A stretch of DNA of 36,588 nt. It comes from Pseudomonadota bacterium (GTDB lineage: Bacteria; Pseudomonadota; Gammaproteobacteria; Burkholderiales; UBA11063). Under the pieces are notes generated by a model, which made no database searches, was not told where the DNA came from, and saw only the letters and a list, made by a program, of their open reading frames with translations. Position 1 is the first letter of the stretch. Each line of letters opens with the position of its first letter. Below are positions 1 to 36,588 of this stretch, in pieces. The stretch lies in assembly GCA_003962985.1 (NCBI GenBank), contig RXKA01000176.1:1-36588 (forward strand), given 5' to 3'. The position numbers and the translations under genes were made by a program.

Positions 1-82
1 AAATGGATTGGTTCTAAATGTTGGAGAAGAATTTGTTATTAATACTGCTGGTTGATCTTCTCTAGTATATGTAATTCCATTT
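1..82. repeat. Terminal direct repeat, left copy (assembly overlap of a circular genome)
   Basis: These 82 bases are identical, in the same orientation, to 36507-36588. The repeat lies inside a tail-fibre reading frame that stays open when the two ends are joined. This fits a circular or circularly permuted molecule cut at an arbitrary point, with one read or k-mer overlap left on. A true short terminal repeat used in packaging is less likely because it falls within a gene. Confidence 0.95.
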
Positions 83-117
83 ACAACTAATGGACCACCA
101 CTATATGTTGTTGCCAT
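1..117 (-). CDS. Tail-fibre-like protein, N-terminal 39 codons (continues across the join at 36506)
   Basis: ATG at 117 opens a frame that runs to base 1 and, on the circular map, continues without a stop at 36506 down to 35355, giving a 422-residue protein. The 39 residues here begin MATTYSGGPLVVNG. The start is 13 bases downstream of the stop of the preceding fibre gene (130-945), with a purine-rich site (AAAGAGGAAAAGAATG) that supports this ATG. See the entry at 35355-36588 for the body of the protein. Function is inferred from position and from similarity to the two fibres before it. Confidence 0.85.
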   Translation of the reverse strand, partial: MATTYSGGPLVVNGITYTREDQPAVLITNSSPTFRTNPF

Positions 118-129
118 TCTTTTCCTCTT

Positions 130-945
130 TTATTCAAAAAATCCTAAAATACTTAACCTAAAGGTAATTGTTCCTAATGACACTTTGTATCTTAAATTTC
201 TAGTCTCATCAGTTGCCAATTCTAACAATCCTTGTACTCCAAGCATCGCTGGTGATAATCCCTCCCATCCTGATGTTCCAGGTATTGTAATAACATTAAA
301 TACTCCTGCTGCTCCGGTATTATCTGCATAGTAATTAAAAACACCACTTCTAGATGTTGGGGGTATATAAGTACTAGTTGTTAAAATAGTTTCCATAGTA
401 TTATTACCTCCACCACCACCAATTTCTTTTAAGTAATTATAAATACCTCTTGTCATATAGAAGGGAATTATAGAAGGAGTACCATCTGTTTTAAAGCAAC
501 CTATGTATTTATAGGTGTCAGTTCCCTGTTGATATAGTTTTGCTCTATCAGGAGGAGTTGTAACTATCGTAAATTTAAGAGTTCCAGCACTAGAATATGC
601 ATAAATATATAACCAAGTATTTGCAGGATATGCCATTAATCCACCTCCCAAGTCTGCAACTCCAATACTTGTAACAGCAGCAGAGGTTAATGTTTTATAA
701 ATACCGTTTTCCATAACAATAATATTTGATATTGGACCAACTAAAATGTTTGAACCATCAATAGAATATAGTGTAATTGCAGATGTGCTTGTTGGTTGTT
801 GACCAATTGCTCTAAGAATAAAATAATCCATATCTGCTTCAGATTGTGTAGCAGGATTTACTGATGCAGCAGCAGCAGCATCACCATCATCTGGAATTAC
901 AATACTTGTAGTATAATTTGGAGTTCCTGTGTATGTACTTGCCAT
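130..945 (-). CDS. Tail fibre / receptor-binding-like protein, paralog 2
   Basis: 271 residues, minus strand, second of three consecutive fibre-like genes after the baseplate genes. A central module is shared with both neighbours: NTWLYIYAY near residues 108-116, then a short beta region ending YIGCFKTDG and IIPF. A second shared motif, PTSRSGVFNYYADNT, lies near residues 197-211 and matches PTSRLGLIRIFADNT in the next fibre. It is Ala/Gly/Thr/Ser-rich, without coiled coil or catalytic signature, as in beta-rich fibres. It starts 4 bases after the previous gene, so translation is probably coupled. The structural role is inferred from position and composition. Confidence 0.75.
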   Translation of the reverse strand: MASTYTGTPNYTTSIVIPDDGDAAAAASVNPATQSEADMDYFILRAIGQQPTSTSAITLYSIDGSNILVGPISNIIVMENGIYKTLTSAAVTSIGVADLGGGLMAYPANTWLYIYAYSSAGTLKFTIVTTPPDRAKLYQQGTDTYKYIGCFKTDGTPSIIPFYMTRGIYNYLKEIGGGGGNNTMETILTTSTYIPPTSRSGVFNYYADNTGAAGVFNVITIPGTSGWEGLSPAMLGVQGLLELATDETRNLRYKVSLGTITFRLSILGFFE

Positions 946-949
946 TTTA

Positions 950-1852
950 TTACTCCTTAAATCCTGTCCACCATACTCTATTTTTAGCAGTTACAATAAC
1001 TGGTTGTACTGCCATAGATAATCTTCTAGATGCATACAATGGGTATTCTGCAACGAAAGTCTGCACTGTAACAACAGAGTTATAATCTCCACCACATTCA
1101 ATTGGATTTACTGCAAATCCTGGCCAATTTGCAGTAGTAACTGTTGCAACTTCTTTTGGAGCAATTGTAAAGAATAAGGTACCAGTTGCATTACCTGGTA
1201 ATGCTGCTCTTATTAGTGTTTTTAGAGTTTTTGCTGTACCTGTAATTGTTATAGGGAAAAGATCAACAGGACCAGGACCAGCAAAATCAAAAGCTGAATA
1301 ATTCGTATCTTGTGGTACTGCAAAAGTATAGTCAAAATCTGTCATTGTAAATGGAACAATTTGTGACATCGCATCAGTTAAAAAACATCCTATATATCTC
1401 TTACCTGGATCTCCATTTTGCCACATCATATTTGGATCAGGAACTGTAGTACTTACCTCAAATGATGGGTTTGTTAGAACTCCTGTATTTAATACCATAT
1501 AAATATAATACCAGGTAGTTGCCATCAATCCCATTGGAGTTAAAGTTGTTGTGCCAGTTGTGTAGTTTGGTATGTATTTTGAATCTCCTGCATTAAATGC
1601 ATAGGAGATACCAAATTCTTCAATATTAATTGAAGTTAAGTTAAAAGATGATATAGCAACATGTGGTCTATAACTAGAAAATGTTCTCATTAAGAAGTGG
1701 CAAGTATTACCTACAGTTTCCCAAGATGGGTTTGCAGTACTAACCGCGACTGGATCCACAGCATCTTGTGGTAATGATAAAACGTGAGGGTTTAGAACAT
1801 TAGCAACATTGCTAATAACAGGATCATTGTAGATTGTATTATAGTTAAACAT
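950..1852 (-). CDS. Tail fibre / receptor-binding-like protein, paralog 1
   Basis: 300 residues. It carries the module TTWYYIYMV followed by RYIGCFLTD and IVPFTMTDF, common to the three fibres of this cluster. The C-terminal half diverges completely from its paralogs, as expected of receptor-binding domains that change faster than the attachment region. It follows the P2-I-like tail protein by 57 bases and precedes paralog 2 by 4 bases. The start at 1852 has an AAAGAAAGGAAGAATG site. Fibre function is inferred; no chaperone domain or intramolecular protease was recognised. Confidence 0.75.
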   Translation of the reverse strand: MFNYNTIYNDPVISNVANVLNPHVLSLPQDAVDPVAVSTANPSWETVGNTCHFLMRTFSSYRPHVAISSFNLTSINIEEFGISYAFNAGDSKYIPNYTTGTTTLTPMGLMATTWYYIYMVLNTGVLTNPSFEVSTTVPDPNMMWQNGDPGKRYIGCFLTDAMSQIVPFTMTDFDYTFAVPQDTNYSAFDFAGPGPVDLFPITITGTAKTLKTLIRAALPGNATGTLFFTIAPKEVATVTTANWPGFAVNPIECGGDYNSVVTVQTFVAEYPLYASRRLSMAVQPVIVTAKNRVWWTGFKE

Positions 1853-1909
1853 TCATTCTTCCTTTCTTTAAGTTTAATTTATTTTAATTTTAAAGGATTG
1901 CAAATTCAA

Positions 1910-2683
1910 TTACGCTTCCCAATCTTCTTGGATATTAAATAGTGCCATACCACCTGTAATATTATTTAAGCCATATTTAGCACCCATTGCACCCCAATTA
2001 AATCCATCCCATACTAAACTATCTCCTAAAAGAAATAGGATTCCTCTACAAGATGTCCAAGCTGGTTTATATTGCCTAATTATTCTTATAATTCTAGCCA
2101 ATACAGTAGCATCTCCATCAATATCACCCCATAATACTGGACGACCATTTAAATGAGACATTCCCCACATTAATAATCTTCCTTCAACTTCTCCACCCCA
2201 TAATATTCTTTTAAATGGATGTGGTTGCCCAATTATGAGATACCAATTTGACCATGGTTTATCTGGTGGCTGAAAATATGGTTTTACATCAAATAATCCA
2301 GGAATTGATGGTTCAAATACTCCAGGAGATACCTCTAAATATTGAGGAATAATTGCAACATTTTGAAATCCTAATTCTTTTACTTCACTAATCATTAATG
2401 CCGGTGTTCCAGATGCCTCCCAAATACTCCATACTCTTTTTAATTTTGCTCTATATTGTTCATCATTAAATGTTTCTGGTTTTTCTATATAGTCATTATT
2501 TCCAATATGAGATAATGCATCTACTGGAGCAGTTTCAATAAAACTATCTTGTATGGCATCTGCTGATGCAGAAATAATGCTGTCCTTCATAGATCCAGAA
2601 ATATCGAAATATGGCAATTTTGATGGATCTAAACACCATGGCGGCAATAATTGTTCTGTATAAATCTTGTATTCATTAGCCAT
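1910..2683 (-). CDS. Baseplate/tail protein, P2 gpI / Mu gp48-like
   Basis: 257 residues. The N-terminus (YKIYTEQLLPPWCLDPSK) has the LLPPW-type opening typical of P2 tail protein I and Mu gp48-like (DUF2313) proteins, which join the baseplate wedge to the fibres. It is followed by an acidic helical region (ASADAIQDSFIETAPVDALSHIG) and a Trp/Gly-rich C-terminal half. Position supports the call: directly after baseplate J and before the fibres, as in Mu and P2. The stop is 16 bases before the fibre-side gap, and the start lies 16 bases after J. Assignment rests on order and N-terminal similarity. Confidence 0.7.
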   Translation of the reverse strand: MANEYKIYTEQLLPPWCLDPSKLPYFDISGSMKDSIISASADAIQDSFIETAPVDALSHIGNNDYIEKPETFNDEQYRAKLKRVWSIWEASGTPALMISEVKELGFQNVAIIPQYLEVSPGVFEPSIPGLFDVKPYFQPPDKPWSNWYLIIGQPHPFKRILWGGEVEGRLLMWGMSHLNGRPVLWGDIDGDATVLARIIRIIRQYKPAWTSCRGILFLLGDSLVWDGFNWGAMGAKYGLNNITGGMALFNIQEDWEA

Positions 2684-2699
2684 TTTAGTCTCCCCTCAG

Positions 2700-4226
2700 T
2701 TAAACAACTACTAACCAATTAGGAGTTACACTGCCTAATGTTATTAATTCATTTATAGCTGGTACAATATCAGATACGATTCCAGGAGCACTTAAAGTAG
2801 CATCAACAATACCAGGAATTGTAATAATTGCTGCAATAACTTGATCCTTATATAAAGTCTCTCCAATCGTTAATCTAAAAAATAGATTCTGTACTGCATT
2901 AAATACAGCATTTTTAGTTGTATCATTGTTATATTGAGTTTTTATTTTTGCTGTAAATACAACGTCTTTTGTATTTCTTGCTGCTGGAGCAACAAATAAT
3001 TCAGTCATAATTGGTAATTTTGGAAATATGTATGCATACACATTATTTGCATGCACTGGTCCAGAAACAATATCAAATGCACCAATACCAGCTATATATA
3101 AAGTTACTGCTCCTGCTTTTGGTGTACCATTAAACAAATTGCTATAAACTGCGACTTTTTGGACATCTGGATCTGCTGATGTTGCCCAACTAATAAATGC
3201 AGCTTTAGTTCCTGTTCCAATAGTTGCCCATTTATTAATACATCTTGTAATTAAAGATGTATCAGATTCATTATCTTGACCATATTCTGAAATCCAAGAA
3301 TATGCACCACTAACAGAGGTAGCACTACCAGTATCAAATCCTACGCTAATATTTGCAGTTCCTGTATTTGCTATAGTTATTTGGTCAACAGCAGTTGCTC
3401 CAGTTATTAAGATTGTAGATAAAGATAATGCTCCATTAAGAACGTTTGCTGTAATTCTTCCAGCTTGTGGAGATGCTGCAATTAATACATTAAGTGCATT
3501 TGCAACTGATGTCATATCAGGGTAATCAGCAGTAAATGTAAAAGTTGTTGGTCCAACTGCTGCTCCTCCATTTAATGCAGAAGTTACTATAAGTGTTTGC
3601 CCAGCAGTAAAAAATGGACCATTTAAGATTGCTCCAGTAGCAACCGCAGGTTGTAATGTTCCTTGATTATCAACAGTTAACCCTGGTCTTGGTGTATTTA
3701 AAACCAATACACTTCCAGGAGCAATATTATATGCAGATCCAGGACTGTCTGCTGTTACTTGAATACTTCTTGTTGTTCCAGGATTAACAACAACAGGAGC
3801 AGCATTAGTGCTTCTATATATAAGAGCTTTATTATTTTGAGTGGGATCAAAATAAGTGACTACAAGATCTCCTTTATTAAAAGTATAAGGACCAACACCA
3901 CCTGCGGCAGTTAGTCTAAATTCTCCGATTGTTTGTGTAGGTGGATTTCTAGTTAATTGATATTGTGATTGTGCTAAAAGAGTTAACCAATCACCAGTTG
4001 CAGTATCTAAATAACCACCTTGTGCAATCTTATAAACAGCTTGCCATAAATCGGCAAGTGTTTGTGCTTCTACTTGTAAGATTATTCTACCATCTGAATC
4101 TGTTTCCCAATCTGTTGCAGAGAATCCTAAACCTGATAGCATTGAAACTATTTGGGTTAGTAGTCCATCTCTAGATGGAGGATTTAATAATTGTGTTAAA
4201 GTTAATGGGGTTGGAATTGGAGGCAT
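2700..4226 (-). CDS. Baseplate wedge protein J-like (Mu gp47 family)
   Basis: 508 residues, the usual position and a somewhat long version of the baseplate J family. The N-terminal third contains GGYLDTATGDWLTLLAQSQY (residues 70-89), a typical J-family opening in which the protein is built on the wedge next to W. A module at about residues 201-300 (FFTAGQTLIVT ... TFTFTADYPDMTSVANAL ... TIANTGTANISVGF) is probably an insertion, because related modules occur in the gp36-like connector and the sheath of this phage. The C-terminus has IAAIITIPGIVDATL, typical of J. It follows W in the same operon. Confidence 0.88.
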   Translation of the reverse strand: MPPIPTPLTLTQLLNPPSRDGLLTQIVSMLSGLGFSATDWETDSDGRIILQVEAQTLADLWQAVYKIAQGGYLDTATGDWLTLLAQSQYQLTRNPPTQTIGEFRLTAAGGVGPYTFNKGDLVVTYFDPTQNNKALIYRSTNAAPVVVNPGTTRSIQVTADSPGSAYNIAPGSVLVLNTPRPGLTVDNQGTLQPAVATGAILNGPFFTAGQTLIVTSALNGGAAVGPTTFTFTADYPDMTSVANALNVLIAASPQAGRITANVLNGALSLSTILITGATAVDQITIANTGTANISVGFDTGSATSVSGAYSWISEYGQDNESDTSLITRCINKWATIGTGTKAAFISWATSADPDVQKVAVYSNLFNGTPKAGAVTLYIAGIGAFDIVSGPVHANNVYAYIFPKLPIMTELFVAPAARNTKDVVFTAKIKTQYNNDTTKNAVFNAVQNLFFRLTIGETLYKDQVIAAIITIPGIVDATLSAPGIVSDIVPAINELITLGSVTPNWLVVV

Positions 4227-4255
4227 TCTTTTCTTCCTTTCTTTCTAAGTCTAGA

Positions 4256-4651
4256 TTACTGGTTTATAGAATCATTAAGAAGTTCAATAGTAAGTTGTCC
4301 AACCTTCAAAATTAAATTAAATGTTGGACCATCTGCTGTAGTAATTTTAATAGTTATTAACATATCTGTAGCAGTATTATTTACTACTTCAACTTGAGCC
4401 AGCAATACTCTCTCATCTAGCTCACATTGTCTTTTTATAGCATTTTGAATTTCTTTTAATTTTGCCGTTGTAAAAGCTGTATTCAAATATTGTCTAACGT
4501 CTAATCCATATGCTGGATCCCAATATAAACAACCAGTCGGTGATTGTAATCTTTGTTTTATCTTTTTTACTAAATTTTGTATTCCACTAATTCTTCCTGG
4601 TACTTTACCTATCACAAAATCAGTGCCAAAATCAGCATAAGTTACAGCCAT
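4256..4651 (-). CDS. Baseplate wedge protein W (gp25-like lysozyme-fold family)
   Basis: 131 residues, close to the size of T4 gp25 / P2 W / Mu gp46 proteins, which nucleate sheath assembly from the baseplate. Family signals are QRLQSPTGCLYWDPAYGLDV near residues 34-53 and QCELDERVL near residues 94-102; the latter is the EPR-like region, with DER here. Order hub-nuclease-W-J agrees with Mu. The start at 4651 overlaps the last bases of the GIY-YIG gene upstream, so that nuclease is inserted exactly between hub and W. Confidence 0.85.
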   Translation of the reverse strand: MAVTYADFGTDFVIGKVPGRISGIQNLVKKIKQRLQSPTGCLYWDPAYGLDVRQYLNTAFTTAKLKEIQNAIKRQCELDERVLLAQVEVVNNTATDMLITIKITTADGPTFNLILKVGQLTIELLNDSINQ

Positions 4652-5283
4652 TGTTCCCTCCTTCTCTTATGAGCTTCAGACATTTTCCTTCTAGTTTCTT
4701 CGGAATGAGTTCTACCTTTATTAATTTGATTACCTTTCATTCTTTCAGACATTTGCTTCTTCGTCTCCTCTGTATGTTTCACACCAACAGAATAAGTATT
4801 ACCTAACATCTGCTGTCTTGCTTTTTCTGCTCGCTCGGGAAATTTCATTCCCTTTGTAAGTGTATTCCCTTTCATCCTTTCTGAGATCTTTCTTTTATTA
4901 TCATTAGAAAGGTGAGCCATAGAGATCTTCTTCTTTGTCTCTTCTGGCATCGGTAAAACTTCAGAAATAGCTGCTAGATTTATAGTGCATTCTTTATCTA
5001 ACATACTTAGATAGAATGCCTCTCGTTCATCCAATCTTTCTTGGCAATTCTCTAGAACCGCAAAGATAAATGAGTCTAGACCATACTTATTGTAAATATT
5101 TTGAAGATAAGGATTTCTACAACATTGGTTCTTCAGCATACTTCGATGGGCATTCCATCTGCGTTTTATATTCTTTGATTGCCCTATATATGCTTTATTA
5201 GCTGGCACACAGTAAATTATATAAATACCCGCAGAGTCAGTCCTCTTATCTTTCATATCTTGCATCATCTCATTTGGTGTCAT
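4642..5283 (-). CDS. Free-standing GIY-YIG homing endonuclease with NUMOD3 repeats
   Basis: About 213 residues from ATG at 5283. A TTG at 5319 gives 225 and has a better-placed GGTGG, so the start is uncertain. The GIY-YIG nuclease core shows GIYIIYCVPANKAYIGQ, then RRWNAHR and YGLDSFIFAVLE, including the conserved Arg and Glu. The C-terminal half is a string of NUMOD3-type helices, for example EETKKKISMAHL, NKRKISERMKGN and EETRRKMSEAHKRR, which bind DNA in homing nucleases. It sits between hub and W genes and overlaps W by 10 bases without damaging either. A mobile gene, probably intact. Confidence 0.88.
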   Translation of the reverse strand: MTPNEMMQDMKDKRTDSAGIYIIYCVPANKAYIGQSKNIKRRWNAHRSMLKNQCCRNPYLQNIYNKYGLDSFIFAVLENCQERLDEREAFYLSMLDKECTINLAAISEVLPMPEETKKKISMAHLSNDNKRKISERMKGNTLTKGMKFPERAEKARQQMLGNTYSVGVKHTEETKKQMSERMKGNQINKGRTHSEETRRKMSEAHKRRREQWL

Positions 5284-5321
5284 AACAAAGACTATACCAA
5301 AGATGTTAAAAGTTGACAAGA

Positions 5322-6476
5322 TTATCCACCAATTGATAGTTGATTGGAACCTGCACCTACTGATGCTGTTAATGTTACAGAACTGCCAGCCATCCCAGGC
5401 ATTCCTCCTGTAGGTGTAAATTGTAGTTGTCCCATTCCTATAAAAGTTAATTGTCCAACATTTACACTATCTCCTTTTCTTGCTGCTGGCTGCTCTTTAA
5501 TGTCATGAATCATATGTACCTTTATCCCAGTTGTTGAAGTTTGATCCTCCCATGCAAAAACTCTTGGATATTGAGGATCATTGTTGGCAAATTTAACATA
5601 ACAAATAGTTCCTGAAGGAACCTCAATCTTCATACCAGGAAAAGGATAAACAATAGGTACATTAGAAAATCCATTCTTAATTAAATCATTTGATGGATTT
5701 GGTAATAAATCTAAAGAACCATCAGACTTTTGAGATACAACAGAACATCTATAAGTTGTATTATACAAGATATTATCTTCTTGAGATGTTAGCTGATCTA
5801 TTGAGTCTCCAAAAGTATTAGTAAAAAAGACAATTTGTGTTAGTTCGTTCTTTGAAATAAAGTATTCAACTTGTTGAATATTATTTCCATCTAGAGAGGA
5901 TAGAGGTTGAATTAAATATTCCTCATTGTATATATTCCATCTAGCTTGTTCTGGAAATTTTTCAATTACTAGAAAATCATTAATATTTAATGGAGTATAT
6001 GTTTCAAATCCAATCCATAATGTACCATCTGGTAAGATTCTCCAGATTGCTCCTTGTGAATCTAATAATTTAACTAGAGCTAAACTGGCTTTCATTTTTA
6101 ATATATTCCAACCAACTAAATTATGATTTAACAAGTTTTGATCTGAACTAGTTGATACTGTATGCCCAGTTTTTCTAGCGATATCATTAACAACTTGTCC
6201 TAATGGAATACTATTATATGAAGATGATTCTAACTGATCAGGAAATTTGCCAGATCCTCCAATTATTGTACATTGTTGAAATCCTCTAAATACACCAGTA
6301 TCTAGAACTGTCCCTTTAAATGTTTGATCTAGAAAATTCATTGTAACTGAATCTCCTATATTAAACTCTTCATCAGAATCAATTAAAACATCATTTGCCA
6401 TCCATGCTCCTATTTTGGGTAGCATCAAATGACACTCAACTATTGGTTTATTATTTATTAAATATTGTGCCATCAT
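5322..6476 (-). CDS. Baseplate hub/spike protein (gpD/gpV-like fusion)
   Basis: 384 residues. It is placed where Mu has gp44 (hub) and gp45 (spike), but only one gene is present, so this appears to combine both. The first ~220 residues look like a gpD/gp44-type hub. From about 225, an OB-fold-like segment (NTTYRCSVVSQKSDGSLDL ... VPIVYPFPGMKIEVPSGTICYVKFANNDPQYPRVFAWE) resembles gpV/gp45 spikes. The C-terminus is Gly/Ser-rich (GGMPGMAGSSVTLTASVG) rather than a metal-binding His-x-His tip. It is the first gene after element copy 1, 51 bases from box B to the ATG. Confidence 0.75.
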   Translation of the reverse strand: MMAQYLINNKPIVECHLMLPKIGAWMANDVLIDSDEEFNIGDSVTMNFLDQTFKGTVLDTGVFRGFQQCTIIGGSGKFPDQLESSSYNSIPLGQVVNDIARKTGHTVSTSSDQNLLNHNLVGWNILKMKASLALVKLLDSQGAIWRILPDGTLWIGFETYTPLNINDFLVIEKFPEQARWNIYNEEYLIQPLSSLDGNNIQQVEYFISKNELTQIVFFTNTFGDSIDQLTSQEDNILYNTTYRCSVVSQKSDGSLDLLPNPSNDLIKNGFSNVPIVYPFPGMKIEVPSGTICYVKFANNDPQYPRVFAWEDQTSTTGIKVHMIHDIKEQPAARKGDSVNVGQLTFIGMGQLQFTPTGGMPGMAGSSVTLTASVGAGSNQLSIGG

Positions 6477-6526
6477 TCTTTCTCTCTTTCTTAGTAATAT
6501 ACTATCTTGTCTCTCTTGTGTCTTCT

Positions 6527-6604
6527 TCTCTCTGTTTAATATAGATAGAGAAGATAAAAATAGCTGGAATACTCCAGCTTATTTTAAAATTGGCTTGTCC
6601 ACTT
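6527..6604 (-). promoter_or_regulatory. Bipartite A/B element, copy 1 (reads toward hub gene)
   Basis: Box A AAGTGGACAAG begins at 6604 and box B (ending in CTATATTAAACAGAGAGA) begins at 6551 on the minus strand, 53 bases apart. A purine-rich tract then leads to the hub ATG at 6476. The spacer between the boxes contains a hairpin terminator for the upstream gene. Orientation and location fit a promoter for the baseplate-fibre operon. Box A lies 4 bases after the DCL-protein stop. Confidence 0.7.
6555..6582 (-). terminator. Hairpin terminator inside element copy 1
   Basis: On the minus strand AGCTGGA-GTAT-TCCAGCT (6579-6562) is a perfect 7-bp stem with a 4-base loop followed by ATTTTTATC. It ends transcription of the polymerase/DCL unit at 6608. 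On the plus strand the tail is TATTTTAAAA, so it may act both ways. It lies between box A and box B of element copy 1. Confidence 0.7.
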
Positions 6605-6607
6605 TTC

Positions 6608-7294
6608 TTACATGAATCTTTCAGGATAGTTTTTCTTTGAATCTAAAATGGACAGATTTGCATACTCATGAACTATTTGTAGAATAGCTTTTTCTTTATG
6701 AAATTGTTTAAGTTTTTCTACAAGGATAGGATCCTTCCAAGTTTTTTGAATTGAGTTATCTTCAGTGCCTGCAAGTTCAATTTTATTTGGATCTATGTTA
6801 TTATTTTTCATAAAGGTTGTTATGATTTTATCGAAAGTCCATTCCCCAGAATGATCAACATGAGCTACTGGAGAGGTATCTATAGTCTTTCCTGATATTG
6901 GACAAATCATGCCTGGTTTGAAGTTTAAGTGTTTAAATTCTATTACTTGATCTCTAATAGTATTTCTCGCTGCTTTCTTCACTATAGTCAATCTAGAAGG
7001 ATTTGTAACACATGATAAATATGACCAATCAGTTGAGCTACCATCCTCTCTGTATAAATAAAAAACTCTAGATGTCATATTTGCTCGCACAGTAAAATAC
7101 TTAATACCACATCCAATTTTTTTATCAGCTTCTGGGTGTCTTTTGATGAGTGCTCTTAAAAAGAGATCATCTTGACCTTTTATTTCGTCATTATATTTGG
7201 TCTTATATAATATTTCTTGGCAGGCTACTTTTATTTCATCCTTTGTTCTAAAAGTTCTCTCACCAATAAATATTAACTCTTGTTTTTTACACAT
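6608..7294 (-). CDS. DCL/DUF3223-domain protein with C-terminal HNH-like motif
   Basis: 228 residues. The N-terminal half matches the DCL/DUF3223 pattern: DDLFLRALIKRHPEADKKIG (about residues 42-61), GIKYFTVRA, then a hydrophobic-acidic-Gly-Ser stretch FYLYREDGSSTDWSYLSC. DCL domains are known from plant plastid rRNA and polymerase proteins and from many phage proteins; the bacterial role is unsettled. The C-terminal half has CPISGKTIDTSPVAHVDH, an HNH-like arrangement (Cys, then His-x-Asp-His) that could be a metal-dependent nuclease site. It follows the polymerase gene by 19 bases with a GGGGG ribosome site, so the two are probably one operon. Confidence 0.7.
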   Translation of the reverse strand: MCKKQELIFIGERTFRTKDEIKVACQEILYKTKYNDEIKGQDDLFLRALIKRHPEADKKIGCGIKYFTVRANMTSRVFYLYREDGSSTDWSYLSCVTNPSRLTIVKKAARNTIRDQVIEFKHLNFKPGMICPISGKTIDTSPVAHVDHSGEWTFDKIITTFMKNNNIDPNKIELAGTEDNSIQKTWKDPILVEKLKQFHKEKAILQIVHEYANLSILDSKKNYPERFM

Positions 7295-7313
7295 CTATAA
7301 ATTCCCCCAATAC

Positions 7314-9080
7314 TTACCATATTTTATTAATAATTCTCTTGACTAGAGAACCTTCTTCGTTTAAAGTTGAATCTAACGTTCCTTCTAGAAGAGTTACAGG
7401 TGTTCTACTTGTAACTCTTTTTTTTATTTCATTAAACTCCAAGACATCTGGAAGGGTACTTTGAATAGATCTTATTTGATCCTCAGCATTTTTAGTTATT
7501 TCATTAGATATTGTTGATGCTGATGTTATAATTACATTCTTTTTTGATAGATCTTGTTCATTATTCAAGACAATTGTTGGATTCTCCTCCCAAACTAAAA
7601 AACTTTTAATACCATAATGTTCACATGTTTCATTTACAGCATCACAAATTCTCTTTGTCCAGTATTCTTGTCTTAATTTATTACTAAATGAGACAGAGAA
7701 CCCATCAAATTGATATAAAGTAATTTGAAAATCAGTAGTTTCATTTGTAAGCTGAAAGGCAGGGTATATTAGTACCTGTTCCATAGCTTGAGCTTGTTGA
7801 GCTAACACGCTAAGAACATTCTTTTTAGTTATCTTGATTGTTTTAAGAGTAGGAGGATCATAAGGAGATGGTTGATCATATACTTCTGTTGTATATCCAG
7901 CTTTTAATAAGGTATTAACTCTCTTTTTTCTGGCAATTAGGATAGCTTTCATAATTGGATGAGATAAAAACAATTGACCACCATTTACAACACCAAAATC
8001 TGATAGAGAGAGATCTAATTCATTTACTAGTCTAGTCTCCCCCATTCCAAAAATAATTCCATAAGTATGGTCTTTTAATGTTCCTTTAACTCTTTCATAT
8101 GAAGTTAAATCTAAATTAGATAAACCTAGATGTGTGATTAAATCACTCCATAACTTCTTACCAGATTCTAAAAATTCTAAAACTTCAGGAACATCCCATT
8201 GTCTAGCAATAATAGCCAACTGTGCAGAAGATAGATCAAACTCAACCCACCCTTGAGTTAATGCCTTACGAACACTCTTCTTTAAATTTTGCATAGAAGC
8301 TCCCATAGTAAATAGTCGATCACTATTTGCAGTAGGAACATAAACAGGAATTGGTCTTTCTTTAATTGTTTGAAGAATTAATTTCTGAATTCTTTGTGCA
8401 TTAGGATTTGTTATTTTTTCTATTTCAGTTTCTGCTGCTTCAAAATTAGGTGCAAGAGCAGTAAATTTATTAGTAGGAAGATTATTTAGATATTGAGCCA
8501 TATATCTAGCTCTTGGAGAATCTGCAATTGCTACAAGATTTGCAGCTTCTTCTCTATCTAGTTTTAATAACTCTCTTTCTCTTTTTAATGATTTCTTATT
8601 GCCATTATCAATATATACAGACTCTTCATGTGCATAAATTCCATTTAGTTCATCATCAATCGCTTGTTGAACTTCAATTGGCCAATTTACGATTACTCTT
8701 CTCTGCTTACCATCAGCAATCTTTACTGAATGTCCTGGAAACACTTCTTCCCAAGAAGATACTGACCAATCTCTTCCTTCTTCATCAAGAACTAAAGAGG
8801 CAACTCCTGATGGGAGAACAAAATTTATAAAATGTGTAAGAAATGGCTTTGCTGCATACTTACCATTATCAATCAAATGCTCCTTGCCTTCTGCTCTTGC
8901 AATTGATTCTCTACCAACTCTTACTGCTCCTGTTTCTTCATCCCTATACGATGAGAAAGCCAATAATCTAAACATATTCCAGTGATATTCCTTCTTACAA
9001 CCACAAGTAAGACAATTATCCAGATTTGGCAGTGCTTCTGATATTCTCTTTCTGTTTGTTGGTTTAATAAGTCTCTTCAT
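7314..9080 (-). CDS. Divergent family A DNA polymerase (palm/fingers only)
   Basis: 588 residues. Pol A landmarks in order are ASMQNLKKSVRKAL (262-273 region, the thumb-palm QN motif), motif A FDLSSAQLAIIA with Asp282, motif B KDHTYGIIFGMGE with Lys336/Tyr340/Phe344, a Q-helix-like NVLSVLAQQAQAMEQVLIYP (421-440), and motif C YQFDGFSV with Asp459. Departures from bacterial Pol I are Gln in the steric-gate position and Asp-Gly in place of Asp-Glu in motif C. No 3'-5' exonuclease motifs are visible. The N-terminus has a possible zinc site CLTCGCKKEYHW. Ribosome site AGAAGG. This is the only replication enzyme recognised in the genome. Confidence 0.8.
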   Translation of the reverse strand: MKRLIKPTNRKRISEALPNLDNCLTCGCKKEYHWNMFRLLAFSSYRDEETGAVRVGRESIARAEGKEHLIDNGKYAAKPFLTHFINFVLPSGVASLVLDEEGRDWSVSSWEEVFPGHSVKIADGKQRRVIVNWPIEVQQAIDDELNGIYAHEESVYIDNGNKKSLKRERELLKLDREEAANLVAIADSPRARYMAQYLNNLPTNKFTALAPNFEAAETEIEKITNPNAQRIQKLILQTIKERPIPVYVPTANSDRLFTMGASMQNLKKSVRKALTQGWVEFDLSSAQLAIIARQWDVPEVLEFLESGKKLWSDLITHLGLSNLDLTSYERVKGTLKDHTYGIIFGMGETRLVNELDLSLSDFGVVNGGQLFLSHPIMKAILIARKKRVNTLLKAGYTTEVYDQPSPYDPPTLKTIKITKKNVLSVLAQQAQAMEQVLIYPAFQLTNETTDFQITLYQFDGFSVSFSNKLRQEYWTKRICDAVNETCEHYGIKSFLVWEENPTIVLNNEQDLSKKNVIITSASTISNEITKNAEDQIRSIQSTLPDVLEFNEIKKRVTSRTPVTLLEGTLDSTLNEEGSLVKRIINKIW

Positions 9081-9100
9081 CTAACGTTCCTTCTATTTCT

Positions 9101-9130
9101 ATACTAGAATTAATTACTACTTTATGTCAA
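9101..9130 (-). promoter_or_regulatory. Sigma70-like promoter for the polymerase gene
   Basis: On the minus strand TTGACA (9130-9125), an 18-base spacer and TAGTAT (9106-9101) lie just upstream of the polymerase ATG at 9080. The leader would be very short, about 14 bases, and the ribosome site would begin almost at the start point. The same ACTTT-TGTCAA sequence occurs beside element copy 5, so it is part of a repeated arrangement. Confidence 0.35.
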
Positions 9131-9160
9131 TAAAAAATAAAATAATTTTCTATTAAAGGA

Positions 9161-9238
9161 AAGTGGACAAGACGATTTTGATTAAATACGTCTAATCCTT
9201 AGCTAATTTCATTTCTCTATCTATATTAAACAGAGAGA
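9161..9238 (+). promoter_or_regulatory. Bipartite A/B element, copy 2 (reads toward plus-strand regulators)
   Basis: Box A AAGTGGACAAG at 9161 and box B at 9214-9238, 53 bases apart. The last part of the spacer, TAATCCTTAGCTAATTTCAT, is identical to that in copy 6. A purine-rich tract follows (GAGATAAGAGAAAGAAGAAA). It lies between the divergent polymerase gene and the plus-strand operon starting at 9357, and is oriented as a promoter of that operon. Confidence 0.7.
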
Positions 9239-9356
9239 TAAGAGAAAGAAGAAATACCTAGTCCTATACCATCTCTAGGATCAAATCTCTTAATCATTTC
9301 TAGATTAGATCTTGACATTTAAAATAAAGTATTCTAGAGTAGAAGTCAGGTGATAG

Positions 9357-9524
9357 ATGAATGAAGAGATAAAGAAGAGGAAGTATGTGATAAAGAATCC
9401 ACATCCTAGAAAGACGTGGCAAGTTAATGTTATATTAGATGATGAGCAATTTAAAAAATTAAAAGAGTTGGCAAATGGTAAGAGATTAACTGTAGTTATA
9501 AGAGAGCTAATAGAGAAAGCATAG
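9357..9524 (+). CDS. Small ribbon-helix-helix (CopG/Arc-like) protein
   Basis: 55 residues, ATG at 9357 (an in-phase or shifted ATG at 9361 is possible but out of this frame). A basic N-terminus (EEIKKRKYVIKNPHPRKTW) is followed by a strand-helix-helix pattern: VNVILDDEQFKKLKELANG and TVVIRELIEKA. This is the layout of ribbon-helix-helix DNA-binding proteins. First gene of the plus-strand island downstream of element copy 2. It probably regulates phage promoters; the target is not visible. A second protein of the same type follows 9 bases later. Confidence 0.7.
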   Translation: MNEEIKKRKYVIKNPHPRKTWQVNVILDDEQFKKLKELANGKRLTVVIRELIEKA

Positions 9525-9533
9525 ATAGAGGGG

Positions 9534-9755
9534 ATGAACATGGAAGAAAAGATTAAATATAATAAAAATGGTAAGCCAAGGAAGCAAAAAGTTGTAATAA
9601 AGCAAAAATTTATGACTAAGAGAATTACATTTTCTTGTACCCCATCAATATATGATTCGATTAACAATTTAGCAGAACAATTAAAAAAACATCCAGCAGC
9701 ATTAGTTAGAACCATTATTGAGGATTATTTAAAGGAGCAAAATGAAAAAATGTGA
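9534..9755 (+). CDS. Ribbon-helix-helix DNA-binding protein
   Basis: 73 residues from ATG 9534 (ATG 9540 gives 71). A GAGGGG site precedes it. The basic leader IKYNKNGKPRKQKVVIKQKF is followed by KRITFSCTPSIYDSINNLAE and a second helix PAALVRTIIEDYLKEQ, a typical strand-helix-helix fold that dimerises on DNA. It overlaps the next small gene by 14 bases, so the two are co-translated. A likely transcriptional regulator of the island or of the divergent polymerase unit; the target is an inference. Confidence 0.7.
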   Translation: MNMEEKIKYNKNGKPRKQKVVIKQKFMTKRITFSCTPSIYDSINNLAEQLKKHPAALVRTIIEDYLKEQNEKM

Positions 9756-9876
9756 TTGGTGTAATCTATCCTTAAAAAAATCGGACACCATTATCTTTAA
9801 CAACAAGCTTTATCACAAAATCTGCTTATACCTCCTCTCCTTAGCAAAATTCTCAGCACAAAAAGATAAATCTTAA
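9742..9876 (+). CDS. Small zinc-finger-like protein
   Basis: 44 residues. An AAGGAG ribosome site lies 5 bases before ATG 9742, inside the end of the previous gene. The sequence begins MKKCDWCNLSLKKSD and continues to NKLYHKIC, giving Cys-x2-Cys ... His-x2-Cys spaced as a small treble-clef or LIM-like zinc finger. The C-terminus is hydrophobic then basic. Small zinc-finger proteins are common phage regulators or host-takeover factors; no specific function is claimed. The good ribosome site and cysteine pattern argue that it is real despite its size. Confidence 0.6.
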   Translation: MKKCDWCNLSLKKSDTIIFNNKLYHKICLYLLSLAKFSAQKDKS

Positions 9877-9957
9877 ATCTTCCAAAATAATCTATTCTAG
9901 AAAGTTATATTCATATCAATATGAAGTGGAGTAGGATTTTAATGAAAGAAGGAAAGA

Positions 9958-10200
9958 ATGATAGTAAGAGTTAAAAGAAAAAATGTATTAATTAGAATAC
10001 CATCTAATTTAGCACAAAAGATGGATATAGCATTAATATGCTGTTCAGCATTAGGAACTCATATATCTAGAAATCGATTTATTATTCAAGCAATAGAAAA
10101 TGAGACTGATTTAATTTTTCAAGAAATGAAAAGAATTCAAGATGAAGAGAATGCTAAAGCAAAAATTGTAATAAATAGGAGATTTAATAATGAAAGCTAA
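9958..10200 (+). CDS. Ribbon-helix-helix-like protein
   Basis: 80 residues, GAAGGAAAGAATG start. KNVLIRIPSNLAQKMDIALI is a beta strand plus first helix, then SRNRFIIQAIENETDLIFQE forms the second, as in CopG/Arc-like DNA binders whose second helix often starts with S/N-R-x-F/x-I/A-I. The C-terminal tail is charged (EMKRIQDEENAKAKIVINRR). It is separated from the previous gene by 81 bases that contain a TTCTAGAA palindrome (9895-9902), so it may have its own promoter. It overlaps the next gene by 11 bases. The third probable ribbon-helix-helix protein in this island. Confidence 0.65.
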   Translation: MIVRVKRKNVLIRIPSNLAQKMDIALICCSALGTHISRNRFIIQAIENETDLIFQEMKRIQDEENAKAKIVINRRFNNES

Positions 10201-10384
10201 TATAAGTCTTAATCAAAGACAATCAGAGTTTTTAAGAGATTTACTGCATACCATACATCCAGAGCACATTATTGACTTTTTAGTAGATAATGACATTTTA
10301 GATGATGAGGATACAAAAAACTTATTAAAACAACTAGAAATAATGGATCCTGAATACTATTTTGGTGTCAAAAATGCAGGATAA
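10190..10384 (+). CDS. Small acidic hypothetical protein
   Basis: 64 residues: MKANISLNQRQSEFLRDLLH, then an acidic region DFLVDNDILDDEDTKNLLKQ. It is helical, with no cysteine pattern, membrane segment or known motif. An AGGAG site lies inside the preceding gene (AATAGGAGATTTAATAATG). It is translationally coupled on both sides (11-base overlaps). Position just before the tube/chaperone-like pair suggests a partner of those proteins, but nothing in the sequence proves it. Confidence 0.65.
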   Translation: MKANISLNQRQSEFLRDLLHTIHPEHIIDFLVDNDILDDEDTKNLLKQLEIMDPEYYFGVKNAG

Positions 10385-10781
10385 ACCAAATACTAAAACA
10401 AAAAAATCTATACCAACTCCTATAATTACTCCACCTCTAAAAAAGAATGGAATAACTATATATATTAATAAGATACCCCTAGATGTTCTTCAGATTGATT
10501 ATAAAGAAACTGTTAAGCTTTTAGGGGTAAGAGTATGTTTTGGTAATCTAGTCTTGCCTAAAGACCAAGCAATCGCATTTAGAAGTACTTTATTAAATAC
10601 CTTTGAATCAAAGATTGATATTGAAGTTATATATTATAAGGATGATAAGATTAAAACTATTGATCTCCTAAAAGAGTGCAGAATAATAGATATTGAAAAT
10701 ATTCAAGTCTTTAATGAAAATTGGAAAGAAAAAATACAATTAGAAATTTCTAGAATTGAATATGGTATTATGTTGGAGTAA
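10374..10781 (+). CDS. Paralog of the tail tube protein, on the opposite strand
   Basis: 135 residues from ATG 10374. The sequence aligns along most of its length with the tail tube protein at 24736-25224. Pairs are KIPLDVLQIDYKET / KIFDEVTELNYEAT, VLPKDQAIAF / TLSKDQATEF, KIDIEVIYY / FTITVTYG, DLLKECRI / DVLNGCAI and KIQLEISRIEYG / KFDLVIQDIAFEG. A loop present in the tube protein (its residues ~41-56) is missing here. The first 23 residues are a Lys/Pro/Thr-rich extension. The next gene resembles the tail chaperone, so tube and chaperone order is preserved. Role unknown: minor tube subunit, tube initiator or repurposed fold. Confidence 0.7.
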   Translation: MQDKPNTKTKKSIPTPIITPPLKKNGITIYINKIPLDVLQIDYKETVKLLGVRVCFGNLVLPKDQAIAFRSTLLNTFESKIDIEVIYYKDDKIKTIDLLKECRIIDIENIQVFNENWKEKIQLEISRIEYGIMLE

Positions 10782-10795
10782 GAAAGAGAGAAAGA

Positions 10796-11167
10796 ATGGA
10801 AAAGCAACAAAGAACTAAGTTTTATTTTAGATTTCCCACAAGACAAGAATGGAGAAAGTTTTCATTTAAAAAGAATGATGGAGTTTTAAAATCTCTAGAG
10901 TATATAGTACATACGACTATTATTGAACCTTGTCTTGAAGAGTATTTAAAATTAGAACAGCAAAAGATAACATTAACTGAAGATATTGGTCAAAGATTAG
11001 TAGATATTTTAGTATGTTCCTCCGATGAGGAAATTATTGATAGAATTGAAGTGGATATAGCAAAACCAATCGTTTCTATAAATAAAAAAAATAATGAGGG
11101 AGAAGAATTATATTCTTCTATAGAGAAGATAGTAATAAAGATATTAGAGAGGTATGAATTGATATAA
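10796..11167 (+). CDS. Paralog of the tail assembly chaperone
   Basis: 123 residues, GAAAGAGAGAAAGAATG start, 14 bases after the tube-like gene. FYFRFPTRQEWRKF (residues 9-22) matches both repeats of the tail chaperone at 23828-24421 (YIFRLPTFKEWKE and LKFRSPTRAEWKR). The following segments also match: GVLKSLEYIVHTTIIEP against FTALEYLVEQCKLD, and DIGQRLVDILVC against SELMGLVESDVVFI. It is one repeat unit rather than two, and I see no slippery frameshift extension. Probably a dedicated chaperone or partner for the tube-like protein before it. The C-terminus is helical. Confidence 0.65.
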   Translation: MEKQQRTKFYFRFPTRQEWRKFSFKKNDGVLKSLEYIVHTTIIEPCLEEYLKLEQQKITLTEDIGQRLVDILVCSSDEEIIDRIEVDIAKPIVSINKKNNEGEELYSSIEKIVIKILERYELI

Positions 11168-11298
11168 GTAATTATTTTTTGGTCATAGTTCTTCTTTTTT
11201 GAGTGTGTAAATTAACCAGATGAAGATGCTTATAGTCATTAAGATATAAGCAAGAAGATACCAGTCTTGTTTTTCTATATAATTCTTATATCAAGAAA
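11168..11298. other. Short gap after the plus-strand island
   Basis: 131 bases between converging genes (stops at 11167 and 11299). The minus strand has an open stretch ending at 11183 that would encode a hydrophobic peptide (WYLLAYILMTISIFIWLIYT then KKEEL). It has no ATG before the hydrophobic part and no ribosome site, so no gene is called. No clear hairpin terminator was seen. Confidence 0.4.
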
Positions 11299-11748
11299 TT
11301 AATGGATTGCTGTTACATTGATTTTTCTAATCTTCCCACCATATTCTTCATGTGGTGGTTCAGGATCTGGTAATTTAATTACAGCATCAGTTGAAGTATT
11401 TACCCCTTTTGCCGCATCTGTTAATGGTTCAATTTCTTTTCCATCAATCTTCATTACAAATTTATGTCCTTCATTTCTTGCATGAAACATAACTACAACT
11501 GCGGGAACATAATAAGCAGCAATATCATATATCTCCTCCTTTTCAAAATACTGACATCCAGCATTTTTACAAGTCAATTGTAACCTGACATTTCCTAATG
11601 CAATTGGTGTTATCTCTAATGAATGTGCTCCACTATGATTACCAGTTGTATGTGTTAGTAATACTAAATTAGTAATATCCTCTGGTCTTTCCAAATCAAA
11701 TTCTCCCAAAAATCTATTGCATGTTTTGCATGTTAGTAAATGTCTCAT
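11299..11748 (-). CDS. Zinc-ribbon-containing hypothetical protein
   Basis: 149 residues. Two cysteine pairs, LTCKTCNRFLGEF (residues 5-17) and LTCKNAGCQYFEKEE (about 58-72), could form a zinc ribbon around a His-rich loop (LLTHTTGNHSGAHSLEI). The C-terminal part has PDPEPPHEEYGGKIRKINV, proline-rich and acidic. It is the last gene of the capsid-side minus-strand unit, separated from the 114-residue structural gene by a 210-base gap with a long hairpin. No family recognised; it could be a virion or a regulatory protein. A TCTAGAAT sequence lies just before the start, where a -10 box might be. Confidence 0.6.
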   Translation of the reverse strand: MRHLLTCKTCNRFLGEFDLERPEDITNLVLLTHTTGNHSGAHSLEITPIALGNVRLQLTCKNAGCQYFEKEEIYDIAAYYVPAVVVMFHARNEGHKFVMKIDGKEIEPLTDAAKGVNTSTDAVIKLPDPEPPHEEYGGKIRKINVTAIH

Positions 11749-11885
11749 AAAAACATTCTAGAGAAAAAATAAGTAAGAAACAAATTAGAAAAAAAATTCT
11801 AAAAAAATAATTAATGGATGGAACAGTGTGTACCTCCTCTTTTGGATTTAAGTTTTGAAAAGGGATAGGTATAACTATATACAGA

Positions 11886-11938
11886 AATCCCCTTGTTGTT
11901 ATTGAGAAAGCTAAAAAATAGATAACAACAAGGGGATT
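11886..11938. other. Long perfect inverted repeat (17-bp stem, 19-base loop)
   Basis: AATCCCCTTGTTGTTAT (11886-11902) is exactly complementary to 11922-11938, with a 19-base A-rich loop. The stem is GC-richer than its surroundings. There is no T-run directly after either arm, so it is not a textbook Rho-independent terminator. It lies 22 bases after the stop (minus sense) of the small capsid-side gene at 11960 and could protect the 3' end of the abundant capsid mRNA or act as a terminator. Confidence 0.6.
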
Positions 11939-11959
11939 AGAAGGAGAGTTTTAAGATAT

Positions 11960-12304
11960 TTATCGAGCGTTTATTACTAAATCACCAGCAGCGATTGCCC
12001 ATACAAGGACATGAGTCATTCGATCTTTTGGAAAACTTGTAGCTTCTGATTGAAATCCCTTGCTGTAATCACAGACATAAGAATCTCCAGATGCAGCAAG
12101 ATGTGTCCAATCAGCAGTAGTTCCAGCTCCTGGAGCTGGACTTGCTACAGGAGCAGTTGTTGAATCCCCATTATAAGAAGAAACAACTCTGACATAACAA
12201 TCAGCTTTTGCTAAAAGATTTACAAAAGCACAATCTCTTCCTAGTGGGATACTATAACCAGCACCCGCTGCCATACTATGAGTTTTTTGAACATTAGTTG
12301 CCAT
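11960..12304 (-). CDS. Small virion protein next to the major capsid gene
   Basis: 114 residues, Ala/Ser/Thr-rich, beta-prone: AAGAGYSIPLGRDCAFVNLL, then a Pro/Ala loop (TAPVASPAPGAGTT) and MTHVLVWAIAAGDLVINAR. It starts 29 bases after the capsid stop, in the same unit. Size and position suggest a head decoration, fibre-base or head-completion protein. The composition resembles the 119-residue protein at 19955, but I could not align them convincingly. No enzyme motif. The structural role is an inference. Confidence 0.6.
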   Translation of the reverse strand: MATNVQKTHSMAAGAGYSIPLGRDCAFVNLLAKADCYVRVVSSYNGDSTTAPVASPAPGAGTTADWTHLAASGDSYVCDYSKGFQSEATSFPKDRMTHVLVWAIAAGDLVINAR

Positions 12305-12333
12305 GGTATTTTACCTTTCTTTATTAAAGTCAC

Positions 12334-13323
12334 TTATGGAGCTAGAACTCTTACAGTGAACTGAGGAAGACCAGGAGCAACTCCACCAATTGCATCCCAA
12401 CCATATGTAATACCACCTAGCTGTACTCTAACCCAATCATTTGGATCTAAACCTGAATAGTGGAATTCAGGCATCTTAACAACTGAAGTAACTAGTGGAC
12501 GATGAACTGGATGTGAGCAGTTCAATACATACCAGAACTTATCTGAATTTGCTACAGTTGGATCTACAAGTTCTGGTAGAAGAACCACATCACGAACCAT
12601 ACCCTCCATACCTGCAAATGGATTACTTACTCCAGCAGCAGCAGTATTAGCACCAAATACATTTGGAATAAGTGAACCAAAGATAAGCTGTCTTGCTTTT
12701 ACATAAAGTGCATATGTTGGAACTAGAATTACTAAGCCAGTATCCTGTGCTTCTAGAATTTGTCCATCCATCCAACGAATCTGCTTTAATGTATTTAGAG
12801 CAGAAGATAAGCCTGGTTGATCAATATCAAAACCAACTAGATCATTGGTATAAGTTCCAAGAGCTACATTATTTGGATTAACTGGGTGTGCTGTATTCCA
12901 TAGAGAAACACCATCAAAACCAGCAGGATTTGTTAAAATCATTGATGCTAGTTGACGATCCCATACTCTTTTTGCTCTTGAGGCAATTGCGCTTAATTTA
13001 CCCTCTAGAACACCATATACATCATAACGTAATGTTGAATCAAATAACATCTCGTCAGGAGGTGCAATTCTCTTGTGAGAACCAGTAATTTTATACATAA
13101 GAGCAGCACCAACTTTACGTTGTGCTCCCTCTAACCATACTTCTTCTTTACCTGCAACTGGTGAGAAGGGATAATCAAATTGTTCCCCAGATGCATTTTG
13201 ATTTAAAAATGAAATTTTATCAGCAACTGTCTTCTCATCAAATGTAAGCTGTGAAAAGGCAGTACTTACACCAATAAATAAGTTATTGATGTCTTGTGTT
13301 GATATAACATTAGGATGTGCCAT
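12334..13323 (-). CDS. Major capsid protein (Mu gpT-like)
   Basis: 329 residues, close to Mu gpT in size. Family-like features are the early DINNLFIGVSTAFSQ helix, SGEQFDYPFSPVAGKEEVWL, LRYDVYGVLEGKLSAIASRA, the tryptophan-rich turn DGVSLWNTAHPVNP, then LKQIRWMDGQ and LGGITYGWDAIGG toward the end. It follows the protease and decoration genes, the expected head order. AGAGGTAAAATAAAATG start site. The fold is HK97-like by family knowledge. It needs no long N-terminal scaffold because the protease gene upstream probably includes one. Confidence 0.85.
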   Translation of the reverse strand: MAHPNVISTQDINNLFIGVSTAFSQLTFDEKTVADKISFLNQNASGEQFDYPFSPVAGKEEVWLEGAQRKVGAALMYKITGSHKRIAPPDEMLFDSTLRYDVYGVLEGKLSAIASRAKRVWDRQLASMILTNPAGFDGVSLWNTAHPVNPNNVALGTYTNDLVGFDIDQPGLSSALNTLKQIRWMDGQILEAQDTGLVILVPTYALYVKARQLIFGSLIPNVFGANTAAAGVSNPFAGMEGMVRDVVLLPELVDPTVANSDKFWYVLNCSHPVHRPLVTSVVKMPEFHYSGLDPNDWVRVQLGGITYGWDAIGGVAPGLPQFTVRVLAP

Positions 13324-13353
13324 TTTATTTTACCTCTATTCCTTAACTTTAAA

Positions 13354-13785
13354 TTAAACTAGCTCACATTTAAACTGGTTGCCAGAAATTCCTAATAGTT
13401 TAACTGTAACATCATTCATTGCTATAGTTGCCTTAACACTGCAATTATCATTAATTGCAACAAGACCACCAATATTTGCTGCAACAGGAAGATCTCCTGC
13501 CTTGCCATCTAAATAAAATGCGCCACGAAGATATACTTGATTAAAATTCTTATCTACTAATCCAGTAGCATCATATGTAGCTTCTGCTACACCTAATAGT
13601 CTAGTATTCGCTGTCCCACTAACTGCTGCAATTACCTTACCAGTAACAGTACTAAGCATTGCAATAGTACCTGCAAGAATCTTCTGTCCTGCGAGAACAG
13701 GAGGTTGACTTGTAGCATCAGTAATAACAATCGATGGTTGTTCTAGACCTTCACGGAGAGTTCGTCTTTCAACTGTAGTTGCCAT
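13354..13785 (-). CDS. Head decoration / capsid cement protein (DUF2190-like)
   Basis: 143 residues between protease and capsid, the usual place for a decoration protein. The beta-rich sequence has PPVLAGQKILAGTIAMLST, then GVAEATYDATG, then NQVYLRGAFYLDGKAGD and INDNCSVKATIAMNDVTVKLLGIS. This pattern of short strands around an initial AG-x-I/L-AGT motif resembles DUF2190-type capsid cement proteins. No signal peptide. The 49 bases upstream contain a TTATCAAAA-like AT stretch without a promoter. The assignment is from order and pattern, not residue-level proof. Confidence 0.65.
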   Translation of the reverse strand: MATTVERRTLREGLEQPSIVITDATSQPPVLAGQKILAGTIAMLSTVTGKVIAAVSGTANTRLLGVAEATYDATGLVDKNFNQVYLRGAFYLDGKAGDLPVAANIGGLVAINDNCSVKATIAMNDVTVKLLGISGNQFKCELV

Positions 13786-13834
13786 TTGTTGTTTTTATCC
13801 TTTTCTTTATGTTAGTATTTTTAATACTTAATAC

Positions 13835-15007
13835 CTAGATCTTTTTCTTTTTATCTTCTAGATATTTTTGTTCATTTATTTTAATACCTTGGGATTCCAT
13901 CATCTTTATAATCTGCTTATCTAATTCAGTTAATGTAATTGTCTCAGTAGCAGTTACTATAGGTTGCTCATACTTTGTATTAAGTTCAAAATCTGGAGTA
14001 GCATCTAGATAAGCTTTTAGTTTATCCATAGATAAACTTAATGCCCAAGTGCGCTGCCTAGGAAATAGTTTTTTTACTTTTCCAGTGATGAATTCATCAA
14101 CAAGTTTAGTTTTTTCTGAAAGTTCAATAGAGTTTTTCAGATCTAAAACTTCTTTTTCCAGAAGTTGTTTTTCTTCTGCAAGAGTTTTTACTATATCTAC
14201 TGAATTCTTATATGCAGTAAGTGTCATAACTTGTTCATCTAACTTTTCTTTACCAGTTAACTCTTTTAAAGTCTCTCTTAATGAAACTTCATCTCCATCT
14301 GGTTCTTGACTTTCATCATCTAGAAAAGCTGGATCTACTCTTTTCATATGTACTTTAACTTCATCAGCCAATTTCATCATATCTGAATGATGTGATTTAT
14401 ACATTTTTCGTAAGTCATCATCTTCAGATTCTAACATTGCTTTTGAAGAATGAACTGCATATGCCTTTAAGTACTTCTTAGCTAGCATTAAATGTTTCAT
14501 TTCTTCCATTGTTAATTTTTCTCCTAATTTTGAGTTTACAGTGTCATCTGCTTCTATAGATAGCATTTCTTCTAATTGTACTATTGGTTCTAAATTATCA
14601 GTAGCAGGTAGATTTGTTAAAGCACAATTTATTATTCTTATCACTTTTTTAAATTCATCTAATACGATTGCTGGTGATATATATAAATATTCCCTATTCG
14701 CAATCATATCTGCTGCTTTTGGTGTCCATTTTATATTTACAGCATATATCCCATCAACCTTTAATTCTAAATCAAACCATCCTGCTGCTTTACTTTGATC
14801 CTCATTCTGACCAGATACTACTCCATGACCATAATCAAAACATAGATACAATCCCCTACTCTGATACTTCTCCATTACCTTTAATGCAGAATCAGTATCT
14901 AAATAATACTCTCCTTTTAATGTCTCTGTTCTCCCAAATTTTATCAATAATATCTCCTTGGGAGGATCTGAACGTTCTATCACTACCGATTCACTAAGTC
15001 TTATCAT
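13835..15007 (-). CDS. Prohead protease with scaffold-like C-terminus (Mu gpI-like)
   Basis: 390 residues. The N-terminal ~150 match Mu-like I proteins: YLCFDYGHGVVSGQ, SKAAGWFDLELKVDGIYAV, IKWTPKAADMIANREYLYIS and PAIVLDEF. The middle and C-terminus are charged and helical (MEEMKHLMLAKKYLKAYAVH; LAEEKQLLEKEVLDLKNSIE), as expected of a fused or nested internal scaffold. In Mu the scaffold is made from an internal start in the same gene; a candidate here is the Met in KLTMEEMKHL. It is the first gene after element copy 3, which points the opposite way. Confidence 0.82.
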   Translation of the reverse strand: MIRLSESVVIERSDPPKEILLIKFGRTETLKGEYYLDTDSALKVMEKYQSRGLYLCFDYGHGVVSGQNEDQSKAAGWFDLELKVDGIYAVNIKWTPKAADMIANREYLYISPAIVLDEFKKVIRIINCALTNLPATDNLEPIVQLEEMLSIEADDTVNSKLGEKLTMEEMKHLMLAKKYLKAYAVHSSKAMLESEDDDLRKMYKSHHSDMMKLADEVKVHMKRVDPAFLDDESQEPDGDEVSLRETLKELTGKEKLDEQVMTLTAYKNSVDIVKTLAEEKQLLEKEVLDLKNSIELSEKTKLVDEFITGKVKKLFPRQRTWALSLSMDKLKAYLDATPDFELNTKYEQPIVTATETITLTELDKQIIKMMESQGIKINEQKYLEDKKKKI

Positions 15008-15066
15008 CTATTTCACTTCCTTTTTATTTACTCTATCTTACACTGTAGGTATATGTATTTCCCGAA

Positions 15067-15144
15067 AAGTGGACAAGGGGAAATTGATATATGGTGAGTG
15101 TATGTTACTCTTTTTCATTTCTCTATCTATATTAAACAGAGAGA
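15067..15144 (+). promoter_or_regulatory. Bipartite A/B element, copy 3 (points antisense to flanking genes)
   Basis: Box A at 15067 and box B at 15120-15144, 53 bases apart, followed by a purine tract (GAAGATAAGAGAGAAGAATA). Both neighbours are on the minus strand: the protease starts at 15007 and the histidine-rich protein ends at 15169. As a promoter it would therefore transcribe antisense to 15169-16116. No plus-strand gene follows. Confidence 0.6.
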
Positions 15145-15168
15145 GAAGATAAGAGAGAAGAATAGAGA

Positions 15169-16116
15169 TTACACTACAGTCATACAATTACTTCCTGGTG
15201 CAGAATTAAAATGTCCAGGTTGTTTTGTATATACCTCCTGCGCAGCAGTTATTAATTGAGCAATAGTTGTTGGTCCAACATATACAAGAGCATTTGTAGC
15301 ATCTGCACTATTATGATATGTAGTCGATCCTACATGAGCATTATGTTTTGTTTTATATTGGACTGCTAAATCAAAGATTCCTGCTGGATTTGTTATATTT
15401 GCAGCAGTAATTGTATTAAAGGTGTCATTAACTACATGTACACCAGCTTCAACAAAGTGCGCATTTATTTGTGCTTTACAATCATTTGCTAAATTAATCA
15501 TAGAATCATAATCTGTAGAAATAGCATTTGGTGCTGATATAATATTTACAGAGTCTGGTATTAAGTGTGGACTACCCATTACTGAAAATGCAAAGTGATT
15601 ATTTGCGTTTAATTTAATATCATTTAATGCAAATGCAATTGCTGTAAAAGAATCTAATGATAAATATCCACCAAGAACATTTGTTACATCTGCTGTAACA
15701 TGAACTCCACTTGCAGTTCCATCTGGTTTTAAATTTGCAATATGATTATTATAAGAGGTTTGAATTGCATAAGTTAATGTTTGTAGTGCTGATAGAATTT
15801 GTGCTACATAATAAGCACCATCATTCATAGTAGCAGTTACTACATTTACATTATCTACTAGTTTATGTGCATATATTAAAGATGCTCCTCCTCTTCCAAG
15901 ATGGTTGTTATTCCAGAGAGTTTTAGCATTTTGAAAAGTTGTGGTTGCTGTTGTAAGAGTTGTTGGACTCCCACCACTTAAAACTTGTATAGTCCCATCA
16001 ATTAATACATCTGGTCCATCATTATGAATTGACGAAGTACCATGTACTTGTTTGTGGGTAGAATTATGTGCATCTATCACATTTTGTATAACTGAATCTC
16101 CAACAATGTATGCCAT
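15169..16116 (-). CDS. Histidine-rich repeat protein between portal and protease
   Basis: 315 residues made of five or six degenerate units of about 45-50 residues. Each contains Asn/Ala-x-His, a short loop, His, a few residues, then Asp-x-x-Asn. Examples are AHNSTHKQVHGTSSIHNDG (16-34), NNHIANLKPDGTASGVHV (near 123), NANNHFAFSVMGSPHLIPDS, NAHFVEAGVHVVNDTFN and HNAHVGSTTYHNSADATN. Regular His/Asp spacing suggests metal binding. No family recognised. It occupies the place where Mu-like phages usually have the MuF/gp30 minor head protein, which I do not find elsewhere. A minor head protein or head appendage is possible; unproven. Confidence 0.65.
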   Translation of the reverse strand: MAYIVGDSVIQNVIDAHNSTHKQVHGTSSIHNDGPDVLIDGTIQVLSGGSPTTLTTATTTFQNAKTLWNNNHLGRGGASLIYAHKLVDNVNVVTATMNDGAYYVAQILSALQTLTYAIQTSYNNHIANLKPDGTASGVHVTADVTNVLGGYLSLDSFTAIAFALNDIKLNANNHFAFSVMGSPHLIPDSVNIISAPNAISTDYDSMINLANDCKAQINAHFVEAGVHVVNDTFNTITAANITNPAGIFDLAVQYKTKHNAHVGSTTYHNSADATNALVYVGPTTIAQLITAAQEVYTKQPGHFNSAPGSNCMTVV

Positions 16117-16171
16117 TTTTATTTTCCTTTTTATTAATAGTAAGCTTATTTTTTCTTTTAGAATAGTTTAC

Positions 16172-17608
16172 TTAAGTGAGCCAAGATATCTTTACTCCAC
16201 TTTTTAGTTCTTTACTAATTTTAGTATGAACTTGTTCAGTTAACATTGTTGTTGGAGTGTCATACTTAGTATTTAATGGTAATCTAAACTCTCTTGCTAT
16301 CTCTACTATATTTAACATATCTCCAAGTCCAGCAGTAGTTAACTTTTCTAAGGCATTTCCTAGATGTAATAATGATTGAGATCTAGACATTAGTGCATCA
16401 TTAAGCTGTTTTGTGTCTTCAGGTATTGTTGCATCCCAATGTGGTTGAGGAATTTGTACCGATGTATCAAAATTAAAATTATAAAATGGCATTATAAGTT
16501 GATGATAAACTGTCTTGTTTAGTAAATTTACATCAGCTTGTAGATATTCAAGCATAATATCTCTATGAATATTTGCTGCCGCATAACTACCTGATTTAAC
16601 CTCAGTTGTAAGATTTTGTCCTAGAATAGAAATAGCAATATCTACATCACACTTATCAATTAATAATTTGAACATTTCGGGAGAATGTTGTGTTGCTTCT
16701 AGTTGATTTAAATCAAATCCTGCTGGAAGCATAATTGGTGCTCCCATCCTCAATCTTTCTGTAATATCACTAATAAATTGAAAGATTTCTGGTTGTGCAG
16801 CATCTTCCATAGTTGTTGTTAATTTTCTAATTGGATTACCATATACTGCACTATTTGTTCTCCAGTCGTTCATTGCATATGTTCGTGCAAGATAACTAAA
16901 AGCTAATCTACGAATTGCTCCACTCATCCATGGTCTTTCATGATCTAATAGTTTAAATACCATCCATCTATAATCCCCACTATTTATCTCAACTGTAGAT
17001 TGATTAAATGTAAAAGCATTTATCATCCTAGTTCCAATATTGTAGTAAAGATTAGATGGATGCCAAACTGTTAATTGTGGAATAAAATAGTCATCAACAT
17101 TATCCCAATAGAGGTTTACTAAGGATACACCCATAAGGATAGTATTTCTCAGTACTTGTGCAGCTACTGAATCTAAGAACATATGATGCCAAGCTTGTTG
17201 TAGTATCTCTAATGCGCCAATATCTTGTGGAGTTGGTTCTTTATCGAACTTCCATTCAAATGGAAGACCAAGAACACCTAAGACTCTAGTATCTAAAACA
17301 GAAGAGATTCTAGGATCTCGAAGCATATTATCTGCAAGTTTTCCAGAGGTACTAAAGGTACCTCTTTCATGATTATCAAGAGCAGCAATCGCAGTTTGTA
17401 CACTCCATTGTGTCATTGGAGATATATAAAGATCTAATGTCTTATCTTTTACTTTATTAGAAAAAGATAATATCTCCTTATCAGTTGGTTTATTAACTGG
17501 TTTTTTCCTAGTTCTAGGAGGATCCTTTGGTTCTACAATTTTTGAAAGAGACTTCCCACCAACAGTTATATTATCTGTTGGGATTTTTGTTTGTTTTTTA
17601 GTTGCCAT
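16172..17608 (-). CDS. Portal protein (DUF935, Mu gp29-like)
   Basis: 478 residues. After a basic leader (KKQTKIPTDN ... PPRTRKKPVNKPTD), DUF935-type features appear: ISPMTQWSVQTAIAALDNHE, NMLRDPRISSVLDTRVLGVLGLPFEW (split by short segments) and FAYLART-like FSYLARTYAMNDWRTNSAVYGNPIR. Later comes QLEATQHSPEMFKLLIDKCD, then ISILGQNLTTEVKSGSYAAA, very like the GQTLT motif of gp29 proteins. It forms the dodecameric DNA gate of the head. It follows terminase by 38 bases and has an AAGAGGAAATAATAAATG start. Confidence 0.88.
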   Translation of the reverse strand: MATKKQTKIPTDNITVGGKSLSKIVEPKDPPRTRKKPVNKPTDKEILSFSNKVKDKTLDLYISPMTQWSVQTAIAALDNHERGTFSTSGKLADNMLRDPRISSVLDTRVLGVLGLPFEWKFDKEPTPQDIGALEILQQAWHHMFLDSVAAQVLRNTILMGVSLVNLYWDNVDDYFIPQLTVWHPSNLYYNIGTRMINAFTFNQSTVEINSGDYRWMVFKLLDHERPWMSGAIRRLAFSYLARTYAMNDWRTNSAVYGNPIRKLTTTMEDAAQPEIFQFISDITERLRMGAPIMLPAGFDLNQLEATQHSPEMFKLLIDKCDVDIAISILGQNLTTEVKSGSYAAANIHRDIMLEYLQADVNLLNKTVYHQLIMPFYNFNFDTSVQIPQPHWDATIPEDTKQLNDALMSRSQSLLHLGNALEKLTTAGLGDMLNIVEIAREFRLPLNTKYDTPTTMLTEQVHTKISKELKSGVKISWLT

Positions 17609-17646
17609 TTATTATTTCCTCTTATTTAGAATAACGTTCAATTTCA

Positions 17647-19140
17647 TTAATACATACTTCTGCTATCATAAAGGTTCTTATCCATCTTTTGATGGAAAAT
17701 TCTCATCATATCTAATGAATTAGATACTGCCAATGGAGCAGAAATTTTTGTAGTCAGTAGAATATATGCTCCAGTTAAAGCATCTACTGCATCATCATGA
17801 ATACCTCTACTTGGAAAATTAACCAACTGTTTAAGAAACTCATTCTTCCATGATCCATAAATAACACCTATTCTACCAGCTTTGACTACTGGAGATATAA
17901 TAGCTGCTCTAGCCAATTTAGAAGATGTTTCTTTGTTAGTAGTTTTTAAATCTATAACTACTCTAAATCCTTCTGCATGTAATGTTTTCTCATAATCATA
18001 TGCAATTTCTTTTCCTGAAGATCCACCTTCCTGCTCAATACCTACAATCACATTCTTTCCATCCCGTTTAGCTGTAGACATAATCAAGTCTTTTACTTTT
18101 GATACATCTACCTTCTCTAGTATACAATCTTCTATGATGTAAAAATTATCATGTGTTCTAGCTAGAAGTAATCCACAAGTGTAATCTCCTGTTTTAGTAG
18201 CTGCTTTATCCCAGTATCTAATACGAACCGCTTGAGTTCCTTTATAAACTTGAGTCTCTTTAAAATCCATCTCAGAGAAGTACATTCCAGCTTCTGCTCT
18301 TAATCCCCACTTGTGACCTAGTAGTTGTGCTCTAAGAACAGGATCACTAATCTTACCTAGAGTTTGAAGATTATCCTTCATAATATCGTCAACTTTAGTC
18401 TCTATACATACAAATTGCTCAGAAGATCCTTTTGGTTTTACATCTGTAACTACTCTCTTTAGATCTGGATCCTCTTCATCAATGTAAGTATATAATCTCT
18501 TCCCATATGGAACTTTAATAAGTGGATCTAGAGGAGTAATACAAGATTGGTACAACCAATACTTATATCTCTCTAATACCCAATCCTCACCAGTATCACC
18601 AGCATTAGTTGTACACCTAATTCTTAGTGGAAGTTTTCCTGATGCATCTCTTAAACGAGTAGAGATTAAGTCGAATTGCTTTTCAGTAAACTGTGTTAAT
18701 TCTTCAACACCTAAGAAATGTAATCTTGTATATCCCTTAAACTTAAGAGCATCATCTTCAGACTCTACTCCTCTAAACCAAATCTGTGCTCCACTAGAGA
18801 AGGTGAACTTACGTAAGGATCCATTGTAAACTACCTTTGAATCGAACTTTGTATACCACTCTAGAGCAGCATTAATAAGACCAGATTTCTCAAGCTGTGT
18901 AGCTTCTCTACGAATAATAACACCAACATAACTACCATTTTGTATTAGAAGATTCCCATTAGATTGTGGACCAAGACTAGATATGAGTAGAGCAACAGTT
19001 TTACCTGTCCCACCTGGACCAGTTAATAATGCTTCTTGTACATTATCAAAGTCTGCTTTCAGAAAGTCTAATTGAGCTTTACTTTTAACTATAAAATCAT
19101 TGTCCGTAATCTTATAACTATTTTTTTTGATTGGAGGCAT
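17647..19140 (-). CDS. Terminase large subunit (Mu gp28-like)
   Basis: 497 residues from ATG 19140, chosen because AGAAGG lies 7 bases upstream; an ATG at 19176 would overlap the previous gene and give 509. ATPase: Walker A GPGGTGKT (about 41-48) and Walker B FLGVEEL (about 142-148). Nuclease: RYWDKAATKTGDYTCGLLLA (from about 308) with the first Asp, IVGIEQEGG, and SRGIHDDAVDALTGAY near 444-459 with the Asp pair. This motor cuts and pumps DNA into the prohead. It is preceded by the small subunit and followed by the portal. Confidence 0.92.
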   Translation of the reverse strand: MPPIKKNSYKITDNDFIVKSKAQLDFLKADFDNVQEALLTGPGGTGKTVALLISSLGPQSNGNLLIQNGSYVGVIIRREATQLEKSGLINAALEWYTKFDSKVVYNGSLRKFTFSSGAQIWFRGVESEDDALKFKGYTRLHFLGVEELTQFTEKQFDLISTRLRDASGKLPLRIRCTTNAGDTGEDWVLERYKYWLYQSCITPLDPLIKVPYGKRLYTYIDEEDPDLKRVVTDVKPKGSSEQFVCIETKVDDIMKDNLQTLGKISDPVLRAQLLGHKWGLRAEAGMYFSEMDFKETQVYKGTQAVRIRYWDKAATKTGDYTCGLLLARTHDNFYIIEDCILEKVDVSKVKDLIMSTAKRDGKNVIVGIEQEGGSSGKEIAYDYEKTLHAEGFRVVIDLKTTNKETSSKLARAAIISPVVKAGRIGVIYGSWKNEFLKQLVNFPSRGIHDDAVDALTGAYILLTTKISAPLAVSNSLDMMRIFHQKMDKNLYDSRSMY

Positions 19141-19165
19141 TTGCAAACCTTCTTTTAGCATTAAG

Positions 19166-19678
19166 TTACATTTCATTCTCTAATGTTGTAGCAATAACAA
19201 TCTTTCCACCATTATCTCTTAGATCTACAGCAGTTGTATTTGTTTGTACTTTCTTTGGAGAAAGAGATAGTAATTTAATTTGTTGTTCTCTTTGTCTAGC
19301 AATTGCATCTGCAAGCTCAATTATTGATCTATCCGATCCATTCTTTTTTATACAATCATGAAATCTATTTAATAAAATACCAACTACATGCTCAATTTTT
19401 GCATGAAAGTCTTGAATCTCATCTTCTCTACTTGGATCAATTTTTATTGATCCAGCACGAACCATATTTGCTTTATAAGTACCTCCCATAAGTTTTGCAA
19501 CTGTTCGTTGTACTGTCATTCTATGAACATCACACTTGTTTTCCTTACAAATACGTTCGGCAGCATTTAATGCTTTTTCTGAAGATTGAGTTTTAGTAAA
19601 CTCTTTGGTATATGCTGCCATCATTTCTTCATGAAGTTCATCTGGAATTGATGTTCTCTTTTTTTGCTGTTTTTCCAT
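19166..19678 (-). CDS. Terminase small subunit candidate
   Basis: 170 residues, directly upstream of the large subunit. The basic start KQQKKRTSIPDELHEEMMAA is followed by a helical region with a likely DNA-binding HTH (SSEKALNAAERICKENKCDV, then HRMTVQRTVAKLM). A second helical segment (FHAKIEHVVGILLNRFHDC) could be for oligomerisation, and IELADAIARQREQQIKLLSL is a coiled-coil-like C-terminal region. Position and architecture match small terminase subunits that choose the packaging site; sequence similarity to Mu gp27 is not evident by eye. Confidence 0.7.
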   Translation of the reverse strand: MEKQQKKRTSIPDELHEEMMAAYTKEFTKTQSSEKALNAAERICKENKCDVHRMTVQRTVAKLMGGTYKANMVRAGSIKIDPSREDEIQDFHAKIEHVVGILLNRFHDCIKKNGSDRSIIELADAIARQREQQIKLLSLSPKKVQTNTTAVDLRDNGGKIVIATTLENEM

Positions 19679-19697
19679 TGTTTTACCTCTATGGTTA

Positions 19698-19865
19698 CTA
19701 TACTACATGAGCATAATTTATAAAATGTACTATTCTATACACTGATACTATTGATATTTTAAAAAATCTTGAAATTTCAACTAATTTCTTTCCTTCTAGA
19801 CGCATTTTTCTCATTAATCGTATTTGATCCTCTGTAAATCTTCTTTGTACTTCATATTTCTTCAT
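19698..19865 (-). CDS. Small helix-turn-helix protein
   Basis: 55 residues: KKYEVQRRFTEDQIRLMRKM, RLEGKKLVEISRFFKISIVS, VYRIV. The pattern 'FT-x2-Q-I-x4-x-x-x-EG-x3-x-EIS-x-FF-x-I-x3-S-VYRI' is that of Hin/resolvase-type or transposase-type HTH DNA-binding domains. No catalytic domain is attached. It lies between the 119-residue structural gene and terminase. A TTCTAGAA palindrome (19873-19880) sits just upstream. No strong ribosome site is visible, so expression may be low. A terminator separates it from the gene before. Confidence 0.6.
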   Translation of the reverse strand: MKKYEVQRRFTEDQIRLMRKMRLEGKKLVEISRFFKISIVSVYRIVHFINYAHVV

Positions 19866-19899
19866 AAGTTAATTCTAGAAACATTTAGCTATTTTGAAC

Positions 19900-19934
19900 A
19901 TAAAAAAAGCTACTGAGGTAGGTCAGTAGCTATT
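19900..19934 (-). terminator. Rho-independent terminator after the 119-residue gene
   Basis: Minus strand: TAGCTACTGA, loop CCTACC, TCAGTAGCT, then seven T's. The stem pairs 9-10 bases. It ends the unit beginning at 21047 and isolates the small HTH and terminase genes downstream. Confidence 0.85.
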
Positions 19935-19954
19935 GGTTGGAGGAATTAATTTAA

Positions 19955-20314
19955 TTAGTATGCTGGTGAGACTCTTGAGAGATAAACAGTTGCAACACCC
20001 ATACCATCTAAAAGGAAATTTAGTTGTGGTTTTAAACCAGCAGCATCTACAGTTGGAGCAACAATATAAGCATCTTTATCTGTCATAATAGTAGATACTC
20101 CAGCTTTTCCAGCAGTGGTAGGTGTTAAATCTGCTGCAACAGGAGCAGCACCATTTGCAGTAAAGAGCATGTGGCATTCTGCTAATGTTGATGCATTAAA
20201 ACATAAATAATAAGTAACACCTGGATCTAAGATGATGTTAGCAACATTATTTCCTGTTAGGGAGAGTCTCCAACCTTTTCCTAGATTATTGAAGTAGTAT
20301 GTAGAGTTTGTCAT
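19955..20314 (-). CDS. Small structural protein, head or fibre associated
   Basis: 119 residues, beta-rich: NNLGKGWRLSLTGNNVANII, LDPGVTYYLCFNASTLAECH, MLFTANGAAPVAADLTPTTA, then LLDGMGVATVYLSRVSPAY. No membrane segment and no enzyme motif. It starts 13 bases after the fibre-like gene at 20328 and ends at a strong terminator. The size and strand pattern suggest a small trimeric appendage or decoration protein. This is an inference from composition and neighbour. Confidence 0.55.
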   Translation of the reverse strand: MTNSTYYFNNLGKGWRLSLTGNNVANIILDPGVTYYLCFNASTLAECHMLFTANGAAPVAADLTPTTAGKAGVSTIMTDKDAYIVAPTVDAAGLKPQLNFLLDGMGVATVYLSRVSPAY

Positions 20315-20327
20315 TTTAATTTATTCC

Positions 20328-21047
20328 TTAGCTACGAGCTTGTAGTAAAAATCTATAGGTATTTGTTGATAGATTTGCCATGCTGGTTTGTTGTATTTGA
20401 TCATTAACTGAAATAATAGATTCAAAATCAGCTATATTTGAATTTAACATTGTTCCTGCACCAGTTACCCAACCAAGAATATCTACAACTACATCACCAA
20501 CTCTTGCACCTGGAAAAGGAACTGCACCTGGACCATTATTTCCATCCTCTTGTTGCCTCTTTAATATAAGAGGAATATCTGCAACATCTAGATTTCTAAA
20601 TGTTGGTAAACTTGGTGCTCCAGAAACTGGACCACATAAAACATAATTTGCTAAACTTCCAGATGTTGTTACTGTACCAGGAGTAATTAAATCCCATATT
20701 GCTGAACCAGCACTATTATCAACACACATCCATACTCTATCTGCTGTAGTATTAATCCAAACAGATCCAATTGAATAACCTGCTGCGCTATCTGCATTAA
20801 TTGATGGATCAACAGCAGCAGATAAATTTGCTAATCTGCGAAATACAACACCAGCAGCATTTCTATATAGAAAACCAGTAGTTCCACCAGTTACTCCAGT
20901 AACTACTACATCATTAAGAGCTGGATTTGGATAAGTACCAGTTAAATCACCACCAGCAGGACCAGAAGGTGGTCCACCTCCTCCACCACCACTAACATCT
21001 TGACCAAGTAACCCAGCTTCACTATAAAGATCATTTAAACTTGCCAT
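20328..21047 (-). CDS. Fibre/collar-like structural protein with GDLTGTYPNP motif
   Basis: 239 residues. The N-terminus has a poly-Gly linker (SGGGGGGPPSGPAG) followed by GGDLTGTYPNPALNDVVVTG, a motif widespread in phage fibre and neck-appendage proteins. The middle has GSVWINTTADRVWMCVDNSA and GSAIWDL, another common fibre module. The C-terminus (TSMANLSTNTYRFLLQARS) is beta-like. First gene after element copy 4. It is separated from the tail genes and next to terminase, so it may belong to the neck or head rather than the tail tip. Confidence 0.7.
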   Translation of the reverse strand: MASLNDLYSEAGLLGQDVSGGGGGGPPSGPAGGDLTGTYPNPALNDVVVTGVTGGTTGFLYRNAAGVVFRRLANLSAAVDPSINADSAAGYSIGSVWINTTADRVWMCVDNSAGSAIWDLITPGTVTTSGSLANYVLCGPVSGAPSLPTFRNLDVADIPLILKRQQEDGNNGPGAVPFPGARVGDVVVDILGWVTGAGTMLNSNIADFESIISVNDQIQQTSMANLSTNTYRFLLQARS

Positions 21048-21388
21048 TTATTTATTTCCTTTTAACTCATTGTACCTATGTCATCTATTAAACAATAGAT
21101 AGTTTTTTATTATACTTTTTTTTAAAAATGCTTTAAAGCATCCTGACCATCATACCATCTAGATGATCTTATTTTCTTCTATCTCTTATCTCTCTGTTTA
21201 ATATAGATACCAACTTCATTTATACTAGGAATAACACACACTTAATAGATTTCCTCTTGTCCAGTTTACTTATACCTACATGTAAGTTATAAAATAATAA
21301 ATAGGAAGAGGAATGAGAGGTGGTTGGAGAGGGTAAGGGTTTAGTATTAGGTAGGGTTAAAAAGTTTAACCTAGAGGAGTATAGGAGG
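21048..21388. other. Noncoding region with element copy 4, palindromes and a purine tract
   Basis: The 341 bases hold element copy 4 (21189-21266). In its probable leader toward 21047 there are two palindromes, ATGCTTTAAAGCAT (21128-21141) and CATCTAGATG (21156-21165). Beyond box A lies TACATGTA (21277-21284). From 21301 the plus strand is strongly purine-rich (AGGAAGAGGAATGAGAGGTG), ending in a weak hairpin at about 21353-21372 that might end the tail operon. No gene seen. Confidence 0.6.
21189..21266 (-). promoter_or_regulatory. Bipartite A/B element, copy 4 (reads toward 21047 gene)
   Basis: Box A variant AACTGGACAAG begins at 21266 and box B at 21213, 53 bases apart on the minus strand. 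Box B here starts TTGGTATCTATATT, so its left arm is changed and the inverted-repeat character is lost, while CTATATTAAACAGAGAGA is kept. TACATGTA lies 11 bases beyond box A, the same spacing as in copy 6. Confidence 0.65.
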
Positions 21389-21991
21389 TTATTTTATTGG
21401 TTTAGGACCAGTAACGATATTACTTTGTGAAGGAGGAGCGGGAGGGGATTGTGGTGTAAATGTAGAACCTTCTGCGAAGGAGGTACCTGGATCTACTTTT
21501 TTAGTAGAGGTTGGTTTTACATTTCTAACTTCAATACATTTAAAAGTGGTTTGAATAAATCCTGGTCTTTGTACAGTTGGACCTTCTATATCTTCAATAT
21601 AAATTGAGTTTATACCGCGCATTTGTAGAGCTGGATGGTTTACAGCAAAACCTGTAAGTGTAGTTGATGAGCCAGATCTTGATTTTGAGGTAACTTTTAC
21701 TCCTAATTGTGTATCAAAAAATTTTAATATTTCTTCTAACGAGTCCATTTGTGATTGGAATGCAATAGTATTAATAATTGAAATTTTTGCTAATTCTAAA
21801 CCACTATCTTTAATAGTCGCATAATTTTGGTTTTTAGGACTTTTAACAATACCTTTTCTTGCACGAGTTACTTGTACAGTAGATATACCAGGGAGTGTAA
21901 ATTGTCCTAATTGTACAATATCCCAAGGAGTTCTTGGTATTGTAGGATCTAAAGTGTCTGTTTGTCCAACGACAAAGGGAAATGTAGCCAT
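21389..21991 (-). CDS. Tail protein after the tape measure (hub adaptor / gp43-N-like candidate)
   Basis: 200 residues. TPWDIVQLGQFTLPGISTVQ and TRARKGIVKSPKNQNYATIK, then DSGLELAKISIINTIAFQSQ, resemble tail proteins that join tape measure and baseplate hub (Mu gp43/P2 D-region or DNA-circularisation-like proteins). The position directly after the tape measure agrees. The C-terminus is a Pro/Ser/Thr-rich tail (TFTPQSPPAPPSQSN). The gene starts 24 bases after the tape-measure stop with an AAAGAAAGAGAGAATG site. Precise family not proven. Confidence 0.6.
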   Translation of the reverse strand: MATFPFVVGQTDTLDPTIPRTPWDIVQLGQFTLPGISTVQVTRARKGIVKSPKNQNYATIKDSGLELAKISIINTIAFQSQMDSLEEILKFFDTQLGVKVTSKSRSGSSTTLTGFAVNHPALQMRGINSIYIEDIEGPTVQRPGFIQTTFKCIEVRNVKPTSTKKVDPGTSFAEGSTFTPQSPPAPPSQSNIVTGPKPIK

Positions 21992-22014
21992 TAGTTCATT
22001 CTCTCTTTCTTTAT

Positions 22015-23547
22015 TTAACGTGATAATCCTTTGCTTCTTGCAGCATTTCTAGCTTCTCTATAACCAGTTACTACACTTTGTTTAGTCTTTTCAGCAGTTT
22101 TTTGTGCAATTTCTGAAGGATCAACATCACCAGCAACTTCAATATTATTTGTAATATTTATTGGTGGGGAAGGAGAACCTGAAGTTGAAGGTAATCCAAC
22201 AATATTAAATGGACTAGGATTAATGTAAGGGATATCTTTTGGCAATCCTTCTTCAGTTAATTCAACAGTTGCTTGAGTTTTCTTTCTATTATCTTCAAAT
22301 GCCTTTATAGCTTCATCAGCTTTAGAAGTATTTCCCGTAATAGAAAATGACTCACTTAGTGCTTTTCCTAAGATATTTCCAATATATGTAAATATAGCTT
22401 TTAATCCTGTTGCAGCACCTTCTAATGCATCGATTAATACCACACCAAATCCCTCATTTTTTATTTTTACCATATAACTAAAAACAGCTTTTATTGCATC
22501 TCCTGCAAGATCTATTACTTTTGTAAGTGCTTTAAATCCAGCAGTAATATCTTCTTTAGATATTTTTGATAATGGTTCAAATAAAGCATCTAGAGATTTT
22601 GTAACTGCATCTCTAAATCCTTGATCTTGAAATGCATCAGAAATATTTCCAACAAACTTAGTAACAGTTGGTAAGCTTTTTAAAGTAATTGTTCTAAATA
22701 AGTTTGGAATAGCTTCTTCTAAATTTGATAATGCTCCTCCAATTGAAGTACTTGCCAAGGACTTAGCATATTCTCCAGTCTTATTTTCACCAAGTAATCC
22801 TTTTGTTGCTCCAACAATCGCACCAATTGCCACATTTGGATTTACCTTACCTTTTTTTATTAATTCTTCTACTTGTTTCTTTATTGCTTCAGGATCTCCT
22901 TTTAATTTTAATCTCTTTCCTATTTCTAAAACAATTGGTTCTCTTCCAATAGTTTCTAGAGATTCAAATCCTAATGCTTCTCCTGTTAATTTTCCAACAC
23001 CTTTAATTTTACCAATAGCAGCAACTAAGTTTTGAGCAATATCTTCACCTTTAAATGCTTGGACATCTGCATACAGACCTTGTAATGTATCAATTTCTGG
23101 TAAAGAGAATCTAGAAGAGGCAAATTTTGTAGTTGCTTTAATTAATCCTTCAGCACTACCTGGAGTTTGTCCTCCTATTTGAAAGACTCTTGAATATTGT
23201 TTTTCAGCTTCTGCTCTTGATTTGAATAATTTTTCAAAGGCAAATAATGTAGATTGTTTAAACTGTTGTCCTTGAATTGCTTGGCTTACTATAGATTTTC
23301 CAAAATCGAATCCCTTTTCTAGAAGACCAACAACACCTCCAAGAGCAGTTTTAAATACTCCTAATGCACTTTTTGCAATATTTATTTGTGCTGATAATTT
23401 AATAAATGGAGTTAGTTTATCAATCTTACCTAGAGCATTATTTATACCTGCAAGTGATTTATCAATATCCATAAGTTTTTCAAGCATCTTATCTAGTGCT
23501 TGTAATTTTTCAATTGCTTGTAGTTCTAATTTAAGAGTATCATCCAT
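22015..23547 (-). CDS. Tape measure protein
   Basis: 510 residues, helical, Ala/Lys-rich. The N-terminal coiled coil (LQALDKMLEKLMDIDKSLAG) is followed by LLEKGFDFGKSIVSQAIQGQ, QSTLFAFEKLFKSRAEAEKQ, then TPGSAEGLIKATTKFASSRF, typical of Mu-like tape measures whose N-terminal half has an alpha-helical solenoid. Moderately hydrophobic segments (residues ~330-390) may insert in the host membrane. At about 0.15 nm per residue it predicts a tail near 75 nm, short for a myovirus. It follows the chaperone after a terminator. Confidence 0.82.
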   Translation of the reverse strand: MDDTLKLELQAIEKLQALDKMLEKLMDIDKSLAGINNALGKIDKLTPFIKLSAQINIAKSALGVFKTALGGVVGLLEKGFDFGKSIVSQAIQGQQFKQSTLFAFEKLFKSRAEAEKQYSRVFQIGGQTPGSAEGLIKATTKFASSRFSLPEIDTLQGLYADVQAFKGEDIAQNLVAAIGKIKGVGKLTGEALGFESLETIGREPIVLEIGKRLKLKGDPEAIKKQVEELIKKGKVNPNVAIGAIVGATKGLLGENKTGEYAKSLASTSIGGALSNLEEAIPNLFRTITLKSLPTVTKFVGNISDAFQDQGFRDAVTKSLDALFEPLSKISKEDITAGFKALTKVIDLAGDAIKAVFSYMVKIKNEGFGVVLIDALEGAATGLKAIFTYIGNILGKALSESFSITGNTSKADEAIKAFEDNRKKTQATVELTEEGLPKDIPYINPSPFNIVGLPSTSGSPSPPINITNNIEVAGDVDPSEIAQKTAEKTKQSVVTGYREARNAARSKGLSR

Positions 23548-23611
23548 ATCTTACTGCCTTTCATTCATCTTCTTTTAAATCTTATCTTGAGACAACTCAA
23601 GTGTCATTTTA

Positions 23612-23650
23612 TCAATAAAAAACCCCACTGGAGAATTCAGTAGGGTTTCT
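23612..23650 (-). terminator. Hairpin terminator between chaperone GT and tape measure
   Basis: Minus strand: AACCCTACTG, loop AATTCTC, CAGTGGGGTT, then TTTTATTGAT. A 10-bp stem with one G-U pair and a T-run, 14 bases after the stop of the frameshifted chaperone. Partial termination here would lower tape-measure expression relative to sheath and tube, which fits their stoichiometry. Confidence 0.8.
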
Positions 23651-23663
23651 TAGTATGAGGATC

Positions 23664-24421
23664 TTATAAACCAGACTCAGATCTTTTTATTGACATTGCC
23701 ATATATTTCCAAATAAACGCTAATCCTATATCACTCTCTCTAGTTACCTGGCCAGTTTTAAGATAATCAAGTACTCCATACAAGCAATTTATACCTACTT
23801 GCATATTCTCATGTACTTGCTCTAATACTAAGAGATCTCTTTTCCCTCTGCATCCATCAAATCTTCAGCAACCATTTTTATAAATGGACCACCTACTAAT
23901 TCAATAAATACCACATCAGACTCTACTAATCCCATTAATTCAGAATCTGTAATATCCAATTTACATTGTTCTACTAAGTATTCTAATGCTGTAAAATTAT
24001 CAGAGCCAATTAAAGAAGATATCCTTTTCCATTCTGCTCTTGTCGGAGATCTAAACTTAAGTGATCTTCCCCTTCTAGAAATTTTGAATCCTGATGAACC
24101 ATCCTCAAATAAAATCTTTTGACCATCAGTATCCCCATCTTGTTCATCTTCCATTAAATAAGTTATTAACTTTCTTCCTAATACCTCTACAAGAACAGCA
24201 TCAGACTTTTCATCTGATCTCATCTCTTGTAAAGTAGGGAAAACCAAACAAGTACTAACTAATTTATCATTTGTAGAAAATGTACTATCTTTTCTTCTTG
24301 CTTCTTTCCACTCTTTAAATGTTGGAAGTCTAAAAATATAATCATTTTCTCTACGAGTTACTTTATAAAGCTTGGTATATTTACCTTTTAATTCTGCAAT
24401 CTGTTCATTTGTAATTTTCAT
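23664..24421 (-). CDS. Tail assembly chaperone GT fusion made by programmed -1 frameshift
   Basis: The 0-frame chaperone ends at 23828. Just before its end the minus strand reads GAG GGA AAA GAG, where G-GGA-AAA (23846-23840) is a classic -1 slippery heptamer, close to the GGGAAAG of lambda G/T. After a -1 slip the frame stays open for 58 codons (RDLLVLEQVHENMQVGINCL, then YGVLDYLKTGQVTRESDIGL, then a Trp/Tyr/Met-rich end) to TAA at 23664, giving about 252 residues. In the family, the T extension binds tube protein while G coats the tape measure. Slip observed in sequence; use in vivo is inferred. Confidence 0.8.
23828..24421 (-). CDS. Tail assembly chaperone G (two-repeat protein)
   Basis: 197 residues between tube and tape measure. 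It is an internal duplication: FRLPTFKEWKE (30-40) with following helices and LVEVLGRKLITYLM, and FRSPTRAEWKR (123-133) with LEYLVEQCKLD and VVFIELVGGPFIKM. The same unit occurs once in the plus-strand gene at 10796. Such all-helical proteins coat the tape measure during tail assembly and are not in the virion. The ATG overlaps the stop of the decayed GIY-YIG gene by 4 bases (ATGA), and AAAGGAAAGAAAGAATG gives a ribosome site. Confidence 0.8.
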   Translation of the reverse strand: MKITNEQIAELKGKYTKLYKVTRRENDYIFRLPTFKEWKEARRKDSTFSTNDKLVSTCLVFPTLQEMRSDEKSDAVLVEVLGRKLITYLMEDEQDGDTDGQKILFEDGSSGFKISRRGRSLKFRSPTRAEWKRISSLIGSDNFTALEYLVEQCKLDITDSELMGLVESDVVFIELVGGPFIKMVAEDLMDAEGKEIS

Positions 24422-24680
24422 TCTTTCTTTCCTTTCTTTTTATGAGGATGCTTCATTTTTAATTTAGTCTCCTCTGAATGTCTATAACCTATTCTATTAT
24501 TTTTGCCTTTATTAGCCAATCCAATCTTTTGCCTAGTTTCAGGAGAGACTATTCTACCCGTGGCCAATTTATTGTTTGACCAATATATACTTTCTCATCA
24601 CTCAAACAATAAATAGCATAAATACCACAAAGTCCTGATCTGTCTCTACCAAATTCTTTTATGAAATCTCTTCCATTCAT
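24418..24680 (-). pseudogene. Decayed GIY-YIG / NUMOD3 homing endonuclease
   Basis: The N-terminal piece from ATG 24680 (an upstream start at 24785 would overlap the tube gene) reads MNGRDFIKEFGRDRSGL, then CGIYAIYCLSDEKVYIGQT, then stops at 24549. In the next frame, open from before the break, the sequence resumes as a NUMOD3-type tail: SPETRQKIGLANKGK and HSEETKLKMK, ending KKKGKKE at 24418. The middle of the nuclease, including the conserved Arg and Glu, is missing. So an internal deletion plus frame change inactivated a nuclease like the one at 4642-5283. It sits exactly between tube and chaperone genes. Confidence 0.8.
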
Positions 24681-24735
24681 GAATTTGGTATTAACAGTCA
24701 GGACTTTGAAAGTCAATATGTCGTTGGGAATAACT

Positions 24736-25224
24736 TTATTGGTTTGGATTGAATGCCCTAATGCCACCAGGATTTTCAGGACCACCCTCGAACGCGATAT
24801 CTTGAATCACTAAGTCAAATTTGACTTGGAGTGCTGTAGCACCTGGAGTATGTGTATTACTTATAGAAGCAATAGCACATCCATTTAGTACATCTGTAGC
24901 AGTTTTTAGTTCAGTTAAGCTATCTCTTGTTGGACCATAAGTTACAGTAATTGTAAATGGTACTGCTGCAAATCCATTACCAAGCAATTTCATAAATTCA
25001 GTTGCTTGATCCTTAGATAAGGTCATAGATCCTTTATAAGTGGTATATCCTATAGTATAACCAGCAGGAACTGGTGATGTACCACGCAGTTCTCCCTTTT
25101 CAATTGTAGCTTCGTAATTTAATTCTGTTACTTCATCAAAAATTTTGCCATTAATGTCTACGTTAATATCACTATAACCATAAACAAAACCATTAATTCT
25201 TTGTGTAAATCTAGTTGTTGCCAT
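24736..25224 (-). CDS. Tail tube protein (Mu gpM / P2 FII-like)
   Basis: 162 residues, the normal size. Tube-fold features are DINVDINGKIFDEVTELNYE (19-38), TTYKGSMTLSKDQATEFMKL (61-80), FTITVTYG (90-97), DVLNGCAIASI (111-121) and KFDLVIQDIAFEGG (135-148). Hexamers stack to form the inner tail tube. It follows the sheath by 22 bases. A diverged paralog lies on the plus strand at 10374-10781. The C-terminus overlaps an upstream extension of the decayed nuclease frame. Confidence 0.85.
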   Translation of the reverse strand: MATTRFTQRINGFVYGYSDINVDINGKIFDEVTELNYEATIEKGELRGTSPVPAGYTIGYTTYKGSMTLSKDQATEFMKLLGNGFAAVPFTITVTYGPTRDSLTELKTATDVLNGCAIASISNTHTPGATALQVKFDLVIQDIAFEGGPENPGGIRAFNPNQ

Positions 25225-25246
25225 TTTTTTACTCCATTAATTAAAA

Positions 25247-27031
25247 TTAAACACCTAAAACAGCAACAGGAGCAAATCCGATAGTTAAAGTAATAAACTT
25301 TGCGTATCCGAATGGCTGAATGTTTGCAGTTATATTAATTTGTAGTGTTGAATAAACATTATTATTTCTATCTACAACAACATTAATATTAGAAACGTCT
25401 TGCCTCATATTACCAAACATGTATGCATAAATATTCTTTTCAATTTTTCTAGCATCTACTTCGTAAATTGTTCCACCAACACTATTTGTTCTAACAGTTG
25501 TATTTATAAATCTTGTTGCAGCAGCATTAAGTAATGTTTCTGCTCTATTCATAACTCTACGATATTGCTGATATGTAAAATCTGAACCATTTGGTGCAAA
25601 CATCCTACCATTTGTAATGTAATAACCCTGAATGCCAGGAATTGTACGAATTGTAGTAAACCTAGCGGCATCTAAAGATGGGGAAGTATATTCATCATGG
25701 AATACTCCTGGTTGTCCATCTGGTAGTCTTAATAGAATATCTGGTAGAGAACCACGTTGAACATTTCCCAGATCCTCTGAGATAGGAATAAGAGCTGTTC
25801 TTGCAGCTACAAGAGAACCAATATTTCTACGATTATATCTAGAAGTTGCTTGTGAGAAAATTGCTGCCGCACCTGCACAAACGTTTACTCTAATAGAAGA
25901 AAAATTAACAAAATCATTAATTAATGAAGTTTCCCATGCTGCTTCTGTTTCTCCATCACTTAATTGTCCTAATGTATATCTTATTAAACCAGCAGCAACC
26001 GCAGTTGATCCGGCATTTACCTTCATAACAGTTTTTCCAGCATTTGAAGGAATGCTTAATACAAGTTCATTTCCAGTATTCCCTACAGAAAATACGCCAC
26101 CTGTAAAAGTAGTAACTTTTAATGCAGCTACAAGTGCAGCGATATTTGCAATATTACCCATAGGGAAGGTAAATGAATGTTGTTCTGTATAAGTATTTCC
26201 AGCATCATAAGAAATATCAATAATAAGTTGTTCACCTCCTGCAAACATCATAGGAAAGACGTTTCCAGCAGTTACTAATTTAGCTAATAGGTTTAAATCT
26301 CTTGCTTCTACAATAGAAAAGACGAATCTTTTATTAGTTAAAGCAGTATTCATAAAGGTATCTACAGTACCAGCTAAGGCAGCAGAACATGGACCTACTA
26401 CATGGACAAATTCCCATTGTCTAGAATCTGCTAATAATGCTGTAAGAGCATTGCTAAGATCAGTATTATTCCAGGTTGCACCAGTTGTATAAAAGGTAAA
26501 TTGATCACCTGTTTTAAATCCAGTTGCACCATTTGAAAATACTAGAGTTACACCAGTTTGAGGAATAACAAAAGTGCCTCCACCAGGAACTGAGGTTTCT
26601 GGAGAAAAGGTATTTCCATTATCCATTGAATAAACGAAGGTAGGATAAGGATTAACACCAACCTTACCTGCTCTAACTATTTGTACAATAACTTGATAAG
26701 TATCTAATGGAGTAGATCCTGTAGTAGCAAGTGCTCCATCAGAACCACTTTGTAAATCTACAATAATATCTGTAACGCTTCCTACAACAGAAGCATTCAT
26801 GCGAATCGCATATACTGGACTTGGATTGATATCTAAAGATACAGCAATTGCATCTACAAGTTCTCCAGATCCAAAAGTTGTTTTCGCATCATTTAAATTT
26901 GAAATAGAAACTATTTGATTAGCGACACCATTAGTTGATGTGCCTAATTTTACATGCAAGCCAATATTGCTTGTTGTAAAACCAATTGCACCATCAACCT
27001 CGGTAAAACTAGTAATTCCTGGTAATGCCAT
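25247..27031 (-). CDS. Contractile tail sheath protein (Mu gpL-like)
   Basis: 594 residues, larger than the ~495 of Mu gpL. The N-terminus ALPGITSFTEVDGAI and the C-terminal third (RYNRRNIGSLVAARTALIPI, YQQYRRVMNRAETLLNAAAT, TNSVGGTIYEVDARKIEKNI, then NITANIQPFGYAKFITLTIG) are sheath-like, the last being the strand donated to neighbours in the contracted lattice. Extra size comes from two surface insertions: about 130-185 (NGNTFSPETSVPG ... FKTGDQFTFYT) and about 262-352, the latter also present in J and gp36-like proteins here. It shows the tail is contractile. Confidence 0.88.
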   Translation of the reverse strand: MALPGITSFTEVDGAIGFTTSNIGLHVKLGTSTNGVANQIVSISNLNDAKTTFGSGELVDAIAVSLDINPSPVYAIRMNASVVGSVTDIIVDLQSGSDGALATTGSTPLDTYQVIVQIVRAGKVGVNPYPTFVYSMDNGNTFSPETSVPGGGTFVIPQTGVTLVFSNGATGFKTGDQFTFYTTGATWNNTDLSNALTALLADSRQWEFVHVVGPCSAALAGTVDTFMNTALTNKRFVFSIVEARDLNLLAKLVTAGNVFPMMFAGGEQLIIDISYDAGNTYTEQHSFTFPMGNIANIAALVAALKVTTFTGGVFSVGNTGNELVLSIPSNAGKTVMKVNAGSTAVAAGLIRYTLGQLSDGETEAAWETSLINDFVNFSSIRVNVCAGAAAIFSQATSRYNRRNIGSLVAARTALIPISEDLGNVQRGSLPDILLRLPDGQPGVFHDEYTSPSLDAARFTTIRTIPGIQGYYITNGRMFAPNGSDFTYQQYRRVMNRAETLLNAAATRFINTTVRTNSVGGTIYEVDARKIEKNIYAYMFGNMRQDVSNINVVVDRNNNVYSTLQINITANIQPFGYAKFITLTIGFAPVAVLGV

Positions 27032-27057
27032 TTTATTTTAATTCTCCTCTTTGTTAT

Positions 27058-27342
27058 TTATTGTCTTGGAACATAGTGGGTAGCAGCTCTATCTAAACCT
27101 GCTTCAAATTCTTCTTTTGTCATTTCTTCTCCAACTGCCCATTTATTTAATATCTTTGCAGAATTAAATAACCAATCCTTACTACCAACTCTTGCCTCCT
27201 CACCTGGCAACCATCTTCCTTTATTTAGTTCTCTTCTAAATTTTGTAGATGTATCTGTAACATGTTGATAAGTTTTCCACAACATTGGTTTTGGAAGTAA
27301 TTCCTCTTTCCACTCTTCTATAGTCTTTTTTGTATCTGACAT
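27058..27342 (-). CDS. Small hypothetical protein before the sheath
   Basis: 94 residues, charged and helical: DTKKTIEEWKEELLPKPMLW, then GRWLPGEEARVGSKDWLFNS and EEMTKEEFEAGLDRAATHYV. No membrane segment or metal site. It occupies the position of Mu gp38, a small gene between gp37 and the sheath. No family recognised. It is in the tail operon with 57-base and 26-base gaps to its neighbours and a GAGGATTTGATTAAATG start. Probably a tail completion or assembly factor. Confidence 0.6.
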   Translation of the reverse strand: MSDTKKTIEEWKEELLPKPMLWKTYQHVTDTSTKFRRELNKGRWLPGEEARVGSKDWLFNSAKILNKWAVGEEMTKEEFEAGLDRAATHYVPRQ

Positions 27343-27399
27343 TTAATCAAATCCTCTTTCTGAATTTTATAGTATTTATATGTTAAGAGAACACTTTAA

Positions 27400-27897
27400 T
27401 TAAAGCTGTGGTTGAATTTCAACAAACTCTCCATGAGCATCAACTGTTTTAATTTGAATATACTTTAGTCCTGGATCAAGTATTGTTACATCAAGTACTA
27501 AAGATAATCTATATCCATATCCATTTTGACTATTCTCTCCAGGATCTAACATTTCTCCTGATGCACTAATTATACTTGGCTCACACAAAGTAATTCTTGT
27601 AGCTGCCACAATATCATTTACTAAAAAATAAACATCATCAGGAGATTTATGAAATACATGACAATATACTTCTGATTCCATTGATTTTCCTTGATGCGGA
27701 TTTACACCAAGATGTTTTGTTGGAGTAAACCTATCTTTCCCAAATGTCCAAATAATTCTAGGAGTAACACTATTAAACTCAATTGCTCTATTTCCATAAA
27801 CGATTTCTATCTGAGATAGAGGTATAGTTGGCTGTTGTTTAGATTGTAATATATCTTGTAAAGTTGTATTAATTAGTCCGATGATACGTGGCAGCAT
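27400..27897 (-). CDS. Tail completion protein, Mu gp37-like candidate
   Basis: 165 residues. PRIIGLINTTLQDILQSKQQ, VTPRIIWTFGKDRFTPTKH, MESEVYCHVFHKSPDDVYFL and VNDIVAATRITLCEPSIISA fit the pattern of small alpha/beta tail-terminator or gp37-type proteins that cap the tube at the neck. It overlaps the stop of the gpG-like gene by one base (TAATG), so translation is coupled. Order gp36-G-gp37-gp38-sheath agrees with Mu except that gp36 is moved upstream with the endolysin between. Confidence 0.6.
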   Translation of the reverse strand: MLPRIIGLINTTLQDILQSKQQPTIPLSQIEIVYGNRAIEFNSVTPRIIWTFGKDRFTPTKHLGVNPHQGKSMESEVYCHVFHKSPDDVYFLVNDIVAATRITLCEPSIISASGEMLDPGENSQNGYGYRLSLVLDVTILDPGLKYIQIKTVDAHGEFVEIQPQL

Positions 27898-28301
27898 TAT
27901 TTCATTATCCTTTCAACTACTTTTGATAATACTCCATGTATAGGTGCTTGCCATGTTGAATGTTCTAAACCACCACTGCTGCTATCTGGCACCATTTTTC
28001 TTTGTGGTAGTCTCTTTGTACCTGTTTGATGATACTTTGTAAACTCTAAATCAGATTCGATTTTTGCAAAATTCCTTGCATAAGATATCTTAAATGATTT
28101 CTGTATTGCTCCATTCCTATCAAATTTAGATCCATCACTATTCTTATCCCACTTTTGCCCATATGGATCAACTTGATCCTTAAATCCTTTTTTCAGCATT
28201 TCCTCCATAACTTTAGCCTCTTCCTTCATCACCATTGCAGTTAAATCTCTCCTTAATAACTTATACTTTCCAATAATTGTTTTTATATTACTTGTTATCA
28301 T
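27897..28301 (-). CDS. Virion morphogenesis / tail completion protein, Mu gpG-like (gp31)
   Basis: 134 residues. Family signals: FKDQVDPYGQKWDKNSDGSK, the early QVDPYGQKW box; then NGAIQKSFKISYARNFAKIE; then FTKYHQTGTKRLPQRKMVPD, the YHQxGT...LPxRxF box typical of Mu gpG/phage_tail_S proteins. These join head and tail in Mu-like phages. First gene after element copy 5, 38 bases from the end of box B to ATG, so the leader is short. Confidence 0.8.
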   Translation of the reverse strand: MITSNIKTIIGKYKLLRRDLTAMVMKEEAKVMEEMLKKGFKDQVDPYGQKWDKNSDGSKFDRNGAIQKSFKISYARNFAKIESDLEFTKYHQTGTKRLPQRKMVPDSSSGGLEHSTWQAPIHGVLSKVVERIMK

Positions 28302-28338
28302 GAATCTATTCTACATCCTATCTCTCTCTATCCATATC

Positions 28339-28417
28339 TCTCTCTGTTTAATATAGATAACAATATCAATTAAATTAATCTTCTACCTACTCTTTCTCAG
28401 TTTCCTCTTGTCCACTT
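28339..28417 (-). promoter_or_regulatory. Bipartite A/B element, copy 5 (reads toward tail operon)
   Basis: Box A AAGTGGACAAG begins at 28417 and box B at 28363, 54 bases apart (one more than the others). The left arm of box B is degenerate (TTGTTATCTATATT). Purine-rich sequence continues to the gpG-like ATG. The sequence upstream of box A (AATAAAATAA ... AAGGAAAGTGG) is nearly that of copy 2, including the ACTTT-TGTCAA motif farther out. Confidence 0.65.
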
Positions 28418-28457
28418 TCCTTATAATAGAGTTTATTTTATTTTTTAATAAAAGGAA

Positions 28458-28484
28458 TTGACAGAAAGTGGGAGAGGGTATAAA
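28458..28484 (+). promoter_or_regulatory. Possible sigma70 promoter for the lipoprotein gene
   Basis: TTGACA at 28458-28463, a 15-base spacer, and TATAAA at 28479-28484, 23 bases before the lipoprotein ATG. The spacer is short. Its TTGACA-AAAGT matches the one in the polymerase promoter region beside element copy 2, so divergent host-type promoters seem paired with A/B elements. Confidence 0.35.
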
Positions 28485-28507
28485 GATTAAGAGAAGGAAG
28501 ATAAAAA

Positions 28508-28798
28508 ATGATGAAAGCATTTGTGTTAATTTTATGTTTAATGCTGGTTGGATGTGATCTTGGAACTGACTATACTGCACAAAGTAATTTTTGTTCTATT
28601 ACAAAATATCAAGCAAATCAAGATGTAATGACTGCAACAGATATTGATGTTATTACTAAGTTGAATGGATGTTGGGAATGGAGTGGAAAGTGTTTAAATG
28701 CTTGTACTGCTCTTGATGAAGGATGCAATGTTCTTCATAAGAATGCTATAAATAGTTGCAAACTAGTTGGTATTCCTCATTCCATGGATATGAGATAA
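28508..28798 (+). CDS. Cysteine-rich lipoprotein
   Basis: 96 residues. A signal sequence MMKAFVLILCLMLVGC ends in a lipobox (LVGC), so it is probably lipidated at Cys16 and anchored outside the membrane. The mature part has several further cysteines (SNFCSITK, LNGCWEWSGKCLNACTALDE, GCNVLHKN, SCKLVG), suggesting disulfides or a metal. GAAGGAAG ribosome site. It is alone on the plus strand with its own promoter and terminator. Candidates are a superinfection-exclusion lipoprotein or an outer-membrane spanin-like protein; it lacks the proline richness of spanins, so the former is preferred without proof. Confidence 0.75.
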   Translation: MMKAFVLILCLMLVGCDLGTDYTAQSNFCSITKYQANQDVMTATDIDVITKLNGCWEWSGKCLNACTALDEGCNVLHKNAINSCKLVGIPHSMDMR

Positions 28799-28803
28799 TA
28801 AAA

Positions 28804-28831
28804 AAAGCTAGGAGGATTATTTCCTAGCTTT
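28804..28831. terminator. Bidirectional hairpin terminator
   Basis: AAAGCTAGGA (28804-28813) pairs perfectly with TCCTAGCTTT (28822-28831) around an 8-base loop. On the minus strand it is followed by a run of T's (from TATTAAAAAAA on plus), so it ends the unit with stop at 28856. On the plus strand the T-run is short, giving weaker termination of the lipoprotein mRNA. Confidence 0.8.
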
Positions 28832-28855
28832 GAGCAATTTTCATGCTATTGAGTA

Positions 28856-29257
28856 CTATAGCACTTTTTTAATATTAAAACCGTAATATTTTCTAAATGA
28901 TTTATAATAAGAAATAAAATGTTTTTCCCTACTAGTTAGATTCTCTACAGGTGTCTTTTCAATCACACAAAATATAAAAGAATGTTCTCCGTATTTTCTA
29001 AATGCGCGTAAGAGACGTTTATTTATATGTTCTCCATTCCTCAAACATCTTTGGTGTTTAAGAAGTCTCGCTCTTACATTTACACTTTTTCCAAAATAGA
29101 TTTTATTATTTGAAATACAAAATATGGCATATATTCCTGAAACTAAATCAACAGGAAAATTATCTTTATTGCTAGAAATAAGGGTAACTAGTTCTTCTTC
29201 TTTTTTCTTTCTACCCTCAATAATTCTTTCTAGCGATTTTAAAGACAATTTAGGCAT
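28856..29257 (-). CDS. GIY-YIG endonuclease, short form
   Basis: 133 residues from ATG 29257 (GGGAGG 10 bases upstream; an earlier ATG at 29281 gives 141). A helical leader (SLERIIEGRKKKEEELVTLI) precedes the core GIYAIFCISNNKIYFGKSVN, RARLLKHQRCL, RKYGEHSFIFCVIE and REKHFISYYKS. The Tyr pair, Arg, Glu and Asn-region of GIY-YIG are present. There are no NUMOD3 repeats, so its specificity domain is different or absent. The start overlaps the stop of the winged-helix gene upstream (ATGCCTAA). Ends at a terminator. Confidence 0.8.
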   Translation of the reverse strand: MPKLSLKSLERIIEGRKKKEEELVTLISSNKDNFPVDLVSGIYAIFCISNNKIYFGKSVNVRARLLKHQRCLRNGEHINKRLLRAFRKYGEHSFIFCVIEKTPVENLTSREKHFISYYKSFRKYYGFNIKKVL

Positions 29258-29453
29258 AAAAAGTATACCTCCCAGATTCATCTTTTATATAATTTAACTC
29301 TTTATTATCTACCAATTCTTTAACTACTTTATAAGTTTCTCTTAAACTATACCATCTAAGATCTACTACTTTTTTCGCCAATTCATCTTGTGTTACTCTA
29401 CCATTTAAATTAACTGTATTTTTAATCATATCAATATAATTTGTTCTAGACAT
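29250..29453 (-). CDS. Winged-helix DNA-binding protein candidate
   Basis: 67 residues: TNYIDMIKNTVNLNGRVTQD, ELAKKVVDLRWYSLRETYKV, VKELVDNKELNYIKDESGRY, TFYA. Helix, turn, helix (TQDELAKKV ... ETYKVVKELV) followed by a two-stranded wing (ELNYIKDESGRYTFY) is the pattern of small winged-helix regulators. It is followed by the GIY-YIG gene in overlap and preceded by a membrane protein gene 22 bases away. A likely phage regulator; target unknown. Confidence 0.6.
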   Translation of the reverse strand: MSRTNYIDMIKNTVNLNGRVTQDELAKKVVDLRWYSLRETYKVVKELVDNKELNYIKDESGRYTFYA

Positions 29454-29475
29454 GTCAGCTTTCTCCTATTTTCTT

Positions 29476-29700
29476 TTAATCCAAAAGATCTTTTATCTTT
29501 AGAGTTTCCTCTTTATTTAAAAGACGCATTTTATGTACATGAAGTGTCACCAAACTATCTTGTTCACACTTCTTTACTTGAAGATCAATCTCATTCTTAT
29601 GCTTATACAGCACTCCAAATGTCTCCAATCTTATCCTCTCTAGATTAATATGAAGATCTAAAACTAATACCAACACTATCACTATATATATCACTTCCAT
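29476..29700 (-). CDS. Small membrane protein, N-terminal anchor
   Basis: 74 residues. MEVIYIVIVLVLVLDLHINL is a single hydrophobic segment, followed by a charged helical part (LQVKKCEQDSLVTLHVHKMR) and NKEETLKIKDLLD. GAAGGAAAGAGAGATG start. A TTCTAGAA palindrome (29730-29737) lies upstream. One membrane segment with a cytoplasmic or external tail could be a small holin, an antiholin or a superinfection protein; the endolysin is 1.2 kb away. No family recognised. Confidence 0.55.
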   Translation of the reverse strand: MEVIYIVIVLVLVLDLHINLERIRLETFGVLYKHKNEIDLQVKKCEQDSLVTLHVHKMRLLNKEETLKIKDLLD

Positions 29701-29878
29701 CTCTCTTTCCTTCTTTAATATATAATTTATTCTAGAAAAGAATTAATGCAAATAAAGATTTTTAGAATTATTTTTTGGTTAATGAATCCTGCTAATTTAG
29801 GGGATCTTTTCTAGAATTTTGCAGAAGGTAATATGGATGGTATAGTTGGTTTGGAAAGAAAGAAGACGGGTAGGAATT

Positions 29879-30292
29879 ATGGAATTTACAACATTATTAA
29901 CATTATTTAAGCAATATGGACCTGGAGCTGGTTTATCATTAGTGTTTGGGTATGTTTTTTTTAAGACTTTAGTATATATTGTTGACACATTTAAGAAGCA
30001 GATTATGGAGTTAACTGATACATATACTAAAGGAGTAAAAGAACAGAGGGATAATCATACAAACGCATTAAATATAATAACCTCAGCTAATGAAAGAGTG
30101 AGTAACAATGCTCTAGAAATGATGAAGATGACTCAAAATTATAGCGAAAATATGTTGAAACAGATTAGTGATCATAACTTATCTGTTCATAGATCTTTAG
30201 ACACTAGAGTATCACATATTGAAGATGGACTAGGGAAAGTTACAGAAACATTAAAAGAACTGTCTTCAAAAATAATAATTGCAAAGGAATAA
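29879..30292 (+). CDS. Membrane-anchored coiled-coil protein (holin/spanin-like candidate)
   Basis: 137 residues from ATG 29879 (TAGGAATTATGG; a TTG start at 29846 gives 148). EFTTLLTLFKQYGPGAGLSL is followed by a hydrophobic segment VFGYVFFKTLVYIVDTF (about 20-36). The rest is a long helical, heptad-like region: NIITSANERVSNNALEMMKM, QNYSENMLKQISDHNLSVHR and RVSHIEDGLGKVTETLKELS. The layout resembles BhlA/holin-like or inner-membrane spanin proteins. It is on the strand opposite to the endolysin, 0.6 kb away. The following gene starts one base after its stop. Confidence 0.6.
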   Translation: MEFTTLLTLFKQYGPGAGLSLVFGYVFFKTLVYIVDTFKKQIMELTDTYTKGVKEQRDNHTNALNIITSANERVSNNALEMMKMTQNYSENMLKQISDHNLSVHRSLDTRVSHIEDGLGKVTETLKELSSKIIIAKE

Positions 30293-30293
30293 T

Positions 30294-30647
30294 ATGAAAA
30301 AAATAGATCCAGGTTGGTACTTTTTATATCATTTAGATGACAAGGATACTTTTATAATTATTAAAAAACCAAATAAATATAGTCTAGATAAACTAAATGA
30401 TGAAATTGAACAAACACTCTTGGATAATCTCATATATCCAAGTGTTATTGATGTGTTAAAACTATTAAATACATATCCAACTCTTGCATCTGATATATTA
30501 GCAGAATTAAACCGCAAAAAAGACGTTTCTATTACAGATTATGATGAAATTACTATAACTGAATCATCAGAAATCCCCAATGAACCACCTCCAGAACCAT
30601 TCTCAATTCAAAACGATCCATATGAAATAACTTTTGACTTAGCCTAA
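30294..30647 (+). CDS. Hypothetical protein coupled to the membrane coiled-coil gene
   Basis: 117 residues from ATG 30294, with AAAGGAATAATATG overlapping the previous stop, so translation is coupled. KKIDPGWYFLYHLDDKDTFI and LIYPSVIDVLKLLNTYPTLA suggest a small globular domain. The last 45 residues are acidic and proline-rich (DYDEITITESSEIPNEPPPE, then PFSIQNDPYEITFDLA). No family recognised. Perhaps a partner of the membrane protein in lysis or exclusion; that is only inferred from coupling. Confidence 0.6.
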   Translation: MKKIDPGWYFLYHLDDKDTFIIIKKPNKYSLDKLNDEIEQTLLDNLIYPSVIDVLKLLNTYPTLASDILAELNRKKDVSITDYDEITITESSEIPNEPPPEPFSIQNDPYEITFDLA

Positions 30648-30697
30648 TGATTTCTCTCTCTCTCTCTATCTATCTGTCTATTTACCTCTTCTATTCC

Positions 30698-30775
30698 TCT
30701 CTCTGTTTAATATAGATAGAGAAATGAAATTAGCTAAGGATTACACACATTTAATTAAAATTGGCTTGTCCAGTT
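30698..30775 (-). promoter_or_regulatory. Bipartite A/B element, copy 6 (points antisense to plus genes)
   Basis: Box A variant AACTGGACAAG begins at 30775 and box B at 30722, 53 bases apart. The spacer end TAATCCTTAGCTAATTTCAT is identical to copy 2. TACATGTA lies 11 bases outside box A as in copy 4. Transcription from it would run antisense into the genes ending at 30647 and 30292, and might reach the minus-strand genes at 29700-28856. A long (GA)n-like tract follows box B. Confidence 0.6.
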
Positions 30776-30880
30776 TACTTACACATACATGTAGGAGAAA
30801 GATTGGTATAAGAGATATGAGGAGGATCTTCTAGAGGAGAGTGTAGTAGTTGGGAGGAAGGTGAGAAGATTTTCCTCTTT

Positions 30881-31300
30881 TTAGTTATCCTGCCTTGAAC
30901 CAGACCATCTTATTAATTTTGGGGAGGATCGGATATCGATATGAACAAACTTAGGATACTCACCTAATCCTCCAATTTTTATAATATTATTTTTTGAGAG
31001 TGTAAGTATCCTTTCATGAACTTCTTTTGGTGAGATATTTTTTACTATAATATCCGCAGCTTTACCTTCTATATGTTGACTTTGTTTTGCACCACGAATT
31101 GTTTTATTAAACTCTGGTGATCTATATCCAGATAGAATTGTAATTGGATTTTCTCCTAGTTCTTTTCTAATAATCTCCAACTGTATACATAATGGTAAAA
31201 GACGATCACTAATCCATTGTTGTGGATATTCACTTGAAGGTATGGAACCAAGTGCTTTTTGTGAGAACTCTAGTGAGTCAAAATGTTCTGTAATTTTCAT
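30881..31300 (-). CDS. Endolysin: M15 family peptidoglycan peptidase
   Basis: 139 residues from ATG 31300, preceded by GGAG at ideal spacing (a TTG 12 bases upstream is the alternative). ILSGYRSPEFNKTIRGAKQS (55-74) then QHIEGKAADI and FVHIDIR give the M15 zinc triad His76, Asp83 and His120. Cuts peptide cross-links or stems in the cell wall. No signal peptide or wall-binding domain, so it needs a holin. It stands behind a terminator after the gp36-like gene, so a promoter of its own or read-through is required. Confidence 0.88.
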   Translation of the reverse strand: MKITEHFDSLEFSQKALGSIPSSEYPQQWISDRLLPLCIQLEIIRKELGENPITILSGYRSPEFNKTIRGAKQSQHIEGKAADIIVKNISPKEVHERILTLSKNNIIKIGGLGEYPKFVHIDIRSSPKLIRWSGSRQDN

Positions 31301-31312
31301 GTTATTCTCCAA

Positions 31313-31349
31313 ATAAAAAATCCTCCAAAGATATTACTCTAGGAGGATT
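31313..31349 (-). terminator. Terminator between gp36-like and endolysin genes
   Basis: Minus strand: AATCCTCC, 15-base loop, GGAGGATT, then TTTTTATTTGG. An 8-bp stem with a T-run, 21 bases after the stop at 31371. The final GGAG used by the endolysin start lies right after the T-run, so termination and translation signals are adjacent. Confidence 0.75.
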
Positions 31350-31370
31350 ATTCATTAAATTAAATAATTA

Positions 31371-32177
31371 TTAATACCAACGAGAATTTGTGTATCCACC
31401 ACGAGAACCAATAATATTTCCCCATCCACGTTGATCATCTACAAGATTTGTAGTTCCTGCATATGGAACAGGATTATGAGGAGAATCTATGATATTTGGA
31501 TGTTCTCTTCTATTTCCAACATCCTCTAGCCATTTTACAGCGGCATTATATTTTGTAACCCAGTTTGCATCATATACTTCAGGATTGAATCCTTTTCTTT
31601 TTGCAAGATTATATGCAGCAATGTCACAAATTGCTTGTATTAAGTCATAAGACCATTGTACTAATGGTAAACCATATCTACGTTTTAAATACCCATTTGC
31701 AAATTCTGAAGCTGATACTATAGCAAATGTCATCTCATCTTCAGATATGTCACTTGTAAGTGTAGATTTTCCAACAGAATTAGTATCAAAAAACTTATCA
31801 AATCCAAGTATCTCATTTGCTGTTCCAGTATGATCTATAGTAATTCCCTGTCCAATACCTACTTTTGTAGTTCGTAATCTAATAATACCACCATTATTTA
31901 CAGCAAATGCACCAGGAATTGCAATTGCAGCAACCATTAAATCAACAGTTGCATAATTTGCAGTAAAAGTTTGGGTATATTGATTTTGAGTAATACTATC
32001 TATAACCAAAGTAACTATTAATGTTTTTGTATTTACATTAAATGGTGGTGTAGTTGCAGGAATAGCATCAATAATAGCTGGATCTCCTAATCCTGGAAGA
32101 GAGAGATTAACTAAGTCTGTAATAGTAACATATGAGTTACCAACACCACCTAGACCATTACTAACTGAAATAGCCAT
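31371..32177 (-). CDS. Head-tail connector, DUF1320/Mu gp36-like with extra N-terminal module
   Basis: 268 residues, about twice the size of Mu gp36. The C-terminal half matches DUF1320: DISEDEMTFAIVSASEFANG, YLKRRYGLPLVQWSYDLIQA, ICDIAAYNLAKRKGFNPEVY, then KYNAAVKWLEDVGNRREHPN. The first ~130 residues contain the module NVNTKTLIVTLVID ... YTQTFTANYATVDLMVAAI ... ITIDHTGTANEILGF (44-126), also found in baseplate J and the sheath. It probably forms a neck ring below the portal; the module would add an outer decoration. Confidence 0.75.
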   Translation of the reverse strand: MAISVSNGLGGVGNSYVTITDLVNLSLPGLGDPAIIDAIPATTPPFNVNTKTLIVTLVIDSITQNQYTQTFTANYATVDLMVAAIAIPGAFAVNNGGIIRLRTTKVGIGQGITIDHTGTANEILGFDKFFDTNSVGKSTLTSDISEDEMTFAIVSASEFANGYLKRRYGLPLVQWSYDLIQAICDIAAYNLAKRKGFNPEVYDANWVTKYNAAVKWLEDVGNRREHPNIIDSPHNPVPYAGTTNLVDDQRGWGNIIGSRGGYTNSRWY

Positions 32178-32179
32178 AT

Positions 32180-33394
32180 TTATACCTTCTTTCTAGTTTT
32201 TACATTATTTATTGATGGTTGGTTATTTTCATCTAGGAGGTAGAATTCTCTAAGAATAGTTACTCCATCGACATCATAAAACTGCAATCTTGCATTTCCA
32301 ACTTGAATCTTTTGATCTCCTGCAACAGCTTGTTGTATAAGTCTTATTGCTGCACCAAATGAACCAGAAAGATTATGATTTGCAAGCAAGTCATCCCATG
32401 AGCTTCCACCAGCACCAATTGCCTGTTTAATTGCATGAAGATTATCACTTCCAGACACAAAACTTGCTCCACCTGCAATTGTTGAGATATCTAATAATTG
32501 TATTCCCTTAATAGAATCTCTTGCAGCATTTACGTCTGACTGAGATGCAACAGCAACTGTACCAATAAGATCAGTCTTTGCTTTAATTGCTGTAGATGTT
32601 ACTTCATTTGCTGGAGATGCTGGGAGATTATCAGTCTTTGCTTTAATTGCAGCAACATCTGCTCCAACTCCTGGACCAACATTATTACTAATTGCTTGTA
32701 AACTATCTGTTGCAGACACAAATCCTACCCCTTCAATATTTGAAAGAGTATTACCTAAATCTGTCTTAACAGTAGCTATATCTGCACTTATAGATACACC
32801 AACTGGTGCTCCTAACCTAATATAACTATCTCCAGTCTGTGTAAATGTAGGAGTTCCAGTAGAAGTAATATTAGTTGCTGCTGTAAGAGTTCTAGCAGCA
32901 GTTGCCCATACTGCACCTCCAAGTTCAACTCCTGCATCTGTTGCAATTGATGCTGCTGTTATAACATCATTGGTCATTGCTCCTACATTAGAATCCATTC
33001 TTCCACCCACTAAAGCTGCTGGAAGTCTTGTTTGAATATTATCTGTATCAGCTTGTACATTAGCAATATCTGCTAAAACAGATGTAACAGAATCATTTCC
33101 TACAATTCCAATAAATAGTGCTCCAGATGGTTGTATTGACCAAGTTGTGTGACCAATTAAATTAAGATTGGCTGCTAAAATTAATATTTGATATAAACCA
33201 GGAGCTTTAGTGCTATCCACTTCAAACCAGTTAACTCCAGCAGTTAAACCAATATCAACATTAGTTCCATCACTTTTAGTTATAGTAAAATTGCCTCCAA
33301 GAATATTTGCTGGAGTAACACCAGTTACAGGATTACCTAAAGAGTTAAATAATCTTACAAATACTCTTTCATTTGTATTTTGTCTTAAAGCCAT
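32180..33394 (-). CDS. Fibre- or whisker-like structural protein
   Basis: 404 residues. The N-terminal domain (RQNTNERVFVRLFNSLGNPV ... SDGTNVDIGLTAGVNWFEVD) resembles BppU/fibre N-terminal adaptor domains. Then a long, repetitive helical region follows: SVLADIANVQADTDNIQTRL, GVSISADIATVKTDLGNTLS, ADVAAIKAKTDNLPASPANE and TSTAIKAKTDLIGTVAVASQ. The (A)-I-x-A/T-x-K-T-D-N/L repeats mark a trimeric coiled-coil shaft. The C-terminus is small and mixed (KIQVGNARLQFYDVDGVTIL). It overlaps the previous small gene by one base (TAATG). Position near gp36 suggests neck whiskers. Confidence 0.7.
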   Translation of the reverse strand: MALRQNTNERVFVRLFNSLGNPVTGVTPANILGGNFTITKSDGTNVDIGLTAGVNWFEVDSTKAPGLYQILILAANLNLIGHTTWSIQPSGALFIGIVGNDSVTSVLADIANVQADTDNIQTRLPAALVGGRMDSNVGAMTNDVITAASIATDAGVELGGAVWATAARTLTAATNITSTGTPTFTQTGDSYIRLGAPVGVSISADIATVKTDLGNTLSNIEGVGFVSATDSLQAISNNVGPGVGADVAAIKAKTDNLPASPANEVTSTAIKAKTDLIGTVAVASQSDVNAARDSIKGIQLLDISTIAGGASFVSGSDNLHAIKQAIGAGGSSWDDLLANHNLSGSFGAAIRLIQQAVAGDQKIQVGNARLQFYDVDGVTILREFYLLDENNQPSINNVKTRKKV

Positions 33395-33540
33395 TATCCT
33401 AAACTCTCCTGTATTCCTTCATTAAATCCACCATATCTGATAACTAAAATTATAGAATCATCATATGATTCCATATCAAAGTTATTATCTACAGTTGTTT
33501 CAAGATATTCATCATCAAAAACTTCTGCATCAAAGTTCAT
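33394..33540 (-). CDS. Very small acidic protein
   Basis: 48 residues: MNFDAEVFDDEYLETTVDNN, FDMESYDDSIILVIRYGGFN, EGIQESLG. Highly acidic first half. Its TAA overlaps the ATG of the 404-residue fibre gene, and it starts 4 bases after the previous gene, so it is tightly coupled on both sides. No family recognised. Coding is supported by this packing and by acidic codon choice like its neighbours. Possibly an assembly partner of the fibre. Confidence 0.55.
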   Translation of the reverse strand: MNFDAEVFDDEYLETTVDNNFDMESYDDSIILVIRYGGFNEGIQESLG

Positions 33541-33544
33541 AATA

Positions 33545-33808
33545 TTACTCCATTGGTTCTGTTTCTAGTAATGTAGGCAACTTTATTGAGTCTAAACCTA
33601 AGTTAACATCGGTGTTTAATAATATTGATACCCATCCCTCATCTAAAAACATCTGTAGTGTAAATCCCTCCACCCATGTACCAATCCTATAATCACCATT
33701 GAAACTTGCCACTATTCCAGTTCTTAGTGTTCCACTAAAATCCCTTAATATCAATACTCTATTATTCTTTTCTAGAAGAATGTCATTCTGTTCTGTTGTT
33801 AAAATCAT
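33545..33808 (-). CDS. Small hypothetical protein in the fibre/connector operon
   Basis: 87 residues: TTEQNDILLEKNNRVLILRD, FSGTLRTGIVASFNGDYRIG, TWVEGFTLQMFLDEGWVSIL, LNTDVNLGLDSIKLPTLLET. Mixed alpha/beta, no cysteine cluster or membrane segment. It starts 12 bases after the 325-residue gene (AAGAGGTTTAAAAATG) and is followed after 4 bases by the 48-residue gene. No family recognised; probably a small virion or assembly protein. Confidence 0.6.
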   Translation of the reverse strand: MILTTEQNDILLEKNNRVLILRDFSGTLRTGIVASFNGDYRIGTWVEGFTLQMFLDEGWVSILLNTDVNLGLDSIKLPTLLETEPME

Positions 33809-33820
33809 TTTTAAACCTCT

Positions 33821-34798
33821 TTATGAAACTACTAAAGTTGTTCCACCTGTTGGCAATAGTAAATTACCAACAACAGTCCATACCTTTGTTCCACCACTTG
33901 GAACAGCATCACCATTATTACGTCCAGTGGATGTAAAATAACAGTCTTGGAATTTACCTATGAAATGACCACCAGTTACAGTTGATCTTGCAATATATGC
34001 TGGCCATTTAGAACTATAAATGTTTGCTGCTGTTTGAACCTGTCCTGATCCTTGCCCAAGACTTCCAGAAACAGAGTACCAAGCTGCTAGGTTAGTAGCT
34101 ACAGGACGAGCTTTTCCATTAGTATTACTACTTAATAATGTCCATGTTGCTTGATTTGTAGTTGTAGTACCTCCAGCAACTACTGTAGAAATAGGATAAG
34201 TTACACCTGTTTCAGCATCTGTTAATTTTTCAAAAGACCAAAATAGAATGTTAATGGAATTATAGAAGCAAAATACTCTAGTTGCTTCTCCAGTAGTAGA
34301 TTGTTGAACATTATAAATAATTGGTCCAATAGAACCAGTTCCTCCTGTTAACCAAGTTGCTGAAGAATAAACATATTCATCTGTTGCTGTAGGTTTATTT
34401 GTAGCACTACCTCCAGTATAACCAGCAGAATTAGATATAGAGACAGTTAATAGATTTCCAGTTGCGCTTACATTAGCGCACTCAATACAAATTTGAAACT
34501 TATTACCTCCACTAGTGTAAACACCTCCCTGCTCAAGAACGATCCAACTATGAGCTGTACCTGCATTTGCCCAAACTAAATTAGATATTCCACTCCATCT
34601 ATCTACACCATCCATTGCTCCAGCAACGCTATTACTAGATCCTTTTACAATCCAAGGGTTAGAGGCAAATCCTATGAGAGCATTTTTAATACCTAAAAGA
34701 ATTGTCCTATTGTCTGTAAGTGCTGTTCCGCTAGCTGCTACAGAGTTATTAAAGCTATTTTGCCAAGTTAAACTTGGTAATCCTAATGATGTTGGCAT
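33821..34798 (-). CDS. Structural protein, fibre- or head-appendage-like
   Basis: 325 residues, Ser/Thr/Gly/Asn-rich. PTSLGLPSLTWQNSFNNSVA, then RTILLGIKNALIGFASNPWI, TAHSWIVLEQGG, FQICIECANVSATGNLLTVS and KWPAYIARSTVTGGHFIGKF. 'SWIVLEQ' with 'FQICIECAN...LTVSISNSAGYTGG' is a pattern of beta-sandwich virion appendage proteins. First gene of the unit after the large noncoding region. No catalytic motif. A virion role is inferred from composition and company. Confidence 0.6.
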   Translation of the reverse strand: MPTSLGLPSLTWQNSFNNSVAASGTALTDNRTILLGIKNALIGFASNPWIVKGSSNSVAGAMDGVDRWSGISNLVWANAGTAHSWIVLEQGGVYTSGGNKFQICIECANVSATGNLLTVSISNSAGYTGGSATNKPTATDEYVYSSATWLTGGTGSIGPIIYNVQQSTTGEATRVFCFYNSINILFWSFEKLTDAETGVTYPISTVVAGGTTTTNQATWTLLSSNTNGKARPVATNLAAWYSVSGSLGQGSGQVQTAANIYSSKWPAYIARSTVTGGHFIGKFQDCYFTSTGRNNGDAVPSGGTKVWTVVGNLLLPTGGTTLVVS

Positions 34799-35354
34799 TT
34801 ATTTTATAATTCTCCTTATTTTTAATAATAAAGTCTTTTATTACTACTAGCAATCATCTTCTCTTTAAACTTTAATGCCCATTTTTAAAAAACTCTCTAA
34901 TTTGACTTACATTAAGAGTTAGTTAAGACACTACCTTTACCATTAACCTATAGCTAAACTCCTACCCAAGACGCTTGTAGAGAGTTTTTAAAAGAGAAGA
35001 AAATGATAAGAACATATGCTGATGTACTACAAAAAATTATCTAAAATATATTGAAAAACTTCCAAAGCCATCCATCAAAGTAATAAAAAAAATTGATATT
35101 TAAAAATATAGTTACAGAAAAAAGATTTGATTTTAATCAACGCATTTCAACTTTAAAGATATTTTATAGAAAAGTGGACAAGAGGATTTTAATAAAACAC
35201 GTAATCTTCCATTAGAATCTCATTTCTATATCTATATTAAACAGAGAGAGATAAGAAGACAGATAAAAGTAGGAGGAAGAAGAATTAGTTAGAAGAGATA
35301 GACTAGTGATTAGTTAGATAGCCAGGTTTTTTTGATATTATATTTGATATCGTA
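34799..35354. other. Largest noncoding region: structured inverted repeat, AT tract, element copy 7
   Basis: 556 bases. At 34855-35010 nested inverted repeats could fold as one long structure: ATCTTCTCTTT (34857-34867) with AAAGAGAAGA (34991-35000 region), and TTTTTAAAAAACTCTCTA (34882-34899) with TAGAGAGTTTTTAAAA (34978-34993). A 13-codon plus-strand ORF follows at 35003. An AT-rich stretch (35080-35130) leads to element copy 7. A noncoding RNA or the replication origin are both possible. No tRNA or long gene seen. Confidence 0.5.
35172..35249 (+). promoter_or_regulatory. Bipartite A/B element, copy 7 (points antisense to fibre gene)
   Basis: Box A AAGTGGACAAG at 35172 and box B at 35225-35249 (TCTATATCTATATTAAACAGAGAGA as two parts, 25 bases), 53 bases apart. 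A purine tract follows (GATAAGAAGACAGATAAAAG). Both flanking genes are on the minus strand; transcription from it would be antisense to the fibre ending at 35355. Confidence 0.6.
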
Positions 35355-36588
35355 TTATTCAATAAATCCCCATACATCCAGTGTAATTTTAGTTGCCATA
35401 ACTGGAGTAGAGTATAGGTATTTTTGGTTAGTACCAGAGACTACCCATATTTGATCATCTATGTAGAAATTTTGTGGAATTCCTAATAGTCTGCCATCAA
35501 CAGTTGTAACAGGATCAGGTTTTAAATATACGTAAGTATTAGCTGCAAGAGCTGTATTATCAGCAAATATTCGTATTAATCCTAATCTAGATGTTGGTGG
35601 GATAAATGCTGATGCATCTACAACAGTATCCATTGCTGCGCTTGCAGCAGTTAATATTCTATTACCACTCAAATATCTAGTTGTATATCCATCTCTTATA
35701 AAAGGAATAATGTTTCCCATCCCATCAGTTCTAAATGCAAATAAGTATTTTCTTGAGGTATCTCCAGTTTTATATAATTTCCAAGAATCTGGAGGGGAGG
35801 TAGAAATTTCAAAGGATAGTGATGGTTTTATTAAAATATTACCAGGGAACCACCAGGCATAAATATAATACCAAGTATTTGCCACAAAATTTCCTGGTGG
35901 AGATAGATTAGCATTTGTTAATGATCTTGTAGAAGAATCGGTGACTTGTAATGGTCTTTTAACTCCTAAAACAGTATAGTCAAATTCCACACCAGATATT
36001 GGATATAAGTCTATTGTAGTACCATTTAATGATCTTGCAGAATATCTACCATTAGAATCTGTACTTCTACTAAGTTTATTAACCATATGTAAGCTTCTAG
36101 ATCTCAATCCAGTTTTATAGAGATCTACAGATAAACCAGTAAAAGGATCTCCTGGATCTGGTTTTTGTAATAATCTAGTGAAACCTTCAACTCCTCTTGA
36201 GAGTTGTCCAATATCCCAATTAAATCCAGCAGGATTTACTGCTGTACCACTTACAACTTGTAATAATGCATTTGGACCAGTATATGTTTTTGTCCTTACA
36301 CCAATTTGAAGAGCATTTAAACTTGCTGTAGTTTTTGGTATAAACCACTCTATATTATTTGGTGCTGTTCCTGAAAGTGTATTATTAAGTGCTGTGATTA
36401 CCGCATCAATATTTGCAGGTATTACTGGACCAATTGGAGGAAATGCTCTTCCAATTATTACCCAACTAGCACCACCATCTCCAGAAATTCTTAAAGTTAA
36501 GTTTTCAAATGGATTGGTTCTAAATGTTGGAGAAGAATTTGTTATTAATACTGCTGGTTGATCTTCTCTAGTATATGTAATTCCATTT
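35355..36588 (-). CDS. Tail-fibre-like protein, paralog 3 (N-terminus continues at 117-1)
   Basis: The frame is open from the window end to TAA at 35355. Joined through 36506/1 to the ATG at 117, it gives 422 residues. The N-terminal region has SGDGGASWVIIGRAFPPIGP and IEWFIPKTTASLNALQIGVR. The C-terminal 250 residues carry the cluster's shared modules: NTWYYIYAWWFPG, RKYLFAFRTDGMGNIIPF, PTSRLGLIRIFADNT. It is the longest of three tandem paralogs and the last gene of the baseplate-fibre unit, so likely the distal or receptor-binding fibre. Reading only the window end would truncate it. Confidence 0.8.
   Translation of the reverse strand, partial: NGITYTREDQPAVLITNSSPTFRTNPFENLTLRISGDGGASWVIIGRAFPPIGPVIPANIDAVITALNNTLSGTAPNNIEWFIPKTTASLNALQIGVRTKTYTGPNALLQVVSGTAVNPAGFNWDIGQLSRGVEGFTRLLQKPDPGDPFTGLSVDLYKTGLRSRSLHMVNKLSRSTDSNGRYSARSLNGTTIDLYPISGVEFDYTVLGVKRPLQVTDSSTRSLTNANLSPPGNFVANTWYYIYAWWFPGNILIKPSLSFEISTSPPDSWKLYKTGDTSRKYLFAFRTDGMGNIIPFIRDGYTTRYLSGNRILTAASAAMDTVVDASAFIPPTSRLGLIRIFADNTALAANTYVYLKPDPVTTVDGRLLGIPQNFYIDDQIWVVSGTNQKYLYSTPVMATKITLDVWGFIE
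36507..36588. repeat. Terminal direct repeat, right copy
   Basis: Identical to 1-82. Removing one copy gives a circle of 36,506 bp and restores the fibre reading frame. Confidence 0.95.

Follow-up and report, generated by a model that had tools for sequence, protein, structure and literature searches.

The window analyzed here, a stretch of 36,588 bp, is one contig within a 2.54-Mb assembly whose RpoB is nearest to gammaproteobacterial sequences. The contig ends overlap by 82 bp, and because this sequence is repeated at both ends, the window is a complete, circularly permuted myovirus genome of 36.6 kb. Its gene content is of the Mu-headed myovirus type, with genes for terminase (17647-19176), portal (16172-17608), Mu-like protease (13835-15007), capsid (12334-13323, assigned from its position and from the relative described below), tape measure (22015-23547), sheath (25247-27031), and baseplate wedge (2700-4226). 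The minus strand carries almost all of the genes, the plus-strand exceptions being the 9357-11167 block and the small genes at 28508-28798 and 29846-30647. No lysogeny genes were recognized in the phage, and no recombinase was found among the phage proteins searched. Free-standing GIY-YIG homing-type endonucleases are encoded at 4642-5319 and 28856-29281; such enzymes could help to mobilize the DNA beside them.

The divergent gap between a polA-like gene (7314-9080, minus strand) and a small-gene operon (9357-11167, plus strand) contains a bipartite element at 9161..9260 on the plus strand, with box A at 9161-9171 and the core (box B) at 9218-9238. The adjoining stretch of the operon, 9357-10200, encodes small ribbon-helix-helix-like proteins (RHH_3 E 0.0017, under Pfam's cut-off). 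This is the second of seven copies. Each consists of AA[G/C]TGGACAAG, 46 bp of spacer (47 in one copy), the invariant TATCTATATTAAACAGAGAGA, and a purine tract. A strict search of the window found AA[G/C]TGGACAAG seven times and TATCTATATTAAACAGAGAGA seven times, paired in every case, and every TGGACAAG in the genome sat within an element copy, none being unpaired; the seven two-box copies proposed in the initial annotation are thus all present. First-order Markov genomes hold on average 0.1 copies of box A and no box B or A-B pair. The 21-bp core shows no difference among the seven copies, has a CAGAGAGA end, and is strictly directional. A purine-rich tract follows every core, as the annotation had noticed: the next 40 bases are 68 to 90% purine in all seven copies, against approximately 46% on average, and the tract is equally strong in copies that are oriented wrongly for any gene. 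Box A and core starts are 57 bp apart in six of the seven copies and 58 bp apart in copy 28417; the 53 bp (54 once) given earlier is the same distance counted to a different box B start. Of the further proposal of a conserved five-turn helical phase, the constant length is well founded but the phase is not, as its value changes with the choice of bases: 57 bp corresponds to 5.4 turns, and the box centers are 62 bp apart.

Three of the other copies, named like all copies of the window by their first box A base, also lead into genes. Element 1 (6498..6604, minus strand; box A 6594-6604, core 6527-6547, purine tract to about 6498) lies between the minus-strand genes 6608-7294 and 5322-6476, and its spacer contains a strong hairpin (6562-6579) with a T-tract. 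The stop codon of 6608-7294, which encodes a DUF3223 protein, abuts box A. Element 4 (21160..21266, minus strand; box A 21256-21266, core 21189-21209) is upstream of 20328-21047 on the same strand, and element 5 (28309..28417, minus strand; box A 28407-28417, core 28339-28359, purine tract to 28309), the copy with one extra spacer base, is followed 50 nt downstream by a start codon at 28301. Four of the seven copies (6604, 9161, 21266, and 28417) therefore stand upstream of operon start codons with leaders of 50 to 154 bp, and four copies in the relative do likewise. The remaining three point toward the 3' end of a gene oriented the other way. Element 3 (15067..15175, plus strand; box A 15067-15077, core 15124-15144, purine tract to 15175) is directed into the minus-strand gene 15169-16116, and element 7 (35172..35303, plus strand; box A 35172-35182, core 35229-35249, purine tract to 35303) into the minus-strand gene 35355-36107. 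Element 6 (30648..30775, minus strand; box A 30765-30775, core 30698-30718, purine tract to 30648) occupies the gap between the convergent genes 30881-31312 (minus strand) and 30279-30647 (plus strand), with minus-strand genes further on. Tandem, divergent, and convergent gene gaps are all occupied.

Searches of IMG/VR with the terminase yielded a single relative, IMGVR_UViG_3300047678_000084, whose terminase is 89% identical. It is 38,991 bp long and carries a 127-bp repeat at its ends, so it is also complete; the blocks common to the two phages are about 66 to 80% identical at the DNA level. Terminase, capsid, polymerase, and capsid-motif searches of IMG/VR gave no further relative, none was found in genome contigs or in the host genus or order, and phage records held no close relative. 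The relative has its own set of free-standing GIY-YIG homing-type endonucleases (9728-10312, 11103-11504, and 13804-14523), which differs from that of the window phage. The element itself appears to be confined to these two phages: no copy occurs elsewhere in the host assembly, a pattern search of 60 relatives gave one match that we read as chance, and four further DNA pattern matches were set aside as isolated chance matches with different surroundings.

The relative carries exactly seven elements, at module ends matching those of the window phage; by the position of TTAAACAGAG and strand they are 147-, 5494+, 8692+, 15538+, 22951-, 29305+, and 31833+ (hereafter prefixed G, with W for window copies). 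Copies 15067 and 35172 keep their orientation there (G147 and G22951, respectively), and convergent genes flank copy 30775 in the relative as well as in the window. In the relative, box A reads AAGTGGAATT in most copies and the core reads TCTAATTAAACAGAGAGA. A variant box A, AAAAAGAAYTC (AAAAAGAAYTCTAGAAAA), occurs in G31833 and G147, which bracket the packaging module (W5, see below), is absent from the other five copies, and aligns at the same register. Among the 12 copies of both phages with a recognizable AA[G/C]TGG, the distance from this motif to TTAAACAGAG is 65 bp in 10, 66 bp in W28417, and 64 bp in G8692. The initial annotation had named loss of the two-box spacing in close relatives as evidence against its reading; the spacing is present. 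Across all 14 copies ATTAAACAGAGA is invariant, and the spacers share only weaker TCATTTC and TGTGT patches. In this one comparison, with a single relative, the letters of both boxes differ between the phages in concert, in all copies of each.

The elements split each genome into seven modules (W1 to W7), with one element at each joint, and synteny between the two phages is broken only at elements. Along the main coding strand of the circular genomes, the order is W1 W2 W3 W4 W5 W6 W7 in the window phage and W6 W7 W4 W1 W2 W3 W5 in the relative. A single move of W4, a 7-kb minus-strand tail module (21389..28301; completion, sheath, and tape measure genes), would explain the difference: W4 lies between W3 and W5 in the window and between W7 and W1 in the relative. 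All three W4 junctions are elements with chimeric flanks (99% null of the flank score, approximately 27). The left flank of G8692 corresponds to W6604 (109) and its right flank to W28417 (131); for G15538 the counterparts are W21266 on the left (57) and W6604 on the right (150); and G31833 corresponds to W21266 on the right (121), its left flank having no match to any window copy. The switch of homology between W6604 and G8692 falls inside box B and the purine tract, at 8687-8733 of the relative, which both alignments span. With roughly 46 gene gaps, taken as equal, and seven elements, the chance of three junctions hitting elements is about 0.002. The sheath, portal, protease, and baseplate proteins have counterparts in Thermus and Meiothermus phages, and those phages with related sheath and baseplate proteins have the order portal, protease, sheath, baseplate, as in the relative and unlike the window; the move therefore probably took place in the lineage of the window phage. 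In a second rearrangement, element 2 and the following ribbon-helix-helix-like gene are inverted relative to their surroundings, the pair being kept together. A displaced gene is an older sign of shuffling: 31371-32177 matches the Mu gp36-like head-tail adaptor of Thermus and Meiothermus phages, and in both phages it sits in W2 by endolysin and tail genes rather than after the capsid gene as usual.

Two of the junction spacers of the moved module track the flanking module, G8692 going with W6604 and G15538 with W21266. Together with the concerted change of the boxes, this speaks for a common trans-acting factor as the source of selection and against wholesale copying. The idea that one protein or complex touches both boxes thus gains from the near-fixed distance, the diverged spacers, and the concerted change, and a single trans-acting complex would best explain this combination, as judged from sequence comparison.

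In the sense copies, the direction, the leader, and the position suggest a promoter. Inside the elements, no sigma-70 -35/-10 pair (TTGACA/TATAAT-like, 16-18 bp apart) is common to both phages, and the -10-like sequence of the core in the window (TATATT) is poor in the relative. The only TTGACA-(15-19)-TAnnnT pairs in the window, two good sigma-70-type promoters that drive in opposite directions, both lie in the divergent gap by element 2, outside the element: TTGACA-17-TAGAGT (9312..9340, plus strand), which separates element 2 from the gene at 9357, and TTGACA-18-TAGTAT (9101..9130, minus strand), upstream of the polA-like gene. The relative has TAGACA-17-TAGAAT in place of the former. Because these two pairs flank element 2 and the rightward one is kept in the relative, host promoters probably drive the early genes, and the elements would probably act at a later stage. 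No T7-type or other phage RNA polymerase gene was found, the sole polymerase found being DNA polymerase A-like, and no activator gene could be assigned in the phage. The product of the polA-like gene, 588 amino acids long, shows motifs of family A DNA polymerases (DLSSAQLAIIA and KDHTYGIIFGMG); no exonuclease domain was recognized in it, and it had no matches in phage records at E 0.01. The family signal reaches 4.8e-5 with Pfam in the relative. The candidacy of the 588-amino-acid protein as a single-subunit phage RNA polymerase was rejected, as hhalign places its motifs A and B on DNA and not RNA polymerase (at low probability); its AlphaFold model (pLDDT 40) was too poor for use. The 930-amino-acid protein of the relative, an RNA polymerase candidate by size, reads as a tail fiber.

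T7-like promoters are read by a single-subunit RNA polymerase, and their core runs into purine-rich transcribed sequence. The element resembles them in its contiguous, invariant, asymmetric core of about 21 bp that runs into a purine-rich stretch and is repeated genome-wide. It differs in that a T7-type RNA polymerase gene was not found in the phage and that a box lies 57 bp upstream, a feature that T7 promoters lack. The most likely arrangement is that host RNA polymerase acts together with a phage activator at box A.

The explanation we favor, with about an even chance of being correct, is that each copy is a composite phage control site, combining a start site at the core with a partner site at box A, and that the copies allow whole modules to be exchanged. 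The core and the start of the purine-rich leader would form a phage-specific start site firing rightward into the module, and box A, about 65 bp upstream of TTAAACAGAG, would be bound by another component of this complex; the simplest candidate is a phage-encoded activator recruiting host RNA polymerase. An activator at A with polymerase at B, the example offered by the initial annotation, is plausible and unproven, and the four copies that lead into operon starts speak for it. A simple promoter at every copy is not supported, as 15067, 30775, and 35172 face opposing genes, and it is these copies that trouble the plain promoter reading most; nor is a sigma-70 pair shared. Copies facing inward bracket modules W1 and W5, and those at their far ends may serve the modules if inverted, or yield antisense RNA. 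Since the same sequence stands at every module end, whole modules could be exchanged without gene breakage: recombination between copies, which we infer to have produced the rearrangement, would leave genes unbroken, and a moved module would retain a working signal. In a stronger form, which we think rather unlikely, each module is closed by a bipartite seam that is both a phage-specific promoter and a preferred recombination point, so that modules could be moved or inverted and expressed from either end.

The occupation of all kinds of gene gap, the equally strong purine tract of the antisense copies, and the position of every W4 junction at an element would also suit a DNA site that works in either orientation, with transcription secondary or absent. 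Such a site might be a replication origin or priming site, a strand-exchange hotspot, or a site for a phage DNA-organizing protein; the purine tract would then favor an R-loop or strand opening, and the phage does encode its own polA-like gene. This is a genuine possibility, if a minor one, because operon starts follow closely on four of the seven copies, the core has a strict direction, element 2 and its ribbon-helix-helix-like gene stay one unit, and the proteins searched included no recombinase.

Module shuffling at repeated elements also recalls the PeSLs of T4-like phages, described as an early promoter plus a stem-loop (Arbiol et al. 2010 and Comeau et al. 2014, as cited in PMC4503421 and PMC5931544). 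Both are repeated intergenic regulatory elements of a myovirus, at module borders and tied to module shuffling, but the present element lacks a shared stem-loop and a sigma-70 pair, has two boxes at a near-fixed distance and a purine tract, and brackets core structural modules in an unrelated 36-kb phage. A PeSL-like mobile cassette, in which a terminator stem-loop and a promoter insulate modules and spread via homologous exchange, could account for the hairpin and T-tract in W6604 (z -3.8) and G8692 (z -4.3), where the stem still pairs despite an A-T to G-C change, and for the strong hairpin in G22951. These three are the only copies with a strong hairpin (z below -3), most other spacers having no significant one. 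RNAalifold gave no consensus base pair over the 14 copies, and Rfam no match for the element, so a conserved RNA hairpin was rejected as an element feature; terminator-like scans of the window matched copy 6604 only, which likewise dismisses an intrinsic terminator as the common function. The stem-loop is not a shared feature, nor does every element hold an early promoter for host polymerase, and the cassette, already weakened, is improbable; the rearrangement breakpoints do lie at elements, as with PeSLs. The best reading of this comparison would be that the element resembles PeSLs in consequence and not in sequence or structure.

Multiple asymmetric intergenic sites are likewise found in the stoperators of L5-type mycobacteriophages (PMC3203893), which are single 13-bp sites, whereas the element is bipartite with a much longer core. 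In a repressor or silencer operator of this kind, one protein would occupy boxes A and B with two of its subunits; it might be a ribbon-helix-helix-like product of 9357-10200, next to element 2. Such an operator has in our estimation a low probability: a 21-bp invariant core with a box 57 bp off exceeds the usual size of such operators, lysogeny genes were not recognized, and the purine tract is left unexplained. The SAS/ESAS of cluster K mycobacteriophages, too, are phage-wide repeated asymmetric intergenic sequences with a second associated feature and letters that vary between phage groups; they lie immediately upstream of start codons with a proposed role in translation, whereas the element core is 50 to 154 bp from the start codon and some copies precede no gene (PMC3203893). 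Finally, a recently spread, MITE-like mobile repeat, suggested by patchwork sharing among copies (9161 shares its flank with 28417 and its spacer with 30775), is very improbable and appears largely refuted by the conserved positions, all seven copies lying at matching module ends although the shared blocks are only about 66 to 80% identical, with spacers not conserved and the rest of the host assembly free of copies. The initial annotation had preferred a regulatory signal to a mobile repeat; the matching sites, and aligned copies in which no terminal inverted repeats were seen, agree with it, but it missed that the copies are the seams of a module rearrangement.

The composite control site that we favor bears on the old question of how phages swap gene modules intact, with which the linker idea of modular evolution is concerned. 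In two related phages, a short, defined signal marks every module border, and the sole large rearrangement between them has its junctions at this signal. Between the relatives, the two boxes changed together and their distance stayed almost the same, so the element offers a compact system for finding the factor that reads a two-box phage signal. It would probably act as a virus-specific switch and at the same time mark the points of gene-block exchange.
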